Notes under the pieces: generated by a model
Database searches by the model: none
What the model saw: the letters and a program-made list of their open reading frames with translations, nothing else
Told to the model about the DNA's origin: nothing
Made by a program: the position numbers and the translations under genes
Shown: positions 1-64,000 of the stretch, one piece after another
Layout of the letters: every line of letters starts with the position of its first letter
Position numbering within the stretch: the stretch's first letter is position 1
Assembly: GCA_003282485.1 (NCBI GenBank)
Contig: QBZD01000001.1
Span: forward strand, 87,514-151,513
Length of the DNA stretch: 64,000 bases
Direction: 5' to 3'
Source: Pelagibacteraceae bacterium AG-333-C14
Lineage (GTDB): Bacteria > Pseudomonadota > Alphaproteobacteria > Pelagibacterales > AG-422-B15

Positions 1-1
1 A

Positions 2-1870
2 TTATAATAATTCATTAACTATTTTTGTTATTTTCTCGTAAGCATTTTCCCCACTTTGTGAGACTCTTGATTTGTTTATTTGTGAATTGATATCTACAGA
101 ACCTTCAATATGGAAATTTATATTTTCGATAAGATTGTTCATATTATCATAAACTATATTTTTATTATTAAAACCAGATAATTCAATATAAGACGAATGA
201 TGAGAAGATGAAAAATTGAGTGGATCCCAAAATAAACTTTTAACTTCACTTAATGAAGCCATTACGCCAGCTGTATTTAGTCCAAGTGAAATAGTAAGAT
301 CTGTGAATTTACAAATTGTAAAAAAATTTTTATAAGGGCTCAAAAGTGTAATTTTTCTATTTTTAATTAAACTCTCTACTCTTTCTTTAATATTATTCCT
401 ATTAAAAACTTCTTTTTGAATTTCATTTTTAGGTTTTATTATTAAGTGAAATTTTTCATTAGACTCTATGAATTTTAGTAATTTATCATAAAACTCTATA
501 TGATAATTAATTCCATACATCGCTTTAGGTCCATTACTTCTATCAAATGCAGTGATTACATGAGCAATATTTCTATTAGATTTTATTTCATTAACAATTT
601 TATTTGAGTCATTATATAAACGTGCAATCAAAGGAAATGAATGAAATGGACTTCCTGAAACGTGGACTTTAATAAAATCATACCTATATTCTTTTTCAAA
701 AATCTCTTTCAGTAATTTTCCCCAAACAAAATATACATCTGATATTGGCATGAAACAGTATTCTAAAAAATATCTATCACTCCAGTGAAAACCAATTTTC
801 TTAATACCAGCCATATCTGACGCTAGACCTAAAATATCAGTAGAAATCTCATATTCATCATTCTTAACTAAAATAATATTTTCTTGTTTAATGAATTTGT
901 TCCAATAATTGACGTCATAGACATAGCTAAGCCAATAATAATAATTCCATAAAAAAAATTTAGTTTTCCTAAACCTGTAAGGGATTTTTATTATTTCAAA
1001 TATTATTTGGAAAATACGTAGAGGTGATAAATAAATTTTCTTTGTTTTAAAAGATTTTGTATTATTAGATTTATTATTCAAAATTCGAAAATCATAATTA
1101 TTTTCAAGAGTCGTTTTAATGATTTCTTCAGTAGCGGGGTGTTTACTATTTTTATAAAAAAACACTATATCAGATTTATTAAAATTTAAATTTTTTACCC
1201 ACCAGTGATCACTTAATGGATGAGAGTGAGACTTGCTACCATATATGGCAATTTTTTTTCTTTTAGATTTATAATTTACTTTATTTAGCGATCTAAAATT
1301 GATTGAGATTGACAGATTGTATAGCAACTTAAAAATCCTGAAAAAAATAGTTTCTTTAAAAAATAATATCTTTTGAATATTTGAGTGGGCACTCAAATAC
1401 TTTTTATCAATGAAATTAATTGAATTATAATGAGATATGCAAATATAACTCTGATTATCATTATTGTTTAGATAACTATAGGCATCAAGTGTATAATACA
1501 TCATCAAGTCTTTAGCTATTAGTTGCTGAAGTGTTTTTTTGCTTTTTTCATGTTGTATTTGAGGCGAGATCCAAAAGGTGAAGTTATTATTTTCATTGGT
1601 TTTTGAAACAGCTTCTTTCGAAAGTTTTATAGCTTTCTGATTAATGGCAAAGAATGTGGAAGGTTGATTAGTTTCACCTTGTGCTAAACCTTGATCAATA
1701 AATATAAATTTAATTCCAAAAATTCTTGTTATAAATGAAATTCTTTTTTTAAGTATGGTATTTGATTTGTAATAGTAAATTCTTGAGTTTTTTAAATTAA
1801 ATAAATTTTTAATTAAGATATTTAATATTAATTCGATACTTAATGTTTCAGTAAAAAAAAATCTTCTCAT
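2..1870 (-). CDS. Glycosyltransferase-like surface carbohydrate protein
   Basis: A 622-residue protein with an ATG start; its stop codon lies right at the window edge, so the gene is complete. I do not recognise a named family. The C-terminal half (roughly residues 370-600) resembles the nucleotide-sugar side of GT-B or CDP-glycerol transferase-like proteins: an IIKPKN stretch near residue 480, then a segment ending in ISLGLNTAGVMASL, similar to the sugar-phosphate binding loop of such enzymes. There is no signal peptide and no clear membrane segment. It is 13 bases downstream of the ABC flippase gene on the same strand, which suggests a shared operon and a role in assembling the exported glycan. 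The N-terminal ~200 residues are lysine/asparagine-rich and uninformative. Transferase activity is an inference. Confidence 0.55.
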   Translation of the reverse strand: MRRFFFTETLSIELILNILIKNLFNLKNSRIYYYKSNTILKKRISFITRIFGIKFIFIDQGLAQGETNQPSTFFAINQKAIKLSKEAVSKTNENNNFTFWISPQIQHEKSKKTLQQLIAKDLMMYYTLDAYSYLNNNDNQSYICISHYNSINFIDKKYLSAHSNIQKILFFKETIFFRIFKLLYNLSISINFRSLNKVNYKSKRKKIAIYGSKSHSHPLSDHWWVKNLNFNKSDIVFFYKNSKHPATEEIIKTTLENNYDFRILNNKSNNTKSFKTKKIYLSPLRIFQIIFEIIKIPYRFRKTKFFLWNYYYWLSYVYDVNYWNKFIKQENIILVKNDEYEISTDILGLASDMAGIKKIGFHWSDRYFLEYCFMPISDVYFVWGKLLKEIFEKEYRYDFIKVHVSGSPFHSFPLIARLYNDSNKIVNEIKSNRNIAHVITAFDRSNGPKAMYGINYHIEFYDKLLKFIESNEKFHLIIKPKNEIQKEVFNRNNIKERVESLIKNRKITLLSPYKNFFTICKFTDLTISLGLNTAGVMASLSEVKSLFWDPLNFSSSHHSSYIELSGFNNKNIVYDNMNNLIENINFHIEGSVDINSQINKSRVSQSGENAYEKITKIVNELL

Positions 1871-1883
1871 ATTTTTTATAAAA

Positions 1884-3611
1884 CTATTTTAGTCTAAGAT
1901 TATTATTTTTAATTTCATAAATTTTATCACAATCCTGGATTGTCGACATTCTATGAGAAACAATAATTAATGTTTTTATGCCTTTTAACTTATCTATGGC
2001 ATTCATTATATTCTTCTCCGTTTCAAAATCTAAAGAGCTTGTTGCTTCGTCTAAAATAATTATATCTGGGTTTGTGTACAATGCTCTCGCAATACCTATG
2101 CGCTGCCTTTGACCACCTGACAATCTTACACCACGTTCGCCAACAATTGTATCTAACCCTTCAGGAAGACTATTGATAAGGCTATCTAGTTGTGCAGCCT
2201 GAAGTGAAAATTTTACTTGATTTTCATCAATCTTTTCCTCGTTCAAACCTAACGCTATATTTTTTTTTATTGTTTCGTCTAATAAATAGATATCCTGAGG
2301 CACATATCCAAGAATTGATTGCCACTTAGAATAGCCTTTGTCGATATTTACCCCATCAACACTAATTGATCCCTTATCGGGAGTTAAAAGACCCATTATT
2401 AGATCTATTAGTGTACTTTTACCAGAACCAGACTCACCTATAATACCTATCGACTCATTCTTATTAATTAATAAATCAATATTGTCTAAAACCTTTTTTT
2501 TGTCTGAGTAAGAAAAGTCAAGTTTGTTAATAGAGATATGATTTAGAAATTTTAGCGACTCAATACTAGTTGATGCATTTTCTTGTGAAGTTTTCAAAGA
2601 ATTATAAAAACTTAACATTTCAGAATGTATTATTTTAACTGATGGCAAAACAAACTTTAATCTTTGTAATGACATAATAATTTTATTAACTGAAGGTAAT
2701 AAACGAAATGCTGTTGCAGCATATACACCTAAGATTACGAACAAAGACTCATTGCCTTTGCCTAAAATCAAAAGTGTTAATACAATAAGGGTTAGTAACA
2801 AAATTGCTACAAACTCCAACCATAGTCTTGGGGCTTGTTGTAATGTTTTGAACCAACGATCAGCTGATGAGTATTTAATAATATGATTATTAAAGATATC
2901 AAAAAAATATGTTTGCCTATTAAGTATTCTGAGGGCTTTGAAACCTCCAAAACCTTGCATGAGACTTTTGAAAATTTCTCCCTGATGATAAAGCCGTTCT
3001 TTTGCCCAGATTGAAATTCCTTTTTTACTAAACACATTGAATATATATGCTGATACTCCCATAACAATAGAAGCAATCAAAATTGGCATTGGCTCAATAT
3101 ATAATAAAAAGCTAATTAACCCAATGACTACAAGAAATTCAGAGACTATAACAACTATTGATAATAAAGCATTCTGGAAATTATCCGTTTCATTATTAAT
3201 ATTTCTAATTAGAATTGATGAATTATTTTTTAAAAAAAAATTATAGGGTTTATATAAATAATTTTTATAAATTCTTGTCGAGAGTGAAATTCTTACTTCA
3301 GTTGCGAATTTCATTTGCCACCATATAAAAAAAAATAGATATAGATTTTTAAATAAATAGAATAAGCAGATTGAAGACATTAACGCCATTGCGAGATGAA
3401 TGTCTGACAAGTTCGTAAAATAACTCATGTTAATACTTACTAGAAAATCTCTGACTACATCAGGGTTAATTAAAATATTTATTACAGGAATAATTAAACC
3501 AATGCCGAGTGTCTCAAGTAGCATCGCAAGAATCATCATGACTGATAAGAGTATTGATCCCTTTTTTTCTTTTGGTAACAGGGTCTGCCAGATGATAGAT
3601 ATATACTTCAT
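1884..3611 (-). CDS. ABC transporter ATP-binding/permease, PglK/MsbA-type glycolipid flippase
   Basis: A fused half-transporter of 575 residues. The N-terminal ~320 residues carry about six hydrophobic helices (for example near residues 20-45, 70-95, 150-195 and 265-300). The C-terminal ATPase has Walker A GESGSGKST (about 392-400), the signature LSGGQ (about 497) and Walker B IIILDEATSSLD (about 517). Length and order match the MsbA/PglK exporter family, homodimers that flip lipid-linked oligosaccharide or lipid A across the inner membrane. Its position in a nonulosonic-acid and amidosugar cluster favours a PglK-like role for lipid-linked glycan. It is the only exporter seen in the island; no Wzx, Wzy or Wzm/Wzt was found. 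The exact substrate is inferred. Confidence 0.88.
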   Translation of the reverse strand: MKYISIIWQTLLPKEKKGSILLSVMMILAMLLETLGIGLIIPVINILINPDVVRDFLVSINMSYFTNLSDIHLAMALMSSICLFYLFKNLYLFFFIWWQMKFATEVRISLSTRIYKNYLYKPYNFFLKNNSSILIRNINNETDNFQNALLSIVVIVSEFLVVIGLISFLLYIEPMPILIASIVMGVSAYIFNVFSKKGISIWAKERLYHQGEIFKSLMQGFGGFKALRILNRQTYFFDIFNNHIIKYSSADRWFKTLQQAPRLWLEFVAILLLTLIVLTLLILGKGNESLFVILGVYAATAFRLLPSVNKIIMSLQRLKFVLPSVKIIHSEMLSFYNSLKTSQENASTSIESLKFLNHISINKLDFSYSDKKKVLDNIDLLINKNESIGIIGESGSGKSTLIDLIMGLLTPDKGSISVDGVNIDKGYSKWQSILGYVPQDIYLLDETIKKNIALGLNEEKIDENQVKFSLQAAQLDSLINSLPEGLDTIVGERGVRLSGGQRQRIGIARALYTNPDIIILDEATSSLDFETEKNIMNAIDKLKGIKTLIIVSHRMSTIQDCDKIYEIKNNNLRLK

Positions 3612-3657
3612 ATAAAATTTTATTTAATATATTGATATTAAAATTAATCAATTAATT

Positions 3658-4677
3658 ATGAAAAATAAAAGTACATTTACGAAAGATTTCGGGCTTCTTA
3701 TCATTGCTGAAATAGGCATGACACATAATGGAGATTACGATCTCGCTGTCGAGCTTACTAAGTCGGCAATCAAGGCTGGTGCAAATGTAGTAAAATATCA
3801 ATGGCATATTGCTGAAGAAGAAACAACTAAAAATGCACCGTCCCCTCCCTACTTTAAAAATGAAAGTCGGTTTGATTACTTTAAAAGAACAGAGTTTTCC
3901 AAAGTACAATTTAGAAAACTAGTTAAAATTTGTAAAAGTAAAAATATAATTCCTTGCACTTCAGTTTTTTCTATAGAAAGTGTTAAAAGAGCAAAAGATG
4001 TAGGATTTGAAATTATAAAAGTGCCTTCAGGAGAAATTTCCAATATTCCACTTCTAAGAGAAGTTAATAAAACTAATTTGTTTACAATTTTGTCATCTGG
4101 TATGTCGAAGTGGTCTGATCTAGATTTAGCAATTAAACAATTTAATAAGAAATCAAAGATTTGTATTTTACAATGTACGTCGCTTTATCCCACTCCAGCT
4201 GAAAAAGTAGGTTTAAATATAATTTCTGAGATAAGTCATAGATATGATACATTTACAGGGCTAAGTGATCATTCCTTATCTTCTGTTACATCAATAGGTG
4301 CGGTTGCATTAGGAGCAAGAGTGATTGAAAAACATTTCACAACATCAAAAAAATTATATGGTCCAGATGCATGGTTTTCTCTCGACCCTAAGGAATTTAA
4401 TACGATGGTTAAAGACCTACAATTTATTCGTAAAACTTACTTAAATCCTGTTAATAAAAATAATATAAAAGCATTCAAAGAAATGAAAACTATTTTTGAG
4501 AAATCTATTGTAGCAAAAAATAATATAAAAAAAGGTGAAAAATTAAATATGAGAAATCTTGCGTTTAAAAAACCTGGTAATGGAATTTCAGCAGCGCGAA
4601 TTGATGAAATAGTTAATAAAAAATCTACTAAAGACTTATTGAAAGACGAGCAAATAAAATATAAATTCTTAGAATAA
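3658..4677 (+). CDS. neuB: Nonulosonic acid synthase (NeuB family), copy 1
   Basis: A 339-residue NeuB-family enzyme. These condense phosphoenolpyruvate with an N-acetylmannosamine-type sugar to give a nine-carbon sialic, legionaminic or pseudaminic acid. The TIM-barrel part (about 1-270) shows AEIGMTHNGD near residue 16, VVKYQWH, a KVPSGEI segment, LSDHS and VIEKHFT, all typical of the family. A SAF (antifreeze-like) domain covers about 275-339, starting near FEKSIVAKNNIKKGE. The gene starts 46 bases from the divergent flippase gene. neuA and neuC lie downstream on the same strand but are separated by an opposite-strand methyltransferase. Which nonulosonate is made cannot be read from the sequence. 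Confidence 0.9.
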   Translation: MKNKSTFTKDFGLLIIAEIGMTHNGDYDLAVELTKSAIKAGANVVKYQWHIAEEETTKNAPSPPYFKNESRFDYFKRTEFSKVQFRKLVKICKSKNIIPCTSVFSIESVKRAKDVGFEIIKVPSGEISNIPLLREVNKTNLFTILSSGMSKWSDLDLAIKQFNKKSKICILQCTSLYPTPAEKVGLNIISEISHRYDTFTGLSDHSLSSVTSIGAVALGARVIEKHFTTSKKLYGPDAWFSLDPKEFNTMVKDLQFIRKTYLNPVNKNNIKAFKEMKTIFEKSIVAKNNIKKGEKLNMRNLAFKKPGNGISAARIDEIVNKKSTKDLLKDEQIKYKFLE

Positions 4678-4679
4678 TA

Positions 4680-5453
4680 TTACTCATTAAGTAAATAATA
4701 TCTTTTAAATTCATGAGAATTTCTTTTGTAAAATCTTAATTTGATCTTATTCTTCTTTAAAACTGTGTCTGTAGCAATTTTTGCACCTGGAAATTTAAGG
4801 GAGTAATACTCATCTAAGTGAATAAAGCCCTTTTTCGCTAATCTTTTTATTATATGCTCAAGAGCGATGCAGTATCCTTCATATAAATCACAGTCCACAT
4901 TTGCTGAAAATATTTTGTTATTATAATTTAAAAAAAATTCTGGAACAGTTTTCTTAAAATCTCCCTCAATAAGTTTGATGTTATCTAATTTTAGTAGATT
5001 AATTTTTCTTATTAGTTCTTTCTTGGAAGCCTTAAAAGAACCACTGGTACTAATATTCTTTTCATTAATTCTATTTTTATTTAATAAAAATTTTCTAATT
5101 TCTAAATTAATTTTATGATCATCAATTAATTTTTTATTAAAATATTTTTTATTAAAATAGTTTAAACTATCAAACTTATGATATTTTGGAAAACCCCTAA
5201 ATGAATCAAAGCCATAAATTGTTTTATTAATCTTTAACTTTTTACAAAGTATTGCAATTGCTATTAAGGATTTACCTTGATAGGTACCAAATTCAAAAAT
5301 GTCACCCTCAATTTTTTTTCCATATTGAATTAAGTGCTTATACCATTTCTGATATGCAGACTTATTTGTATTAAAATTCTCGATATTCAGCAAATTAAAA
5401 ATAAAATCGTCTTTACGATTAAGGACTAATTTTGACAAATCTATTTTTGACAT
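4680..5453 (-). CDS. TylF/MycF-like SAM-dependent methyltransferase
   Basis: A 257-residue protein with features of the TylF (macrocin O-methyltransferase) family. It has a SAM-binding segment FEFGTYQGKS (about 54-63), a YGFDSFRGFP motif (about 79-88), an LIEGDFKKTVPEF stretch, and a D-x-D-type metal site in VDCDLYEGY followed by GFIHLDEY. TylF relatives O-methylate sugar hydroxyls, usually with Mg2+. The gene runs opposite to its flanking sialic-acid genes: its stop is two bases from the neuB stop, and its start is 59 bases from the divergent neuA start. A role in methylating a sugar of the local glycan is inferred. Confidence 0.72.
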   Translation of the reverse strand: MSKIDLSKLVLNRKDDFIFNLLNIENFNTNKSAYQKWYKHLIQYGKKIEGDIFEFGTYQGKSLIAIAILCKKLKINKTIYGFDSFRGFPKYHKFDSLNYFNKKYFNKKLIDDHKINLEIRKFLLNKNRINEKNISTSGSFKASKKELIRKINLLKLDNIKLIEGDFKKTVPEFFLNYNNKIFSANVDCDLYEGYCIALEHIIKRLAKKGFIHLDEYYSLKFPGAKIATDTVLKKNKIKLRFYKRNSHEFKRYYLLNE

Positions 5454-5512
5454 TGAATAATTATAAAGTGTATATTGTATTTTTATATATAATTATTAAA
5501 ACATAGTTTTTA

Positions 5513-6280
5513 ATGAAAATTTTAGGAATTATTCCCGCTAGATCAGGATCCAAAGGTATAGAGAACAAAAATATTAAGCCTATAAAAAATATACCTTTAC
5601 TAGAATTTTCAGTTTTCACTGCAATGAAATGTAAAGAGGCAGGCTTATTAAGTCATGTGATTGTCTCAACTGACTCAAAAGAATACTTACATATGATTAA
5701 CGATTATAAAATTGATAAAGGATATCTACGTCCTAAAACATTGGCTGAAGATAACACGCCTACAATTGATGTAATAATCGACCTAATCGATTGGTATAAA
5801 CTAGACAAAGACGTAACTTTTGATGCAGTGATGCTGCTTCAACCAACTTCGCCTTTTAGAACATTGGAAAACATTAATGATGCAATAAATATGCTTAAGC
5901 AAAATCCTGATCTTTCGTGTGTTACTTCAATTTCAAAACTTGAAGATCATCATCCCCTAAGAATCAAAAGAATTGATGAAGATAATAAATTAGTTGATTT
6001 TAATCATACATTAGTAGAACCTGAACCTTCAAGAAGGCAAGACTTCACACCAAGTGCTTATATTAGAAACGGAGCGATATATTTATCTCCTATAAAGTCA
6101 ATCCTTGAGAAAAGAGCAATTCGAGGAAATAACATAGGACCAATAATCATGAAACAGTCAAATTCAATTAATATTGATGAGCACTTAGATTATTTAATTG
6201 CTAATACTATTTTAGATTACGAACCATTTGCACCAGATTTAGAATTTTTTAATGAACTTTTAAAAAAAAATAAGAAATGA
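5513..6280 (+). CDS. neuA: CMP-nonulosonic acid synthetase (acylneuraminate cytidylyltransferase)
   Basis: A 255-residue cytidylyltransferase that activates a nonulosonic acid with CTP. The N-terminus has the family signature IPARSGSKGIENKNIKPI, followed by VIVSTDS, LQPTSPFRT (about residue 107) and the C-terminal NIDEHLDYLIA segment, all standard for NeuA, LegF and PseF enzymes. Length is normal for the single-domain bacterial form. Its stop overlaps the start of the next gene by four bases, suggesting coupled translation with the 2-hydroxyacid dehydrogenase and, through it, with neuC. It probably uses the product of NeuB, but whether from copy 1 or copy 2 cannot be decided here. Confidence 0.9.
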   Translation: MKILGIIPARSGSKGIENKNIKPIKNIPLLEFSVFTAMKCKEAGLLSHVIVSTDSKEYLHMINDYKIDKGYLRPKTLAEDNTPTIDVIIDLIDWYKLDKDVTFDAVMLLQPTSPFRTLENINDAINMLKQNPDLSCVTSISKLEDHHPLRIKRIDEDNKLVDFNHTLVEPEPSRRQDFTPSAYIRNGAIYLSPIKSILEKRAIRGNNIGPIIMKQSNSINIDEHLDYLIANTILDYEPFAPDLEFFNELLKKNKK

Positions 6281-7227
6281 AATTACTCATAGGGTTTGAC
6301 AATAAAATATATCCTGGGGTTAATGAATTTAAGTCTATTGGTACTTGCAAATTTATTAACTATAATCAACAGTCAATCTTAAAATATATAGCTTCATGTG
6401 ATATATTTGTCCCTCATCTTAGAGAACCAATAGATAACAAAATCCTTAAGTATGCAAAAAAATTAAAAATAATTGCAACTCCCAGCACTGGCAAGGACCA
6501 CATAGATGAAAATGAACTCAATAAAAGAAATATTAAGCTAATTACGCTTTTCGAAGATAGGAAATTTCTTGATAAGATCAGTAGTACTGCTGAGATGAAT
6601 TGGCTATTGATTCTTTCATGTATAAGAAATTTTAGATTTCTAATAGACCGGATTCAAAAAGAAAAAAAGTGGACTAATAGCGATATAAGGGGATATGAAT
6701 TACAGGGTAAAACTATTGGGATAATTGGATTTGGAAGATTGGGAAAAAAAATAGCTAAGTACGCAGAAACGTTTGGCATGAATGTGCTTGTGTATGATAT
6801 AAAAAAAATAAAGCATAAAAAAAAATATTCATTCGTTACTCTAAACAAGTTATTAGAGTCTGCGGATATAATAAGTATGAATGTAAAACTTAATCCGACT
6901 AGTAGGCAAATGATTAGTTTTGAGCAAGTAAATAAAATGAAAAAGGGAGTTATATTTGTAAATACAGCAAGAGGAGATACTGTATCATCCAGGGCCTTAA
7001 TAAAAGGCCTTAATAGTGGAAAAATAGAATCAATTGGAATTGATGTTTGTAATAATGAGTACTCATCATCTTATCTGCCGAATGATCCTTTGATAACAAA
7101 ATCGTTTACAGATAAGAGAATAATAGTTACACCCCATGCTGGAGGAGCAACTCATGATGCTCATAATCAAGTATTTAAAAAATTGTCTGATTTAATAAAA
7201 ATAAATATTTCCAATAATAAAATATGA
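6277..7227 (+). CDS. D-isomer-specific 2-hydroxyacid dehydrogenase family protein
   Basis: A 316-residue NAD-dependent dehydrogenase of the SerA/D-lactate dehydrogenase superfamily. The nucleotide-binding fold is marked by GIIGFGRLGKKIA (about 146-158). The substrate Arg lies in NTARGDT (about 229) and the catalytic His in VTPHAGGAT near the C-terminus. There is no C-terminal ACT domain, so it is not a standard phosphoglycerate dehydrogenase. It is locked between neuA and neuC with four-base overlaps on both sides, which strongly suggests a role in making or modifying the nonulosonic acid or a derived acyl group. The substrate is unknown; reduction of a 2-keto acid such as the open-chain ulosonate is only a guess. 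Confidence 0.8.
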   Translation: MKLLIGFDNKIYPGVNEFKSIGTCKFINYNQQSILKYIASCDIFVPHLREPIDNKILKYAKKLKIIATPSTGKDHIDENELNKRNIKLITLFEDRKFLDKISSTAEMNWLLILSCIRNFRFLIDRIQKEKKWTNSDIRGYELQGKTIGIIGFGRLGKKIAKYAETFGMNVLVYDIKKIKHKKKYSFVTLNKLLESADIISMNVKLNPTSRQMISFEQVNKMKKGVIFVNTARGDTVSSRALIKGLNSGKIESIGIDVCNNEYSSSYLPNDPLITKSFTDKRIIVTPHAGGATHDAHNQVFKKLSDLIKINISNNKI

Positions 7228-8396
7228 AAAAAGTATCAATTTATATAGGAAGTCGTGCAAATTTTAGTAGTGCAATTTCAATATTAAAATCTATAAAAAA
7301 CTCAAGAAAACTCAAGCTTTCAATAGTTATAGGTGGTGCTGGAGTGATTCCTAGGTATGGGGATATTAGAAAGCTATTGGATCAACAAGGCTTTAAGAAG
7401 TACTTTGTTGCCAATACTCTAGTTGAGGGAGAAACACCAATCACAATGTCAAAGTCCGTAGGTCTAGGCATAACAGAGTTTTCATCAATTTTAGATTTAA
7501 TCAAACCAGATTACGTAATTGCTATTGGAGATAGATTTGATGTACTGCCATGGGTTATTAGTGCTGCAATGATGAATATCTGTGTTGCTCACACAATGGG
7601 GGGTGAAAGGTCGGGTACAATTGATGAAAGCATAAGACACTCAATAACAAAATTTTCAAATATACATTTTCCAGCTAATAATGATGCTAAAAATAGAATC
7701 TTAAAAATGGGCGAGAATAAAAAAGATGTTCATGCAGTCGGTTGTCCAAGAATAGATTATGTACTGGATACACTAGCTGGAATTAAAAAAGGAAATTTTA
7801 TTAGTTCTAAATCTTTATTTAAGACATATAGGGGAACAGGTCCTATTTTCTCTCTTGAAAAATCAAAATTTTTATTAGTTTTATTTCATCCAGTTACAAC
7901 AGAATATGGCTCAAATAAAAAACATATTGATGCAATACTTTCAGCGTTGAATATAATGAAAATGAATACAATTCTAATCTGGCCAAATGCTGATGCTGGA
8001 TCAGATGAGATTTCAAAGGGTATAAGAATTTTTAGAGAAAAATATAACCCAAGCTGGTTACATCTTTTCATTAATTTACCATTAAAAATTTATGTTCAAC
8101 TGATGTATCAATGTTCTTGTTTAATTGGTAATTCAAGTAGCGCAATTAGAGAAGGAGAAGTAATTGGCGTTCCATCGGTCAATATTGGAACAAGACAAAA
8201 TATGAGATTAATGGGAAACAACATTTTGAATTGTAAACCACAAAAAAATGCAGTTTTAGATGCAGTAAATACTCAAATCAAAGTTGGAAAATTTAAAACA
8301 AAGAATTTATATGGTAAAGGTAATGCAGGGAAGAAAATCGCATCTATTTTAGAAAAGCATAAACCTGGTAGTACGCAAAAAATTATAACTTACTAG
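7224..8396 (+). CDS. neuC: UDP-N-acetylglucosamine 2-epimerase (hydrolysing), NeuC/LegG type
   Basis: A 390-residue GT-B-fold epimerase of the hydrolysing UDP-GlcNAc 2-epimerase family, which releases ManNAc-type sugars for NeuB. Supporting segments are YIGSRANFSSA at the N-terminus, IAIGDRFDVLPWV (about 100-112), AHTMGGERSGTIDESIRH (about 122-139), GCPRIDYVL and, near the C-terminus, CLIGNSSSAIREGE (about 299), the UDP-phosphate binding loop. It starts four bases inside the preceding dehydrogenase gene and ends one base before the convergent tviB-like gene. Together with neuB and neuA it completes the core three-step path to a CMP-activated nonulosonate. Whether it uses UDP-GlcNAc or a diamino-sugar (LegG) is not resolved. 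Confidence 0.88.
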   Translation: MKKVSIYIGSRANFSSAISILKSIKNSRKLKLSIVIGGAGVIPRYGDIRKLLDQQGFKKYFVANTLVEGETPITMSKSVGLGITEFSSILDLIKPDYVIAIGDRFDVLPWVISAAMMNICVAHTMGGERSGTIDESIRHSITKFSNIHFPANNDAKNRILKMGENKKDVHAVGCPRIDYVLDTLAGIKKGNFISSKSLFKTYRGTGPIFSLEKSKFLLVLFHPVTTEYGSNKKHIDAILSALNIMKMNTILIWPNADAGSDEISKGIRIFREKYNPSWLHLFINLPLKIYVQLMYQCSCLIGNSSSAIREGEVIGVPSVNIGTRQNMRLMGNNILNCKPQKNAVLDAVNTQIKVGKFKTKNLYGKGNAGKKIASILEKHKPGSTQKIITY

Positions 8397-9686
8397 TTAT
8401 AAAGTTAGATCTACTAAATTATGCGCAAAAGCACTTTTGATGTCAAAAATGATACCTTTATTAGCACAATAACTTCTTATTTTTTTTATACCTAATTTCT
8501 TTATTTCATCATGAGGGGATGCAATAATAATTGCGTCATAATAAGATTTCCTTAATCTTCCAACCATTTTAATTTCATTATTTTTAGCTAGATCAGATTT
8601 ATTCACCCTCTTATCGTAACAACTTATATTTTTTGATTTTTTTCTTAGACTTGAATATAAATCTATGGCCTTTGAATTCCTAATATCACTACAATTTTCT
8701 TTAAATGTAATTCCTAGGATTACAATTTTTGCATTATCTAATTTCATATTGAATGATTTAAATTTTTTTTCTAATTTGCTTATGACATGTGATGACATAC
8801 TGTCATTTATTTTTCTTCCAGCTAAAATTACACGAGGGTTATAACCTATCTTTTTCGACTTATAGGTCAGATAGTAGGGATCAATGCCAATACAGTGGCC
8901 ACCTACTAAACCAGGTTGAAATTTGATAAAATTCCATTTCGTTGCTGCAGCATTTAAAACAGAATGAGTATTTAAACCCAGTTTATCAAAAATAAGTGAA
9001 AATTCATTTATCAAAGCAATATTTACGTCACGTTGAATATTTTCAATTACTTTTGCTGCTTCTGCTACCTTAATTGACTCCGCTCTATATGTTCCAGCCT
9101 TTATTATAGATTTATAAACTCTATCAATAATTTCTAAACTTTGACGATTTGAGCCTGAAACAATTTTTTTAATACTTGTTAAGTTATGATTTTTATCGCC
9201 AGGGTTGATTCTTTCAGGACTATAGCCAACAAAAAAGTCAGTATTTAATTTAAATTTAGAATATTTTTCAATAATAGGAACGCACACCTCTTCTGTTGCA
9301 CCCGGATATACAGTGGACTCATAAATAACAATTCCATTTTTTTTTATTAATTTAGATATAGTTTTCGTTGCTTCAATTAGAGGCTTAAGATCTGGCTTCT
9401 TATTTTTTAAAATCGGAGTAGGCACTGTAATAATAAAAATATCTCTTCCTATCAATGTGCCATTTTCATCTGTTAAGGTTAAATACTTGGATTTTTTTAA
9501 TTCCGTTTTACTTACCTCTTTATTAATATCTTCATTAATAGTTAAATTCCTAATACGAGAATTACTTTTATCATATCCAATAACATCAAATTTTTTTCCA
9601 AGTTCAAGTGCTAATGGAAGGCCAACATAACCAAGCCCTATAACACCTATCTTAAGTTTTTTAATATTAATTAATTTTTGAGCCAT
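8397..9686 (-). CDS. tviB: UDP-N-acetylglucosamine 6-dehydrogenase, TviB/WbpA type
   Basis: A 429-residue UDP-sugar dehydrogenase. It has the Rossmann motif GVIGLGYVGLPLALELG (about 14-30), TVPTP, ESTVYPG, GYSPERINPGD, AEAAKVIEN, and the catalytic cysteine in GGHCIGIDPYYL. By recall the sequence tracks TviB of the Vi antigen pathway more closely than UDP-glucose dehydrogenase, so the likely reaction is two-step oxidation of UDP-GlcNAc to UDP-GlcNAcA. It lies seven bases downstream of the epimerase gene on the same strand, the pairing expected for uronic acid supply. The C-terminal domain contains FKENCSDIRNS, as in the family. Confidence 0.87.
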   Translation of the reverse strand: MAQKLINIKKLKIGVIGLGYVGLPLALELGKKFDVIGYDKSNSRIRNLTINEDINKEVSKTELKKSKYLTLTDENGTLIGRDIFIITVPTPILKNKKPDLKPLIEATKTISKLIKKNGIVIYESTVYPGATEEVCVPIIEKYSKFKLNTDFFVGYSPERINPGDKNHNLTSIKKIVSGSNRQSLEIIDRVYKSIIKAGTYRAESIKVAEAAKVIENIQRDVNIALINEFSLIFDKLGLNTHSVLNAAATKWNFIKFQPGLVGGHCIGIDPYYLTYKSKKIGYNPRVILAGRKINDSMSSHVISKLEKKFKSFNMKLDNAKIVILGITFKENCSDIRNSKAIDLYSSLRKKSKNISCYDKRVNKSDLAKNNEIKMVGRLRKSYYDAIIIASPHDEIKKLGIKKIRSYCANKGIIFDIKSAFAHNLVDLTL

Positions 9687-9693
9687 AAAATAC

Positions 9694-10710
9694 TTAAGAA
9701 CTTACATTATAATAGTCCTTATACCATTTTATAAATTCTTCTATTCCCTTATTAAGAGGAGTGTAAGGTTTAAAGCCTGAAATTTTTTTTAATTTTCCTG
9801 TGCTTGAGTAAGACTTTTTGACATCACCTAACTGCATACCCAGAAATTTTTTCTTTGCTTTTTTGCCCAGCACTTCTTCAATTATTTTGATAAATTTAGT
9901 TAGACTTATAGTTTCATTATTGCCTATATTATAAATTCGCCATGGTGCATCACTATAACTTCCATCAGGCTTAGAAGTATTATAGGATGTATTTCTTTTA
10001 GGAGGAGGTAGTTGAATTAGTTTTATTATTGATTTTACTATATCGTCTATATAAGTAAAATCTCTTTGGTGATTACCTCTATTATAAACCTCAATCGCAG
10101 ATCCATTAATTATCGCCTCAGTAAATTTAAATAAAGCCATATCTGGCCTTCCCCATGGACCGTAAACAGTAAAAAATCTTAGACCAGTTGTAGGCAAATT
10201 AAATAAATGACTATAAGTGTGAGCCATCAATTCATTTGCTTTTTTTGTAGCACCATAAAGTGATACTGGATGATCAGAATTATCACTTTCTAAAAATGGA
10301 TAGTTGGTGTTTGTTCCATAAATTGAACTTGAGGACGCATAGATTAAATGTTTTATATTATTTCTTTTAGACTCTTCAAGAATATTAAGAAAACCAGTTA
10401 TGTTTGCGTCAATATAATCTTGTGGTTTTAAAAGAGAGTGTCTAACGCCCGCATATGCAGCCAAATTAACTACATGCGTAAATTTATATTTTTTGAACAA
10501 TTTGTTTATAGATAATTTATTTTCTAATGAAACTTTATGAAAATAGAAATTATTTTTTTTTTTAAGAATTGATAATCTATCTTTTTTTAATTTTACATCG
10601 TAGTAATCATTAAGATCATCGATACCAATCACCTTATGTCGTATGTTTATAAGATTTAAAGATAAATGAAATCCTATAAAACCTGCTGCTCCTGTAACTA
10701 GTATTGCCAT
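9694..10710 (-). CDS. UDP-glucuronate 4-epimerase-like SDR (CapI type)
   Basis: A 338-residue extended short-chain dehydrogenase. The N-terminal NAD motif is VTGAAGFIGFHL, followed by the marker NDYYDVKLK (about 38-46), AAYAGVRHS, the serine-containing ASSSSIYG, and SLYGATKKANELMAHTYSH with the catalytic YxxxK. LRFFTVYGPWGRPDMALFK also matches the UDP-glucuronate 4-epimerase (CapI/LspL) group. Expected reaction: UDP-GlcA to UDP-GalA. Because its operon partner resembles TviB, it may instead epimerise UDP-GlcNAcA to UDP-GalNAcA; that substrate choice is inference. It is the first gene of a two-gene minus-strand unit, with about 360 non-coding bases upstream. Confidence 0.87.
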   Translation of the reverse strand: MAILVTGAAGFIGFHLSLNLINIRHKVIGIDDLNDYYDVKLKKDRLSILKKKNNFYFHKVSLENKLSINKLFKKYKFTHVVNLAAYAGVRHSLLKPQDYIDANITGFLNILEESKRNNIKHLIYASSSSIYGTNTNYPFLESDNSDHPVSLYGATKKANELMAHTYSHLFNLPTTGLRFFTVYGPWGRPDMALFKFTEAIINGSAIEVYNRGNHQRDFTYIDDIVKSIIKLIQLPPPKRNTSYNTSKPDGSYSDAPWRIYNIGNNETISLTKFIKIIEEVLGKKAKKKFLGMQLGDVKKSYSSTGKLKKISGFKPYTPLNKGIEEFIKWYKDYYNVSS

Positions 10711-11074
10711 AAAAATCTGTAATAAATATTTTAATTAATAAGAAAAGAAAAAAATATATCCGAGTTTAATTCACATTAAGTTTATTGTCTGAGTTATATT
10801 TCTTTATAATCATATTTAAGTAATTTGCCACAATATAATTATTTTTTAGTAAATTACATAAAGAATATTTTTATCGAAACTCAATAAAAATTTGAAGTAA
10901 TAACTAAAAAATAATGATCTTAATAAACTCGATACCCTTAACTTTCATTTTTAATGCCTTGTAAGCTAGAAATAACTTCACTAAGTATGAATAATAATTT
11001 TTATCTAATCTCTTGACGATCAAATATATTAATTAGTAAGTTATATTATAATTTTATTAAAAACGATTTTAATT
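10711..11074. other. Intergenic region, divergent promoters expected
   Basis: This stretch of 364 bases lies between two divergent genes. It is extremely A+T-rich with many short T and A runs. I see no open reading frame with family features, no tRNA and no strong hairpin. It must hold the promoters for the epimerase gene (minus) and the GNAT gene (plus). A TTGACG followed by A/T-rich sequence starts near 11024 and could be part of a plus-strand promoter, but no clear -10 hexamer sits at the right spacing. Confidence 0.4.
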
Positions 11075-11746
11075 ATGGATGATCATGAAAAAGATATTTT
11101 AATTGAGGGAAGTATAATTAATTTAAGAAAAGTTAATGTTGATAAAGATATTAGAAATGGAACATGGCATACGTGGTTTAATGATATTGAAATAACTCAA
11201 AATTTGGAGCATGGAATATTCCCAGTATCTAGAGAAGAGGAAATTGATATTGTTGAGCAAGAAATAGTTAATAAAAAGACATTAATTTTAGCTGTTGTTA
11301 ATAAATTAAATAATAATGCTATAGGAGTAGTTTCTCTAAAAGATATAGATCATTTAAACAGAAGAGCTGAAATTGGACTTGTAATGGGATTTGATAAATT
11401 ACCTGGAGGAGCTTTTGAGGCGATGGCTCTTATTACTAGACATGGATTTAAAAGGTTAAACCTAAATAAGCTTTATTGCGGACAATATGAAGCTTTATGG
11501 AAATGGGTTGATAAACTGTCACTTATTGGATTTAAGATAGAAGGAGTCAAACGAGAGCATGCTTATAGAGATGGTAAACCAATTGATATTTTTATAACTG
11601 GAGTTACATCGTCTGATTTCTTTGAACTAGAGAAAGAACGTGGAGGAGATATCTTATCTGGGGATGCTTTGAAACTTCAAAAAACTATTAAAGTGCAAAA
11701 TAGAACTCAAAAAATCCGAGAGTTATTGTCTAAAATCTATAGTTAA
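11075..11746 (+). CDS. GNAT family N-acetyltransferase (RimJ/RimL-like)
   Basis: A 223-residue acetyltransferase. The core runs from about 15 to 180: an LRKVN start, AIGVVSLKDID (beta strands 4-5), RRAEIGLVMG, a short acetyl-CoA loop in LPGGAFEAMALITRHGF, LNKLYCGQYEALW, and the ending GFKIEGVKREHAYRDGKPID typical of RimJ/RimL-like enzymes. Sugar N-acetyltransferases of the PseH type share this fold. In a cluster making nonulosonic and amino sugars, an aminosugar substrate is more likely than a ribosomal protein, but this is inferred. The C-terminal ~40 residues extend beyond the core fold and are not recognised. The gene stands alone between two non-coding stretches. Confidence 0.75.
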   Translation: MDDHEKDILIEGSIINLRKVNVDKDIRNGTWHTWFNDIEITQNLEHGIFPVSREEEIDIVEQEIVNKKTLILAVVNKLNNNAIGVVSLKDIDHLNRRAEIGLVMGFDKLPGGAFEAMALITRHGFKRLNLNKLYCGQYEALWKWVDKLSLIGFKIEGVKREHAYRDGKPIDIFITGVTSSDFFELEKERGGDILSGDALKLQKTIKVQNRTQKIRELLSKIYS

Positions 11747-12016
11747 TCAGGAAATAATTTTAAAGTAATAAATATATTTTTTTTAAAATATCTAGAATTT
11801 GACTCTACTCCATGATGGTGTAGATTGAGCACTACTTTACCGATCATAGCTAAATGAAGGGTGAAGCAAATGTTATGGGGGTTTGCTTGAAATGTCTTTA
11901 TTTATAGACAAAGATGTCTAAAAATAAAGCTTACGAGAGGACTATTTGTTTCACGATTGTTTCACAGCAGATTGGGATTTTAACCAGAAGCGCTGCAAGG
12001 CGTGGAATGTAAGTAA
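11747..12016. other. Structured non-coding stretch upstream of the initiator tRNA
   Basis: These 270 bases have no recognised gene. The first part is A/T-rich, while the second (from about 11930) is clearly less so than nearby intergenic DNA. It contains a near-perfect inverted repeat at 11896-11929, a smaller GCAAA/TTTGC hairpin around 11867-11885, and a short open frame of 32 codons at 11914-12012 ending five bases before the tRNA. It may be a tRNA leader, a small RNA gene or the remnant of an inserted element. I checked by eye for SRP RNA, tmRNA, RNase P RNA and SAM riboswitch core motifs and found none. Confidence 0.4.
11896..11929. repeat. Inverted repeat / strong hairpin
   Basis: Arms CTTTATTTATAGAC (11896-11909) and GTCTAAAAATAAAG (11916-11929) are complementary over 14 positions with a single mismatch, around a six-base loop. 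No T-run follows directly on the plus strand, so it does not look like a standard intrinsic terminator. It lies 150 bases past the GNAT stop and 88 bases before the tRNA. Confidence 0.7.
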
Positions 12017-12093
<77 letters not shown>

Positions 12094-12095
12094 AT

Positions 12096-13547
12096 TCAGA
12101 TATTTCCTGTACTTAAGAAATTTTTAATTTGATCAATCTCACTCATATTTTTTTTCCTGATTGAATAATTTTCAGTATAGTAATTAATTTTTTTTGAGGC
12201 ATTTTGATTGTAACTTTTAAAATCCTTTTTTAATGATCCAATACTAATATTTCTATTTTTGTAATTAAAATAATAAACTCTTTTTTTTATAACTTTTAAA
12301 ACCTCTGGATTTACATTTTGATTTCCTAAATCAAAATAAATAATTGGTTTATTTGTTGCAAATAAAATTGCAGATGCAGTAGACACATAATCAATTATAA
12401 AAACATCAAATAAGTTACTAGCCTCTAATAAAGGCATTTTATTTATTTCTGCATGACTATTATGTCCAATTAAAACTTGATCTTTGGGGTGCTTTTTTAC
12501 CGTAAGTTTTTGAATAGATATAAGTTTATTTTGCCATTCTAGATAATCTTTATCACTTAAATCTCTAAACGGACCATAACGTTGACCACCGTGAAAAGCA
12601 GTTGGAACGTATAAAATTTTAACATCATCCAATATTTTGTGATTAATTATTTTATTCTTATAAATATTATTAATTGTGTCACTTGTTCTATAAATATACT
12701 TTGGGTCTTGTCCCTTAATAGGTTTGTTGTATTTTCCAAATTTGAGCTTGCCCTTTCCGTATGAAAATACATAGTCAGCAGGACCTACCTCAGCATAGGC
12801 TGTTATTGGGTCATCTAATATACGTAAATCTTGGAACCCATGACTTATAATTATAACTTTTCTTTTATTATTTCTAAAATTAATAGCGTGGATTCTATTA
12901 ATTGTTCTTGCTGTTGTTCCACTCAAAAAATCACTTTTTCTTATTATGAAATTATAAAAATTATCGTTTGCAAATTTTGAATATACACCAATATAATTAA
13001 TAAAATTTTTAGTAAATATATTCTTATTTCTTACTTTTAACTTTATACATAATTCCAATATACATTCTTCAAGTAATTTTGCCTGATCAGAATAATCTTT
13101 GATCAATCTGTTTTCAGAAGCATTTATTAAAATGAATTTTCCAGAAAATAATCCTTTAAAAAAAAGTTTTCTTAAATTGATTGAATATCCATATTTTTTT
13201 GAGACAAGAAATATTCTATAACCAAATATTTTTTTTAAAAAATACGCGACTATACAATTTATCCTAAAAAAAAGTGTATTAAGAAAACGAGTTTGTTTTA
13301 TTTTTGGAAAATGACTAATTTTATAAGGTTTTTTTGCATAATCTTTATTCAGATAAGGAAAATTAATTAATTTGTATTTAACATCATTTGACTCGAGATT
13401 AATAATATAACTTGAAAAATATTTCATTAGATCATGAAAAAAAATATGAATTAGATTATTTTCATCTTTAAATTTTTTTTCAAAAAGAATATTTTTTTTT
13501 TTCCAGAATTCAAATATTACAAGACTTTTTTTATCAATGTTTCTCAT
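12096..13547 (-). CDS. Glycosyltransferase-like surface carbohydrate protein
   Basis: A 483-residue protein without signal peptide. The C-terminal part (about 250-420) has ILYVPTAFHGGQRYGPF, VKKHPKDQ, and then FDVFIIDYVSTASAILFATNKPIIYFDL. This order resembles GT-B or CDP-glycerol polymerase-type transferases, with the KHP motif and a downstream serine/threonine loop binding the nucleotide phosphates. The 515-residue protein at 33.3-34.8 kb has the same landmarks (YGPH, IKPHPK, IIDFPTTS, KPIIYFDL), so the two are paralogues. The gene converges on the initiator tRNA, its stop lying two bases beyond the tRNA 3' end. Its specific sugar or acceptor is unknown. Confidence 0.55.
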   Translation of the reverse strand: MRNIDKKSLVIFEFWKKKNILFEKKFKDENNLIHIFFHDLMKYFSSYIINLESNDVKYKLINFPYLNKDYAKKPYKISHFPKIKQTRFLNTLFFRINCIVAYFLKKIFGYRIFLVSKKYGYSINLRKLFFKGLFSGKFILINASENRLIKDYSDQAKLLEECILELCIKLKVRNKNIFTKNFINYIGVYSKFANDNFYNFIIRKSDFLSGTTARTINRIHAINFRNNKRKVIIISHGFQDLRILDDPITAYAEVGPADYVFSYGKGKLKFGKYNKPIKGQDPKYIYRTSDTINNIYKNKIINHKILDDVKILYVPTAFHGGQRYGPFRDLSDKDYLEWQNKLISIQKLTVKKHPKDQVLIGHNSHAEINKMPLLEASNLFDVFIIDYVSTASAILFATNKPIIYFDLGNQNVNPEVLKVIKKRVYYFNYKNRNISIGSLKKDFKSYNQNASKKINYYTENYSIRKKNMSEIDQIKNFLSTGNI

Positions 13548-13561
13548 AATGAATTATCAAA

Positions 13562-14806
13562 TTAATCAATATTTATTGTTTTTTTGAATGAAATTGGTGA
13601 TTCATCTTCATTATAAATTATATTACTTACAATATTTAATTTTGAAATTATTTTTTTTAGTTTACTTGGTATTTTTTGTTTAGAGTTTCCAAAAAGTAGA
13701 TTGATATTTTTTTCCGTAGTATTTTTAAATAAATTAGGATTTTTAAATTTTTCTAAAATCTGATAAAAATCAGCCTTTGTGATTTTGATCCATGAACAAA
13801 AGGTTTCAATTTTTTCTGGTGATATCCTTAAGTAAAAGTCATTCAGCTCACTTGCTTCTTTACGACTTATTCTGTTAAATCTTATTTCCTGACATAGGTG
13901 ATCTGTGACTTTTCCATATCCATATTTTATAAATTTAAAAAGGTCATGAACTTCTGAATAAAATATATTATTTGAATCCTCAAATGGAAAAAGTGCTCTA
14001 TTAGAATTTAATGTTCCATATTTATAAGTTTTAATTATTTTTTCCTGCATCTTTCGATTATCCCAGTTTAAATAATTATTTAAATATATTCCCCTCAAAC
14101 CTATTTTTTCTAAATAATCTCTATTTGGATAATTAAATTTTATTAATTCTTTTTTAAGTTTATCTGATACGCTTTTTTTACTCAACAAATCTTCTGGCTC
14201 TAATCCAAATAGATCATGATCTCTTCTATACTGTCTGTTCATTTGAATTCCGTCCATATATGAAAACATGCCAACTTGTTCAATTCCTTGATGCATTCCC
14301 CAAATAATAAGGGGTATTTTAAATTTTACAGCAATCTGCACTGGAAAGACGCTATGACCTGCGAGAGAAAGCCAATGAAAATTCCCATAGTTCTTGAGAG
14401 AATATCTTGCTATTTCTTTGGCTTTTGACTGATTTAAGTTAAATGAGATTAAATCACACCCTAAATCAGTTTGAAGTTTTTGTATATTATATAAACCAGT
14501 TAATGAATTATAATGACTATTGTATGTAACAAATAGAGGTTTCAAACCAAGTTCATTTTTTACATAGTGAGCTGTAAAAAGACTGTCTTTCCCACCAGTT
14601 ACCGGAACAACACAATCGTAATGATTATTATTACTGAATTTAGTTCTATCTATTAAGTTCTCTAAATCTTTTTTTCTATCCTGCCAGTTAATTACTTTTT
14701 TTTCTTTGTGCTGCAAACACCCACTACAGATTCCATCTTCATCAAAAATTATACCTAGAGGATGATTTGATGGATAGAGACATTTTTTACAAAGTTTGAC
14801 GACCAT
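13562..14806 (-). CDS. N-acetyl sugar amidotransferase (WbpG/PseA/WbuX type), copy 1
   Basis: A 414-residue ATP-dependent amidotransferase that converts a sugar N-acetyl group to an acetamidino group using ammonia from a HisH/HisF-type pair. An N-terminal zinc-ribbon-like site has CKKC (about 6-9) and CSGC (about 27-30). The PP-loop ATP site reads VTGGKDSLF (about 68-76), with Thr where Ser is usual. HQGIEQ and a conserved YGYGKVTDHLCQEIR segment (about 298) also match the family. It is one base downstream of the hisF-like gene. A second, divergent family member (16167-17297) lies on the other side of the hisF/hisH pair, so this block has two amidotransferases and one ammonia source. Confidence 0.88.
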   Translation of the reverse strand: MVVKLCKKCLYPSNHPLGIIFDEDGICSGCLQHKEKKVINWQDRKKDLENLIDRTKFSNNNHYDCVVPVTGGKDSLFTAHYVKNELGLKPLFVTYNSHYNSLTGLYNIQKLQTDLGCDLISFNLNQSKAKEIARYSLKNYGNFHWLSLAGHSVFPVQIAVKFKIPLIIWGMHQGIEQVGMFSYMDGIQMNRQYRRDHDLFGLEPEDLLSKKSVSDKLKKELIKFNYPNRDYLEKIGLRGIYLNNYLNWDNRKMQEKIIKTYKYGTLNSNRALFPFEDSNNIFYSEVHDLFKFIKYGYGKVTDHLCQEIRFNRISRKEASELNDFYLRISPEKIETFCSWIKITKADFYQILEKFKNPNLFKNTTEKNINLLFGNSKQKIPSKLKKIISKLNIVSNIIYNEDESPISFKKTINID

Positions 14807-15559
14807 CTATCTTACTAATAAACCTTTATCTTTTATATATTTCTTTAATTTGTATGTAGGCTCCTCATAATGATGTAAATAGTTTCCTACCCCAAAAGCA
14901 GATACATTTGTTTGTCTCAACAAATTGCAGGCATGATCTGGAATGCCTAGGCCACCAACTGCTATTATTGGCTTTTCAGACAGTTCATCTAAGATTTTAA
15001 ATTCTTTAATTGCATAACCATGTTTTGTTCCATCACATAAAATAGATTGAAATAAGAATTCTCCTACTGGCATAGAATTATATTTTTTAATAATGTCTAT
15101 GATTTTAAAATTTTTGTTATTTTTCCTATCTAATAAATATAAATTATGATCTTTATTACTCTTAAAGAAATCTAAAGATAAAATTATTGATTGTGATCCA
15201 TAAAAATAAGAAATTTTTTCAATTAATTCTTTATTCAGTGCAGATTTATTTATAATTAATTTATCTACACCATTACTAATCAATTTTTTTGCAATATTAA
15301 TATTTGAAATTCCTCCTCCTACAGATAAAGGAAGTTTATTTAACTTAGTAATTTTTTTTAATATTTTTGTATTATTATAAAATTTATTTTTTTCATCACT
15401 TATATCTATGATGCTTATTTCATCTGCATCACTCCAATCATTTAAAAATTTTATTGTATTGATTAATGATGCTACTGGTTTAACTATTTTAAATTTTATT
15501 GTTTCTACGACATGACTGTTTTTTACTAATACCATGGCTATCATTCTTCGAGTTACCAT
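14807..15559 (-). CDS. HisF-like glycosyl amidation protein (WbuZ type)
   Basis: A 250-residue TIM barrel related to imidazole glycerol phosphate synthase cyclase HisF. Recognisable segments are SVGGGISNINIAKKL (about 77-91), INKSAL, LSLDFFKS, and IIAVGGLGIPDHACNLL toward the C-terminus. In true HisF the first strand carries a catalytic Asp (in a CLDVKDG context); here that region reads MVLVKNS, so that Asp is missing, while the second catalytic Asp position (LSLDF) is kept. This fits a HisF-derived ammonia conduit for sugar amidation rather than a histidine enzyme. The start overlaps the hisH-like gene by seven bases. Confidence 0.87.
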   Translation of the reverse strand: MVTRRMIAMVLVKNSHVVETIKFKIVKPVASLINTIKFLNDWSDADEISIIDISDEKNKFYNNTKILKKITKLNKLPLSVGGGISNINIAKKLISNGVDKLIINKSALNKELIEKISYFYGSQSIILSLDFFKSNKDHNLYLLDRKNNKNFKIIDIIKKYNSMPVGEFLFQSILCDGTKHGYAIKEFKILDELSEKPIIAVGGLGIPDHACNLLRQTNVSAFGVGNYLHHYEEPTYKLKKYIKDKGLLVR

Positions 15560-16170
15560 TGATTACAAATCCTTGCAAAATTTGATAAAATCTTACTTCC
15601 ATTATCGAGACTACGCTCTGGGTGAAACTGCAAGCCAAATATATTCTTATCTTCTACAATTGAAGAAATTTTTCTTTTATAATGTGTTATTCCTTTTGTA
15701 ATTTCTTCTTTCTGCGGGTGAGAGCTATAAGTATGATTAAAATAGAAATATGAATTATTTGTAATATTTTCAGTAATTAAAGATTTACTTAATTTTACTT
15801 TATTCCAACCAACATGATGCTGATATTTTTTTTTATTTGATATTTTTTTTGTGCTTCCTTCAAGAAGACATAAACATTTAACATCATTGGACTCTTCTGA
15901 GCTCTGAAATAAAACTTGCATACCCAAACATATACCAAGGATAGGCATCTTTTTATTTATAATTTGTTCAAATAAATTATCTTTTGTTTCACCAGAATTA
16001 AAATATTTCATAACTGGATCTATTGAACCTACTCCGGGAAGAATAAGACCTTTGTATGATTTAAAATTATCTTTATTACCTGAAATTATTCTATTCTTTA
16101 CTGATAAAAAATTCAGAATACTCTCTATGGATTTTACATTGCCAGTATTATATTTAATTATTCCTATCAT
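15553..16170 (-). CDS. HisH-like glutamine amidotransferase (WbuY type)
   Basis: A 205-residue class I glutaminase supplying ammonia to the HisF-like partner. The catalytic triad is visible: Cys81 in GICLGMQ, and His183 and Glu185 in LQFHPERS. The N-terminus IGIIKYNTGNVKSI and the LPGVGSIDPVMKYF oxyanion region are typical of HisH. It overlaps both neighbours (four bases with the upstream amidotransferase, seven with the hisF-like gene), so all are probably translated together. Because it sits between two sugar amidotransferases and away from any other his gene, a role in glycan acetamidino formation is far more likely than histidine synthesis. Confidence 0.9.
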   Translation of the reverse strand: MIGIIKYNTGNVKSIESILNFLSVKNRIISGNKDNFKSYKGLILPGVGSIDPVMKYFNSGETKDNLFEQIINKKMPILGICLGMQVLFQSSEESNDVKCLCLLEGSTKKISNKKKYQHHVGWNKVKLSKSLITENITNNSYFYFNHTYSSHPQKEEITKGITHYKRKISSIVEDKNIFGLQFHPERSLDNGSKILSNFARICNQW

Positions 16171-17297
16171 GATTTCATTAAATCAAATGTTCTTCTCCAG
16201 TTCTTACCATTTTTGATCCATAGATTTTTAGATCTATACCTATTTGCAATTAAAAAAAATCTTTTTTTGGTAATGCCTAAGTATTTACAAAAATCGTCAA
16301 TATATTTTGAAGAGCACTCACCATCATTCTTAAAAACAATTTTTTTTGCTTCTTTTCTTGTTAAAATACCTAGTCGTATCATTTCACTCGCCTCTTCAGT
16401 TGCCTTTCCAAAGCCAAATTTAAAATATTTTACCATTTGATTAACTGCTACAAAGTCATCATCAAGAGCATCATAATTTGTAAGAGCTCCTAGCGAGTTT
16501 GGATTTTCTTTTCTTATCCTCAGGCCATTTTTTATTGCAACTCTTGCATTACTATAGTTATTAAAATCTTTAAAATAATATCCTAAATATCTAATGTTTA
16601 TTCCATTCTTAATTAAGTCTTTTTTACTAGGGTACATATAAGGTATCAGATCTTTCTTTTTTATTTTATAATCAGGAATTGTCATCCAAGATATATCCCC
16701 ACTCCCTAACGTATTATAATTTATCATATCAATTGCATTACCTTGATCTTTTGAGCCTTCTTTTTCTCCATAAGCAAGACTATTGTTTTCTCCAAGAAAA
16801 ATCATTTTTATACCGTATGCAATTGCAACCCTAGGAGCTGAAGCATACAAAGTTAGTTCAGTTGATCTTGCATAATTCCCATATTCAATGAAAGAATATT
16901 TCATAAGTTTTTTATAAATAACTGGATCAGGTTCAACGGTTATGATGTCAAAACCTAATTTATTAAGGTTGTTAATATTTTCATATCCAATTTGAGTAGT
17001 CATTTCAGGTGGACTAACCGTGGATACAAGTAAAGGGTTAAGTCTTAATGTATCTCTGCATAATAAAGCTAGTCTAGTACTATCTTTTCCCCCACTAGCC
17101 GAAATAATGCAGTCATAACCAGATGGTGACTTATTTTTTTTACACCAATTTGCAATTTCTTTTATCTTATTTTTTCGATCTTTCCATATATTTGAGTTTA
17201 AACTGTTGAGGTAATTACAAGGAAAGCATATACCTTCTTTATCAAATTTAATGTATGGCCGTGTATTGGGTTGAAGACATTTCTTACAATATTTCAT
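16167..17297 (-). CDS. N-acetyl sugar amidotransferase (WbpG/PseA/WbuX type), copy 2
   Basis: A 376-residue member of the same family as the gene at 13562-14806. Zinc-ribbon-type cysteines are in CKKC (about 4-7) and CFPC (about 24-27). The PP-loop is ISASGGKDSTRLA (about 65-77). A GENNSLAYGEKEGSKDQGN segment replaces the HQGIEQ region of copy 1, and FKFGFGKATEEASEMIRLG (about 288) matches the conserved C-terminal core. The clear differences between the two copies suggest different sugar substrates or positions. It is the first gene of the tightly overlapping amidation block (amidotransferase 2, hisH, hisF, amidotransferase 1), and follows the ACP gene with about 40 bases between. Confidence 0.88.
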   Translation of the reverse strand: MKYCKKCLQPNTRPYIKFDKEGICFPCNYLNSLNSNIWKDRKNKIKEIANWCKKNKSPSGYDCIISASGGKDSTRLALLCRDTLRLNPLLVSTVSPPEMTTQIGYENINNLNKLGFDIITVEPDPVIYKKLMKYSFIEYGNYARSTELTLYASAPRVAIAYGIKMIFLGENNSLAYGEKEGSKDQGNAIDMINYNTLGSGDISWMTIPDYKIKKKDLIPYMYPSKKDLIKNGINIRYLGYYFKDFNNYSNARVAIKNGLRIRKENPNSLGALTNYDALDDDFVAVNQMVKYFKFGFGKATEEASEMIRLGILTRKEAKKIVFKNDGECSSKYIDDFCKYLGITKKRFFLIANRYRSKNLWIKNGKNWRRTFDLMKS

Positions 17298-17337
17298 ATA
17301 AATATAAAATTAATAAATAATTATTGTTAAGAATTTT

Positions 17338-17571
17338 TTACTGTTTACTTTTTATTTTTAATAGATCTATAATATCACTTATCTTAATAATTTTTTCGAC
17401 TTCTTTCGGATTTATTTCAATATCAAATTCATTTTCAATTGCAACCATAAGGTTAATATGATTAAATGAATCCCAGTTTGGAATTTTTTTTAACTGCGTA
17501 CTTAATTGAAAATTTTTTAATTTACAATCAAAAGTTTCTTCCATTATAGATTTTAATCTTTTTTTATTCAT
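17338..17571 (-). CDS. Acyl carrier protein
   Basis: A 77-residue carrier protein. The phosphopantetheine attachment serine is Ser35 in NWDSFNHINL, a DS-motif variant often seen in stand-alone ACPs of FkbH-type systems. Four predicted helices and an acidic second half (VAIENEFDIEINPKEVEKI) match the ACP fold. It overlaps the AAC(3)-like gene upstream by eight bases, and that gene overlaps fkbH, so the three probably act together. By analogy with FkbH-associated ACPs, it would carry a small acyl group (glyceryl in the characterised polyketide cases); the actual group here is unknown. Confidence 0.88.
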   Translation of the reverse strand: MNKKRLKSIMEETFDCKLKNFQLSTQLKKIPNWDSFNHINLMVAIENEFDIEINPKEVEKIIKISDIIDLLKIKSKQ

Positions 17572-18418
17572 TAGTAACGAACTCTGATTTACTCATACTT
17601 TTAATTTCATCTTCTTTGATGTTATTAACCCAATATTTAATTTCTTCAACATTTTTAATATAAGCATATGGGTTATCATATAAAATATCATAGGTTTCAT
17701 TAACATATGATGAAATACTTGTAGCTTCTAAAGATAGTATTGGATTTTCTGAAGATAATATTTTCTTTTTATCTCTTAACCTTTTTTCAATCTGTTTATG
17801 ATCCCAAAGTGGCTCAATATTTTTCGGACGACAGTACATTATTTCCTCACATTCACTTACATAGTGACCTTTTGAGTAGAGTTTTCCTGAAAATCTCTTA
17901 AAATATCTATAAGGAACTCTTAATACTTCCTCTGCATGATGAAGAATTGAACATGATAGATGCCAATCGACTCCTAAGACCATAATTTTTGCTTTATTTT
18001 TAATCAACCACGACATAATGCTTTTATTGCCCCATGATGTCTGTATTTTTAAATTGGAAAGATCATTTTTTAACATACCATAAACTGTATAACTCTGCAT
18101 AGGTTGCGAAGTTCTTTGCATTTCTGGTCTAAGTATTGAACAATCTGATAAGGCGCCAGTGTCACTCTTGGTTAATTTTATATCAAAAATTTTATTCTTA
18201 GAAAATTCCATTGAATAACTTGGTAAGACTAGTGTTCTTTTATTTCCACATACATCTTGGAAAACATCTAGTATCATGTTTGCTGTATATTTTGCATCAG
18301 CCCCAAACTTATGAGCAAAAGATGATATTCCAGAATAAAGAATTATAACTTCATCATCCTCATCAATTAAGCTTAGTACGTTATCAACAAGATCTTGCTC
18401 AGTAAGTTTTGATTTCAT
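17564..18418 (-). CDS. AAC(3)-family acyltransferase, probably acting on an aminosugar
   Basis: A 284-residue member of the aminoglycoside 3-N-acetyltransferase (AAC(3)/YokD) fold. Family marks are ILYSGISSF near the N-terminus, TLVLPSYS (about 72), SDTGALSD, the RTSQPMQSY segment, and the catalytic-region motif SILHHAEEVLRVPYR (about 158-172). Context argues against antibiotic resistance: it overlaps fkbH by 20 bases and the ACP gene by eight, inside a glycan cluster. The likely role is transfer of the ACP-bound acyl group to an amine of a sugar. AAC(3)-fold enzymes are known mostly as acetyl-CoA users, so use of an ACP donor is inferred from gene order alone. Confidence 0.8.
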   Translation of the reverse strand: MKSKLTEQDLVDNVLSLIDEDDEVIILYSGISSFAHKFGADAKYTANMILDVFQDVCGNKRTLVLPSYSMEFSKNKIFDIKLTKSDTGALSDCSILRPEMQRTSQPMQSYTVYGMLKNDLSNLKIQTSWGNKSIMSWLIKNKAKIMVLGVDWHLSCSILHHAEEVLRVPYRYFKRFSGKLYSKGHYVSECEEIMYCRPKNIEPLWDHKQIEKRLRDKKKILSSENPILSLEATSISSYVNETYDILYDNPYAYIKNVEEIKYWVNNIKEDEIKSMSKSEFVTNE

Positions 18419-20120
18419 TAATTTGAATCTGCGTTTTAAATTTTTTAATATTTTTTCTATCTAAACTTAGAATATTTTTATTTTCTTTGAATGAAAAATT
18501 CTTAATTGTCTCTTGTAAATATTTATTTTTTTTTGTTTTTTTAAAATTAACTTCAATTTTATCAATTTTTTTCTTTTTAACCCAATCAGATAAATGATTA
18601 AATGCAGCTTCCTCAACCCCTCTGCCAAACACCCTACATGACATCACCCAATCTTGAATAACTAGAGAGCTCTTTGAGACACTTGCAATAATAACATAAA
18701 TAATACCTGACTCACCAAACTTATCTCTGAGATTACCACAAAATAGGTAATGATTATTTTTATTCAATAAGCTTAGAATGTCTGACCTCTTTGTTCTATT
18801 GTATGTAAAATTAAATTGGTTAGTTTTTTCAATTAATGAGTTTACCCTTTGTAAATTATTTTTAGAAATAGGAATAATATCTAATTTCATACTCAGTGAA
18901 TTTAAGTAATTATTTATATCAGTAAACTTATCTTTGCTTTTACTTCTTTTGATGTCTTGTCTGAACATTTTTACTCTTTTCTTATCCTCATGATTTGATT
19001 TCGTTATGTTAAAAAGGCCTGTTGATATTATAGATGGGACTCTTTTTTCAGCATCTTCATCAATATCAAGAACTATCATTTCGGGTATCAATTTTTTCAT
19101 TTGTTCTCTCTCAAATACAGAGTCATCTATGAAGCAGATATTTTCTAAGCTGATATTTAATTGATTAGCAATTTTTTTTATCGCTAAATGCTTTGGTTCC
19201 CAAGATATGTGCATTCCTAATATATCTTTACACTTCAGAATCATCTCTTTTCTTTTTCTAAATGCATTATTTACAGGTTCAAAATTATTTTTTGATACGG
19301 CAAATAAGGGTATTCCTAATTGGGATTGATCTTTAAGAAATCTTTGCATTTCAAGAAATGCTCTACCTAAACCATTTGGGTCTAATTCAATATTTTCATA
19401 GCCTAAATCTCCTATTATTCCACCCCAGATCGTATCATCCAAATCAAAAGCAATTGCTTTCACTTCATTCTTAATTGCAATTGAAATTATATTGCTAATC
19501 TCTATACCTACTCTATTAACTGAATCTGGATGACATGGAATTTTTGCTGTTGTCCAATATCTGGGGGCAAACCAGTTCAAATTATTTTTACTATTAATAA
19601 CATTTTCAGGTGAAAAAATGATTGCCTCTTTTGATACATCTTTAACAATTTTTGAGACTATATTTTTTCTCCATCTAACAAATGGTGAGTATGGATTATT
19701 TTCTGCACTTAATGTCTCAGGCAAAATTACTAAAACATTTTGACCATTATTTATAATGTTGTTTATGGCATTAATAGTATATTTATGATCAAATTTCTTT
19801 CTATATATTCCTCCTTCAGTGATTCCCATTGAAGATAACCATATTATCCACCAGTCTGTTGGTGTTTTTGATTTAAAAGCTTCTGATTGCCAGTTATTAT
19901 ATTGAAGAGATTCAACTTGAATTTTTTTTTTCTGCAAACCAAAAAATAAATTCAAAGCAGGTTTGATAAAATCAATGTTGCAGTTGCCGCCAACTTTAAT
20001 TCTGAGCGATATATTATTTATTTTTTCTTTAGTAAGAGTTTTCTCTACAAGCTTTTGCCTCACAACTGTATCTTTATAAGATAAAAATCTTAGCTCACTA
20101 AAGACATCTATTTTTTTCAT
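18399..20120 (-). CDS. FkbH-like HAD-family protein
   Basis: A 573-residue protein of the FkbH family. Residues ~1-200 form an N-terminal region containing a GxGGNCNID stretch, found in FkbH-like proteins. The HAD domain starts at AFDLDDTIWGG (about 224-234), with the KNN motif in AVSKNNFEPV and FIDDSVFERE as motif III. The C-terminal ~190 residues (NQFNFTYNRT, QDWVMSCRVFGRGVEEA) form the GNAT-like domain of the family. Characterised FkbH proteins dephosphorylate 1,3-bisphosphoglycerate and load the glyceryl group on an ACP. The ACP gene two genes downstream fits this. Here it is likely the loader for an acyl decoration of a sugar, not for a polyketide, since no ketosynthase is present. Confidence 0.88.
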   Translation of the reverse strand: MKKIDVFSELRFLSYKDTVVRQKLVEKTLTKEKINNISLRIKVGGNCNIDFIKPALNLFFGLQKKKIQVESLQYNNWQSEAFKSKTPTDWWIIWLSSMGITEGGIYRKKFDHKYTINAINNIINNGQNVLVILPETLSAENNPYSPFVRWRKNIVSKIVKDVSKEAIIFSPENVINSKNNLNWFAPRYWTTAKIPCHPDSVNRVGIEISNIISIAIKNEVKAIAFDLDDTIWGGIIGDLGYENIELDPNGLGRAFLEMQRFLKDQSQLGIPLFAVSKNNFEPVNNAFRKRKEMILKCKDILGMHISWEPKHLAIKKIANQLNISLENICFIDDSVFEREQMKKLIPEMIVLDIDEDAEKRVPSIISTGLFNITKSNHEDKKRVKMFRQDIKRSKSKDKFTDINNYLNSLSMKLDIIPISKNNLQRVNSLIEKTNQFNFTYNRTKRSDILSLLNKNNHYLFCGNLRDKFGESGIIYVIIASVSKSSLVIQDWVMSCRVFGRGVEEAAFNHLSDWVKKKKIDKIEVNFKKTKKNKYLQETIKNFSFKENKNILSLDRKNIKKFKTQIQINEIKTY

Positions 20121-20212
20121 ATGGCATTAAATCTTAGTCTTAAATATTAATTATTAATACTATTATAAATAGTTTTATAGATTTATACAAAAATTCAATA
20201 TAAATATTACTT

Positions 20213-21019
20213 ATGATTGAAATCATTTGTGATGAAGATAATTTTTTTTCCTTTCAAAGGCGTAATGTTTTAAGTAAGTTAAACGCTAGGCAATTAAAAG
20301 TTTATAATCAGATTAATAAGTATCTCGAAGAGTACCTGAAATTTTATGATATTAGGCCCAAAAAAGTAATCAGCCTATACAAGAATTTCTTAAAATCTTA
20401 CTCATCAGACTGTAAAAAATTTATTGAAACTAATTGTTATCCTGTACAATTAATAGATGAAATTAATACATTAGATAGAATAGAGTATGATGTTACTTTA
20501 ATTATTTCTTGCTTATTATCATTTCATAGATTCACAATTATCGATGAAATAACTAATCATAAATATATCTCTGAATCGTCACTATTTATTGGTATAGGTC
20601 CAGGACTAGAAATTTTTTTATTAAAAGATAGATTTGAAAAGTTCGAAGCATACGACACAGAAATAAGTAATTTCATAAAAAATAAATTTAATAAAAATAT
20701 CTATGAAAAAAAATTTTCCTATAAGAAAAAATTATACAAAAATATATTTGCAATTGAAATAATAGAACATCTTGAAAAGCCATATGAATTACTTAGTGAA
20801 TTATTTAATTCATTGGATAAAGATGGCATAATTACATTAACAACAGCAAAAAATATTCCTCAATTTGACCATTTATATAATTTTGAAAATGAGAATGATT
20901 TTTTACAAAATATTGAAAAAATTGGATTAAAAGTGGTATATAAAAAAATTATTGATCATCAAAGCTTAGTAAAAGAATTAAATGCCAATAATGTATTTTA
21001 TAGATTAAAAAAAATATAA
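20213..21019 (+). CDS. Class I SAM-dependent methyltransferase-like protein
   Basis: A 268-residue protein. The second half has a class I methyltransferase layout: SLFIGIGPGLEIFLL (about 122-136) as the SAM loop, EAYDTE as the acidic strand-2 end, AIEIIEHLEKPYELL (about 180) as motif post-II, and DGIITLTT. The first ~115 residues are an extra helical domain I cannot assign. The GIGPG loop deviates from the usual GxGxG, so catalytic competence is not certain. It heads a plus-strand run and is divergent from fkbH with 92 bases between; the next gene starts two bases after its stop. The substrate is unknown; a sugar or an acyl intermediate are both possible. Confidence 0.68.
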   Translation: MIEIICDEDNFFSFQRRNVLSKLNARQLKVYNQINKYLEEYLKFYDIRPKKVISLYKNFLKSYSSDCKKFIETNCYPVQLIDEINTLDRIEYDVTLIISCLLSFHRFTIIDEITNHKYISESSLFIGIGPGLEIFLLKDRFEKFEAYDTEISNFIKNKFNKNIYEKKFSYKKKLYKNIFAIEIIEHLEKPYELLSELFNSLDKDGIITLTTAKNIPQFDHLYNFENENDFLQNIEKIGLKVVYKKIIDHQSLVKELNANNVFYRLKKI

Positions 21020-21020
21020 A

Positions 21021-22076
21021 ATGAATAAAGTAAGTAAAATAGAAAAAAGATTTATTTTAGCACCTATGACAAGGTGTATATCAAAAATAAATGGGTGTCC
21101 CTCAAAGCAATTAGGAAAATTTTATGTAGATCAAGTTAAAAATGGGTTAACTACTATAATTACGGAGTCATGTGCGGTTAATGGAGAAGATGCCAGAGGA
21201 TATCTAAATGGAAGTCAATTTTTCAATGACCAACACGCAAAATCATGGGCTCCAATCATTAACCAAGTACATAAGCATGGGGGAAAGATTTTTATACAAT
21301 TATTCCATTCCGGTCGTTTAACGGTAAAGAAAATTACAAATTGTAATCCTATTTCTGCATCTGCATTAGAGCCTAGTGAGGTGCCCTCATTCTGGAGGCC
21401 ATTATTTGATCAAAAAATAGTTCATTTTCAAACCATGACTAAATTTGAAAAACCAAAAAAAGTGTCCTTAGGAAAAATAAGAAAAATAATAAATCAATTT
21501 AGAAGATCTAGTGAACTTGCAAAAAATGTAGGTTTTGATGGTGTAGAAATTCATGGCGCTCATGGCTACCTAGTTCATTCATTTTCTACTTTTGATGCAA
21601 ATCAGAGAAAAGATATTTACAATTCTAAAAGTAATCTTTTTTCTAGTGAATTAATTGAGGAATGTAAAAGTGTTTTGGGTAAAACACTATTAAGCTACCG
21701 TATCTCGTTACATACGGTTGACAATCCTTATGCAAAATATTCTAAAGATATTTATAATATACCTTCATTAATTAAAGCCTTAGACAAGGCAGGAGTAGAT
21801 ATCTTTCATTGCTCAGAAGTAAAAGCAGGAGAAAATATGTTTGGCTCAAATGAGTCACTCTTAGAATTAGTAAGAAAAAATACGAAGAAAAAAATAATTA
21901 CTTGTGGGGGAATTGACACACTTGAAAAAATAAAAAGACTTGACAAAAAAGGTGCTGATTATTTTGCTTTTGGAAGATCAGCTTTATCAAATCGAGACCT
22001 AGTGAAAAAAATAATATCTAAGAAAAGACTGATCAAATTTGAATATGAAAAACACTTTTATGAAACAAGAAATTAA
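21021..22076 (+). CDS. Old Yellow Enzyme family NADH:flavin oxidoreductase
   Basis: A 351-residue FMN-dependent TIM barrel. Family marks are ILAPMTRC (about 13-20), TESCAVNGEDARGY (about 50), IFIQLFHSGR (about 89-98), the active-site VEIHGAHGYLVHSF (about 178-191), and the phosphate-binding CGGIDT and FAFGRSALSNRDLV near the C-terminus. OYE enzymes reduce activated C=C bonds. A single-domain protein of this size is the classical ene-reductase, not the longer 2,4-dienoyl-CoA reductase. It is followed, with a 38-base overlap, by a MaoC hydratase; a reductase and hydratase side by side point to handling of an alpha,beta-unsaturated acyl or sugar intermediate. Confidence 0.87.
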   Translation: MNKVSKIEKRFILAPMTRCISKINGCPSKQLGKFYVDQVKNGLTTIITESCAVNGEDARGYLNGSQFFNDQHAKSWAPIINQVHKHGGKIFIQLFHSGRLTVKKITNCNPISASALEPSEVPSFWRPLFDQKIVHFQTMTKFEKPKKVSLGKIRKIINQFRRSSELAKNVGFDGVEIHGAHGYLVHSFSTFDANQRKDIYNSKSNLFSSELIEECKSVLGKTLLSYRISLHTVDNPYAKYSKDIYNIPSLIKALDKAGVDIFHCSEVKAGENMFGSNESLLELVRKNTKKKIITCGGIDTLEKIKRLDKKGADYFAFGRSALSNRDLVKKIISKKRLIKFEYEKHFYETRN

Positions 22077-22461
22077 GAAAAATAACGTAGAAAAAAACTT
22101 TAGAATAACTAAAGAACATGTAGCTAAATTTAACAGCATAACAAGAGATAGTCACCCACTGCATAAGGAATTAACCTTTTCTAAATCTAAAAACTTCTCC
22201 AATATCGTTATAAATGGAATGTTTATTTCATCATTATGCATTGGATTAATAATGAATAAAATGTTTAGTAAAAACTTCATTCTTGCATCTCAAAAATTTA
22301 GCTATCATAAACCTATACTTATTAATACAAATTTTAAGATATCAGCTAGGATATTAAATTTTTATACACGACATAAATTTTGTGAAGTCGAGGTCAAGGT
22401 ATATTGTAATAAAATAGTTTATTGTTCTGGCAATATAAAAATATCATATTTGAAAAACTAA
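22039..22461 (+). CDS. MaoC-like (R)-enoyl hydratase/dehydratase
   Basis: A 140-residue hot-dog-fold protein of the MaoC family. The hydratase signature is ITRDSHPLHKE (about 36-46), with the Asp and His that hydrate or dehydrate 3-hydroxyacyl thioesters in place (the Asn of the usual DxNPxH is His here). VINGMFISSLCIGLI and SYHKPILINTNFKISARI match the following helix and strands. The ATG at 22039 lies inside the previous gene; ATGs at 22045 and 22060 are also possible starts. Such proteins act on CoA or ACP thioesters, so a partner ACP (17.4 kb, same cluster) is a reasonable but unproven donor. Confidence 0.82.
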   Translation: MNMKNTFMKQEIKKNNVEKNFRITKEHVAKFNSITRDSHPLHKELTFSKSKNFSNIVINGMFISSLCIGLIMNKMFSKNFILASQKFSYHKPILINTNFKISARILNFYTRHKFCEVEVKVYCNKIVYCSGNIKISYLKN

Positions 22462-22524
22462 AAATTTTATTTAATCATAGACCTATATAATATATACATT
22501 ATATAAAAATAATTTAAGAATCGA

Positions 22525-23283
22525 ATGGATATTGAAGTTATAAAAAAATTAAAAAAAGACTATCATGAAAATGGATATACAATCGTTAGAGGCTTAGTAA
22601 GCAAAGCTCATATAAATGATGCAAAAGAAGATTTAAATAAAGAGATAAGTAAGCTAGTCAAAAATAAAAAACTAAGATCCAGAGATATCAATTATACGAA
22701 CGACCAAATAAATTCAATTCATTCTATGAGTGGATGGTCATGGACTAAGAAATTACAAAAAAATAAAAAACTGATAAAAATAGTTTCCCATTTAATAAAA
22801 GGTAAATTAGAAAATTATGGAGCTGAACTTTTCGCAAAACCAGCAAATGTAGGTCTCCCGGCCCCACTTCATCAAGATAATTACTTTTGGTGTCTAAAAA
22901 ATAATGAAGCACTTACTGTATGGATTGCTCTAGATAAAGCGAATGATAAAAATGGAGGAGTTTTTTATTTTCAAAAATCGCATAAACTTGGACTTCTAGA
23001 GCATGTCCAGTCATTCGCCCCAGGGACTTCTCAAAAAATTAAATACCCTGATGGATTAAATATTTTTAAAAAGTATTCACCTTCATTAAATCCAGGGGAT
23101 TGTATTATTCATAATAGCTATGTAGTACATGGTAGCGATAAAAATATCAGCAATAGCCCAAGAGTTGGCTGGACATTAAGATTTAAGGCAAAAGACAATA
23201 AAATTGACCCTATGCGAAAAAAACAATATGAAAAAGAATTAGTATTTCAAATTAAAATGAGAAAAAAAAGTGCCAGGATATGA
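22525..23283 (+). CDS. Phytanoyl-CoA dioxygenase (PhyH) family oxygenase
   Basis: A 252-residue Fe(II)/2-oxoglutarate dioxygenase. The facial triad is visible as HQD in APLHQDNYFW (about 114) and the distal His in YVVHGSDKN (about 197), with a 2-oxoglutarate-binding Arg in SPRVGWTLRF (about 210). The N-terminal YHENGYTIVRGL (about 12-23) is also typical of PhyH proteins. Family members hydroxylate lipids, amino acids, sugars and natural products, so the substrate cannot be named. Its 3' end overlaps the GTG start of the following aminotransferase by 14 bases, which ties it to amino-sugar synthesis. Confidence 0.85.
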   Translation: MDIEVIKKLKKDYHENGYTIVRGLVSKAHINDAKEDLNKEISKLVKNKKLRSRDINYTNDQINSIHSMSGWSWTKKLQKNKKLIKIVSHLIKGKLENYGAELFAKPANVGLPAPLHQDNYFWCLKNNEALTVWIALDKANDKNGGVFYFQKSHKLGLLEHVQSFAPGTSQKIKYPDGLNIFKKYSPSLNPGDCIIHNSYVVHGSDKNISNSPRVGWTLRFKAKDNKIDPMRKKQYEKELVFQIKMRKKSARI

Positions 23284-24439
23284 ACTAATTGGCAAGGAAG
23301 AGCAAAAAGAAATTGACTCTATCTTTAAGAATGGAAATGGCGTGCTATTTCGACACGGTTTTGAGAATATCAGGAATAATTCAAACAAAGTTTTAGAATT
23401 TGAACGTAACTTCGCAAAACTAGTTGGTTCTAAATATGCCCTTGCAGTCACATCAGGTACCGCTGCTTTAAGAGTAGCCTTGGCATCACTAAATATTAAA
23501 AAAGGCGATGAGGTAATTACTCAAGCATTCACATTTGTTGCCACTGTAGAAAGTATTGTTGAGTCAGGAGCTACCCCAGTTTGTACAGAAATTGATAAAA
23601 CATTAAATATGGATCCAGATGATCTCTTAAAGAAAATAAATAAAAAAACTAAAGCGGTTATAGCTGTACATATGCTTGGTGTACCGGCACGTTTAGACAA
23701 AATTAAAAAAATATGCAAAAAACAAAATATCCCTCTTATTGAAGACACTGCATGGGGTTGTGGAGGTTCATACAAAAATAAATTCTTAGGAACCTGGGGG
23801 GAAATTGGAGCATACAGTTTTGATTTTGCAAAGACACTTACAACCGGTGAAGGAGGTATGTTAGTTTTTAAAGATAAAAATACATTTCTAAATGCTAAGG
23901 CCTGGCATGATCATGGACATGAAAATAATCCAAAGTACCCAAGATGGCTTGACACTAGAAGAAGTAGTGGATTTAATTTTCGTATGTCTGAATTACAAGG
24001 AGCAGTAGGAATAGCTCAACTAAAGAAACTTAAGAAGATTATTAAACTACAAAATAGAAATATGGAAAAAATTAAAAGAAAGTTATCCTTAATTAGAAAT
24101 ATAGAATTCCGTGAAATAATTGCAGGATCAAATGAGACAGCTGATGCTCTCATTTTTTTTGTGAAAAATAAGAAAACAGCAATCTTGTGCCGAGAAGAAT
24201 TACTCAAACAAGGAGTTGGAACAAAAATTTTACCTGAAGCCTACACTTGGCATTTCGCAGGTACTTGGAAACATATACCTAGTCTATGGTCTAATTTTAA
24301 AAATAAAATAAATGCTTTCCCTAAATCGATTAGACTATTGGAAGCATCAGTCTCAATTCCAATAAATATTCATATGGAAAACGATATTCCTGAAAAAATC
24401 TATCAAGCAATAAGTAAAGTAATATTAAAAAATAATTAG
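23270..24439 (+). CDS. DegT/DnrJ/EryC1/StrS family sugar aminotransferase
   Basis: A 389-residue PLP-dependent aminotransferase acting on nucleotide-linked keto sugars. The substrate/PLP regions read TSGTAALRVALASL (about 61-74), QAFTFVATVES, IPLIEDTAW (about 154) and YSFDFAKTLTTGEGGML, with Lys188 as the Schiff-base lysine. In the usual EDxAQ motif the Gln is Trp here, a variant worth noting. The start is GTG at 23270, inside the PhyH gene; no ATG fits upstream and the next Met is far into the fold. The next gene (GT2) begins two bases after its stop. The amino-sugar product is unknown. Confidence 0.88.
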   Translation: MPGYELIGKEEQKEIDSIFKNGNGVLFRHGFENIRNNSNKVLEFERNFAKLVGSKYALAVTSGTAALRVALASLNIKKGDEVITQAFTFVATVESIVESGATPVCTEIDKTLNMDPDDLLKKINKKTKAVIAVHMLGVPARLDKIKKICKKQNIPLIEDTAWGCGGSYKNKFLGTWGEIGAYSFDFAKTLTTGEGGMLVFKDKNTFLNAKAWHDHGHENNPKYPRWLDTRRSSGFNFRMSELQGAVGIAQLKKLKKIIKLQNRNMEKIKRKLSLIRNIEFREIIAGSNETADALIFFVKNKKTAILCREELLKQGVGTKILPEAYTWHFAGTWKHIPSLWSNFKNKINAFPKSIRLLEASVSIPINIHMENDIPEKIYQAISKVILKNN

Positions 24440-24440
24440 A

Positions 24441-25085
24441 ATGCTTATTTCAGTTATTATACCAGTTTTAAATCAAGAGAAATTTATTGGCAGATGCTTA
24501 AGATCAATTCTACAACAAACTCTTGATAGAAATTTTTATGAAATATTAGTAATTAATGATGGAAGTACAGATAAAACAAGTTATGCGCTAGAATTATTTG
24601 GCAAGGAGATTACAGTAATCAATAATAAGAAAAATATTGGCTTACCTGCTTCAGTAAATAAAGGAATAAAAAAATCAAAGGGAAAATATATAATAAGATT
24701 AGACTCAGACGACTACGTTAATGAAAATTTTTTAAATATATTATTTGTTTATATAACATCAAATCAAGCAGATGCTGTAAGCTGCGATTATTTAGTTGTT
24801 GATGATAATGAAAATGTAATAAAAAAAGAAAACTGCTTGAGAAAACCTATAGGATGCGGCATTTTATTCCAAAAGGCACATCTAGAAAATATTGGTCTGT
24901 ATGATAATAAATTTTTATATCAAGAAGATAAAGAATTAAGATTAAGATTTGAAAAGAAATATAAAATTAGCAGATTAAATCTTCCTCTTTACAGATATAG
25001 AATGCATACAAGTAATATGACTAAAAATAAAAATAAAATGAAAGATTATCAAAAAAAATTATTAATCAAGCATAAATCGAACTAA
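24441..25085 (+). CDS. Family 2 glycosyltransferase
   Basis: A short (214-residue) GT-A enzyme. It begins with the classical ISVIIPVLNQEKFIGRCL, then LVINDGSTD (about 33-41), IGLPASVNKGIKKSKG, and the metal-binding RLDSDDYVN (about 82-90) with a DxDD motif. YQEDKELRLRFEKKY carries the ED motif typical of the catalytic base region. It ends shortly after the core fold, with no membrane segment. It is the only unambiguous GT2 in the window. Flanking genes make activated amino sugars and a nonulosonate, so one of these is a plausible donor. Confidence 0.9.
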   Translation: MLISVIIPVLNQEKFIGRCLRSILQQTLDRNFYEILVINDGSTDKTSYALELFGKEITVINNKKNIGLPASVNKGIKKSKGKYIIRLDSDDYVNENFLNILFVYITSNQADAVSCDYLVVDDNENVIKKENCLRKPIGCGILFQKAHLENIGLYDNKFLYQEDKELRLRFEKKYKISRLNLPLYRYRMHTSNMTKNKNKMKDYQKKLLIKHKSN

Positions 25086-25108
25086 CATTATTGATATATA
25101 AATTAAAA

Positions 25109-26170
25109 ATGAATTCAATAAAACTTGGAAAGAGAGTTATAGATAACAACAGTGAACCCTATATTATTGCTGAAGTTGGGGTTAACCATGAAGGATCTTT
25201 TGAGCAGGCATTAGAGTTAATAAATTTAGCAAAAGAGGGTGGCGCAGATGCTGTAAAATTTCAATCCTATAAAGCAGAAACTTTGGCATCAAAAAATTCT
25301 CCCGCTTATTGGGACACAGAAGAAGAGAAAACTACATCTCAGTTCAATTTGTTTAAAAAATATGACAATTTTAATTTTGATGACTATGAATCACTAGCAA
25401 AACATTGTAAGAAAATAGATATTGATTTTGTTTCTACTCCTTTTGATAAAGAGTCAGTCGAATATTTAGATAAATTAGTTCCGTACTATAAAATTGCTTC
25501 TGCAGATATTAATTGTATTCCATTATTAAGGTTAGTTGGTAATAAAAAGAAGCCTGTTATTATATCAACAGGATGTGCAAGTATAGATGAAATAAAATTA
25601 GCTAAAAAAACATTACAAGATGCTGGAGCGCCTAATGTGATAATTTTACATTGCATACTTAATTACCCAACAAATATAAAAAATGCAAACCTATCAATGA
25701 TTACAGATTTAAAACAAACCTTTACCGAAAATATTATTGGTTATTCAGATCACACTCATCCAGATGAAGGTATGATTACTCTTTCTACTGCTTACTTATT
25801 AGGAGCCGTAATAATTGAGAAACACTTTACAAATAATAAAAAACTTCCAGGAAACGATCATTACCATTCAATGGATATCAATGACTTAAAAATTTTTAGA
25901 AAAAGCTCTAATAAGATTAAACAATTGAAGGGCTCAATTTTCACGAAACAGCCTATCAAGGAGGAGGAGAAATCTAGAACAAACGCCAGAAGAAGTATAT
26001 TTTTAAAAAGTAATTTAAATGCTGGAGATATAATAAAAGAAGAAGATATAACATTTCTTCGACCAGGTTTTGGTATCACAGTTGATAATTGGGATAAAAT
26101 CGTTGGCAAAAAAATAAATTCAGATAGTAAATCAGGATATATGCTAAAATGGTCAGATATTAATGAATAA
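25109..26170 (+). CDS. neuB: Nonulosonic acid synthase (NeuB family), copy 2
   Basis: A second NeuB-type synthase, 353 residues from the ATG at 25109. A TTG at 25091 in the same frame would add six residues with no family match, so the ATG is preferred. The barrel shows YIIAEVGVNHEGSFEQALEL, AVKFQSYKAE, STPFDKESV, YKIASADINCIPLLR, YSDHT, IIEKHFT and PGNDHYHSMD. The SAF domain follows from about residue 285 (RRSIFLKSNLNAGD), ending with the FLRPGFGI motif. It is closer in feel to LegI/PseI-type synthases (PGNDH) than copy 1, which has GPDAWFSLD at that position. The two copies therefore probably make different nonulosonates. Confidence 0.9.
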   Translation: MNSIKLGKRVIDNNSEPYIIAEVGVNHEGSFEQALELINLAKEGGADAVKFQSYKAETLASKNSPAYWDTEEEKTTSQFNLFKKYDNFNFDDYESLAKHCKKIDIDFVSTPFDKESVEYLDKLVPYYKIASADINCIPLLRLVGNKKKPVIISTGCASIDEIKLAKKTLQDAGAPNVIILHCILNYPTNIKNANLSMITDLKQTFTENIIGYSDHTHPDEGMITLSTAYLLGAVIIEKHFTNNKKLPGNDHYHSMDINDLKIFRKSSNKIKQLKGSIFTKQPIKEEEKSRTNARRSIFLKSNLNAGDIIKEEDITFLRPGFGITVDNWDKIVGKKINSDSKSGYMLKWSDINE

Positions 26171-26182
26171 AAATAACACTAA

Positions 26183-28486
26183 ATGATATTACTTGGTACA
26201 GAGGTTGCAGGACCTGCTGCCTATATATCTAGTATTAATTTTGGTAAAATTAAAACTAAATGGGTTTATTCTAATAGACTAAAAAGTTTTTATATTCAAA
26301 AAAATATTTCAGCTATTAAGAAATGGAGGAATTTAAAAAATATTGAATATGTTATTACTGGAACTTGTAAAGAAGGTGGTCTTGATCAGCAAATAATTTT
26401 GTGGGCTAAAAAAAATAACATACCTTCAATAACTTGTGTTGATCATTGGAGTTTATTTTATCTTCGTTTCAGATATAAAAATAAATATTTATTTCCTGAT
26501 AAAATACTTGTTAATGATGAATACGCAAGAACTCTAGCTATAAATGATGGCATTCCTGAAGAAAAAATTCACGTTGCTGGCAATCCCATTTTAGAAAAGT
26601 TGTTTAGTAGAAAAATTCAAGTCACAAAAAATAATAACTTACAGAAATATCATAACTTTCCTAAGAAAAAAGTTTTAGTTTTTGTATCAGAAAATTTATC
26701 TGAGTTTAAAAAAAATACAAAAGAATATAAAGGCTACGACGAGTTTGATGTTTTGAAATTAATAATTAAATTTATGAAAAGTAATTATATTCTTGCTATT
26801 AAACTGCATCCTGAAGAAAATAAAAAAAAATTTCTTAATTATATTAATATAGAAAATACTTTTTTTTTAAGTGATATATCCGTTGAAGAAGTAGCTCGTG
26901 GAGCTGATATAATTATAGGCATGGAGTCATTTTTTCTTATCGAGATGGCAACTCTCAGAAACGACGTCATTAGCTTAAGGCCAAAGAGCAAGCACATTTT
27001 TATTGGGAATATTTTAAATGCCACTATTGCAGCAGATTCTCTAAAATCTCTAAATGAAATTCAGAGAATAAAAGGTAAGAAAAAAGATCATTTTAAAAAT
27101 AATTTCAAAAATTCCTCTGATAAAATAATTAAATTAATTAAAAGTACAGTAAATGACAATAAGCCGAAAAATATTGAAAAAAATGAGGGTAATGAGATGT
27201 TTGCTCTTGCAAAAAAACTTTGGCCACTAAACCGTAGTCTTACTGGTGAAGGTGTTAGAAAAACACTAAAGATAATAAATTCAAAAGTAAAAAATATGAA
27301 ATTAACTGAGGTTAGGTCTGGTACAAAAGCTTTTGATTGGGATGTGCCTAAGGAATGGTATGTGAAAAATGCATATATAATTACCCCTCAAGGAAAAAGA
27401 ATTTGTGATTTCAAAAATAATAATTTACATCTAGTTGGATATAGTACGCCTGTAAATAAAAAACTTACATTGCAGGAACTAAACCTAAATCTACATTCTC
27501 TTGAAAGTCAGCCTAATGCTATTCCTTATGTGACTTCTTATTATAATGAAAACTGGGGATTTTGCTTAACTCACAATGAAAGAAAAGTTCTTACTGATGG
27601 ACTTTACCAAGTCATTATTGATAGTAAGCTTTTCGATGGATCACTAACTTATGGTGAAGTTCTCATAAAAGGTAAAAGTAAGAAAGAAATTTTTTTATCC
27701 ACTTATATTTGCCATCCATCGATGGCAAATAATGAACTTTCAGGTCCTGTTGTAACTACATATCTAATAAAATGGTTAAAAAGTAAGAAAAACCTTAAAT
27801 ACTCTTATAGAATAGTATTTATTCCAGAAACGATTGGTTCAGTTGTTTATTTATCTAGAAATTATAAATCCATGAAAAGAAATATTATTGCGGGCTTCAA
27901 TATTTCGTGTGTTGGGGATGATAGAAGCTATTCCTATCTTCCTTCTCGTAATGGCAATACTTTAAGTGATATAGTTGCCAAGCATGTATTAAAATGGACT
28001 GATAAAGAATATATATCTTACAGTTGGGCAGATAGAGGAAGTGATGAAAGACAATATTGCTCTCCAGGGATAGATCTTCCTATAGCATCAATAATGAGAA
28101 CAAAATACCATGAGTATGAAGAATATCACACTTCACTCGACTCTTTAGGAAGAGTTGTAACAAGTAAAGGCTTGTACGGTGGCTACAATGCACTAAAAAA
28201 AACCATTGAAGCGATTGAAAATAATTGTGTTCCATTAACTAAAATTAATGGCGAACCATATCTTGCAAAAAGAAACCTTTATCCTAAAACAAGTAAGTTT
28301 GAGTTTGAGTATAGAAAAGAAGAATTGCCATCGAATCTAGATGTTATGATGGACCTAATAAGTTTATCTGATGGTAAAAATAATCTAATCACAATTGCAG
28401 AAAAAATTAATGTTCCTATTTGGAACCTATATACCATATTGGATAAATTAGTTTCTAATAATATTATATCATTAAAAAATAATTAG
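26183..28486 (+). CDS. Fusion of glycosyltransferase-like domain with DUF2172/DUF4910 (M28-like) domain
   Basis: A 767-residue multi-domain protein. Residues ~1-330 look like a GT-B or NeuC-like transferase: CVDHWS, the IHVAGNPILEKL linker, AIKLHPEE (about 205) and ADIIIGMESFFLIEMATL (about 241). From ~338, the order ALAKKLWPLNRSLTGEGVR, FDWDVPKEW, an inserted PA-like domain, STYICHPSMANNELSGP (about 507), FIPETIGS, RGSDERQYCSPGIDLPI (about 618) and EEYHTSLDS is that of DUF4910/DUF2172 proteins, an M28-like zinc hydrolase fold. A winged-helix-like tail covers ~720-767. DUF4910 proteins are usually stand-alone at about 430 residues, so this is a fusion. A hydrolase or deacylase step coupled to glycosyl transfer is inferred. 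Confidence 0.75.
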   Translation: MILLGTEVAGPAAYISSINFGKIKTKWVYSNRLKSFYIQKNISAIKKWRNLKNIEYVITGTCKEGGLDQQIILWAKKNNIPSITCVDHWSLFYLRFRYKNKYLFPDKILVNDEYARTLAINDGIPEEKIHVAGNPILEKLFSRKIQVTKNNNLQKYHNFPKKKVLVFVSENLSEFKKNTKEYKGYDEFDVLKLIIKFMKSNYILAIKLHPEENKKKFLNYINIENTFFLSDISVEEVARGADIIIGMESFFLIEMATLRNDVISLRPKSKHIFIGNILNATIAADSLKSLNEIQRIKGKKKDHFKNNFKNSSDKIIKLIKSTVNDNKPKNIEKNEGNEMFALAKKLWPLNRSLTGEGVRKTLKIINSKVKNMKLTEVRSGTKAFDWDVPKEWYVKNAYIITPQGKRICDFKNNNLHLVGYSTPVNKKLTLQELNLNLHSLESQPNAIPYVTSYYNENWGFCLTHNERKVLTDGLYQVIIDSKLFDGSLTYGEVLIKGKSKKEIFLSTYICHPSMANNELSGPVVTTYLIKWLKSKKNLKYSYRIVFIPETIGSVVYLSRNYKSMKRNIIAGFNISCVGDDRSYSYLPSRNGNTLSDIVAKHVLKWTDKEYISYSWADRGSDERQYCSPGIDLPIASIMRTKYHEYEEYHTSLDSLGRVVTSKGLYGGYNALKKTIEAIENNCVPLTKINGEPYLAKRNLYPKTSKFEFEYRKEELPSNLDVMMDLISLSDGKNNLITIAEKINVPIWNLYTILDKLVSNNIISLKNN

Positions 28487-28487
28487 C

Positions 28488-29453
28488 ATGCAACATAAAA
28501 TTAATTCTGTTTTGATAGGATGTGGTGCAATAGGTTTTTTTAATGACTTTCATTCACGTAAAAAAGGGGCATTTAGTCATTTTAAATCAATGTATAAATC
28601 TGATTTGTTTAATTTGCTTGCTATTATGGATAAAGATCAAAAAAAACTGAATACAATAAAAAAAAAATACAACATAAATACTTATTCGAATTATTTTTCT
28701 ATGCTACGTGAAAATGAAGTTGATTTAATTGTGATTGCAACTCCAGATAAGACACATATTAAAATTTTGAAAGAAATTATTTCTTTCAAGCCAAAAATTG
28801 TATTATGTGAGAAGCCTATTTCAAACAATTTAAAAGATATTAAAAAAATAATTGCTTTATATAAAAAAAATAAAATTCATTTACTTGTAAACTATTCATT
28901 TAGATTTAATTCTGACTTCAGAATAATAAAAAAAATGTTAGATTCTAAAAAATTTGGTAAAATAATTAAGCTAAACGCTACATACTCAAGGGGTTATTTT
29001 CACAATGCATGCCATTATATTGATTTTGCATTATGGCTATTTGGTAAACCAAAAAATATTGAAGTAATTGATTCTTATAAAAGTACAAGTTATCAAGAAG
29101 ATTATACTATAGCCGTAAACTTAAAATATAAGAATAATTTGAATGTTCAAATTTCTGGGGTAGATTTAGATAATATAGCTTCAACAGGTTTATCAATTGT
29201 ATGTGAAAAAGGTATAATTATTGTTAACCCCATCGATGAAATTAAAATTTTTAAGATTAGAAGAAATAAACATCAATCAAATGAAAATGAATTTTACTTA
29301 GCATCAGATAAAAAAATAAATTATGGCAATTCAATGCTTTATCATTATAAGAACATATATGATTTATTTTATAATAAAGTAAATGCAATTTCTCCAATTA
29401 AGGGTTTAGTTGAAATTGCAAAAATAAATGAGAAAGTTAAAAAACTAATATGA
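28488..29453 (+). CDS. Gfo/Idh/MocA family oxidoreductase
   Basis: A 321-residue NAD(P)-dependent dehydrogenase. The Rossmann motif is LIGCGAIGFF (about 9-18), DLIVIATPDKTH (about 76) precedes the family VLCEKPIS (about 104-111), whose Lys is catalytic, and NACHYIDFALWLFG (about 171) has the His of the active site. Family members oxidise or reduce sugar-linked substrates, for example UDP-GlcNAcA 3-oxidation before transamination (WlbA/WbpB). The next gene, a DegT aminotransferase overlapping by four bases, makes the WlbA/WlbE-like 'oxidise then transaminate' pair likely, and the tviB gene could supply the uronic acid. This link is an inference. Confidence 0.85.
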   Translation: MQHKINSVLIGCGAIGFFNDFHSRKKGAFSHFKSMYKSDLFNLLAIMDKDQKKLNTIKKKYNINTYSNYFSMLRENEVDLIVIATPDKTHIKILKEIISFKPKIVLCEKPISNNLKDIKKIIALYKKNKIHLLVNYSFRFNSDFRIIKKMLDSKKFGKIIKLNATYSRGYFHNACHYIDFALWLFGKPKNIEVIDSYKSTSYQEDYTIAVNLKYKNNLNVQISGVDLDNIASTGLSIVCEKGIIIVNPIDEIKIFKIRRNKHQSNENEFYLASDKKINYGNSMLYHYKNIYDLFYNKVNAISPIKGLVEIAKINEKVKKLI

Positions 29454-30751
29454 TAAATAATGATAGTTTAGCTATTTTGGGCGGCAAACCAACTTTTGAT
29501 AAGCCCCTTGAAAGATATAATTCTTTTGGGGAAGAGGAACTGAATGCGGCCAATGAAGTCTTAAGATCAGGAAAACTCTCTTATTTCTTAGCATCATGGA
29601 ATGAAATACCAAATATTGGCGGTTTCTATGGCGGACCAAAAGTTCAATTGTTTGAGAGGTTAATTGAAAAACATTTTAATGTTAAGCATGCTGTTACTGT
29701 AAATTCTTGGACTTCTGGACTAATTGCAGCAGTAGGTGCAATAGGCATTGAGCCTGGCGATGAAGTAATTGTAACGCCATGGACTATGTGTGCATCAGCA
29801 ACTGCAATTTTACATTGGAACGCAATTCCTGTGTTTGTTGATATTGAAGATGAGACATTTAATATAAACCCAGATAAAATTGAAGAAAAAATAAGTGAGT
29901 ATACAAAAGCAATAATGGTGGTGGATATTTTTGGTCAGTCTGCTGACATGGAAAAAATTAATCGTATTGCTAAAAAGTACAATCTTAAAGTTATTAGTGA
30001 TACTGCTCAAGCTCCCAATGCTATGTATAAAAATCATTTTGCTGGAACAATTGCTGATATTGGTGGCTTCAGTCTAAACTTTCATAAACATATTCATACT
30101 GGAGAAGGAGGTATATTAGTTACTAATGATGATAACCTTGCAAGAAGATTGCAACTAATCCGCAATCATGGAGAGACAATTGTCGATGACATGGGGGTAG
30201 ATGACATATCTAATATGATTGGCTATAACTTTCGCCTGGGTGAAATTGAGGCCGCAATAGGTATCGAACAATTGAAAAAAATTGATAAACTTGTTGAAAG
30301 ACGTGTGGAAGTAGCAAATAAAATACGAGAGGGATTATCTTCATTGAAAGGTCTTAGAATGCCAATACTAAAACCAAATTGTACTCATTCATATTATGCT
30401 TTCCCTTTAATTTACGATAAAAATCTTACAGGAGTTGATAGAAAAGTTATTTATGATGCATTAAAAGCGGAGGGTATCCCAACTGATATTGACTACCCAA
30501 ATCTCCATATGCTTCCTATGTACCAAAGAAAAATTGCTTATGGTAAAAAAGGATTTCCATGGAGCTCTGATATTTATAAAGGAAACGTTGATTATAGTAA
30601 GGGTATATGTCCAGTAGCCGAAATGTTAGTCGCAGAAAAAATTATGATAATCTCAATTTGTGACTATGAATTTTCTGATAAAACCATTGATATGTATATC
30701 AATGGTTTCAAAAAAATTTGGTCGAATTTAGATAAGCTTAAATCACTCTAA
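29450..30751 (+). CDS. DegT/DnrJ/EryC1/StrS family aminotransferase
   Basis: A 433-residue PLP enzyme, longer than average for the family because of an N-terminal extension with LAILGGKPTF, seen in a DegT subgroup linked to SpsF-type genes. The PLP lysine is Lys213 in FSLNFHKHIHTGEGG; VISDTAQAPNA (about 181) carries the PLP-ring Asp and Gln. NSWTSGLIAAVGAIG and TPWTMCASATAI are the phosphate and ring contacts. It overlaps the Gfo/Idh gene by four bases and is followed after six bases by the SpsF-like gene. Together these look like a short path to an activated amino sugar. Confidence 0.88.
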   Translation: MINNDSLAILGGKPTFDKPLERYNSFGEEELNAANEVLRSGKLSYFLASWNEIPNIGGFYGGPKVQLFERLIEKHFNVKHAVTVNSWTSGLIAAVGAIGIEPGDEVIVTPWTMCASATAILHWNAIPVFVDIEDETFNINPDKIEEKISEYTKAIMVVDIFGQSADMEKINRIAKKYNLKVISDTAQAPNAMYKNHFAGTIADIGGFSLNFHKHIHTGEGGILVTNDDNLARRLQLIRNHGETIVDDMGVDDISNMIGYNFRLGEIEAAIGIEQLKKIDKLVERRVEVANKIREGLSSLKGLRMPILKPNCTHSYYAFPLIYDKNLTGVDRKVIYDALKAEGIPTDIDYPNLHMLPMYQRKIAYGKKGFPWSSDIYKGNVDYSKGICPVAEMLVAEKIMIISICDYEFSDKTIDMYINGFKKIWSNLDKLKSL

Positions 30752-30757
30752 AAAGAT

Positions 30758-31510
30758 ATGAGAGTAGTTGCTATAATCCAGGCAAGAATGAACTCATCAA
30801 GATTGCCCGGCAAGGTATTAGAGATTGTAGAAGGCAAACCTTTAATTGAATGGCAAATCGAAAGATTATCTCTTAGTAGACTGGTAGATGAAGTAGTTGT
30901 AGCTACATCAGATACAGAAAATGATGACCCGATTGTTAAATTGTGTAAAAAAAATAAGATTAGATTTCATAGAGGTTCTGAAAGTGACGTTTTAAAACGT
31001 GTTACTGAGACAATAAAAAGATTTGATGCATATATTCATGTTGAATGTTTCGGAGATTCTCCTTTAGTAGATCCAAAAATTATAGATGAGTACATTGGTT
31101 TTTTTATAAAAAATATAAAGATTTATGATTTTGTATCTAATACTATTCATCATACCTACCCCGGAGGTTTAGAATGTTCAATCTATAAAGGATCCACGCT
31201 AGCCAAAGTTAATAAAATGATAGATATTAATGATAAACATAGAGAGCACGTAGGTTACAATATTAGAAGGTTCCCAAAAAAATTTAAATTATGTTCTCTT
31301 AAGGCTCCAAAGCATTTAAATCGAAAAAATATCTCTCTTGAATTAGATGAAAAAAAAGATTTAATTTTATTAAAAAAAATATTTAAGCACTTTAATAAAA
31401 AGAAAAAATTATATTTTTCTTCTGAAGAAGTTTTAAATTACTTGGATAAAAATAAAAAACTAATTCAAATTAATAATCAAGTAAAAAGACGTTGGAAAAA
31501 ATTCTTATAA
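30758..31510 (+). CDS. SpsF-like cytidylyltransferase family nucleotidyltransferase
   Basis: A 250-residue protein beginning with VVAIIQARMNSSRLPGKVL, the signature of SpsF/acylneuraminate cytidylyltransferase relatives. VVVATSD, a GSESDVLKR stretch (about 73) and FGDSPLVDP (about 98) complete the nucleotide-binding core, and GGLECSIYK and HREHVGYNI follow. SpsF was named from Bacillus spore coat polysaccharide clusters. It commonly lies next to a NeuB-type and DegT gene, as here, and could provide nucleotide activation for the product of NeuB copy 2. It ends the plus-strand run that began at 20.2 kb and converges on a methyltransferase gene. Confidence 0.82.
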   Translation: MRVVAIIQARMNSSRLPGKVLEIVEGKPLIEWQIERLSLSRLVDEVVVATSDTENDDPIVKLCKKNKIRFHRGSESDVLKRVTETIKRFDAYIHVECFGDSPLVDPKIIDEYIGFFIKNIKIYDFVSNTIHHTYPGGLECSIYKGSTLAKVNKMIDINDKHREHVGYNIRRFPKKFKLCSLKAPKHLNRKNISLELDEKKDLILLKKIFKHFNKKKKLYFSSEEVLNYLDKNKKLIQINNQVKRRWKKFL

Positions 31511-31514
31511 AATA

Positions 31515-32333
31515 TCAATTAAATTTAGAAAAGATATAATACATAGGTGACTCTGGAGTTAAAGGATTTGAAATAACCTTATCAACAAATGAACCGCCAG
31601 ATTCTTCAATCATATCTCTAAATAACCCGGTATTATCTCCAGCAAGACCGTTTTCTTGTATTAACATACTTCCATTATGTTTTAACACTCTTCCACTATT
31701 AGAGTAAATATTTTTATGAAATGACCAATCTTTATCCCTTGCAATAAGCTCATCCGTAGAATGATGTCTCCATTTTTTTATTTCAACCCCTTCATCAAAA
31801 TGAACAGGATTACTTATTATCAAATCGCAACAATTTTCTGGAACATCAGTAAGTCCATCACTTAAATAACACTCAACATTTTTTAAATTATTATTCTTTA
31901 TCGTTTTATTTACTACCTCTAATGCATTAGAGTTAATATCAACTAAAATTAATTTTTTACACAATCCAAGACTTAAGAAAACAAAACCCAAGTATCCTGG
32001 TCCACATCCGACTTCTAGAATTGTATCTAAGGGCTTCTTAACTGTTTTATGATAGGCTCTAAGATAATCAAATACCAAATTAAACCCTTCTCCATTTAGA
32101 TCTATTCGATGAAAGATATTAATGCCAGCTGAAACACCAGCTAGTTCGATTGGAAATTTTTTCTTACCAGCAACAATTCTCGAAATCGCTTTTCTAAACA
32201 AAACTAATATTAACATGTAGAAAGGTAATTTAGTAAGAAGTACAGAGTAATTGAATATTCCTGGGCCATAATATTTAGTTTTCCTTAATTTGAAAATATT
32301 TTCGGTTAACAAAAAATTAGGTATTTTTAACAT
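31515..32333 (-). CDS. Class I SAM-dependent methyltransferase (HemK/RsmC-like fold)
   Basis: A 272-residue methyltransferase. Motif I is ILEVGCGPGYLGFVFL (about 101-116), followed by LVDINSNALEVV and the motif IV tetrapeptide NPVH in LIISNPVHFDEG (about 167). The NPxH/Y form is found in N-methyltransferases and rRNA or protein glutamine methyltransferases, unlike the sugar O-methyltransferases elsewhere in the island. An N-terminal hydrophobic stretch (about 30-46) could associate with membranes. It is a single minus-strand gene, convergent with the SpsF gene and divergent from the next methyltransferase. The target is not known. Confidence 0.72.
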   Translation of the reverse strand: MLKIPNFLLTENIFKLRKTKYYGPGIFNYSVLLTKLPFYMLILVLFRKAISRIVAGKKKFPIELAGVSAGINIFHRIDLNGEGFNLVFDYLRAYHKTVKKPLDTILEVGCGPGYLGFVFLSLGLCKKLILVDINSNALEVVNKTIKNNNLKNVECYLSDGLTDVPENCCDLIISNPVHFDEGVEIKKWRHHSTDELIARDKDWSFHKNIYSNSGRVLKHNGSMLIQENGLAGDNTGLFRDMIEESGGSFVDKVISNPLTPESPMYYIFSKFN

Positions 32334-32385
32334 ATGAATGACTTTTTATAGAAAAACTCGTTATATCTTATAGTATATTTGAGAG

Positions 32386-33264
32386 ATGGTAAAACTTATT
32401 AAAAAAATCTGGATAAATTCACCTCAACATAACCTTAAAACGATAATAAAAAAAATTCTAGGTAAAGACCAGTTTTATTTTTCAGTAAAAGAAATTTTAA
32501 CAAGTTTGGCAATAAACAAGATAAATACTACTCAACTAATTGACAGGCACGAAAGATATAAAAGGGTAACTAATAATAATATTAAACTTGAATTTGATAT
32601 TTTTAATTTTCAAAATAAATCCATTTTAGAAGTTGGATCTGGTCCGCTACTCGGGCTAGGCCCGTTAGCTCACTTTTGTAATTGCAAAGAGTTTCTCTTT
32701 TATGAACCAAACTTTAATCCAGAAATATTTAAATCTGACTCAATAAGAGATAAATATTTTTACCCTACTTACGAAGAGTTATGTATAAATTATGGCAAGA
32801 ACATTGAATTTGATGAATTTTATCAAAGAATACGAGATAAGAGTGTAAATCTTAAAATTCTTAAAACTGATAAAAAAATTGATCTAATTTATTCTAATAG
32901 TGCCTTGGAACACATACCTCTAAATATTATCAATGAAGTATTAAAAAATATTTATGAAACCACAAATGATGAAACATATTTTTTTCATAGTGTCGATTTT
33001 TCTTCTCATAATGTATCTTCGTTAGCATCAATATACTCATCTGAAAAAAATGAAGATTTAAATAATATTAATAAGCTAAGAAAAAGCGAAATAACTGCAA
33101 AGATTAAAAGCTCAGGTTTTGAAGCTCTAGAAACAGTAACTTACAAATATCATAACTTAGAAAGAGATAGGATACACAAATCCTGGAGGAAATATAGTGA
33201 TGATGATCTCAGAAGTATGATAGTATTTTTTATTGGTAAAAGTAATAACGCTTCAAATAGATAA
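32386..33264 (+). CDS. SAM-dependent methyltransferase-like protein
   Basis: A 292-residue protein with the class I core: SILEVGSGPLLGLGPL (about 79-94) as SAM loop, FYEPNFNP as strand-2 acidic end, DLIYSNSALEHIPLNII (about 166-182) as the motif typical of sugar or phospholipid methyltransferases, and TYFFHSVDFSS. The first ~65 residues are basic and helical. Its stop is immediately followed by the ATG of the glycosyltransferase-like gene at 33265, so the two are co-translated. Methylation of a terminal sugar, as in chain capping of ABC-exported O-antigens, is one possibility; nothing in the sequence fixes the substrate. Confidence 0.7.
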   Translation: MVKLIKKIWINSPQHNLKTIIKKILGKDQFYFSVKEILTSLAINKINTTQLIDRHERYKRVTNNNIKLEFDIFNFQNKSILEVGSGPLLGLGPLAHFCNCKEFLFYEPNFNPEIFKSDSIRDKYFYPTYEELCINYGKNIEFDEFYQRIRDKSVNLKILKTDKKIDLIYSNSALEHIPLNIINEVLKNIYETTNDETYFFHSVDFSSHNVSSLASIYSSEKNEDLNNINKLRKSEITAKIKSSGFEALETVTYKYHNLERDRIHKSWRKYSDDDLRSMIVFFIGKSNNASNR

Positions 33265-34812
33265 ATGACTGTTCACAAAGTTTCTGATAAGGTTTTGGAG
33301 CTATTAAACGATTCAGAAAAAGATTATGCCAGTTTACTTGATAAATCAAAATTTGGGTCTTTAAGTTATAATGCTATATCTTCTGCTATATTAAAAAAAT
33401 ATATTAAATTTATCTTATATTTAGAAAAATTTGATAACTCCATAACTCCCCAAAATAATCTTTTAATATTATTCTATAACCATTTCATTACAGATATTGT
33501 TAATCATTATTTTACTGAGTACGAAAAACAACTAGGTTTAATTGATAAAAGATCAGGGAAAGGAGTAAAAGTTCATTCAAGAAGTAATATATTTCAAAAA
33601 AATATTTTTAGGTCAGTGACAAATAGGCTTTTTTTATATTTAGAGGCATTAAAAAACTCTGATAAAACTCTGCTTCCGTTTGCTGGACATCATGATTTCC
33701 ATTTTGGAGAGTTAATTAGAAGATCATACAATAATAATATTAAATACTTCGAATTAAAAGCATCCAATAATATTTATATTCCTAATTTAAAAAATCAAAT
33801 TCAAGTTTGTAAACAATTAATATTTGAAATTCACTGTGATTTTTCACTGATTTACAATTTTAATTTTAATAAAATATGTATGTATGATTTTAATAGAATC
33901 TTTTCATTAGGATATAAGTTTATAGATAGTGAAATGGTAAAAGTTGATCAACAAAACATTAAATTTTTATTGACTGGAACATTTGTTAATCACAGTTTAT
34001 CGCAAAAAATTATGCATTATCAAAGCATGGGCATCAAACATATATTTCTTTGCCATGGGGGAGGTCACATTATTAACAATGAACCTGTTATTGGATTTAC
34101 AGTGGAGGGAGCGATACCAGATATTAAATTTACTTATGGCAATTTAAACAAAATAAAAAAAGAATATAATCCATTTAATACAAATATTTGGAATAACAAA
34201 ATTAAACTTCATTCCAGACAAGACAGCAGAATAGATAGTAAGAATTATCAATTAAATATTGAACCAATAAAAAATCTCAAAGGTAAGAAACTAGTTTATT
34301 TGCCAAATCATTTTCAATCAAAAAGATATGGACCACATATTAGTACGCATCCAATTATTTATCATAGTTTTCAAGTAAAAATGGTTAAATGGTTTAAAAA
34401 AAATGGTGCAGAGGTAATTATTAAACCACACCCTAAAAGACCTAGTACTGATTATGATTTAATAGGAAATGAGGAAATTCAAATATTAAATGATGAACTC
34501 ATTAAAGACTGTGATGGGTTTATTATTGATTTTCCCACAACTTCACTTCAAATACTTAGTTGCTCAAATAAACCAATTATTTATTTTGACCTACAAATAA
34601 GAAGGCTTTTCGAAGGAGCTAAGAATGCAATTTATGACAGATGTCATTACTCAATAATCAATTTAAATAATCCTGCAGAGGGCTTAGACAAGCTTGGGCT
34701 CGACTTGCACAATTTTAAGTCAAATAAATTTACAGACACCATAAATTTAAGTAAAAGCAAACGAAGTGAATTTGATGAAATAAACTATAGTTTAAATCTC
34801 TATAATAATTAG
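33265..34812 (+). CDS. Glycosyltransferase-like surface carbohydrate protein
   Basis: A 515-residue protein paralogous to the one at 12096-13547. Shared landmarks are LVYLPNHFQSKRYGPH (about 334), VIIKPHPKRP (about 382-391) and GFIIDFPTTSLQIL (about 412) followed by KPIIYFDL. These match the layout of GT-B enzymes with a CDP-glycerol-transferase-like nucleotide site. An earlier HIFLCHGGGH segment (about 258) is also family-like. The N-terminal ~130 residues are helical. It directly follows the methyltransferase gene and converges on rmlC with one base between. Likely role: transfer of a sugar (perhaps the local nonulosonate or deoxysugar) to the glycan. Confidence 0.55.
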   Translation: MTVHKVSDKVLELLNDSEKDYASLLDKSKFGSLSYNAISSAILKKYIKFILYLEKFDNSITPQNNLLILFYNHFITDIVNHYFTEYEKQLGLIDKRSGKGVKVHSRSNIFQKNIFRSVTNRLFLYLEALKNSDKTLLPFAGHHDFHFGELIRRSYNNNIKYFELKASNNIYIPNLKNQIQVCKQLIFEIHCDFSLIYNFNFNKICMYDFNRIFSLGYKFIDSEMVKVDQQNIKFLLTGTFVNHSLSQKIMHYQSMGIKHIFLCHGGGHIINNEPVIGFTVEGAIPDIKFTYGNLNKIKKEYNPFNTNIWNNKIKLHSRQDSRIDSKNYQLNIEPIKNLKGKKLVYLPNHFQSKRYGPHISTHPIIYHSFQVKMVKWFKKNGAEVIIKPHPKRPSTDYDLIGNEEIQILNDELIKDCDGFIIDFPTTSLQILSCSNKPIIYFDLQIRRLFEGAKNAIYDRCHYSIINLNNPAEGLDKLGLDLHNFKSNKFTDTINLSKSKRSEFDEINYSLNLYNN

Positions 34813-34813
34813 A

Positions 34814-35320
34814 TTAAATTTTAATTTGATAACTTTTATCTTTTTCTGAAATAATTATATCTTTAATATTTAAATCATTTTTTACAAATTTGTATCCATT
34901 GATACCTTTGTATAAATCCTCATTATAATCGTTATTCATTAGATATTGAATTATAACATTATCAGATAAGGTTATAAAACCATGAGCATAGGTTTCAGGA
35001 ACAATCAATACATCTCCGGCTTCTAGTATAAAGCTCTCAACGTTTTCTTTTCTGGGTTCATTAAAAGGAAATATGTAATCTTTTATTTTTCCTGAATGTA
35101 AAAAAATTATTTTCTTTTGTAAGCAAGGCTCATCTTGATAATGAAAGCCTCTAAAAGTATGCATGCTTTTTGTTTTAGATATTAACTGATATTTGATTTC
35201 AATGTTGCTTAATTTAATTTTACTTAATAGTTCACCAAACGATGTTGCATTAAGAAATCCTCTTTCATCCTCAAAAATATTGAGAATTCTTTTATAATGT
35301 AATGGTTTTTCTAATTTCAT
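34814..35320 (-). CDS. rmlC: dTDP-4-dehydrorhamnose 3,5-epimerase-like protein
   Basis: A 168-residue cupin-type epimerase. The catalytic His lies in TFRGFHYQDEP (about 54-64) after the substrate Arg; QKKIIFLHSGKIKDYIFPF is the next strand pair, and DVLIVPETYAHGFITLSD (about 101) carries the Tyr-containing lid region. Length is slightly shorter than standard RmlC (about 180), so a 3- or 5-monofunctional epimerase is possible. It overlaps the upstream rmlD-like gene by 29 bases, and with the DegT and rmlB genes it forms a four-gene minus-strand unit just downstream of the rRNA operon. Confidence 0.82.
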   Translation of the reverse strand: MKLEKPLHYKRILNIFEDERGFLNATSFGELLSKIKLSNIEIKYQLISKTKSMHTFRGFHYQDEPCLQKKIIFLHSGKIKDYIFPFNEPRKENVESFILEAGDVLIVPETYAHGFITLSDNVIIQYLMNNDYNEDLYKGINGYKFVKNDLNIKDIIISEKDKSYQIKI

Positions 35321-36128
35321 TAATTCTCATTTCTAAGTTTTTTTCAAATATTACATCATTTGATAGCAAAACATTCTCGAATTTATCATCAATCATATCA
35401 ATATAATTAATTTGCTTACCTGCTTTATTAATATTTACTTTTTTTCCAATAATTTGCATTAATTTTAATGCTAAGTCTTCTAGCAAAATGGTATCTGAAG
35501 ACTTTAAAAGATAATTCCCAGTCATAAAATTCTCACTTAAATATAATATTGTTTTAACTATTATACTTATGTGTGTGAGATTAATAAATACAGGATTACT
35601 TGGAATATTTAATTCTTTATTCAATAATATATTTACAATGAATCTATCAACAACTTTATTTCGATAATCGTTAGTTCCGAATGTGTCAAACATATATAGA
35701 TTTAAGTAATCTTTTTGGGATTTAATTAAGTGATTTAAGAAAATATTTTTGGTTTTTGAATAATGAATTTGATATTTCTCATCTAGTAGCTGAATGTAGC
35801 TAGACGTATTTAATACTTTGATATTATTTTTTATTTTTTTTAATATTTTTATTGGGAAGTTAACATTTGCATCTTCAATTTTATTTTCATCTAATTTATT
35901 TTTAGGAATAGGGTCATAATGTGTTGCTAAATTAATCAATAAATTTGAATGAAAGTTGTTAGTAAGATCTTCAGATAATTTTTCAGTAACTATGCTATTT
36001 CTATTAATTATCTCAACATTATCGTTTCTTCTGAAATTAATAACTTTCTCATATTTATTAAGCAATTCAGGGATCAAATTTTTACCTAGAAAACCAGTTC
36101 CTCCAGTTATATATATTATTTTAGACAG
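35292..36128 (-). CDS. RmlD-like/SDR nucleotide-sugar reductase with non-standard start
   Basis: About 278 residues. The first standard start codon (TTG at 36077) lies after the NAD-binding motif; reading upstream in frame gives IIYITGGTGFLGKNL, a complete Rossmann start. Between the in-frame stop and this motif there is no ATG, GTG or TTG; CTG at 36128 or ATA at 36119 are the only plausible starts. Either would overlap or abut the end of the aminotransferase gene (stop at 36116), so translation may be coupled. LINLATHY (about residue 66) is family-like, but the catalytic YxxxK is degenerate (IHYSKTK). It is likely a 4-keto-reductase of the deoxysugar path, or a decaying gene. Confidence 0.6.
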   Translation of the reverse strand: MSKIIYITGGTGFLGKNLIPELLNKYEKVINFRRNDNVEIINRNSIVTEKLSEDLTNNFHSNLLINLATHYDPIPKNKLDENKIEDANVNFPIKILKKIKNNIKVLNTSSYIQLLDEKYQIHYSKTKNIFLNHLIKSQKDYLNLYMFDTFGTNDYRNKVVDRFIVNILLNKELNIPSNPVFINLTHISIIVKTILYLSENFMTGNYLLKSSDTILLEDLALKLMQIIGKKVNINKAGKQINYIDMIDDKFENVLLSNDVIFEKNLEMRINEIRKTITL

Positions 36129-37306
36129 TTCTCAGCCTCAAATACTTTTTCAAGCATATAATCCATTTTTTCTTTTGACATTTGATTGTGACAACCTAAC
36201 AAAATACCATTTTGCATAATTTCATCACAGTTTTTGAAATCTCCAAAACTGTCCCAGTTGAATTTCTTTGCAACAGGTTGTCTGAGTATGTTTCCAGTAA
36301 AGATTGTTCTTGTCTGAATTCCTGATTTTTCTAAGAAAATTTGAAATTCCTTTCTTTTTCCCTTTAGTTCATTTTGTAATAAAATCGGAAAAGCTAACCA
36401 GCCACTTGACGAATTATTAGAATTAATAAATGTCATGAAATTATCATTGTTATTAAAAGAATTCTCAAGATATTGAAAGTTATCTTTTCTATTTTGAATG
36501 TTTCTATTAAGGTTTTTCATTTGAATCAATGCAAATGCAGCTGAAATTTCTGAGGGAATAAAATTGTATCCAATATCGTCGAATACGTATTTATCGTCAT
36601 AATCAAAACCATCAATTTGACAATCAAATCTCCTATGAAAATCTTCGCTTTCTTCATATTGAGCTGACCTTCTTCCCCAACTTCTCAAAGATTTAGCATA
36701 ATTGAAAGTTTCTATATCTCGAAAAGAGACAATTCCACCAAAACCTGCACCGGTCACTACATGTGATGCATAGAAACTAGTAGTTGAGACATCTGACCAG
36801 TCTTTAAATGATGAATTATATGTATATCCAAGTGTATCGGCTGAGTCTTCTATTACTTTTAATTTATTTTCCTTTGCAAAGCTTGCAATTTTTTCCCAAT
36901 CAGCAATATTTCCTATTAGATTAGGAACACAAATGGCAGAAACATTTTTTAAGTCTATTTTACTTAAAATTGAAGTGTCTATTTGCATTGTGCTTTTAAA
37001 AACATCTACAAAATAAGGTACCAAATTTGACTGTACAATTGGAGCAACTGTAGTTGAAAACGTAAGTGCTGGCGTAATAACTTTAGTTCCTTCTGGAAGT
37101 TTCAAAGATTTTACAGCCAGTAAGTTGGCTGAGGATCCACTATTCGTCATTAAACCATAATTTTTTCTAAATAGAGAAGAAACTTGTTTTTCAAGCTCTC
37201 TAACTTTTTCACCAGACATTAATGAAAGACGTTGATTTTCAAGCACGTCAATTACTGCATTTATTTCTTCTTTTCCGTAGTTTGCTTCAGCATAAAATAC
37301 CTTCAT
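36116..37306 (-). CDS. DegT-family enzyme with His in place of PLP-lysine (RfbH/ColD-like 3-dehydratase)
   Basis: A 396-residue aminotransferase-fold protein. In the position where aminotransferases have the Schiff-base Lys, the motif reads SFYASHVVTGAGFGG, with His182. Replacement of Lys by His is the hallmark of RfbH/E1 and ColD-type dehydratases, which use PMP or PLP to remove the C3 hydroxyl of 4-keto-6-deoxysugars, giving 3,6-dideoxyhexoses. VIEDSADTLG (about 151) holds the PLP-ring Asp, and NSGSSANLLAVKSL (about 55) the phosphate site. The clustered E1-type iron-sulfur cysteines are not evident, so a ColD-like cluster-free mechanism is more likely. It lies between rmlB and the rmlD-like gene. 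Confidence 0.78.
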   Translation of the reverse strand: MKVFYAEANYGKEEINAVIDVLENQRLSLMSGEKVRELEKQVSSLFRKNYGLMTNSGSSANLLAVKSLKLPEGTKVITPALTFSTTVAPIVQSNLVPYFVDVFKSTMQIDTSILSKIDLKNVSAICVPNLIGNIADWEKIASFAKENKLKVIEDSADTLGYTYNSSFKDWSDVSTTSFYASHVVTGAGFGGIVSFRDIETFNYAKSLRSWGRRSAQYEESEDFHRRFDCQIDGFDYDDKYVFDDIGYNFIPSEISAAFALIQMKNLNRNIQNRKDNFQYLENSFNNNDNFMTFINSNNSSSGWLAFPILLQNELKGKRKEFQIFLEKSGIQTRTIFTGNILRQPVAKKFNWDSFGDFKNCDEIMQNGILLGCHNQMSKEKMDYMLEKVFEAENCLK

Positions 37307-37308
37307 AC

Positions 37309-38343
37309 CTAGTTAATTACTCCTATTCTTTTAAAATCATTTTTTTTATCATACCAATCACTATTAAAATAGTTGATATACCAATCTATGGTTCTATCAA
37401 TTCCACCTTCAAAATTATATTTGGGAGACCATCCTATTTTACTTCTTATTTTAGAAATATCCATTGCATATCTAAAGTCGTGACCAGGCCTGTCAGTGAC
37501 ATAGTTTAAGTTAGATTTAATTTGATTTGCATCTAAACCTAGAGCTTGTGAAGTTTTATCAATTAAAATTTTAGCTATTTCATTGTTACTTAATTCACAT
37601 TCTCCACCAATATTATAAGTTTCACCTACTTTACCTTTTTGTATTACTTCTTTGATAGCCTTAACATGATCTTCGACATAAATCCAATCTCTAACATTTT
37701 TGCCATCTCCATATATTTCAATAGGTAAATTATTAATAATTCTATAAATAATATTTGGGATCAGTTTCTCTGGATTTTGAAATGGACCATAATTATTAGA
37801 GCAATTAGTTATAATAACTGGAATACCATAGGTTTTAAACCATGCCTTGACTAGTAGATCTGAACTACTTTTAGACGCAGCATAAGGAGATGAGGGGCTA
37901 ATTAAAGAGTTCTCCGTAAAAGCAGGATCACTTTTCTTTAAAGAACCATAAACCTCATCAGTTGAAATATGTATCATTTTTTTTAAGTTATTGTTCTTTT
38001 TCTTCAACAATGCCCTAAATGACTCTAGTAAATTAAACGTAGAAATAATATTAGATTCGATAAAACTTTTCGGAGACTCAATTGACCTATCTACATGACT
38101 CTCAGCAGCAAAATTAACAATAATGTCAGGATTAAAATCTATTATTGTTTTAATAGTTTTAACTTGATCTGATAAGCAAAAGTGAACATTACTAATATTA
38201 ATTAAGTTTTTTTGACTATGCTTTGGATCATTGGAGGCATAAGTATTCTTATCTATATTTAAAATCTGACTATCATTTGAAGATATAGACTTTATGAAGT
38301 TGGAACCAATAAACCCTAGACCGCCTGTTACTAAGTATTTCAT
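37309..38343 (-). CDS. rmlB: dTDP-glucose 4,6-dehydratase
   Basis: A 344-residue extended SDR. NAD motif VTGGLGFIGSNFI at the N-terminus, VNFAAESHVDRSI (about 77), the catalytic HISTDEVYGSL (about 124), SPYAASKSSSDLL with YxxxK (about 150), and NCSNNYGPFQNPEKLIP (about 178) are diagnostic of RmlB. It makes the 4-keto-6-deoxy intermediate used by the three genes downstream. No rmlA (thymidylyltransferase) is present in the window. The ATG is 97 bases downstream of the 5S rRNA 3' end in the same direction, so read-through from the rRNA promoter is possible. Confidence 0.93.
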   Translation of the reverse strand: MKYLVTGGLGFIGSNFIKSISSNDSQILNIDKNTYASNDPKHSQKNLINISNVHFCLSDQVKTIKTIIDFNPDIIVNFAAESHVDRSIESPKSFIESNIISTFNLLESFRALLKKKNNNLKKMIHISTDEVYGSLKKSDPAFTENSLISPSSPYAASKSSSDLLVKAWFKTYGIPVIITNCSNNYGPFQNPEKLIPNIIYRIINNLPIEIYGDGKNVRDWIYVEDHVKAIKEVIQKGKVGETYNIGGECELSNNEIAKILIDKTSQALGLDANQIKSNLNYVTDRPGHDFRYAMDISKIRSKIGWSPKYNFEGGIDRTIDWYINYFNSDWYDKKNDFKRIGVIN

Positions 38344-38426
38344 TATTATTTATATCATATTATATACAATAAAGTATGAAAGTAGAAAATGTGTAAGGTT
38401 ATGAAAACTAATGTGAAGTGAATAAT

Positions 38427-38570
38427 TTCACGTTTAGTAGACCTGGCAATGTCCTACTCTCCCATGCCTTAAGACAAAGTACCATCGGCGCTGGAGCCCT
38501 TAACGTTCGAGTTCGAAATGGGATCGTGTGTTACCTCTCCGCTAAAACCACCAGGTCAACTAAACGTGAA
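38427..38570 (-). repeat. 5S rRNA flanking inverted repeat (processing stem)
   Basis: The 20 bases at 38427-38446 (TTCACGTTTAGTAGACCTGG) and the 20 bases at 38551-38570 are complementary with one mismatch. The inner part of each arm is the terminal helix of the 5S RNA, and the outer ~12 base pairs extend beyond the mature ends, giving a continuous helix typical of an RNase processing site. Confidence 0.85.
38441..38557 (-). rRNA. rrf: 5S ribosomal RNA
   Basis: About 117 bases on the minus strand, last gene of the rRNA operon. Read on the minus strand it begins GACCTGGTGG and ends GCCAGGT, pairing to form helix I. Internal conserved elements include CGAACTCG, CCCATTTCGAAC and the GATGGTACT loop E/helix IV region. 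The ends are approximate within a few bases. Confidence 0.95.
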
Positions 38571-38629
38571 ATCAATACCAAATAATATTTTATTAATTAT
38601 TCTATCTTAGTGTTGCTTGTATCTTACTA

Positions 38630-41384
<2,755 letters not shown>

Positions 41385-41406
<22 letters not shown>

Positions 41407-41510
41407 TTTTATGTCTTTTGCAATACTTAGATATTTTGAATTCTCAATAAAAATTTTATTAATTTAGTATTGATGTCACTTCACGATGTAAATGGAAAAG
41501 CTTAAAACTT
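41385..41510 (-). other. tRNA-Ala to 23S internal transcribed spacer
   Basis: A spacer of about 126 bases between tRNA-Ala and 23S. Apart from the 5' arm of the 23S processing helix (41386-41406), it is plain A/T-rich sequence with no further tRNA or open frame of interest. Confidence 0.6.
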
Positions 41511-41586
41511 TGGTGGAGCTGACCGGGATCGAACCGGTGACCCCCTGCTTGCAAAGCAGGTGCTCTCCCAGCTGAGCTACAGCCCC
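41511..41586 (-). tRNA. tRNA-Ala (TGC)
   Basis: A 76-base cloverleaf on the minus strand, starting GGGGCTGTAGCTCAGCTGGG and ending with encoded CCA (41511-41513). The anticodon TGC is the complement of 41551-41553 in the loop TTTGCAA. The acceptor stem GGGGCTG / CAGCTCC has a G:U pair. It lies in the 16S-23S spacer downstream of tRNA-Ile, as in most alphaproteobacterial rRNA operons. Confidence 0.97.
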
Positions 41587-41602
41587 AAGAGAAACCACGT
41601 CA

Positions 41603-41680
<78 letters not shown>

Positions 41681-41705
41681 AAACGTAGGCTTTATAGTTT
41701 TAAAC

Positions 41706-43398
<1,693 letters not shown>

Positions 43399-43535
43399 TT
43401 ACTTTTCCAATAGCATAATCGCGCAAGCAAGTGTTACTTTTCCATTGGAAAAATAAAAAATGCCAGATTGATTATATTAAGACTAAAATAGTCATATGCC
43501 GCAGGTTCAGAGCATCACCGAACAAGGGTGAAGGT

Positions 43536-43563
43536 TTTTTATTGTATTGAGCCAAAAAGTCAA
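43536..43563 (-). promoter_or_regulatory. Probable rRNA operon promoter
   Basis: On the minus strand TTGACT (43558-43563) is a good -35 hexamer, followed after 16 bases by TAAAAA (43536-43541) as a weaker -10. It lies about 255 bases upstream of mature 16S, oriented toward it, and just precedes the structured leader. The sigma-70 type is inferred from the -35 match; the -10 assignment is less certain. Confidence 0.5.
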
Positions 43564-43707
43564 GCATCAAACATAAAATTACCCAGAAAATAAGCACTTT
43601 TCAGCCTTATAGAATAACTAATAATATCAATAGGATAGAGCACATAAAATCATTTAGTCTCGAAAGATTAATATTAGTGATGTCATAAAATATAAATTCT
43701 TTATATG

Positions 43708-43712
43708 AAAGG
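43708..43712 (+). promoter_or_regulatory. Shine-Dalgarno site fixing the M23 peptidase start
   Basis: AAAGG at 43708-43712 ends six bases before the ATG at 43719, which is ideal spacing. A TTG at 43713 in the same frame would be directly adjacent to this site, too close for initiation, so the ATG is chosen. Most other genes in the window lack a site this clear. Confidence 0.6.
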
Positions 43713-43718
43713 TTGAAA

Positions 43719-44981
43719 ATGCATCTATTAAACAAAAAATTATTGGCTTTTGTAACTGGACTGATTCTTATTAGCGCGGTCGCTTATTATTTATCAGTAT
43801 CTTTTAACGATAATAATTATATTCAAGAACCAAACGAAGTAATTAAAATTCAGAACGATAGTGCTGAGGAAGAAGATAGTTTAAACTTATTTTTTTCATT
43901 TCTTGAGTACTATGAACTTGAAGAAGGCGACACCTTTATTAGCACTCTAAAAAAAACTAACCTCAATGATAGAGAAATTGACCAATTAATTATAGCTGCA
44001 AAAGATTCAATGGAGATAAACCAACTAAGAATTGGAACGCGCATAGAAATAATTTCTGAACTTATAAAAGAAAAGAGAATTATTAAAGAAGTTGTAATTT
44101 ACCCTGATAGTGAGGAAAAAATATCAGTCTTAAGAATAGACGATAAATTTACAGTACGCAAAGACGTAAAAACACTTTACTCAGAACTCGTATTCCATGA
44201 AGTTGAAATAGATAAAAGTATCTATTCATCTCTTAAAAATATTAATGTGCCAGACAATATAATTATGTCATTTGTACAACTTTTTAGTTTTGATATTGAT
44301 TTTCAACGTGACATCAGAAACAAACATCAAATAAAAATTCTATTTGAACAATTTAAAGATAAAGATGACAAATTAATCAAAACTGGATCAATTTTTTTTG
44401 CGGAAATTGTAATGACCAAAGATGCGTATGAACTATACAAATTCGAAGATGATAATGATACTGAATATTTTAATAGTGACGGCAAAAGTGCCACAAAAGC
44501 TCTAATGAAAACTCCAATCAATGGTGCAAGATTATCATCAGCATACGGTATGAGAAAGCACCCTATCCTAGGATATAATAAAAAGCACATGGGCGTTGAC
44601 TTTGCCGCCCCCATAGGTACTCCAATAATGGCTGCTGGAACAGGGCATATTGAGTATGTTGGCACCAACGGAGGTGCTGGAAAGTATATTCGAATTAAAC
44701 ACTTGAATGGTTATAAAACAAGCTATTCTCATCTAAGTAGTTATGCTTCTGGCATAAAAAAGAATGTTCGGGTCAAACAAGGTCAAACTATCGGTTATGT
44801 CGGAAGTACAGGATTATCAACAGGTCCACATCTTCATTACGAAGTTATATTTAATGGTGAAAAAATTAATCCTATGAAGATGAAACTTCCATCAGGTAAA
44901 AAACTAAAAGGCACAAGTTTAAACAACTTTCTCGCTGAGAGGGACAGGATAAACAGTGAGATTTCAAAAATTAAGAGTTAG
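43719..44981 (+). CDS. M23 family metalloendopeptidase (LytM type)
   Basis: A 420-residue cell-wall hydrolase or hydrolase-like regulator. An N-terminal signal anchor (about 8-27) sends it to the periplasm. Residues ~55-260 form a LysM/Csd3-like middle region. The M23 domain (about 265-390) has its zinc ligands in KHMGVDFAAPIGTP (His290, Asp294) and GPHLHYE (His371, His373), with YSHLS (His338) as the catalytic His, so it should be active on peptidoglycan cross-links. It is transcribed away from the rRNA operon, and its 3' end overlaps the convergent DUF4167 gene by 11 bases. Length and layout resemble the Gram-negative MepM/NlpD-type peptidases. Confidence 0.9.
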   Translation: MHLLNKKLLAFVTGLILISAVAYYLSVSFNDNNYIQEPNEVIKIQNDSAEEEDSLNLFFSFLEYYELEEGDTFISTLKKTNLNDREIDQLIIAAKDSMEINQLRIGTRIEIISELIKEKRIIKEVVIYPDSEEKISVLRIDDKFTVRKDVKTLYSELVFHEVEIDKSIYSSLKNINVPDNIIMSFVQLFSFDIDFQRDIRNKHQIKILFEQFKDKDDKLIKTGSIFFAEIVMTKDAYELYKFEDDNDTEYFNSDGKSATKALMKTPINGARLSSAYGMRKHPILGYNKKHMGVDFAAPIGTPIMAAGTGHIEYVGTNGGAGKYIRIKHLNGYKTSYSHLSSYASGIKKNVRVKQGQTIGYVGSTGLSTGPHLHYEVIFNGEKINPMKMKLPSGKKLKGTSLNNFLAERDRINSEISKIKS

Positions 44982-45312
44982 CTTCTTCTATTGCTTTAGC
45001 AGGATCTAAAGTCTCTGCAGGTACGTTTTTCTCATCCACAGCCTCAGTTTTAATAGTTTTTGTTTCTCCATTAATATTATTTCTATCTTGTCGATCATTT
45101 ATTAAACGGCTGTAGTGCTCAGCATGCTGTAAATAATTTTCAGCGCCTATATAATCTCCTGAAGCAGCTGCATCTTTTGCTAGAACTTTATATTTTTCAA
45201 GTACTGTGGACAGATTTCCTCTAACACGGGTGGAGCTATTGCCATTAACAAAACTATCACCTGAATGTCTATTATTTGACCTTTTAAAAGGTCTACTTCT
45301 TCTATTTTTCAC
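44971..45312 (-). CDS. DUF4167 domain protein
   Basis: A small basic protein of 113 residues with a GTG start. The conserved domain (about 25-75) reads STRVRGNLSTVLEKYKVLAK, DAAASGDYIGAENYLQHAEH and YSRLIND, which is the DUF4167 pattern found widely in alphaproteobacteria directly downstream of prmC. The N-terminal ~25 residues are rich in Arg, Ser and Asn, suggesting nucleic acid binding; the C-terminal ~35 residues are acidic and probably disordered. The cellular function is unknown. It is on the same strand as prmC, about 100 bases downstream. Confidence 0.88.
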   Translation of the reverse strand: MKNRRSRPFKRSNNRHSGDSFVNGNSSTRVRGNLSTVLEKYKVLAKDAAASGDYIGAENYLQHAEHYSRLINDRQDRNNINGETKTIKTEAVDEKNVPAETLDPAKAIEEANS

Positions 45313-45414
45313 TTTGAAATTTAATTTCCTATATATTTTTGGAAAGTTCTAAATAATTCTTCTATAAGAATGTTTGTAAACTAGTGTTTACTATAAAAAT
45401 AATCAAGTTTTTAT

Positions 45415-46242
45415 TTAACTTCTTTCAGCAATAATGCATCTAGGAATATTTGATATGTCATTTTTTATAGAAATAACATTAAAGTTATTATTTTTCAATA
45501 TCTTAACGACTCCATCCAGTTGATTTATTCCTATTTCTAAGAATAAAAACTGTTTTCTCTTCATCCATTTGTCTAAGTTTTCAATAATCCTTCTGTAAAA
45601 ATAAATTCCATTTTCATCTGCAAATAATGCTTTTGATGGTTCAAAATTCCTTACATCCTTCATAATATTATTTTTTTCTTTGAATGGGATGTATGGTGGG
45701 TTACTTATAACTATATCAAATAAACTAGTATCAAAGTTAGTAAAATCTCTTTCCAGAAATTTTAGCCTATCTTTATTTAATAAAAATTCTTTATTTTTTT
45801 CTGAAATTTTTATAGCTTCTCCGTCAATTTCTACGCCTGTTCCAAAGCTTGATAAGTACTCATTTAGTAAAGATATGATTATACAACCTGACCCCGAACC
45901 TAAGTCTAAAAAATTATAAGTTTTTGTTTGATCGGAAAAACATTCAATGACTGACTCAACTAATAATTCACTATCTGATCTTGGAATAAGAACAGACTGA
46001 TCAACGTAAAAATCATTTTTCCAAAATGATTTTACATTCGTTAAGTAGGCAATTGGCTCTGAATTTTTTCTTCTATTAATTAGTTGTTCAAAGTTTTTTA
46101 AATCCTTTTCACCTACTTTTTTGTTATTAGATAAATTTATCTCTTCATTACTCAATCCAAGCACATGGGATAAAAGTAACTTTTTCTCAGAAACTGAAAT
46201 GGAATTCCCACCTGAATATAGAATCTTATCAATTGTTGTCAC
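45415..46242 (-). CDS. prmC: Release factor glutamine methyltransferase
   Basis: A 275-residue HemK/PrmC enzyme that N5-methylates the glutamine of the GGQ motif in release factors. The SAM motif is FLDLGSGSGCI (about 111-121) and the catalytic NPPY lies in IVISNPPYIPF (about 177-187). The N-terminal helical domain ends with PIAYLTNVKSFW and VLIPRSDSELLVE, both standard. It directly follows its substrate gene prfA with one base between, the usual arrangement. All key residues are present. Confidence 0.95.
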   Translation of the reverse strand: MTTIDKILYSGGNSISVSEKKLLLSHVLGLSNEEINLSNNKKVGEKDLKNFEQLINRRKNSEPIAYLTNVKSFWKNDFYVDQSVLIPRSDSELLVESVIECFSDQTKTYNFLDLGSGSGCIIISLLNEYLSSFGTGVEIDGEAIKISEKNKEFLLNKDRLKFLERDFTNFDTSLFDIVISNPPYIPFKEKNNIMKDVRNFEPSKALFADENGIYFYRRIIENLDKWMKRKQFLFLEIGINQLDGVVKILKNNNFNVISIKNDISNIPRCIIAERS

Positions 46243-46243
46243 T

Positions 46244-47293
46244 TTAACTGCTCTGATCTGCTATAATTAAATTTGAAATTACTTCCTCGAGTCCAGATGC
46301 ATTCAAAATTTGCTCTAGTTTATACAGTGTTAAATTAATTCTATGATCTGTAACTCTTCCTTGAGGAAAGTTATAAGTCCTAATTCTTTCGGATCTGTCA
46401 CCAGAGCCAATCTGGGATTTTCTCTTATCAGCAATATCGTCTTCTTGTTTTTTTCTCTCATGATCATAAAGTCTTGTTTTTAAGACAAGCATAGCTTTTG
46501 CTTTATTCTTGTGTTGTGATTTTTCATCCTGCTGTTGTACAACAATTCCTGATGGCATATGAGTAATTCTAACTGCACTATCAGTAGTATTTACATGTTG
46601 ACCTCCAGCACCACTTGAGCGAAATACATCAACTCTTATATCTTTTTCATCAATTTGAATGTCAACATCCTCAGCTTCAGGTAATACTACTACGCTGGCT
46701 GCAGAAGTATGCACTCTTCCTTGGGATTCAGTTTCAGGAACCCTTTGGACCCTATGAACACCTGATTCAAATTTCAATTTTGAATAGACGCTCTGCCCTG
46801 ATATTTTGGCTATAACTTCTTTCATGCCCCCTTTTTCAGAATCTGAGACGGACAGATAATCAACTTTCCAATTTTGATCCTCTGCATACCGCTGATACAT
46901 GCGCAATAATTCATTCGCAAATAAAGCAGCTTCATCTCCACCTGTTCCCGCTCTAATTTCAAGGATGACATCCTTTTGGTCTAATGGATCTTTAGGAATC
47001 AAAAGTTGTTTTAAGGATACTTCAGACGATTGCAGATTTAATTTTAAGTTACCAATCTCAGATTTTGCAATTTCTATCAGATCGTTATCATTTCCATCTA
47101 AAACTGCATTTAAATCTTCATGCTCTTTGAGAAGAGATAAATAAATATTTATTTGTTCTGCTAAAGGTTTAATTTCTGCATATTCTTTAGAAATCGAAAC
47201 ATATTTTTCTTTATCATTTACTGCTGTGGTTAACTCTTGTTCTAAAGAATTAAATTTATTTAATATTTTATCTAATTCGTCTCGCTTAATCAT
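46244..47293 (-). CDS. prfA: Peptide chain release factor 1
   Basis: A 349-residue class I release factor. The stop-codon recognition tripeptide is PET in [17 protein letters not shown] (residues 186-188), the PxT form specific to RF1 (UAA/UAG). The peptidyl-hydrolysis motif GGQ is at 230-232 in [18 protein letters not shown]. The conserved ending [20 protein letters not shown] is present. Its start overlaps the end of ispG by eight bases, and prmC follows at once. In many alphaproteobacteria ptsP lies between lysC and prfA; here ispG does. Confidence 0.97.
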
Positions 47294-48377
47294 ACATTGT
47301 TCTAACTTTTTGCTCTACAAGCTCAACTACATGATCAACAATTTCAGGATTGGTGATTTTATGATCTGCTACACCTGACAAATAAATCATATTATTACCC
47401 TTTCCTCCTCCAGTAAGTCCGATGTCACTTTTGAGTGCTTCTCCGGGACCATTAACAACACAACCAATTATAGAAAGTGTGAGAGGTGTTTTTATATGAG
47501 CAAGTCTTTGTTCTAATTTTTTAACTGTTTCAATAACCGGAAAAGCCTGTCTAGCACAAGAAGGGCAAGAGATAATTTTAATTCCTCTTGAACCTAAATC
47601 TAAGCTTTTTAATATTTCATAACCAACTTTGATTTCTTCTACTGGATCGGCAGTAAGTGATACTCTTATCGTATCTCCTATGCCCTTTGATAAAAGAGTG
47701 CCAATGCTTATTGAGGATTTAATTGACCCAGATAAGTATGTACCTGCCTCTGTTAAACCAACATGAAATGGATAATCACATAATTGAGCAAGCTTTTCAT
47801 ATGACTCAATTGTTATAAATACATCTGATGCTTTAACACTAATCTTAAAATTTTCAAAATTATTATCTTCCAACAACTTTATATTTTCTAACGCACTTTC
47901 AACCAACGCATCCGAACATGGCTCTTTATATTTAGTTAGTATTTTTTCATCAATTGATCCTGCATTAACTCCAACTCTCATACTGATATTGTTTTGCTTT
48001 GCAGCTTCGATCACTTCGATGATTTTTTCTTTCCCAATGTTTCCAGGATTAACTCTTAAACAGGCTGCACCAGCTTCTGCCGCTTCTATGGCACGTTTAT
48101 AATGAAAGTGTATATCAGCTACAATTGGAACACTTGATTGATTTACTACCTCTTTAAGAGATTCAGTAGATTCTTTATCTGGACATGAAACTCTGACAAT
48201 GTCAGCACCCTCTTCAACTAACGAATTGATTTGAGAGACTGTAGCGTCAATATCTGAAGTTAAAGTATTGGTCATTGATTGAACAGTGATTTTGGCATCA
48301 CCACCAACTTTTACATTACCAACATTAATCATTTTAGTCTTACGTCTGACTATAGTATGTTTAAATTCTTCACTCAC
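47286..48377 (-). CDS. ispG: 4-hydroxy-3-methylbut-2-enyl diphosphate synthase
   Basis: A 363-residue IspG (GcpE) of the methylerythritol phosphate isoprenoid pathway, with a GTG start. It converts ME-cPP to HMBPP. The [4Fe-4S] ligands are Cys271 and Cys274 in [11 protein letters not shown] and Cys306 in [10 protein letters not shown], with Glu313 as the fourth-position ligand. The TIM barrel begins with [11 protein letters not shown] (about 32). It is the short two-domain bacterial form. The gene overlaps prfA by eight bases and follows lysC after about 30 bases, suggesting one operon. Confidence 0.96.
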
Positions 48378-48408
48378 GATGAAACCTTATTAACAACTTT
48401 AAATTATA

Positions 48409-49626
48409 TTATATTTTATCTAGATTAAATACACTGTGCAGCGCATTTACAGCTGCCTCTGTTTTATTTCTATCAATTAGGACGCTAATTTTAATTTCAG
48501 AAGTAGATATAACCTCAATATTAATATTATTATTAGAAAGGCACTCAAACATTTTTGCTGCTATTCCTGGCTGATTTCTCATGCCTGAACCAATTATTGA
48601 AACTTTTGACAAATTTTGCTCATCCAGTACTTTTGAAAAAACTATTCTTTTTTTAAGTTCCCCAAGTACGCCAAGTGACTTCTTTAAATCAATCATCGGG
48701 ACTGTGAACGTTATATTAGTCATTTTTCTCTCAATAAAATTATTTTGAACAATCATATCAACATTTACTGATGAACTAGCCAATTCTTTGAATATTTCTG
48801 CTGCAACTCCAGGCTTATCCTCAACATCAATAATAGTTATTTTTGCCTCATCTTTAGAGTAAGCAACACCTGTAACTGCACGAGTTTCATTCGATGCATC
48901 ATTTGAAATTTGTGTACCTTCATCAGAAGGATTAAATGTTGATCTTACATTAACATTCACATCATGATTCATTGCAGACTCTACAGATGTAGTCTGAAGG
49001 ACTTTAGCGCCTTGAGAGGCCATTTCGATCATTTCTTCATAAGAAATTTTATCAAGCCTTCTTACTTTGTCTGTCATTTTAGGATCAGAAGTATAAACAC
49101 CATCAACATCAGTATAGATATCACACCTTTCCGCACCAACTGCTGCAGCTAAAAAGACCGCTGTATTGTCTGATCCACCTCGGCCGATAGTTGTTATTCT
49201 TCCTTCTGAAGATATGCCTTGAAAACCCGCGACTACTGCAACTTTTTTTTCTTTAAAATTGTTGACAATGTCATTTGGAACTATCTTATCAATAAAGGCA
49301 TTTCGATGTTGGCCTCTAGTAATTATAGGTATTTGCCATCCTAGCCAGGACCTTGCTGGTACGTTAAGTTTCTTGAGAGCCAATGACATAAGGCCAGCTG
49401 TAATTTGTTCCCCAGATGAAACCACAAGGTCATATTCACTATCATCATTAAAATTGATACTGTTGACATGATCGATTAAACTATTTGTGGTTCCAGACAT
49501 CGCTGATACGACTACGATAATGTTATTGCTTTTATCATATTCAGATTTAACAATTTTTGCGGCAGACTCTATTAATTTTGTTGTAGCAACAGAGGTACCG
49601 CCAAATTTTAAAACAAGTGTGGACAT
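48409..49626 (-). CDS. lysC: Aspartate kinase
   Basis: A 405-residue monofunctional aspartokinase, first step of lysine, threonine and methionine synthesis. The kinase domain starts with LVLKFGGTSVA (about 4-14) and includes VVSAMSGTTNSLIDH and GRGGSDNTAVFLAAAV (about 153). TDVDGVYTSDPK is the ATP/aspartate site. Two C-terminal ACT domains (about 265-405) read ITIIDVEDKPGVAAEIF and VSIIGSGMRNQPGIAAKMF, the regulatory lysine/threonine sites. Length and order match alpha-type LysC. It is the probable first gene of the lysC-ispG-prfA-prmC unit; the upstream 105 bases separate it from divergent ubiG. Confidence 0.96.
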   Translation of the reverse strand: MSTLVLKFGGTSVATTKLIESAAKIVKSEYDKSNNIIVVVSAMSGTTNSLIDHVNSINFNDDSEYDLVVSSGEQITAGLMSLALKKLNVPARSWLGWQIPIITRGQHRNAFIDKIVPNDIVNNFKEKKVAVVAGFQGISSEGRITTIGRGGSDNTAVFLAAAVGAERCDIYTDVDGVYTSDPKMTDKVRRLDKISYEEMIEMASQGAKVLQTTSVESAMNHDVNVNVRSTFNPSDEGTQISNDASNETRAVTGVAYSKDEAKITIIDVEDKPGVAAEIFKELASSSVNVDMIVQNNFIERKMTNITFTVPMIDLKKSLGVLGELKKRIVFSKVLDEQNLSKVSIIGSGMRNQPGIAAKMFECLSNNNINIEVISTSEIKISVLIDRNKTEAAVNALHSVFNLDKI

Positions 49627-49731
49627 TTTCTATATCGTAACTAAATACTTTATCGTGATATTTTAAAGAATTAAAAATAAGAAGTACTGTATAACCTCAG
49701 TTAAATCAAGTACTACTTAAGACATTGTATT

Positions 49732-50463
49732 ATGGATATAAATTCAATTGATAAGGCTGAAATTGAGAAATTCAGAAGTCTCTCAAAAGAGTGGTGGAAG
49801 CACGAAGGTAAATTCAAAACGTTACACAAATTTAACCCTGTCCGTCTCTCTTACATAATTCAAACTATAAAGGATCAATTTTCTATAAACTCGAAAAACA
49901 ACAAACCACTTAAAGGTTTATCAATTTTGGATATAGGTTGTGGTGGTGGATTAATGTGCGAACCATTAGCCAGACTGGGTGCCAAAGTTACTGGAATAGA
50001 CGCATTAGAAAAAAACTGTCTTACAGCAAAAATTCACGCTGAAGAGAATGGATTAGACATTAACTATATTATGAGTACCGTTGAAGAGCTACCCAAAAAT
50101 AATCAATATGATGTAATATTAAATTTAGAAGTTATTGAACATGTCAATAATCCGAAAGAGTTTATTAATCAAAGTTGCAATCTGGTAAACAATAATGGAT
50201 TGATGTTTATTGCAACGATTAATAAAACATTATTTTCTCTGGTTTTCGCTAAATTTACAGCTGAATATATATTAGGATTTCTTCCGAAGGGCACTCATAA
50301 TTGGAATAAGTTCTTAACACCCGAAGAAATTTATACTTTCCTTATTCAAAACAAATTTGATGTTATTGGAAGTGCGGGAGTTAATTATAATCCTTTAGGC
50401 GATACATGGTACAAGTCTCAAAATATGAACGCTAATTATATGGTAGCTGGTAAAAAAATTTAA
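49732..50463 (+). CDS. ubiG: Ubiquinone biosynthesis O-methyltransferase
   Basis: A 243-residue SAM methyltransferase of the UbiG/Coq3 family, which methylates both hydroxyl groups during ubiquinone synthesis. The N-terminal EKFRSLSKEWWKHEGKFKTL is diagnostic, followed by LHKFNPVRLSYI, motif I ILDIGCGGGLMCEPLARLG (about 64-82), NLEVIEHV, and GFLPKGTHNWNKFLTPEE (about 183), the membrane-contact region. Its stop overlaps the stop of the convergent DUF1178 gene by four bases. The gene is divergent from lysC, the usual alphaproteobacterial arrangement. Confidence 0.95.
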   Translation: MDINSIDKAEIEKFRSLSKEWWKHEGKFKTLHKFNPVRLSYIIQTIKDQFSINSKNNKPLKGLSILDIGCGGGLMCEPLARLGAKVTGIDALEKNCLTAKIHAEENGLDINYIMSTVEELPKNNQYDVILNLEVIEHVNNPKEFINQSCNLVNNNGLMFIATINKTLFSLVFAKFTAEYILGFLPKGTHNWNKFLTPEEIYTFLIQNKFDVIGSAGVNYNPLGDTWYKSQNMNANYMVAGKKI

Positions 50464-50876
50464 TTCTCCTCTTCAACCCAAGGTATTGATGCGACTTCAA
50501 TACCCTCTTCAATTAGCTCTACAACATCTTCTTTAGAAGCCTTGCCGTAAATAGGTTTTTTGTCTTTCTTGCCATAGTATATTTTCCTTGCTTCATAAGC
50601 AAAGTTATTACCTACATAATCGCAATTTTTTTCAATGAATTTTTTTACATCCTTAATTTTATTTTTTAGTTCTCGAAGAACCTTTTCTGACGATTTATCC
50701 TTACCCTTATTTACAGATACATTCGGCATAGAAAGTGTTTTTTCTATATTAGAGGAATTACAAATTACACACTCGACTAATTTTTTTTTAATCTGAGTAT
50801 CACAGGATTTAGAGCTAGAAAACCACCCTTCAAATTCAGAAGAACAATCTTTGCACATTAAATTAAATACGATCAT
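50460..50876 (-). CDS. DUF1178 family protein
   Basis: A 138-residue protein that begins MIVFNLMCKDCSSEFEGWF, the DUF1178 signature, with a zinc-ribbon-like CKDC (about 8-11) and CVIC (about 36-39) pair. The middle is Lys/Glu-rich and probably helical, and the C-terminus ends GIEVASIPWVEEEN, conserved in the family. Function is unknown. It is commonly found next to a nitrilase-family gene and glutaredoxin grxC in alphaproteobacteria, as here, so a role in that unit is likely. Confidence 0.9.
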   Translation of the reverse strand: MIVFNLMCKDCSSEFEGWFSSSKSCDTQIKKKLVECVICNSSNIEKTLSMPNVSVNKGKDKSSEKVLRELKNKIKDVKKFIEKNCDYVGNNFAYEARKIYYGKKDKKPIYGKASKEDVVELIEEGIEVASIPWVEEEN

Positions 50877-50889
50877 ACTAAATATATTG

Positions 50890-51717
50890 TTATGAAATAG
50901 TTCTTTTCAATAGTTTTGATTGGTAACTTGGCATATTTTTTCTAATATTATCAACTTCATCCATATTAATTTTATAGGTAATTATTCCAGTTCCACTCAT
51001 TTTTTCTTTTAAGATTTTGCCATATGGCGAGACTATGAGGCTATGACCATATGTTTTTCTTTTAGGAGTATTTTGACCACATTGAGCAGGTGCGAATACA
51101 TAACATCCACTTTCAATAGCTCGTGCTTTTAATAATGTGTGCCAGTGAGCTTTTCCAGTAGTAACTGTGAATGCGGAAGGAATTGAAATTATTTTAGCAC
51201 CTCCAGCAACTTGACTTCTAAACAATTCTGGAAACCTCATATCATAGCAAATTGAGAGTCCCACTTTCCCCCACGGTGTCTGACCTATCTTTACTTTTTT
51301 CCCAGCAGTAAAAATAGAAGACTCCTTATAAAATTCTTTAGAGGAGATGATGGCATCGAACATATGAATCTTGTCATATTTTGAAATTATTACACCTTTA
51401 TTACTGATTAAGTAAGATCGATTGAAAAGTCTCTCATTTTTATCTTTCACAATAATAGACCCTAAAACAACCCAAACAGAATTGTTCTTTGCAAATTCTT
51501 TTATTTTTTTCAAAAATGGATCATTTTTTTCAGAGTAAGTTTCTTTCAGTAAATGCTTTTGATTTAAAGAAACGATATTAGTGATTTCTGGTGTTAAAAT
51601 TAAATTTGCATCAAGCTTTACAGCTCTTGTTAAATATTTGAGTGTTTGATCTAGATTTTTTTTTACTGATTGACCTGAATTTAATTGGACGCAGGCTACT
51701 TTAAATATGTTACCCAT
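50890..51717 (-). CDS. Carbon-nitrogen hydrolase (NIT1/NIT2-like amidase)
   Basis: A 275-residue nitrilase-superfamily amidase. The Glu-Lys-Cys triad is visible: Glu44 in LTPEI, Lys116 in KYDKIHMFD, and Cys157 in GLSICYDMRFPELFR. The IHMFD and YDMRFPE forms match the Nit1/Nit2 branch, which hydrolyses deaminated glutathione or omega-amides, rather than true nitrilases. Its 3' neighbour is the DUF1178 gene and it overlaps grxC by eight bases, so it may be a metabolite-repair enzyme in a thiol-related unit. Substrate is inferred from subfamily features. Confidence 0.9.
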   Translation of the reverse strand: MGNIFKVACVQLNSGQSVKKNLDQTLKYLTRAVKLDANLILTPEITNIVSLNQKHLLKETYSEKNDPFLKKIKEFAKNNSVWVVLGSIIVKDKNERLFNRSYLISNKGVIISKYDKIHMFDAIISSKEFYKESSIFTAGKKVKIGQTPWGKVGLSICYDMRFPELFRSQVAGGAKIISIPSAFTVTTGKAHWHTLLKARAIESGCYVFAPAQCGQNTPKRKTYGHSLIVSPYGKILKEKMSGTGIITYKINMDEVDNIRKNMPSYQSKLLKRTIS

Positions 51718-51970
51718 CTAAAATACTGTCAAGCTTGCCACTTACGTCAAGTTTTTTTAATTCTTCAAATCCACCGATATGCAGGTTCTTAAAAAAAATT
51801 TGTGGAACAGTTCTTTTTCCATTAGCTCTCTCTAACATAATGTCTCTTTGGGAGGGGTCGTCTTGAATGTTAATTTCCTGATACTTTATTTGTTTTTGAT
51901 CAAGGAGTTTTTTTGCTAAGTCACAATATCCACAATTGTACGATGAATAAATAATTATTTGGTCACTCAT
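51710..51970 (-). CDS. grxC: Glutaredoxin 3
   Basis: An 86-residue glutaredoxin with a dithiol active site CGYC (Cys13, Cys16) in YSSYNCGYCDLAK. The cis-Pro motif RTVPQIFFKN (about 59-68) and the GSH-binding HIGGFEEL (about 70) are intact. It reduces protein disulfides and glutathione mixed disulfides in the cytoplasm. It is the first gene of the grxC-nitrilase-DUF1178 unit and starts six bases after the stop of the serine hydrolase gene on the same strand. Confidence 0.95.
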   Translation of the reverse strand: MSDQIIIYSSYNCGYCDLAKKLLDQKQIKYQEINIQDDPSQRDIMLERANGKRTVPQIFFKNLHIGGFEELKKLDVSGKLDSILDG

Positions 51971-51975
51971 AAAAA

Positions 51976-53079
51976 TTAGATCCTATCATCAAAATAATTT
52001 ATGATTTCAGAAATATTTTCTAATACTTTATCATCTTCAACATAAGTTTCACCTAATCTAACAACTATCATATCCTTAGATGGGATGATCAATATGTACT
52101 GTCCCCCAAATCCAGCGGCATAGTAAGTATCCTTTGGAAGTCCCCGTGTAAATGCTGGATAAGGCATCCAAAATTGATTACTATACAACTGGTAGGAGTT
52201 TTTAGCTGGAGTTCTTGTATCATCAATCCATTCTTTTGACACAATTCTCTCACCATCCCATACTCCATCTCTTAAATATAAATATCCAAATCTTGCATAA
52301 TCTCGTGCGTTTGCAAATATCGAGCTACCACCAATGAAAGTTCCAGAGTTATCAAATTCGAAGATAGAATTTTTTATACCTATTTTTTCAACAAGATTAC
52401 CTTTGATGAAATCCAAATAGTCAATTCCTTGAACTTCAAGCCTTGTCTTTATTATTTGGCTAAGAATATTAGTTTCTCCCGTCGAGTAATTGTATTTCAT
52501 GCCTGGTAATAGAGTTTTAAGTTTCATAGATGATGCAAACCCAGCTTGATCAAATCGTCCCTGCCCAAATAACATTTCTAATGTATCTGACCTTCCACCT
52601 AAATCATACTCCTCAACATAGTCCAGCCCTGACTGCATATTAAGCATATGTCCTATAGAAATATGTTTTCTATTGTCATCCCAACTTGGTAGGAGATTTG
52701 TTTCATCTTTTGATAAAATTATTCCCCTATCAATCATCATTCCAGTCAATAAGCCAATATAGCTTTTTGCCATTGAATAGGAGACAAGCTTAGTATCTTT
52801 TGTAATAGGAGAATTGTAATTCTCATAAACAATACTTCCATCTTGAATAATTAAAAGCGCATTCGTGCGACCCAATTCATCATGAGAATTATCAGAAAAA
52901 GTATAATTAATAATCGCACTAAACCCTTCGTCGTCAATTTCTTTTAAATTTTCTGGCCATGTATTTGTTGGCCATTCGACTGCGTCATTATGTGGTAACT
53001 GATTAATAATAGCTAATGATGGATTGACCCAAATAAAAATAAAGGATAAATACGTAATAAATTTAATAATTTTATGCAT
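51976..53079 (-). CDS. Secreted beta-lactamase-family serine hydrolase
   Basis: A 367-residue protein of the beta-lactamase/penicillin-binding fold (class C/esterase group). An N-terminal signal peptide (about 1-23, ending SLA) exports it. The active-site SxxK is SMAKS (Ser102, Lys105). The second motif is YNYSTGETN (Tyr198), and a GFGGQYI segment near residue 331 matches the third. This resembles 6-aminohexanoate-dimer hydrolase-like or esterase-like members more than true beta-lactamases, so no antibiotic role is implied. Its ATG shares six bases (ATGCAT) with the divergent gene at 53074. The substrate is unknown. Confidence 0.87.
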   Translation of the reverse strand: MHKIIKFITYLSFIFIWVNPSLAIINQLPHNDAVEWPTNTWPENLKEIDDEGFSAIINYTFSDNSHDELGRTNALLIIQDGSIVYENYNSPITKDTKLVSYSMAKSYIGLLTGMMIDRGIILSKDETNLLPSWDDNRKHISIGHMLNMQSGLDYVEEYDLGGRSDTLEMLFGQGRFDQAGFASSMKLKTLLPGMKYNYSTGETNILSQIIKTRLEVQGIDYLDFIKGNLVEKIGIKNSIFEFDNSGTFIGGSSIFANARDYARFGYLYLRDGVWDGERIVSKEWIDDTRTPAKNSYQLYSNQFWMPYPAFTRGLPKDTYYAAGFGGQYILIIPSKDMIVVRLGETYVEDDKVLENISEIINYFDDRI

Positions 53080-53418
53080 AAGGTGTCACGGAATATTTAT
53101 AACACATTAATAATATTTACATCATTTTTTTTTATAAATATTAGTACAGCCAAGTCTGATGAAACTCTCATTGGTTTAAATGCTTCAGCAAAACACTATT
53201 GTGTTTGTTTTTTTATATCAGAGATGAAAAGTGATTATTGCGATGAAGCATATGATCGTGTCATAACTGCATCAGTTTCAGACGATGAATTGTACAGTCA
53301 AATTAAACTATTGGGTTACAATAAAGATGAGGTGGGGAAAGAAATTTCAATTGAATATGGAGAGTATAATATAGTTTCTGTTTTCACTGAGGAAACTGGT
53401 TGTTATTTTAAAAAATAA
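53074..53418 (+). CDS. Small secreted cysteine-containing protein of unknown function
   Basis: A 114-residue frame with an N-terminal hydrophobic stretch (about 11-26) that looks like a signal peptide ending near STAKS. The mature part has four cysteines (two in YCVCF, one in DYCDE, one in GCYFKK), which could form two disulfides. I recognise no family. It starts within the palindromic ATGCAT shared with the divergent serine hydrolase, and its 3' end overlaps the convergent mutT gene by 16 bases. No good ribosome site is seen. The signal peptide and patterned cysteines favour a real gene over a chance frame. Confidence 0.6.
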   Translation: MHKVSRNIYNTLIIFTSFFFINISTAKSDETLIGLNASAKHYCVCFFISEMKSDYCDEAYDRVITASVSDDELYSQIKLLGYNKDEVGKEISIEYGEYNIVSVFTEETGCYFKK

Positions 53419-53795
53419 TTAATAACTTTGGTATTCGCAGGTAATAATTTTATTTTTTTTATCTCTTTAATTGAAACCCATCTTAATGTTTCATTATCTT
53501 TATTTTCAATTTGACCTGACCAGTGTTTAACCTCAAATGTATACATCATTAACAAGAAAGCTCGATACTGATGCCTAGTAAAAATATAATTCTTTAACTT
53601 ATTTTTAGCGATATCAATTCCTAATTCCTCTTTCAATTCTCTTATTAAGGCTTCAAAATAATCTTCGAAATTAGATAATTTTCCTCCAGGAAACTCCCAA
53701 CAATTTCTGAATGTTTTTTTATTTTTTCGACTCATGATTAGAATTTGGTCTTTTTTATTTCTAATGACTGCTGAAGAGCAAAAAACCAGATTCAT
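53403..53795 (-). CDS. mutT: Nudix hydrolase (MutT-like)
   Basis: A 130-residue Nudix enzyme. The complete Nudix box GX5EX7REUXEEXGU spans residues 38-60, starting at GKLSNFED and ending RELKEELGI. The WEFPGG before it and the overall size match MutT, which hydrolyses 8-oxo-dGTP, although other nucleotides are possible. The C-terminal LRWVSIKEIKKIKLLPANTK is typical. Its start overlaps the argJ stop by four bases; argJ-mutT-type linkage is common in alphaproteobacteria. Confidence 0.9.
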   Translation of the reverse strand: MNLVFCSSAVIRNKKDQILIMSRKNKKTFRNCWEFPGGKLSNFEDYFEALIRELKEELGIDIAKNKLKNYIFTRHQYRAFLLMMYTFEVKHWSGQIENKDNETLRWVSIKEIKKIKLLPANTKVINYFLK

Positions 53796-55027
53796 GACTT
53801 ATATGAAGCATTTATATCTATATATTTGTGAGACAAATCACATGTTAAAATATCAGCGTGTGAATTTCCTATTGCGAGATCAATTTGTATTTTAACCTCT
53901 TTTTGTCCTAAGTACTTCTTAATGTCAGAATTATTTATTTTAGTATTAGCTTTTCCATTCATTGCTACTAAGTAGTTACCAAAGTAAATCTTTAATTTGC
54001 TTTGATTGATTTTTTCATATGTTTTGCCAATTGCCATGATTATTCTCCCCCAATTAGCATCTTCTCCATAAATCGCAGTTTTAAAAAGATTTGAATTTGC
54101 GATAGATCTTGCAATTTTCTCAGCCTGCAAAATATTCTTAGCTTTCTTCACTTTAATTTTGATTAATTTAGTTGCTCCCTCACCATCTCTAACGATTTGT
54201 TCCGATAAAGAGCTAAACACTTTATATAAAGAGATTTTCAAGCTATTTATTCTTTTATCATTTATAGAATTAATTTTGTTTTTAAGCTTAATTTTATTCG
54301 AGCTTGCAAGTATAACTGTATCATTCGTAGACTCATCGCCATCAACAGAAATTCTATTGAATGACTTGGCATTGAGTTGTTTTAATAAAGCTTGTAAAAT
54401 TTTCTGAGGAATTTCTAAATCAATAAATATAAATCCTAACATGGTTGCCATATTTGGCTCAATCATTCCGGATCCTTTGGTAATTCCCGTAATTGTTACT
54501 ACTTTATTATCAACTTTAGTCTTTGATGAAATAGCTTTTGGAAAAGTATCTGTTGTCATTATGGCTTTTGCTGCATCCATCCAATTATTGTTTTTAATTT
54601 TATTTTTTCTTATCGCATTTATTATTTTTTGTTCAGGAAATTCTTCTCCTATTACACCCGTAGATGCAAAAAATATTTTACTTTTTGAAACATTAAATAT
54701 ATTTGAAACAAGTCCACTTATCTTTATTAAAGACTGATGACCTTTCTTTCCTGTAAACGTATTTGCATTTCCAGAATTAATTATTATTGCTTGCACCTCT
54801 TTTTTTTTAAGTGCTTTTTCATTCCAGTCAAGAGTACAGGATCTCATAGAAGACTGAGTAAACACTTCAGCTATAGAACCTTTTTCTTTAAAAATAAAAA
54901 TTGCTACATCGTTTCTAGATTTATCGTAAAGATTGGCACAGTAGGTATAAAGTTCTATGCCTTGAATACTTGAAACCTTGTTTGCCTTTTTTGGTGCAAG
55001 TGGTGATTTTCTGTATTTTTGTCTCAC
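53792..55027 (-). CDS. argJ: Glutamate N-acetyltransferase / amino-acid acetyltransferase
   Basis: A 411-residue bifunctional ArgJ of the cyclic arginine pathway: it transfers acetyl from N-acetylornithine to glutamate, and may also use acetyl-CoA. The precursor self-cleaves before the nucleophilic Thr in KGSGMIEPNMATMLGF (Thr195). INSGNANTFTGKKG (about 83) and GDESTNDTVILASS are the substrate and oxyanion regions. The start is GTG at 55027, preceded by an AAAGAG-type ribosome site. It is divergent from secA, with about 100 bases between, as in other alphaproteobacteria. Confidence 0.95.
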   Translation of the reverse strand: MRQKYRKSPLAPKKANKVSSIQGIELYTYCANLYDKSRNDVAIFIFKEKGSIAEVFTQSSMRSCTLDWNEKALKKKEVQAIIINSGNANTFTGKKGHQSLIKISGLVSNIFNVSKSKIFFASTGVIGEEFPEQKIINAIRKNKIKNNNWMDAAKAIMTTDTFPKAISSKTKVDNKVVTITGITKGSGMIEPNMATMLGFIFIDLEIPQKILQALLKQLNAKSFNRISVDGDESTNDTVILASSNKIKLKNKINSINDKRINSLKISLYKVFSSLSEQIVRDGEGATKLIKIKVKKAKNILQAEKIARSIANSNLFKTAIYGEDANWGRIIMAIGKTYEKINQSKLKIYFGNYLVAMNGKANTKINNSDIKKYLGQKEVKIQIDLAIGNSHADILTCDLSHKYIDINASYKS

Positions 55028-55128
55028 TATTATCTCTTTAATTAATAATACTAATTTTAACTTAATTGAAGTTAGTATTTAATGTATAAAAGCTTGTAAT
55101 TAAATAGAAAATAACAATATCAACTTAC

Positions 55129-57738
55129 ATGTTTAATCTAAATTCAATAGTAAATTCACTTTTTAGCGGGAATGATAAGAAAAAAATTGGTGAGTTTTCG
55201 AAAATTGCCAAAGATATTGACGCACTTGAACCAGTATTTGAAAAGAAAACTCAAGAGGACTTAATAACTCATATCGAAAAGATTAAAGCTGAGATCAAAG
55301 ATGGGGCAAGTATTGACAAATTTATTCTTGAAGCTTTCGCTATCGTCCGAGAAGCAGCAAAAAGAACACTTGGGCAAAGACATTTTAATGTTCAGTTAAT
55401 TGGGGGGATGATTCTTCATAACGGTGGTATAGCTGAGATGAAAACAGGCGAGGGTAAAACACTTGTATCTACACTTGCTGCATTTCTTAACTCACTAACT
55501 GATGAAGGTGTGCATATAGTTACTGTAAATGACTATCTTGCAAGAAGAGACTCCGAGTGGATGGGTAATGTATTCAAATATCTTGGGCTAACTGTTGGAT
55601 GCCTCACAAACGATGTGACCGGAGTTGAGGAAAGACAAAAACAATACAACTGTGACATTACGTATGGAACAAATAACGAATTTGGTTTTGATTATTTAAG
55701 GGATAACCTAAGAGTGCTTAAAAAAAATATGGTACAGAGATCTCATAATTTCTGCATTGTTGACGAGGTTGATAGCATTCTTATAGATGAATCACGAACA
55801 CCCTTAGTAATTTCGGGAGCTGTTGAAGATAAAACAACACTCTATAATTCTGTAAACAAGATTATTCCTTTCCTAGACTCAGAAGATTACGAAATTGATG
55901 AAAAGACAAAAACAGGGACACTTACAGATAAAGGAAATGATAAGGCAGAAAAAATTTTAAAGGAAAAAAATATTATAACTGAGGGTACGCTTTATGACGT
56001 ATCAAATGTTTCAGTGGTTCACCATATTAATCAAGCATTGAGGGCAAATAAATTATTTGAAAAAGATAGAGATTATATTGTTAAATCTGGAAGTGTCATC
56101 ATTGTTGATGAGTTCACGGGTAGAACAATGGAAGGAAGAAGGTATGGCGATGGTTTGCATCAAGCAATAGAAGCAAAAGAAAATGTTAAGGTACAAAATG
56201 AGAGCCAGACCCTAGCCTCTATAACATATCAAAACTATTTTAGACTTTATAAAAAAATATCAGGGATGACTGGAACTGCTCTTACTGAAGCAGAAGAATT
56301 TGCAGATATATATAATTTGCCAGTTTTTGCGGTCCCTACAAATACACCTATTGTAAGAAAAGATAATGAAGATGAAATCTACCGTACCTCGGAAGAAAAA
56401 TATGATGCAATCATAAAACAAGTTGTTGAATGTAGTCAGAAAAATCAGCCTGTTCTGATTGGAACAACTAGTATTGATAAGTCAGAAAAAATATCAAAAA
56501 AATTAAAAAATGCCAAAATTAATCACGAAGTTCTTAATGCAAAGCAACATGAGTCAGAGGCAAAAATAATTGCTAATGCTGGAGAGCCAGGTGCAGTGAC
56601 CATAGCAACAAATATGGCTGGAAGAGGGACAGATATTCAACTGGGTGGAAACTTTGAATTTAATAAAAAGCAAATGAAAGATCATGAAGGTTCTGATGAA
56701 TTAAAAAATAAAATTTCCTTGCAAAATAAAAGTGTGATTAACGCTGGTGGTTTATATGTGATTGGAAGTGAAAGGCACGAAAGTAGAAGAATAGACAATC
56801 AACTTAGAGGCAGATCTGGAAGACAAGGAGATCCAGGTGAAACTAAATTTTTTATTAGTTTAGAAGATGACTTGATGAGAATTTTTGGTTCTGAACGAAT
56901 TGACAGTGTTCTAAAAAGTCTGGGTCTTAAAGAAGGTGAGTCAATCCAACATGCGTGGATATCAAAAGCTCTTGAAAGAGCGCAAAAAAAAGTTGAGGGT
57001 CGTAATTTTGATATTAGGAAAACATTATTGAAATTTGATGACGTTTTAAATGATCAAAGAAAAACAATATTTGATCAAAGGCTGGAATTGATGAATGCTG
57101 ATGATATATCTGAAATTGCAAAAGACATGCAATACGATGTCGCTGATGATATTATAAATCAATACGCTCCTGAAAAAGCATACATAGATCAATGGAATAT
57201 CGATGAATTAAGTAAGGAAATTAATCAGTATTTCTCTCAAGATTTTAATCTAAAGAAAATAATAGAAGAGGAAGAGATCGATCATCAAGGATTAAAAGAT
57301 AAGATTTATAAAATTATAGATGATATTTCAATCGCCAGAGCTCAAAATCATTCAAAGGAAAAAATTAATGCTGCGGAGAAGATGGTTCTTCTTAAAATCC
57401 TAGATGATAAATGGAAGGATCATATAAATAATTTAGAGCAATTACGATCAACAATAGGTCTTAGAGGATATGGGCAAAGAGACCCCCTTAATGAATATAA
57501 GAATGAAGCTTTTAGTTTATTTGAAGGATTAATCAATAGTCTGAAAACAGATGTAACAAAGATTTTCTCTCGGATGCGAATACGTGAGAATACTAATCTC
57601 AATATTGACAATGATAATGACGAAGTTGAACAATCATCAAGTGAACCTATCAAAAAAGACAAAAAAATATCAAGGAACTCTCCTTGTCCATGTGGATCTG
57701 GAAAAAAATATAAACACTGTCACGGAAATATTAGCTAA
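55129..57738 (+). CDS. secA: Protein translocase ATPase SecA
   Basis: An 869-residue motor of the Sec export pathway. Walker A is MKTGEGKTLVSTLAAF (about 104-119), the DEAD-like box is IVDEVDSILIDESRTPL, and helicase motifs TNMAGRGTDI (about 498) and QLRGRSGRQGDPG follow. The preprotein cross-linking domain sits between them. The C-terminal zinc motif CPCGSGKKYKHCHG, used for SecB and lipid contacts, is intact. Length is typical for a compact SecA. Its last eight bases overlap the convergent accA gene. Confidence 0.98.
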   Translation: MFNLNSIVNSLFSGNDKKKIGEFSKIAKDIDALEPVFEKKTQEDLITHIEKIKAEIKDGASIDKFILEAFAIVREAAKRTLGQRHFNVQLIGGMILHNGGIAEMKTGEGKTLVSTLAAFLNSLTDEGVHIVTVNDYLARRDSEWMGNVFKYLGLTVGCLTNDVTGVEERQKQYNCDITYGTNNEFGFDYLRDNLRVLKKNMVQRSHNFCIVDEVDSILIDESRTPLVISGAVEDKTTLYNSVNKIIPFLDSEDYEIDEKTKTGTLTDKGNDKAEKILKEKNIITEGTLYDVSNVSVVHHINQALRANKLFEKDRDYIVKSGSVIIVDEFTGRTMEGRRYGDGLHQAIEAKENVKVQNESQTLASITYQNYFRLYKKISGMTGTALTEAEEFADIYNLPVFAVPTNTPIVRKDNEDEIYRTSEEKYDAIIKQVVECSQKNQPVLIGTTSIDKSEKISKKLKNAKINHEVLNAKQHESEAKIIANAGEPGAVTIATNMAGRGTDIQLGGNFEFNKKQMKDHEGSDELKNKISLQNKSVINAGGLYVIGSERHESRRIDNQLRGRSGRQGDPGETKFFISLEDDLMRIFGSERIDSVLKSLGLKEGESIQHAWISKALERAQKKVEGRNFDIRKTLLKFDDVLNDQRKTIFDQRLELMNADDISEIAKDMQYDVADDIINQYAPEKAYIDQWNIDELSKEINQYFSQDFNLKKIIEEEEIDHQGLKDKIYKIIDDISIARAQNHSKEKINAAEKMVLLKILDDKWKDHINNLEQLRSTIGLRGYGQRDPLNEYKNEAFSLFEGLINSLKTDVTKIFSRMRIRENTNLNIDNDNDEVEQSSSEPIKKDKKISRNSPCPCGSGKKYKHCHGNIS

Positions 57739-58843
57739 ATAAGTAGTAAGCTAATCCTACTGAAAAAATAGTAATTGCAAAAGCAGCAATTGCTCTGAAA
57801 AAAGTAATATTTTTGAATTTTTTCCTATCACTCGCCTTTCCATACTTTTCATCAAGCACAGAATTTGCTGTAGTAAGTGTATCGCTAAATAGCCCTGATC
57901 GCCCAATCTGCAAATATCTTTCTTGTCTTGCGTGTTTTAGATCATTTCCATGCTGGTTTGATAAAATATTAAGATACTCTTCTATTTGATCGCCAACATT
58001 GTTCATTGCGATGAGCCGATTCCTATGGGCTCCACCTGAAGGTTCCTGAATTATTTTGTCAATCACATCTATTTTCAACATATCATTAGCGGTAAGTTTA
58101 AGTGCTGATGCAGCCTCAACAGTTTTTGAGTTATCCTTCCATAAAATTGAGGAACAGCCTTCAGGTGAGATTACAGAATATATTGAATTTTCAAGCATCA
58201 AAACGGTATTGCCCGTTCCTATTGCAACCGCTCCTCCAGAACCTCCTTCTCCTATAATTACCGCTACAATAGGCACTCCTAGTGATAAGCAGCATTCTGT
58301 AGTTTTCGCAATTGCTTCAGACTGTCCGCGTTGTTCTGCTCCCACTCCTGGATAAGCGCCAGGTGTATCCACAAATGAAATAACAGGAATACCAAACTCT
58401 TCAGCAAGTTTCATTAAACGTTGGGCTTTTCTATAACCTTCAGGTCTTGGCATGCCAAAATTATGCTCTATACGAGAAGTCGTATCATGACCCTTTTCAT
58501 GACCAATAACCAAAACCGATTTTCCCCTGAATTTTCCAAATCCACCTATAATCGCCTTGTCATCTGAAAATGCTCTATCACCTGATAAAGGAAAAAAATC
58601 TTCAATTAAGTGTTCTATGTACTGCTTTGTTTTTGGCCTATCTGGATGCCTGGCAACAAGTGTTCTTTGCCACGGACTTATATTTGAGAATATTTTTTTA
58701 TAAGTATCACTAATCTCTAACTCAACTTTAGAGATCTTGTCTAGCATATCCTCAGATGGAGCGCTGTCATTCAGACTTTTTAATTCAACTATCTTACTAT
58801 CGAGTACCTCAATTGGTTTTTCAAACTCAAGATAAGTGGTCAT
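57731..58843 (-). CDS. accA: Acetyl-CoA carboxylase carboxyltransferase alpha subunit with C-terminal membrane tail
   Basis: The first ~318 residues are normal AccA, making malonyl-CoA for fatty acid synthesis: YLEFEKPIEVLDSKI start, WQRTLVARHPDRPKT (about 58), GHEKGHDT, MPRPEGYRKAQRLMK, FVDTPGAYPGVGAEQRGQ and GEGGSGGAVAIG. Standard proteins stop near residue 320. This one continues for about 50 residues, with a short charged linker and then a hydrophobic segment (about 348-368, ITFFRAIAAFAITIFSVGLA) at the very C-terminus, predicted as a tail anchor. The extension is in frame without a break. It would fix the carboxylase, or this subunit, to the inner membrane. Confidence 0.93.
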   Translation of the reverse strand: MTTYLEFEKPIEVLDSKIVELKSLNDSAPSEDMLDKISKVELEISDTYKKIFSNISPWQRTLVARHPDRPKTKQYIEHLIEDFFPLSGDRAFSDDKAIIGGFGKFRGKSVLVIGHEKGHDTTSRIEHNFGMPRPEGYRKAQRLMKLAEEFGIPVISFVDTPGAYPGVGAEQRGQSEAIAKTTECCLSLGVPIVAVIIGEGGSGGAVAIGTGNTVLMLENSIYSVISPEGCSSILWKDNSKTVEAASALKLTANDMLKIDVIDKIIQEPSGGAHRNRLIAMNNVGDQIEEYLNILSNQHGNDLKHARQERYLQIGRSGLFSDTLTTANSVLDEKYGKASDRKKFKNITFFRAIAAFAITIFSVGLAYYLFS

Positions 58844-58858
58844 TAAATATAAATTATA

Positions 58859-59836
58859 TTAACTTAAAGTTTCAATTAATTTAGTTTGTTCAATGATTTG
58901 CTCAGCCTGTCTAATGGATGCAGCATCTATAAGTCTACCATTGAGAGTGGCTGCCCCTGCCCCAGACTCTTGAGCTTCTCTCATTGCCTTAATAATATCT
59001 TTGGCTTTTTGGACTTCGCTGTCAGGTAACGTAAAGACTTCATTGGCTAAGTCTACTTGACTAGGGTGAATCGCCCATTTGCCCTCACATCCGAGTATTG
59101 CAGTTCTTCTTGCATGCGATTTAAATCCATCTGGATCTGAAAAATCACCGAAAGGTCCATCAATAATTCTCATGCCGTGAGCCCTGCCAATAGTTGTCAT
59201 TTTAGAAATAGGATAGTGCCACATGTCATTCCAGTGAATATTTCTCTCTCCATTAATTTCGTCTGTTAAAATGGAATAATCTGAATTCGACCCACCTATA
59301 TTAGTAGTCCTCATTCTGACTGATGCAGCATAGTCAGCATAACCAAAATGAAGAGACTCAATTCTTTTGCTGCCAGTTAAAATACTATCTAAGTTGGTGA
59401 TGCCCATTGAAATTTCAATAATTAATTCAAAACCAATTTTTTTGCTTCTATTTATTTTGTCTTCTATTTGAGTAACCATCATGTCAATGGCATAGACATC
59501 AGCCGCAACTCCAACTTTTGGTATCATTATCAAGTCAAGTCGTTCACCACCTTGCTCCATTAAATCAACTACATCACGGTAGCAATAATGAGTATCGAGG
59601 CCATTTATTCTGACAGAAATAGTTTTTTTTCCAAAATCAAGTTCATTTAGAGCTTTAATAACATTTTCTTTTGCTTGCTCTTTGTCTTGTGGAGCCACCG
59701 CGTCCTCTAAATCTAAACAAATAATGTCAGCATTACTCTTGCATGCTTTATCAAATAATTCGGGTTTAGAGCCTGGGACAAATAACTGGGAACGATTTAG
59801 TCTCGTTGGTTTTGTTGGTACGGATGTGAAACTCAT
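58859..59836 (-). CDS. HpcH/HpaI-family CoA ester lyase (malyl-CoA lyase-like)
   Basis: A 325-residue TIM-barrel lyase. LFVPGSKPELFDKA (about 18-31), CLDLEDAVAP (about 40-49) with the Mg2+-linked acidic residues, SVRINGLDTHYCYRDV (about 75), IMIPKVG, and CEGKWAIHPSQVDLANEVF (about 250) are typical of L-malyl-CoA/beta-methylmalyl-CoA lyase rather than citrate lyase beta subunit. The reaction cleaves malyl-CoA to acetyl-CoA and glyoxylate or the beta-methyl analogue. No other genes of an ethylmalonyl-CoA path lie nearby, so its metabolic use is uncertain. It precedes accA on the same strand, 15 bases away. Confidence 0.85.
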   Translation of the reverse strand: MSFTSVPTKPTRLNRSQLFVPGSKPELFDKACKSNADIICLDLEDAVAPQDKEQAKENVIKALNELDFGKKTISVRINGLDTHYCYRDVVDLMEQGGERLDLIMIPKVGVAADVYAIDMMVTQIEDKINRSKKIGFELIIEISMGITNLDSILTGSKRIESLHFGYADYAASVRMRTTNIGGSNSDYSILTDEINGERNIHWNDMWHYPISKMTTIGRAHGMRIIDGPFGDFSDPDGFKSHARRTAILGCEGKWAIHPSQVDLANEVFTLPDSEVQKAKDIIKAMREAQESGAGAATLNGRLIDAASIRQAEQIIEQTKLIETLS

Positions 59837-59892
59837 ATTGTTTTTTCTATCACTATAAAATTATCTTTTCAAGGCCTTCTTCAGATACGAAT

Positions 59893-60813
59893 TTATTTGT
59901 TGTAAATTTTTGAGAGTGGGTGGTTATCTTTAACAGTCTTTTTCAATCTATCATTTAAAATATGAGTATAAATTTGAGTTGTAGAAATATCTGCGTGACC
60001 CAGCAATATTTGTAAGGATCTCAGGTCGAGACCGTTTGCAAGCAGGTGTGATGCAAAGGCATGACGTAATTTATGAGGACTAACAAATTTCTCTTCTATG
60101 CCTACTTTTATCGTAAGTTCTTTTAAGAGCTGATTGAATCTCTGTCTGCTTATATGTCCCAATTTAGAATTTTTTGAAGGAAATAACCATTTTTGATCAT
60201 TTTTATTTTTTATAAATAATTCTCTTATTTTTAAATAGTTTTCGATTGTGCCTAATGTATTTTTGTCAATCGGAACAAGCCTTTCTTTATTTCCCTTCCC
60301 GTGAATGAGTAAAAAATTTTTTTTCTCATAAAGTGCTGAAATCCGTAAGTTAATTAGTTCTGTTATCCTTATGCCTGTTGAATAAAGTATCTCAAGCATC
60401 ACTAAAAATCGAATACCTCCATTAGACTTATCTTCTCGGGCAGCTTTTAAAAGTCGATCAATTTGCATATTTGTTAGGAAAATAGGTAACTTTGAACTTT
60501 TCTTTGGAATATTTATTTTTTTTATTGGATTTGATTCTAGAATTTCCTCTTCGACTAAAAAATTAAAAAAGTGCCCTAACGCTGAGATTTTTCTAAGCAC
60601 AGTGGATCGCTCAAAACCCTTAGCATTCAATGAAGCAACATATTTTTCAATATCTAAATTTAAATTTTTTGATGAAATTTTATCTATATTAAGTTTGGTT
60701 ATTTTTAAACACTGCTTGATGTCAAGGCTATATGATTGAATAGTATTCTTACTAAGTCCTTTTTCAGACGCAAGAGACTCTAAAAAATTTTCGATTAGTG
60801 ATGCATTGGCCAT
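59893..60813 (-). CDS. xerD: Site-specific tyrosine recombinase XerD
   Basis: A 306-residue chromosome-dimer resolution recombinase. The N-terminal SAM-like domain (about 1-100) is complete, and all catalytic residues can be read: Arg149 (TGIRITEL), Lys174 (HGKGNKERL), His247 and Arg250 (PHKLRHAFASHLLANG), His273 (LGHADIST) and Tyr282 (IYTHIL). Its place between accA and aroK is the conserved alphaproteobacterial xerD location, so it is the housekeeping enzyme and not a phage or island integrase. The start lies five bases after the stop of the 573-residue gene. Confidence 0.93.
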   Translation of the reverse strand: MANASLIENFLESLASEKGLSKNTIQSYSLDIKQCLKITKLNIDKISSKNLNLDIEKYVASLNAKGFERSTVLRKISALGHFFNFLVEEEILESNPIKKINIPKKSSKLPIFLTNMQIDRLLKAAREDKSNGGIRFLVMLEILYSTGIRITELINLRISALYEKKNFLLIHGKGNKERLVPIDKNTLGTIENYLKIRELFIKNKNDQKWLFPSKNSKLGHISRQRFNQLLKELTIKVGIEEKFVSPHKLRHAFASHLLANGLDLRSLQILLGHADISTTQIYTHILNDRLKKTVKDNHPLSKIYNK

Positions 60814-60818
60814 TTAAT

Positions 60819-62540
60819 CTAAAGTGTATCTTTTGTGAGGTATTCAAATACGTATTGATTTGCATATACAGAGTCTATGTTAATAAGTCCCTCTATGATC
60901 ATAAATATTGTAGTTTCATGAAGATTTATGAACTTTTGATCACCGTGAATGAGATTTAAAAGCAAGATCATTTCTCCAACCTGATTATCTAGTGATTTTA
61001 AGTATTCATCAAGCTTCACATTTGTAATTACAGATGAAACCCTGTTTAAATCATTTGGCGTTTTCCAATAATTACTTATTTTCTCATCTGTCATTAACTC
61101 ATAATATTTGACAATAATATTTTTCTGTTTTGAGCTAAGTTTTTTATCTTCAAGTAAAATTTCAAGCTCATCTAAAGAGAAAGAGATATCGGAATTGAGG
61201 AATAAATAAAACTTAATCTTCGCCATTAATATTTTGTAATCATCTTTATAATTAATTACATTTAACCATTCCTTACATTTATCTAAATCTTTGTTAAGTA
61301 TAAGAATTAAACAAACATCTAGACTTTCTGCTACTAAATTTTGTTTTGGAGTAATTACTTTAACCTTATCATAAATAAGAGTTGAAGCTTTATTAAGCAA
61401 GCCTTGCTTACTAAATATATCAATAAATTTTGGAATAAGCTTTACAATTTTTTCTTGAGATGCAGTTTTTCTAATTTCTTGATAAATTGAAATCCTATTC
61501 TCTAATGTTATATTTTTTTCATTATCATTATCAAACTTATAATCTTTATAAAAATCTGCTAAGTAGGACAGGTCAAGTAGCCCCAGTTCTAGCAATGTTT
61601 CAGTGATGTTTATTTTTTTTAAGTTACTATCTTGACTAGATAAAACATAAAATAATTTATATTCAATATCTGCATCTTCTTTAATCAAGTTATCGTAATT
61701 TATCTTTTCATTCTTTAGCAGATTTAATTTAATGAGACTTATGTCTCCAATTTCATTAGTATTAATAAGTTCATCATTTAATAAAGAAATCAAAAGTTCA
61801 ATATATTCTTTTTCGTGCTTAGTCTCTTCACGCATAAGAGAAATATTTAAATCCAAAGCCAACAAGTTTGAGTTCATTGCATTACAAAATGATGTGTAAT
61901 ATAAATCATTAAAGTAATCAGAAAAATAAGTTACATCTCTATTGCAAATTCTCTTATAATTTCCACTAATAAGAAAATATTTTTCAATATTCCCTAATAT
62001 CTGTTCATTGATTTCATCTTCATTCATTAGAGTGGATAATAAATAAATTTCTTCAAAATACCCTTTGGAGGCCAGAAAATTAATTTTTAAATCTAAATAA
62101 CTTTGGGTACTTTCTAAATTATATTTTGGAGGAGTAGCTATAGTAAGGAGTGAATTAACCAACAACTCTCTTAGTGTTGAACTATAGGATACTTCAGGTA
62201 AGGAATTAATCAAATACTCTATATCAGAGTAACTTGATCCGTTCCATAAAGTTGTATCAAACCCACCATTTGAGATATCGATCAATCCAAGTGAGTCTTT
62301 TCTAGAATAAGAAAAATCAGACTCTTTTACTGCAGACTTTGACTCTGTATTTTCATCAATTTTCACATCCTCTTCTGTGTCATTTTCATTAATTGGCACC
62401 AAACTATCTTCAGCCCAAATATCAAATGGTTCTTTCGTGTCTGTTTGTTCGGCATTTGCTGAGAAAATTATAAAAATTATACTTACGAGATAAATAGTTA
62501 TAATATATAGTAGATATACAAAAATGCTTCTTTTCGTCAT
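60819..62540 (-). CDS. Secreted helical-repeat-like protein of unknown function
   Basis: A 573-residue protein with a signal peptide or N-terminal anchor (about 8-30, ending SANA). A low-complexity acidic linker (about 35-75) follows, then LGLIDISNGGFDTTLWNGSS (about 86), a stretch I recall from uncharacterised alphaproteobacterial proteins encoded between xerD and aroK. The remaining ~450 residues are Leu/Ile/Asn-rich alpha-helical segments that look like TPR/solenoid repeats, but no clear consensus was found. It starts divergently from aroK, 52 bases apart. Probably periplasmic; the role is unknown, though the conserved location suggests a core function. Confidence 0.7.
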   Translation of the reverse strand: MTKRSIFVYLLYIITIYLVSIIFIIFSANAEQTDTKEPFDIWAEDSLVPINENDTEEDVKIDENTESKSAVKESDFSYSRKDSLGLIDISNGGFDTTLWNGSSYSDIEYLINSLPEVSYSSTLRELLVNSLLTIATPPKYNLESTQSYLDLKINFLASKGYFEEIYLLSTLMNEDEINEQILGNIEKYFLISGNYKRICNRDVTYFSDYFNDLYYTSFCNAMNSNLLALDLNISLMREETKHEKEYIELLISLLNDELINTNEIGDISLIKLNLLKNEKINYDNLIKEDADIEYKLFYVLSSQDSNLKKINITETLLELGLLDLSYLADFYKDYKFDNDNEKNITLENRISIYQEIRKTASQEKIVKLIPKFIDIFSKQGLLNKASTLIYDKVKVITPKQNLVAESLDVCLILILNKDLDKCKEWLNVINYKDDYKILMAKIKFYLFLNSDISFSLDELEILLEDKKLSSKQKNIIVKYYELMTDEKISNYWKTPNDLNRVSSVITNVKLDEYLKSLDNQVGEMILLLNLIHGDQKFINLHETTIFMIIEGLINIDSVYANQYVFEYLTKDTL

Positions 62541-62592
62541 AACAATTTCTTTTAACAGATTAATCTGAAACTGTGAAATTTATTCACATCTA

Positions 62593-63132
62593 ATGATGTC
62601 AAAATTAAGACTTTCTAATAGTAATAACAGTATTGTTCTTGTGGGTCACATGGGATCAGGAAAATCAACAATAGGCAAAAACCTCTCAAAGAAGTTGGGT
62701 ATTGATTTTTTTGATTCTGATAAAGAAATTGAGTTAAGAGAAAAAATAAAAATTAGTAATATCTTTAGTTTACATGGAGAAAAATATTTCAGAAACCTTG
62801 AGGAAAAAATTAATCTTAAACTTCTTAAATATAAGAATGTAGTTCTTGCTCTTGGTGGTGGAGCATTTCAAAATCCTTCTGTAAGAAAAGTAGCATTAGA
62901 AAAATGTAATTGTATTTGGCTAAAATGTAGCTTAAATCTATTAGAACAAAGGTGTAATTTTAAAAAAAATAGACCTTTACTTGAAAATAAAAATATTAAA
63001 TCAGAACTGGTAAAGTTAGATAAAATTCGAAGAAAAAATTATTCTAAAGCCCACTTATCAATAAATGTGGGGGGGAAAACGAAATATCAGGTTACAAAGG
63101 AATTACTAAACCAAATTAAACTTAATGATTAA
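62593..63132 (+). CDS. aroK: Shikimate kinase
   Basis: A 179-residue kinase that phosphorylates shikimate in aromatic amino acid synthesis. The Walker A is LVGHMGSGKSTIGKNL (about 16-31), the shikimate-binding Asp lies in DFFDSDKEIE (about 38), Arg in GEKYFRNLEE, and the GGGAF motif (about 88) is present. The lid contains NRPLLE. The ATG at 62593 is followed by a second Met; either may be used. Its stop overlaps aroB by eight bases, the classic aroK-aroB arrangement. Confidence 0.95.
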   Translation: MMSKLRLSNSNNSIVLVGHMGSGKSTIGKNLSKKLGIDFFDSDKEIELREKIKISNIFSLHGEKYFRNLEEKINLKLLKYKNVVLALGGGAFQNPSVRKVALEKCNCIWLKCSLNLLEQRCNFKKNRPLLENKNIKSELVKLDKIRRKNYSKAHLSINVGGKTKYQVTKELLNQIKLND

Positions 63133-64000
63133 AACTCTCAAGGTTACAACTCCTCTTAAGAAATATAATATAATTATTGGCAATAATATTATAGCCAGCT
63201 CTGGAAAATATTCTAAAAAATATCTAAAGAGTGATAGGGTATTCATTGTTACAAATAAGCTTCTTAAATCCTTGTATTTAAAAAAAATAAAGAACTCATT
63301 TGTTAAGCATGGAATAACTGTCAGCGAAATAATCATTAACGACAGTGAAAGTAAAAAAAATCTTGATTCAGCAAAAATCTTAACTAGCCATTTATTAAAA
63401 AATAAAGTTGATAGAAATGATACTCTGATTGCTCTTGGGGGAGGTGTAATAGGTGATCTTGTTGGATTTGTAGCAAGTATAACACTAAGAGGTATTAACT
63501 TTATTCAAATTCCTACAACTTTACTTTCACAGGTAGACTCATCAGTTGGCGGGAAAACAGGAGTAAACACGCCACTTGGAAAAAATTTAATCGGTTCTTT
63601 TTATCAGCCTGCCCTTGTTATTTCTGACGTAGGCATATTGAAGAGCTTAAATAAAAGAGAGGTATTGTCAGGATATGCAGAAGTAATCAAGTATGGCATC
63701 ATAATGGACAAAGCGTTTTTTAATTGGCTATTAAAGAATGATAAACATTTTTTGAGTCAAGATGCTAATTACCTAATAGAGATAGTATATAAATCATGCA
63801 AAAATAAAGCAAAAATAGTAAATAAAGATGAGAAGGAAAAAAATATCAGAGCCTTATTAAACCTTGGCCATACTTTTGGACACGCTATTGAAGCACTTAA
63901 TAATTATAAAAAAACAGTTGTGCATGGTGAAGCTGTTGCGATAGGAATAATAATGGCATTAGAGCTATCTTTCTTAGAAGGAAAAATATCAAAAGACATT
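63125..64000 (+). CDS. aroB: 3-dehydroquinate synthase (partial, cut by window end)
   Basis: An open frame of 292 codons from the ATG at 63125, without stop by the window edge; the full enzyme is normally about 360-370 residues, so the C-terminus is missing. Clear AroB marks are ALGGGVIGDLVGFVAS (about 107), QIPTTLLSQVDSSVGGKTGV (about 130-149), NLIGSFYQP, and the metal-binding GHTFGHAIEAL (about 250) and VVHGEAVAIG with the zinc His residues. It converts DAHP to 3-dehydroquinate using NAD+ and Zn2+ or Co2+. It starts inside the end of aroK, so translation is probably coupled. Confidence 0.95.
   Translation, partial: MIKTLKVTTPLKKYNIIIGNNIIASSGKYSKKYLKSDRVFIVTNKLLKSLYLKKIKNSFVKHGITVSEIIINDSESKKNLDSAKILTSHLLKNKVDRNDTLIALGGGVIGDLVGFVASITLRGINFIQIPTTLLSQVDSSVGGKTGVNTPLGKNLIGSFYQPALVISDVGILKSLNKREVLSGYAEVIKYGIIMDKAFFNWLLKNDKHFLSQDANYLIEIVYKSCKNKAKIVNKDEKEKNIRALLNLGHTFGHAIEALNNYKKTVVHGEAVAIGIIMALELSFLEGKISKDI

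Follow-up and report, generated by a model that had tools for sequence, protein, structure and literature searches.

The analysed window, a stretch of 64,000 nucleotides from Pelagibacteraceae bacterium AG-333-C14, contains two divergent gene runs (Table 1). On the – strand lie the overlapping genes of an FkbH protein, an acyltransferase of the AAC(3) fold (AAC3) and an acyl carrier protein (ACP), and on the + strand those of a putative methyltransferase, an OYE protein, MaoC and PhyH. All seven ORFs are present and intact where the initial annotation had placed them, and its overlaps, its divergent gap and its observation that no ketosynthase is encoded, here among the window ORFs read, are all correct. 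It had overlooked, however, a Cj1295-like protein of 767 amino acids and the continuation of both runs. In fact, the + strand run goes on past PhyH with no real gap to an aminotransferase, a glycosyltransferase, NeuB and the 767-aa protein, and on the – strand the WbuX/HisH/HisF amidotransferase genes begin 40 bases below ACP. A search of the 500 bases surrounding the divergent gap revealed no sigma-70-like site. The true start of MaoC may be one of the internal ATGs instead of the listed codon.

Table 1. Coordinates of the genes at the locus (positions in the window)
Feature	Position	Strand	Remark
HisH-like and HisF-like genes, second WbuX	13562-16170	–	
WbuX-type N-acetyl sugar amidotransferase	16167-17297	–	TIGR03573; first gene past ACP
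ACP	17338-17571	–	8-base overlap with AAC3
AAC3, AAC(3)-fold acyltransferase	17564-18418	–	overlaps ACP by 8 and FkbH by 20 bases
FkbH	18399-20120	–	20-base overlap with AAC3
Divergent gap FkbH/methyltransferase	20121-20212		92 bases
Putative methyltransferase	20213-21019	+	stops 1 base ahead of the OYE start
OYE	21021-22076	+	PF00724
MaoC	22039-22461	+	listed start TTG
PhyH	22525-23283	+	overlaps KdnA-like gene
KdnA-like sugar aminotransferase	23270-24439	+	best PDB match 5k8b
NeuB-family nonulosonic acid synthase	25091-26170	+	TIGR03569
767-aa protein, GT-B-like N-terminal half and Cj1295-like deacylase half	26183-28486	+	

Domain matches and catalytic motifs

The catalytic motifs of the encoded proteins are intact. 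FkbH scores 261.6 bits with TIGR01686 (cut-off 146.65), and its residues D226, D228, D332, D333 and C495 are kept across 36 FkbH proteins. AAC3 matches PF02522 (73.3 bits; cut-off 25) with H160 and E163 conserved, and most of its relatives carry a VPYRxxK motif. This fold and the conserved His and Glu are shared with the aminoglycoside AAC(3) resistance enzymes; unlike those, the window gene lies in a context of sugar biosynthesis, and a function in antibiotic resistance was rejected on the score of the aminoglycoside AAC_3 model NF033082 (36.5 bits; cut-off 270). The ACP falls below the cut-off of the subfamily model NF002148 (42.4 bits; cut-off 71) and has the DS phosphopantetheine site (Ser of WDS).

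On the + strand, the match of the putative SAM-dependent methyltransferase is weak (PF13489, 24.2 bits; cut-off 27; E 3e-5). The OYE protein, a flavin ene-reductase by family (PF00724, 163.5 bits), matches N-ethylmaleimide, PETN and OPR3 reductases in the PDB, and its best relatives across 289 genomes reach only about 30% identity. MaoC (PF01575, 42.4 bits) is a single domain of 140 aa with no fused SDR and OYE as its neighbour, and contains an RDSHPLH motif with the Asp and His; PhyH (PF05721, 86.6 bits), of the Fe(II)/2-oxoglutarate oxygenase type, has the HQD motif and the distal His. The KdnA-like protein matches PDB 5k8b, an 8-amino-3,8-dideoxy-Kdo transaminase, with E 4.6e-76. In the 767-aa protein, DUF4910 (322.6 bits) and DUF2172 (123 bits) occupy the C-terminal, Cj1295-like half, in which H176, D286, E287 and H314 are conserved; HTH_47 scores 49.9 bits, and the PDB match is the putative peptidase 3k9t (E 1.8e-100). 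The two WbuX proteins score 292.9 (first) and 304.3 bits (second) with TIGR03573 (cut-off 203.2), and the HisH-like and HisF-like labels come from ORF reading.

Recurrence of FkbH, AAC3, ACP and MaoC in other genomes

FkbH, AAC3, ACP and MaoC are a recurrent unit. Fusions of AAC3 to FkbH, of 838–859 codons, occur in five genomes and in seven records overall; on the Maritalea plasmid pHL2708Y3 and on a plasmid of Sinorhizobium sp. RAC02, the next gene encodes a MaoC-SDR-ACP fusion and is followed by a Cj1295-like gene. The same AAC3-FkbH/MaoC-SDR-ACP cassettes are found in genomes G328, G479, G529 and G379, a Cj1295-like gene is present in most of them, and no description of them was found in the literature searched. 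The window resembles these cassettes in holding all four functions and differs from them in that its FkbH, AAC3, ACP and MaoC are separate genes and OYE takes the place of SDR. In genome G459 (locus L162), ACP, MaoC-SDR, FkbH and AAC3 form a four-gene operon with 4-base overlaps; it sits amid housekeeping genes with neither Cj1295-like nor NeuB genes, and the substrate of the cassette may thus not be a nonulosonic acid in every genome. Over 25 loci, a Cj1295-like gene lies within 10 kb of AAC3 in 15, and NeuB or CMP-transferase genes within 12 kb in 11.

The occurrence of these fusions beside a Cj1295-like deacylase supports the initial proposal that a small acyl group is built on the ACP by FkbH and handed on by the AAC(3)-fold enzyme. 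The latter could instead be an ordinary acetyl-CoA N-acetyltransferase re-acetylating the amine, with FkbH and ACP feeding a separate glycerate-derived product. Family precedent and the nearest structures, those of FrbF, AAC(3)-IV and YokD, which the AAC3 profile matches, speak for such an enzyme, but the seven records with an AAC3-FkbH fusion and the AAC3/FkbH/MaoC-SDR/ACP operon make it very improbable.

Nine of the loci counted later had served as seeds for the MaoC profile of the locus survey, and the enrichment statistic was therefore taken from independent Pfam coordinates. Of 30 FkbH genes, 9 have a MaoC gene no more than 5 kb away, where 0.56 would be expected (P 9e-9); around the same genes, neither OYE (1 against 0.61 expected) nor PhyH (1 against 0.78) is enriched. 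Because these two are at chance level near FkbH, the conserved co-occurrence of seven families, which the initial annotation had put forward for checking, is rejected, and of its three supposed partners, OYE, MaoC and PhyH, MaoC alone stands; its overlap ties PhyH to the KdnA-like gene instead.

These results bear on the alternative that the cooperating set is limited to FkbH, ACP, AAC3 and the Cj1295-like protein and yields a plain or O-methylated N-glyceroyl group as in Campylobacter jejuni, while the methyltransferase, OYE, MaoC and PhyH form part of the + strand sugar operon and have the sugar itself as their substrate. Besides the chance-level counts and the overlap of PhyH, it is favoured by the divergent arrangement, which sets the trio apart from OYE, MaoC and PhyH, and by the single-contig genome L083, in which KdnA-like, GT and NeuB relatives are paired with Cj1295-like and AAC3 genes with no OYE, MaoC or PhyH. 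However, FkbH genes have MaoC nearby more often than expected, the cassettes have it fused to SDR and ACP, and at locus L084 a MaoC fused to a PseH-like acyltransferase lies inside an AAC3/Cj1295-like cluster; we consider this alternative rather unlikely.

A tree gave no firm support for descent of the window MaoC from the fused cassettes: it occupies a very long branch, nearest to L084 (85/92) and not firmly grouped with the MaoC-SDR-ACP clade; it scores 63 bits with the cassette profile against 51 with the control profile. As for wider distribution, the 52 other genomes of the same family yielded no FkbH, no OYE or AAC3 relatives were found in viral contigs, and the search of plasmids for MaoC gave only two weak Vibrio matches. 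Among genome contigs, FkbH relatives occur at four loci labelled Segetibacter, Ignavibacteriae, Saprospirales and Flavobacteriales, three with an ACP nearby; AAC3 was detected at none of the four.

Relation to known glycan and polyketide systems

The initial annotation knew of no described pathway with this gene set, but the described relative is the di-O-methylglyceroyl pseudaminic acid of C. jejuni, for which Cj1295 is required (PMC3068675). Cj1295 is the sole C. jejuni gene tied to the methylglyceroyl group, and deacetylation followed by substitution has been hypothesized (PMC3068675); the AAC(3)-family gene Cj1296/7 adjoins it (PMC3025981; PMC5135748), and a strain in which the fkbH gene cj1302 is a pseudogene is without the decoration (PMC7099621), the only relevant report found on FkbH and MaoC in a glycan setting. 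The genes of strain NCTC 11168 (Cj1295, Cj1296/7, Cj1302) and the window have in common, against a background of nonulosonic acids, a DUF4910 Cj1295-like protein, an AAC(3)-family enzyme and FkbH, and amidino forms also occur in that strain (PMC3068675; PMC3025981; PMC5135748; PMC7099621). In contrast to C. jejuni, the window has MaoC, OYE, PhyH and a KdnA-like aminotransferase in addition, and it encodes the Cj1295-like part as a fusion with a GT-B-like domain. No pseudaminic acid core equivalog in the window exceeds its cut-off (PseC 205 and 247 against 423.5 bits; PseI 202 and 263 against 340.25; PseF 114.5 against 205.7), and the acceptor is probably a sugar other than pseudaminic acid.

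In Tannerella forsythia, acetimidoyl and glyceroyl groups occur together in Pse5Am7Gra (PMC6388019), and the predicted window product would likewise be a nonulosonic acid with acetimidoyl and N-glyceroyl groups. The gene for the N-glyceroyl of Tannerella pseudaminic acid was reported to be elusive (PMC6120980; PMC6388019); the fusions and operons described here supply candidates for the missing glyceroyl loader, carrier and transferase.

In polyketide glycerate-utilisation and methoxymalonyl-ACP loci, FkbH and ACP give the glyceryl-ACP that is also predicted here, as in tetromadurin, where FkbH loads the ACP from 1,3-bisphosphoglycerate (PMC7489565). FabH or dehydrogenases come next in such loci, which have neither AAC3 nor a deacylase. 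The methoxymalonyl loci contain FkbH, ACP and a methyltransferase (PMC7489565), as would suit a methoxymalonyl- or tetronate-type secondary-metabolite cluster instead of genes for glycan decoration; but no PKS, FabH or FkbI/FkbK-like genes were read in the window, including the ORFs around FkbH, and the neighbours of the trio are sugar aminotransferases, NeuB, NeuC, glycosyltransferases and amidotransferases, so that we give this explanation hardly any credence.

A possible route of acyl transfer

We favour, with reasonable though far from full confidence, an acyl building-and-swapping cassette within a surface-glycan island, in which the gene products probably charge a carrier protein with a three-carbon, glycerate-derived group that is then swapped onto an amino-sugar in the surface coat. 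The gene content, the intact motifs, the fusions and the co-occurrence are observations, and we infer each reaction and the order of the steps. FkbH would transfer a glyceryl group from 1,3-bisphosphoglycerate to the ACP, as is typical of its family, and the MaoC dehydratase and a reductase may tailor the acyl-ACP, O-methylation being optional; the reductase in related cassettes would be the SDR fused to MaoC, for which OYE may stand in here. The Cj1295-like M28-type amidase would strip an N-acetyl from an amino sugar of nonulosonic type, or from a precursor of it, leaving an amine to which the AAC(3)-fold enzyme would move the acyl group from the ACP, not from CoA. The AAC(3)-fold enzymes that we know of use acetyl-CoA; if the window enzyme accepts acyl-ACP, a family that many genome annotations list under antibiotic resistance would gain a sugar-decorating branch. 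The WbuX/HisH/HisF proteins, encoded in the – strand run of the FkbH trio, may convert another N-acyl into acetimidoyl, and this run would predict the pairing of acetimidoyl with glyceroyl seen in Tannerella. Since NeuB (317 bits; TIGR03569 cut-off 399.65) and the aminotransferases lie under NCBIfam equivalog cut-offs, the acceptor sugar is only predicted, as nonulosonic-type; the product and the roles of OYE and PhyH are likewise putative.

A more specific version, which we regard as doubtful and distinctly improbable, would have the methyltransferase cap O2 of glyceryl-ACP, MaoC form 2-methoxyacryloyl-ACP by dehydration, and OYE reduce its C=C bond to 2-methoxypropanoyl-ACP (O-methyl-lactoyl), which the AAC(3)-fold enzyme would place on the amino sugar. 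If so, the MaoC-SDR relatives would make lactoyl groups via a pyruvoyl form, and the window would encode an ene-reductase whose substrate is a carrier-bound enol ether together with an ACP-dependent AAC(3) enzyme; to our knowledge neither has been described.

The FkbH-AAC(3)-ACP trio and its relatives

The trio of FkbH, the AAC(3)-fold acyltransferase (AAC3) and ACP is a version of a recurrent cassette rather than an isolated curiosity, and this cassette is akin to a described sugar decoration, most enzymes of which await assignment. ORF calls reproduced all coordinates of the initial annotation, along with its two overlaps and the divergent gap of 92 bases, and family scans confirmed the AAC(3) fold, OYE (ene-reductase), MaoC, PhyH, FkbH and ACP; the methyltransferase that it also named has a family match, though a weak one. 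FkbH keeps the HAD aspartates D226 and D228, D332/D333 and the SCR cysteine C495, while AAC3 keeps His160 and Glu163, and a VPYRxxK stretch is common to most of its relatives. As judged from sequence, none of the seven genes looks broken.

Searches with AAC3 in 385 genomes of the class and 399 of the phylum returned distant relatives (20-38% identity), several in frames of 838-869 codons, and neighbourhoods of up to 20 kb were fetched. Five of the long frames are AAC3-FkbH fusions; the 869-codon frame of genome G080 gave no FkbH match. A gene for a putative deacylase related to Campylobacter jejuni Cj1295 is commonly adjacent; in all, 15 of the 25 AAC3 loci fetched have such a gene within 10 kb. 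In plasmids of Maritalea myrionectae and Sinorhizobium sp. RAC02, the gene order is AAC3-FkbH, MaoC-SDR-ACP and the Cj1295-like gene (MaoC and SDR domains were confirmed by Pfam in the Maritalea and G529 proteins). Pseudaminic acid loci on Tritonibacter and Agrobacterium plasmids hold AAC3 together with DUF4910, and FkbH gave no match within the stretch. Genome G459 holds a free-standing four-gene operon of ACP, MaoC-SDR, FkbH and AAC3 with 4-base overlaps, between a helicase gene and housekeeping nusA/infB-like genes, and no sugar genes are in view around it. None of the loci compared outside the window has exactly these seven genes together. In genome G305, an AAC3-like gene truncated at the edge of its contig neighbours a hotdog dehydratase, LuxC-like and LuxE-like proteins, an AMP ligase, ACP, PhyH and a radical SAM protein; here a transferase of this kind is perhaps supplied with a different acyl group.

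Formation of 5-N-(2,3-di-O-methylglyceroyl) pseudaminic acid in C. jejuni requires Cj1295, for which cleavage of the acetamido bond was proposed (PMC3068675). The adjoining Cj1296/7 belongs to the AAC(3) family (PMC3025981, PMC5135748). The decoration is missing from a strain in which cj1302 (fkbH) is a pseudogene, but this strain has differences in other genes as well (PMC7099621). All three protein kinds occur in the window. Genes for ACP, a methyltransferase and FabH copies, presumably also present near cj1302, form no part of this evidence.

Recurrence of MaoC and proposed chemistry

Co-occurrence was assessed by whole-genome Pfam searches covering 30 FkbH loci in 26 genomes, with the expectation for MaoC taken from each genome's own count. 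The check proposed initially was conserved co-occurrence of all seven families. Association with FkbH held for MaoC, found within 5 kb in at least 9 of the 30 loci against 0.56 expected (P 9e-9, the loci being not fully independent by descent), but not for OYE (1 locus within 10 kb against 0.61) or PhyH (at least 1 against 0.78). In the MaoC tree, the copies found beside FkbH fall into several separate lineages (5 changes, where shuffles gave 14). The window MaoC has a long branch; its neighbour in the tree, with weak support, is a MaoC from an AAC3/Cj1295-like cluster, where it is fused to a PseH-like acyltransferase. The recurrence therefore speaks for repeated functional MaoC-FkbH pairing rather than for one inherited block including the window.

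In the simplest model, the Cj1295-like half would deacylate, FkbH and ACP would load the acyl group and AAC3 would transfer it. The presence of MaoC alongside a reductase suggests dehydration and reduction of the glyceryl group in many loci, perhaps here; solely from its position, overlapping MaoC, and from chemistry, we infer that OYE may be the reductase partner in the window. PhyH, whose gene overlaps that of the KdnA-like aminotransferase, would more probably have the sugar as its substrate. It might take the place of an iron alcohol dehydrogenase whose gene, as assigned by reading, precedes the KdnA-like gene in the related locus L083.

The surrounding glycan island

Coordinates of features in the window and in compared loci
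Feature	Location	Strand	Coordinates
NeuB family, first gene	window		3658-4677
NeuC	window		7224-8396
WbuX, HisH-like, HisF-like, second WbuX	window	-	13562-17297
Seven-gene set	window	-/+	17338-23283
KdnA-like aminotransferase	window	+	23270-24439
NeuB family, second gene	window	+	25091-26170
GT-B/Cj1295-like fusion	window	+	26183-28486
rRNA operon	window		38441-43282
KdnA-like aminotransferase and neighbours	L083		1549-5629
ACP, MaoC-SDR, FkbH, AAC3	L162 (G459)		6604-10482

On the minus strand, the run FkbH-AAC3-ACP goes on into a WbuX-type amidotransferase gene, one HisH-like and one HisF-like gene and a second WbuX, and HisH, HisF and two WbuX genes likewise lie near FkbH in locus L102. The divergent run (methyltransferase, OYE, MaoC, PhyH) continues with the KdnA-like aminotransferase (PDB match 5k8b, E 4.6e-76), a glycosyltransferase, NeuB, the fusion, a Gfo/Idh protein, a second aminotransferase and a nucleotidyltransferase. 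The NeuB and CMP-transferase genes near the KdnA-like gene, with the iron alcohol dehydrogenase of L083, suggest an amino-Kdo-like or terminally aminated nonulosonic acid. Since the two NeuB-family genes are distinct and NeuC scores above the family cut-off, the island may direct synthesis of more than a single nonulosonic acid.

The fusion has a GT-B-like N-terminal domain, about 340 residues long and without a match to any Pfam or NCBIfam model, followed by the Cj1295-like deacylase domain. In L093 and L110, relatives of the N-terminal domain are encoded by separate genes next to Gfo/Idh or aminotransferase genes.

FkbH is single-copy in the host, and no copy was found in 52 further genomes from the host's family, as expected for a strain-variable island. 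The island adjoins the rRNA operon, and in G259, which belongs to a different family of this order, a glycan locus with FkbH (ACP, KAS III, MaoC-SDR, ACP, FkbH) likewise starts next to rRNA-like sequence; the two may therefore have a variable site in common.
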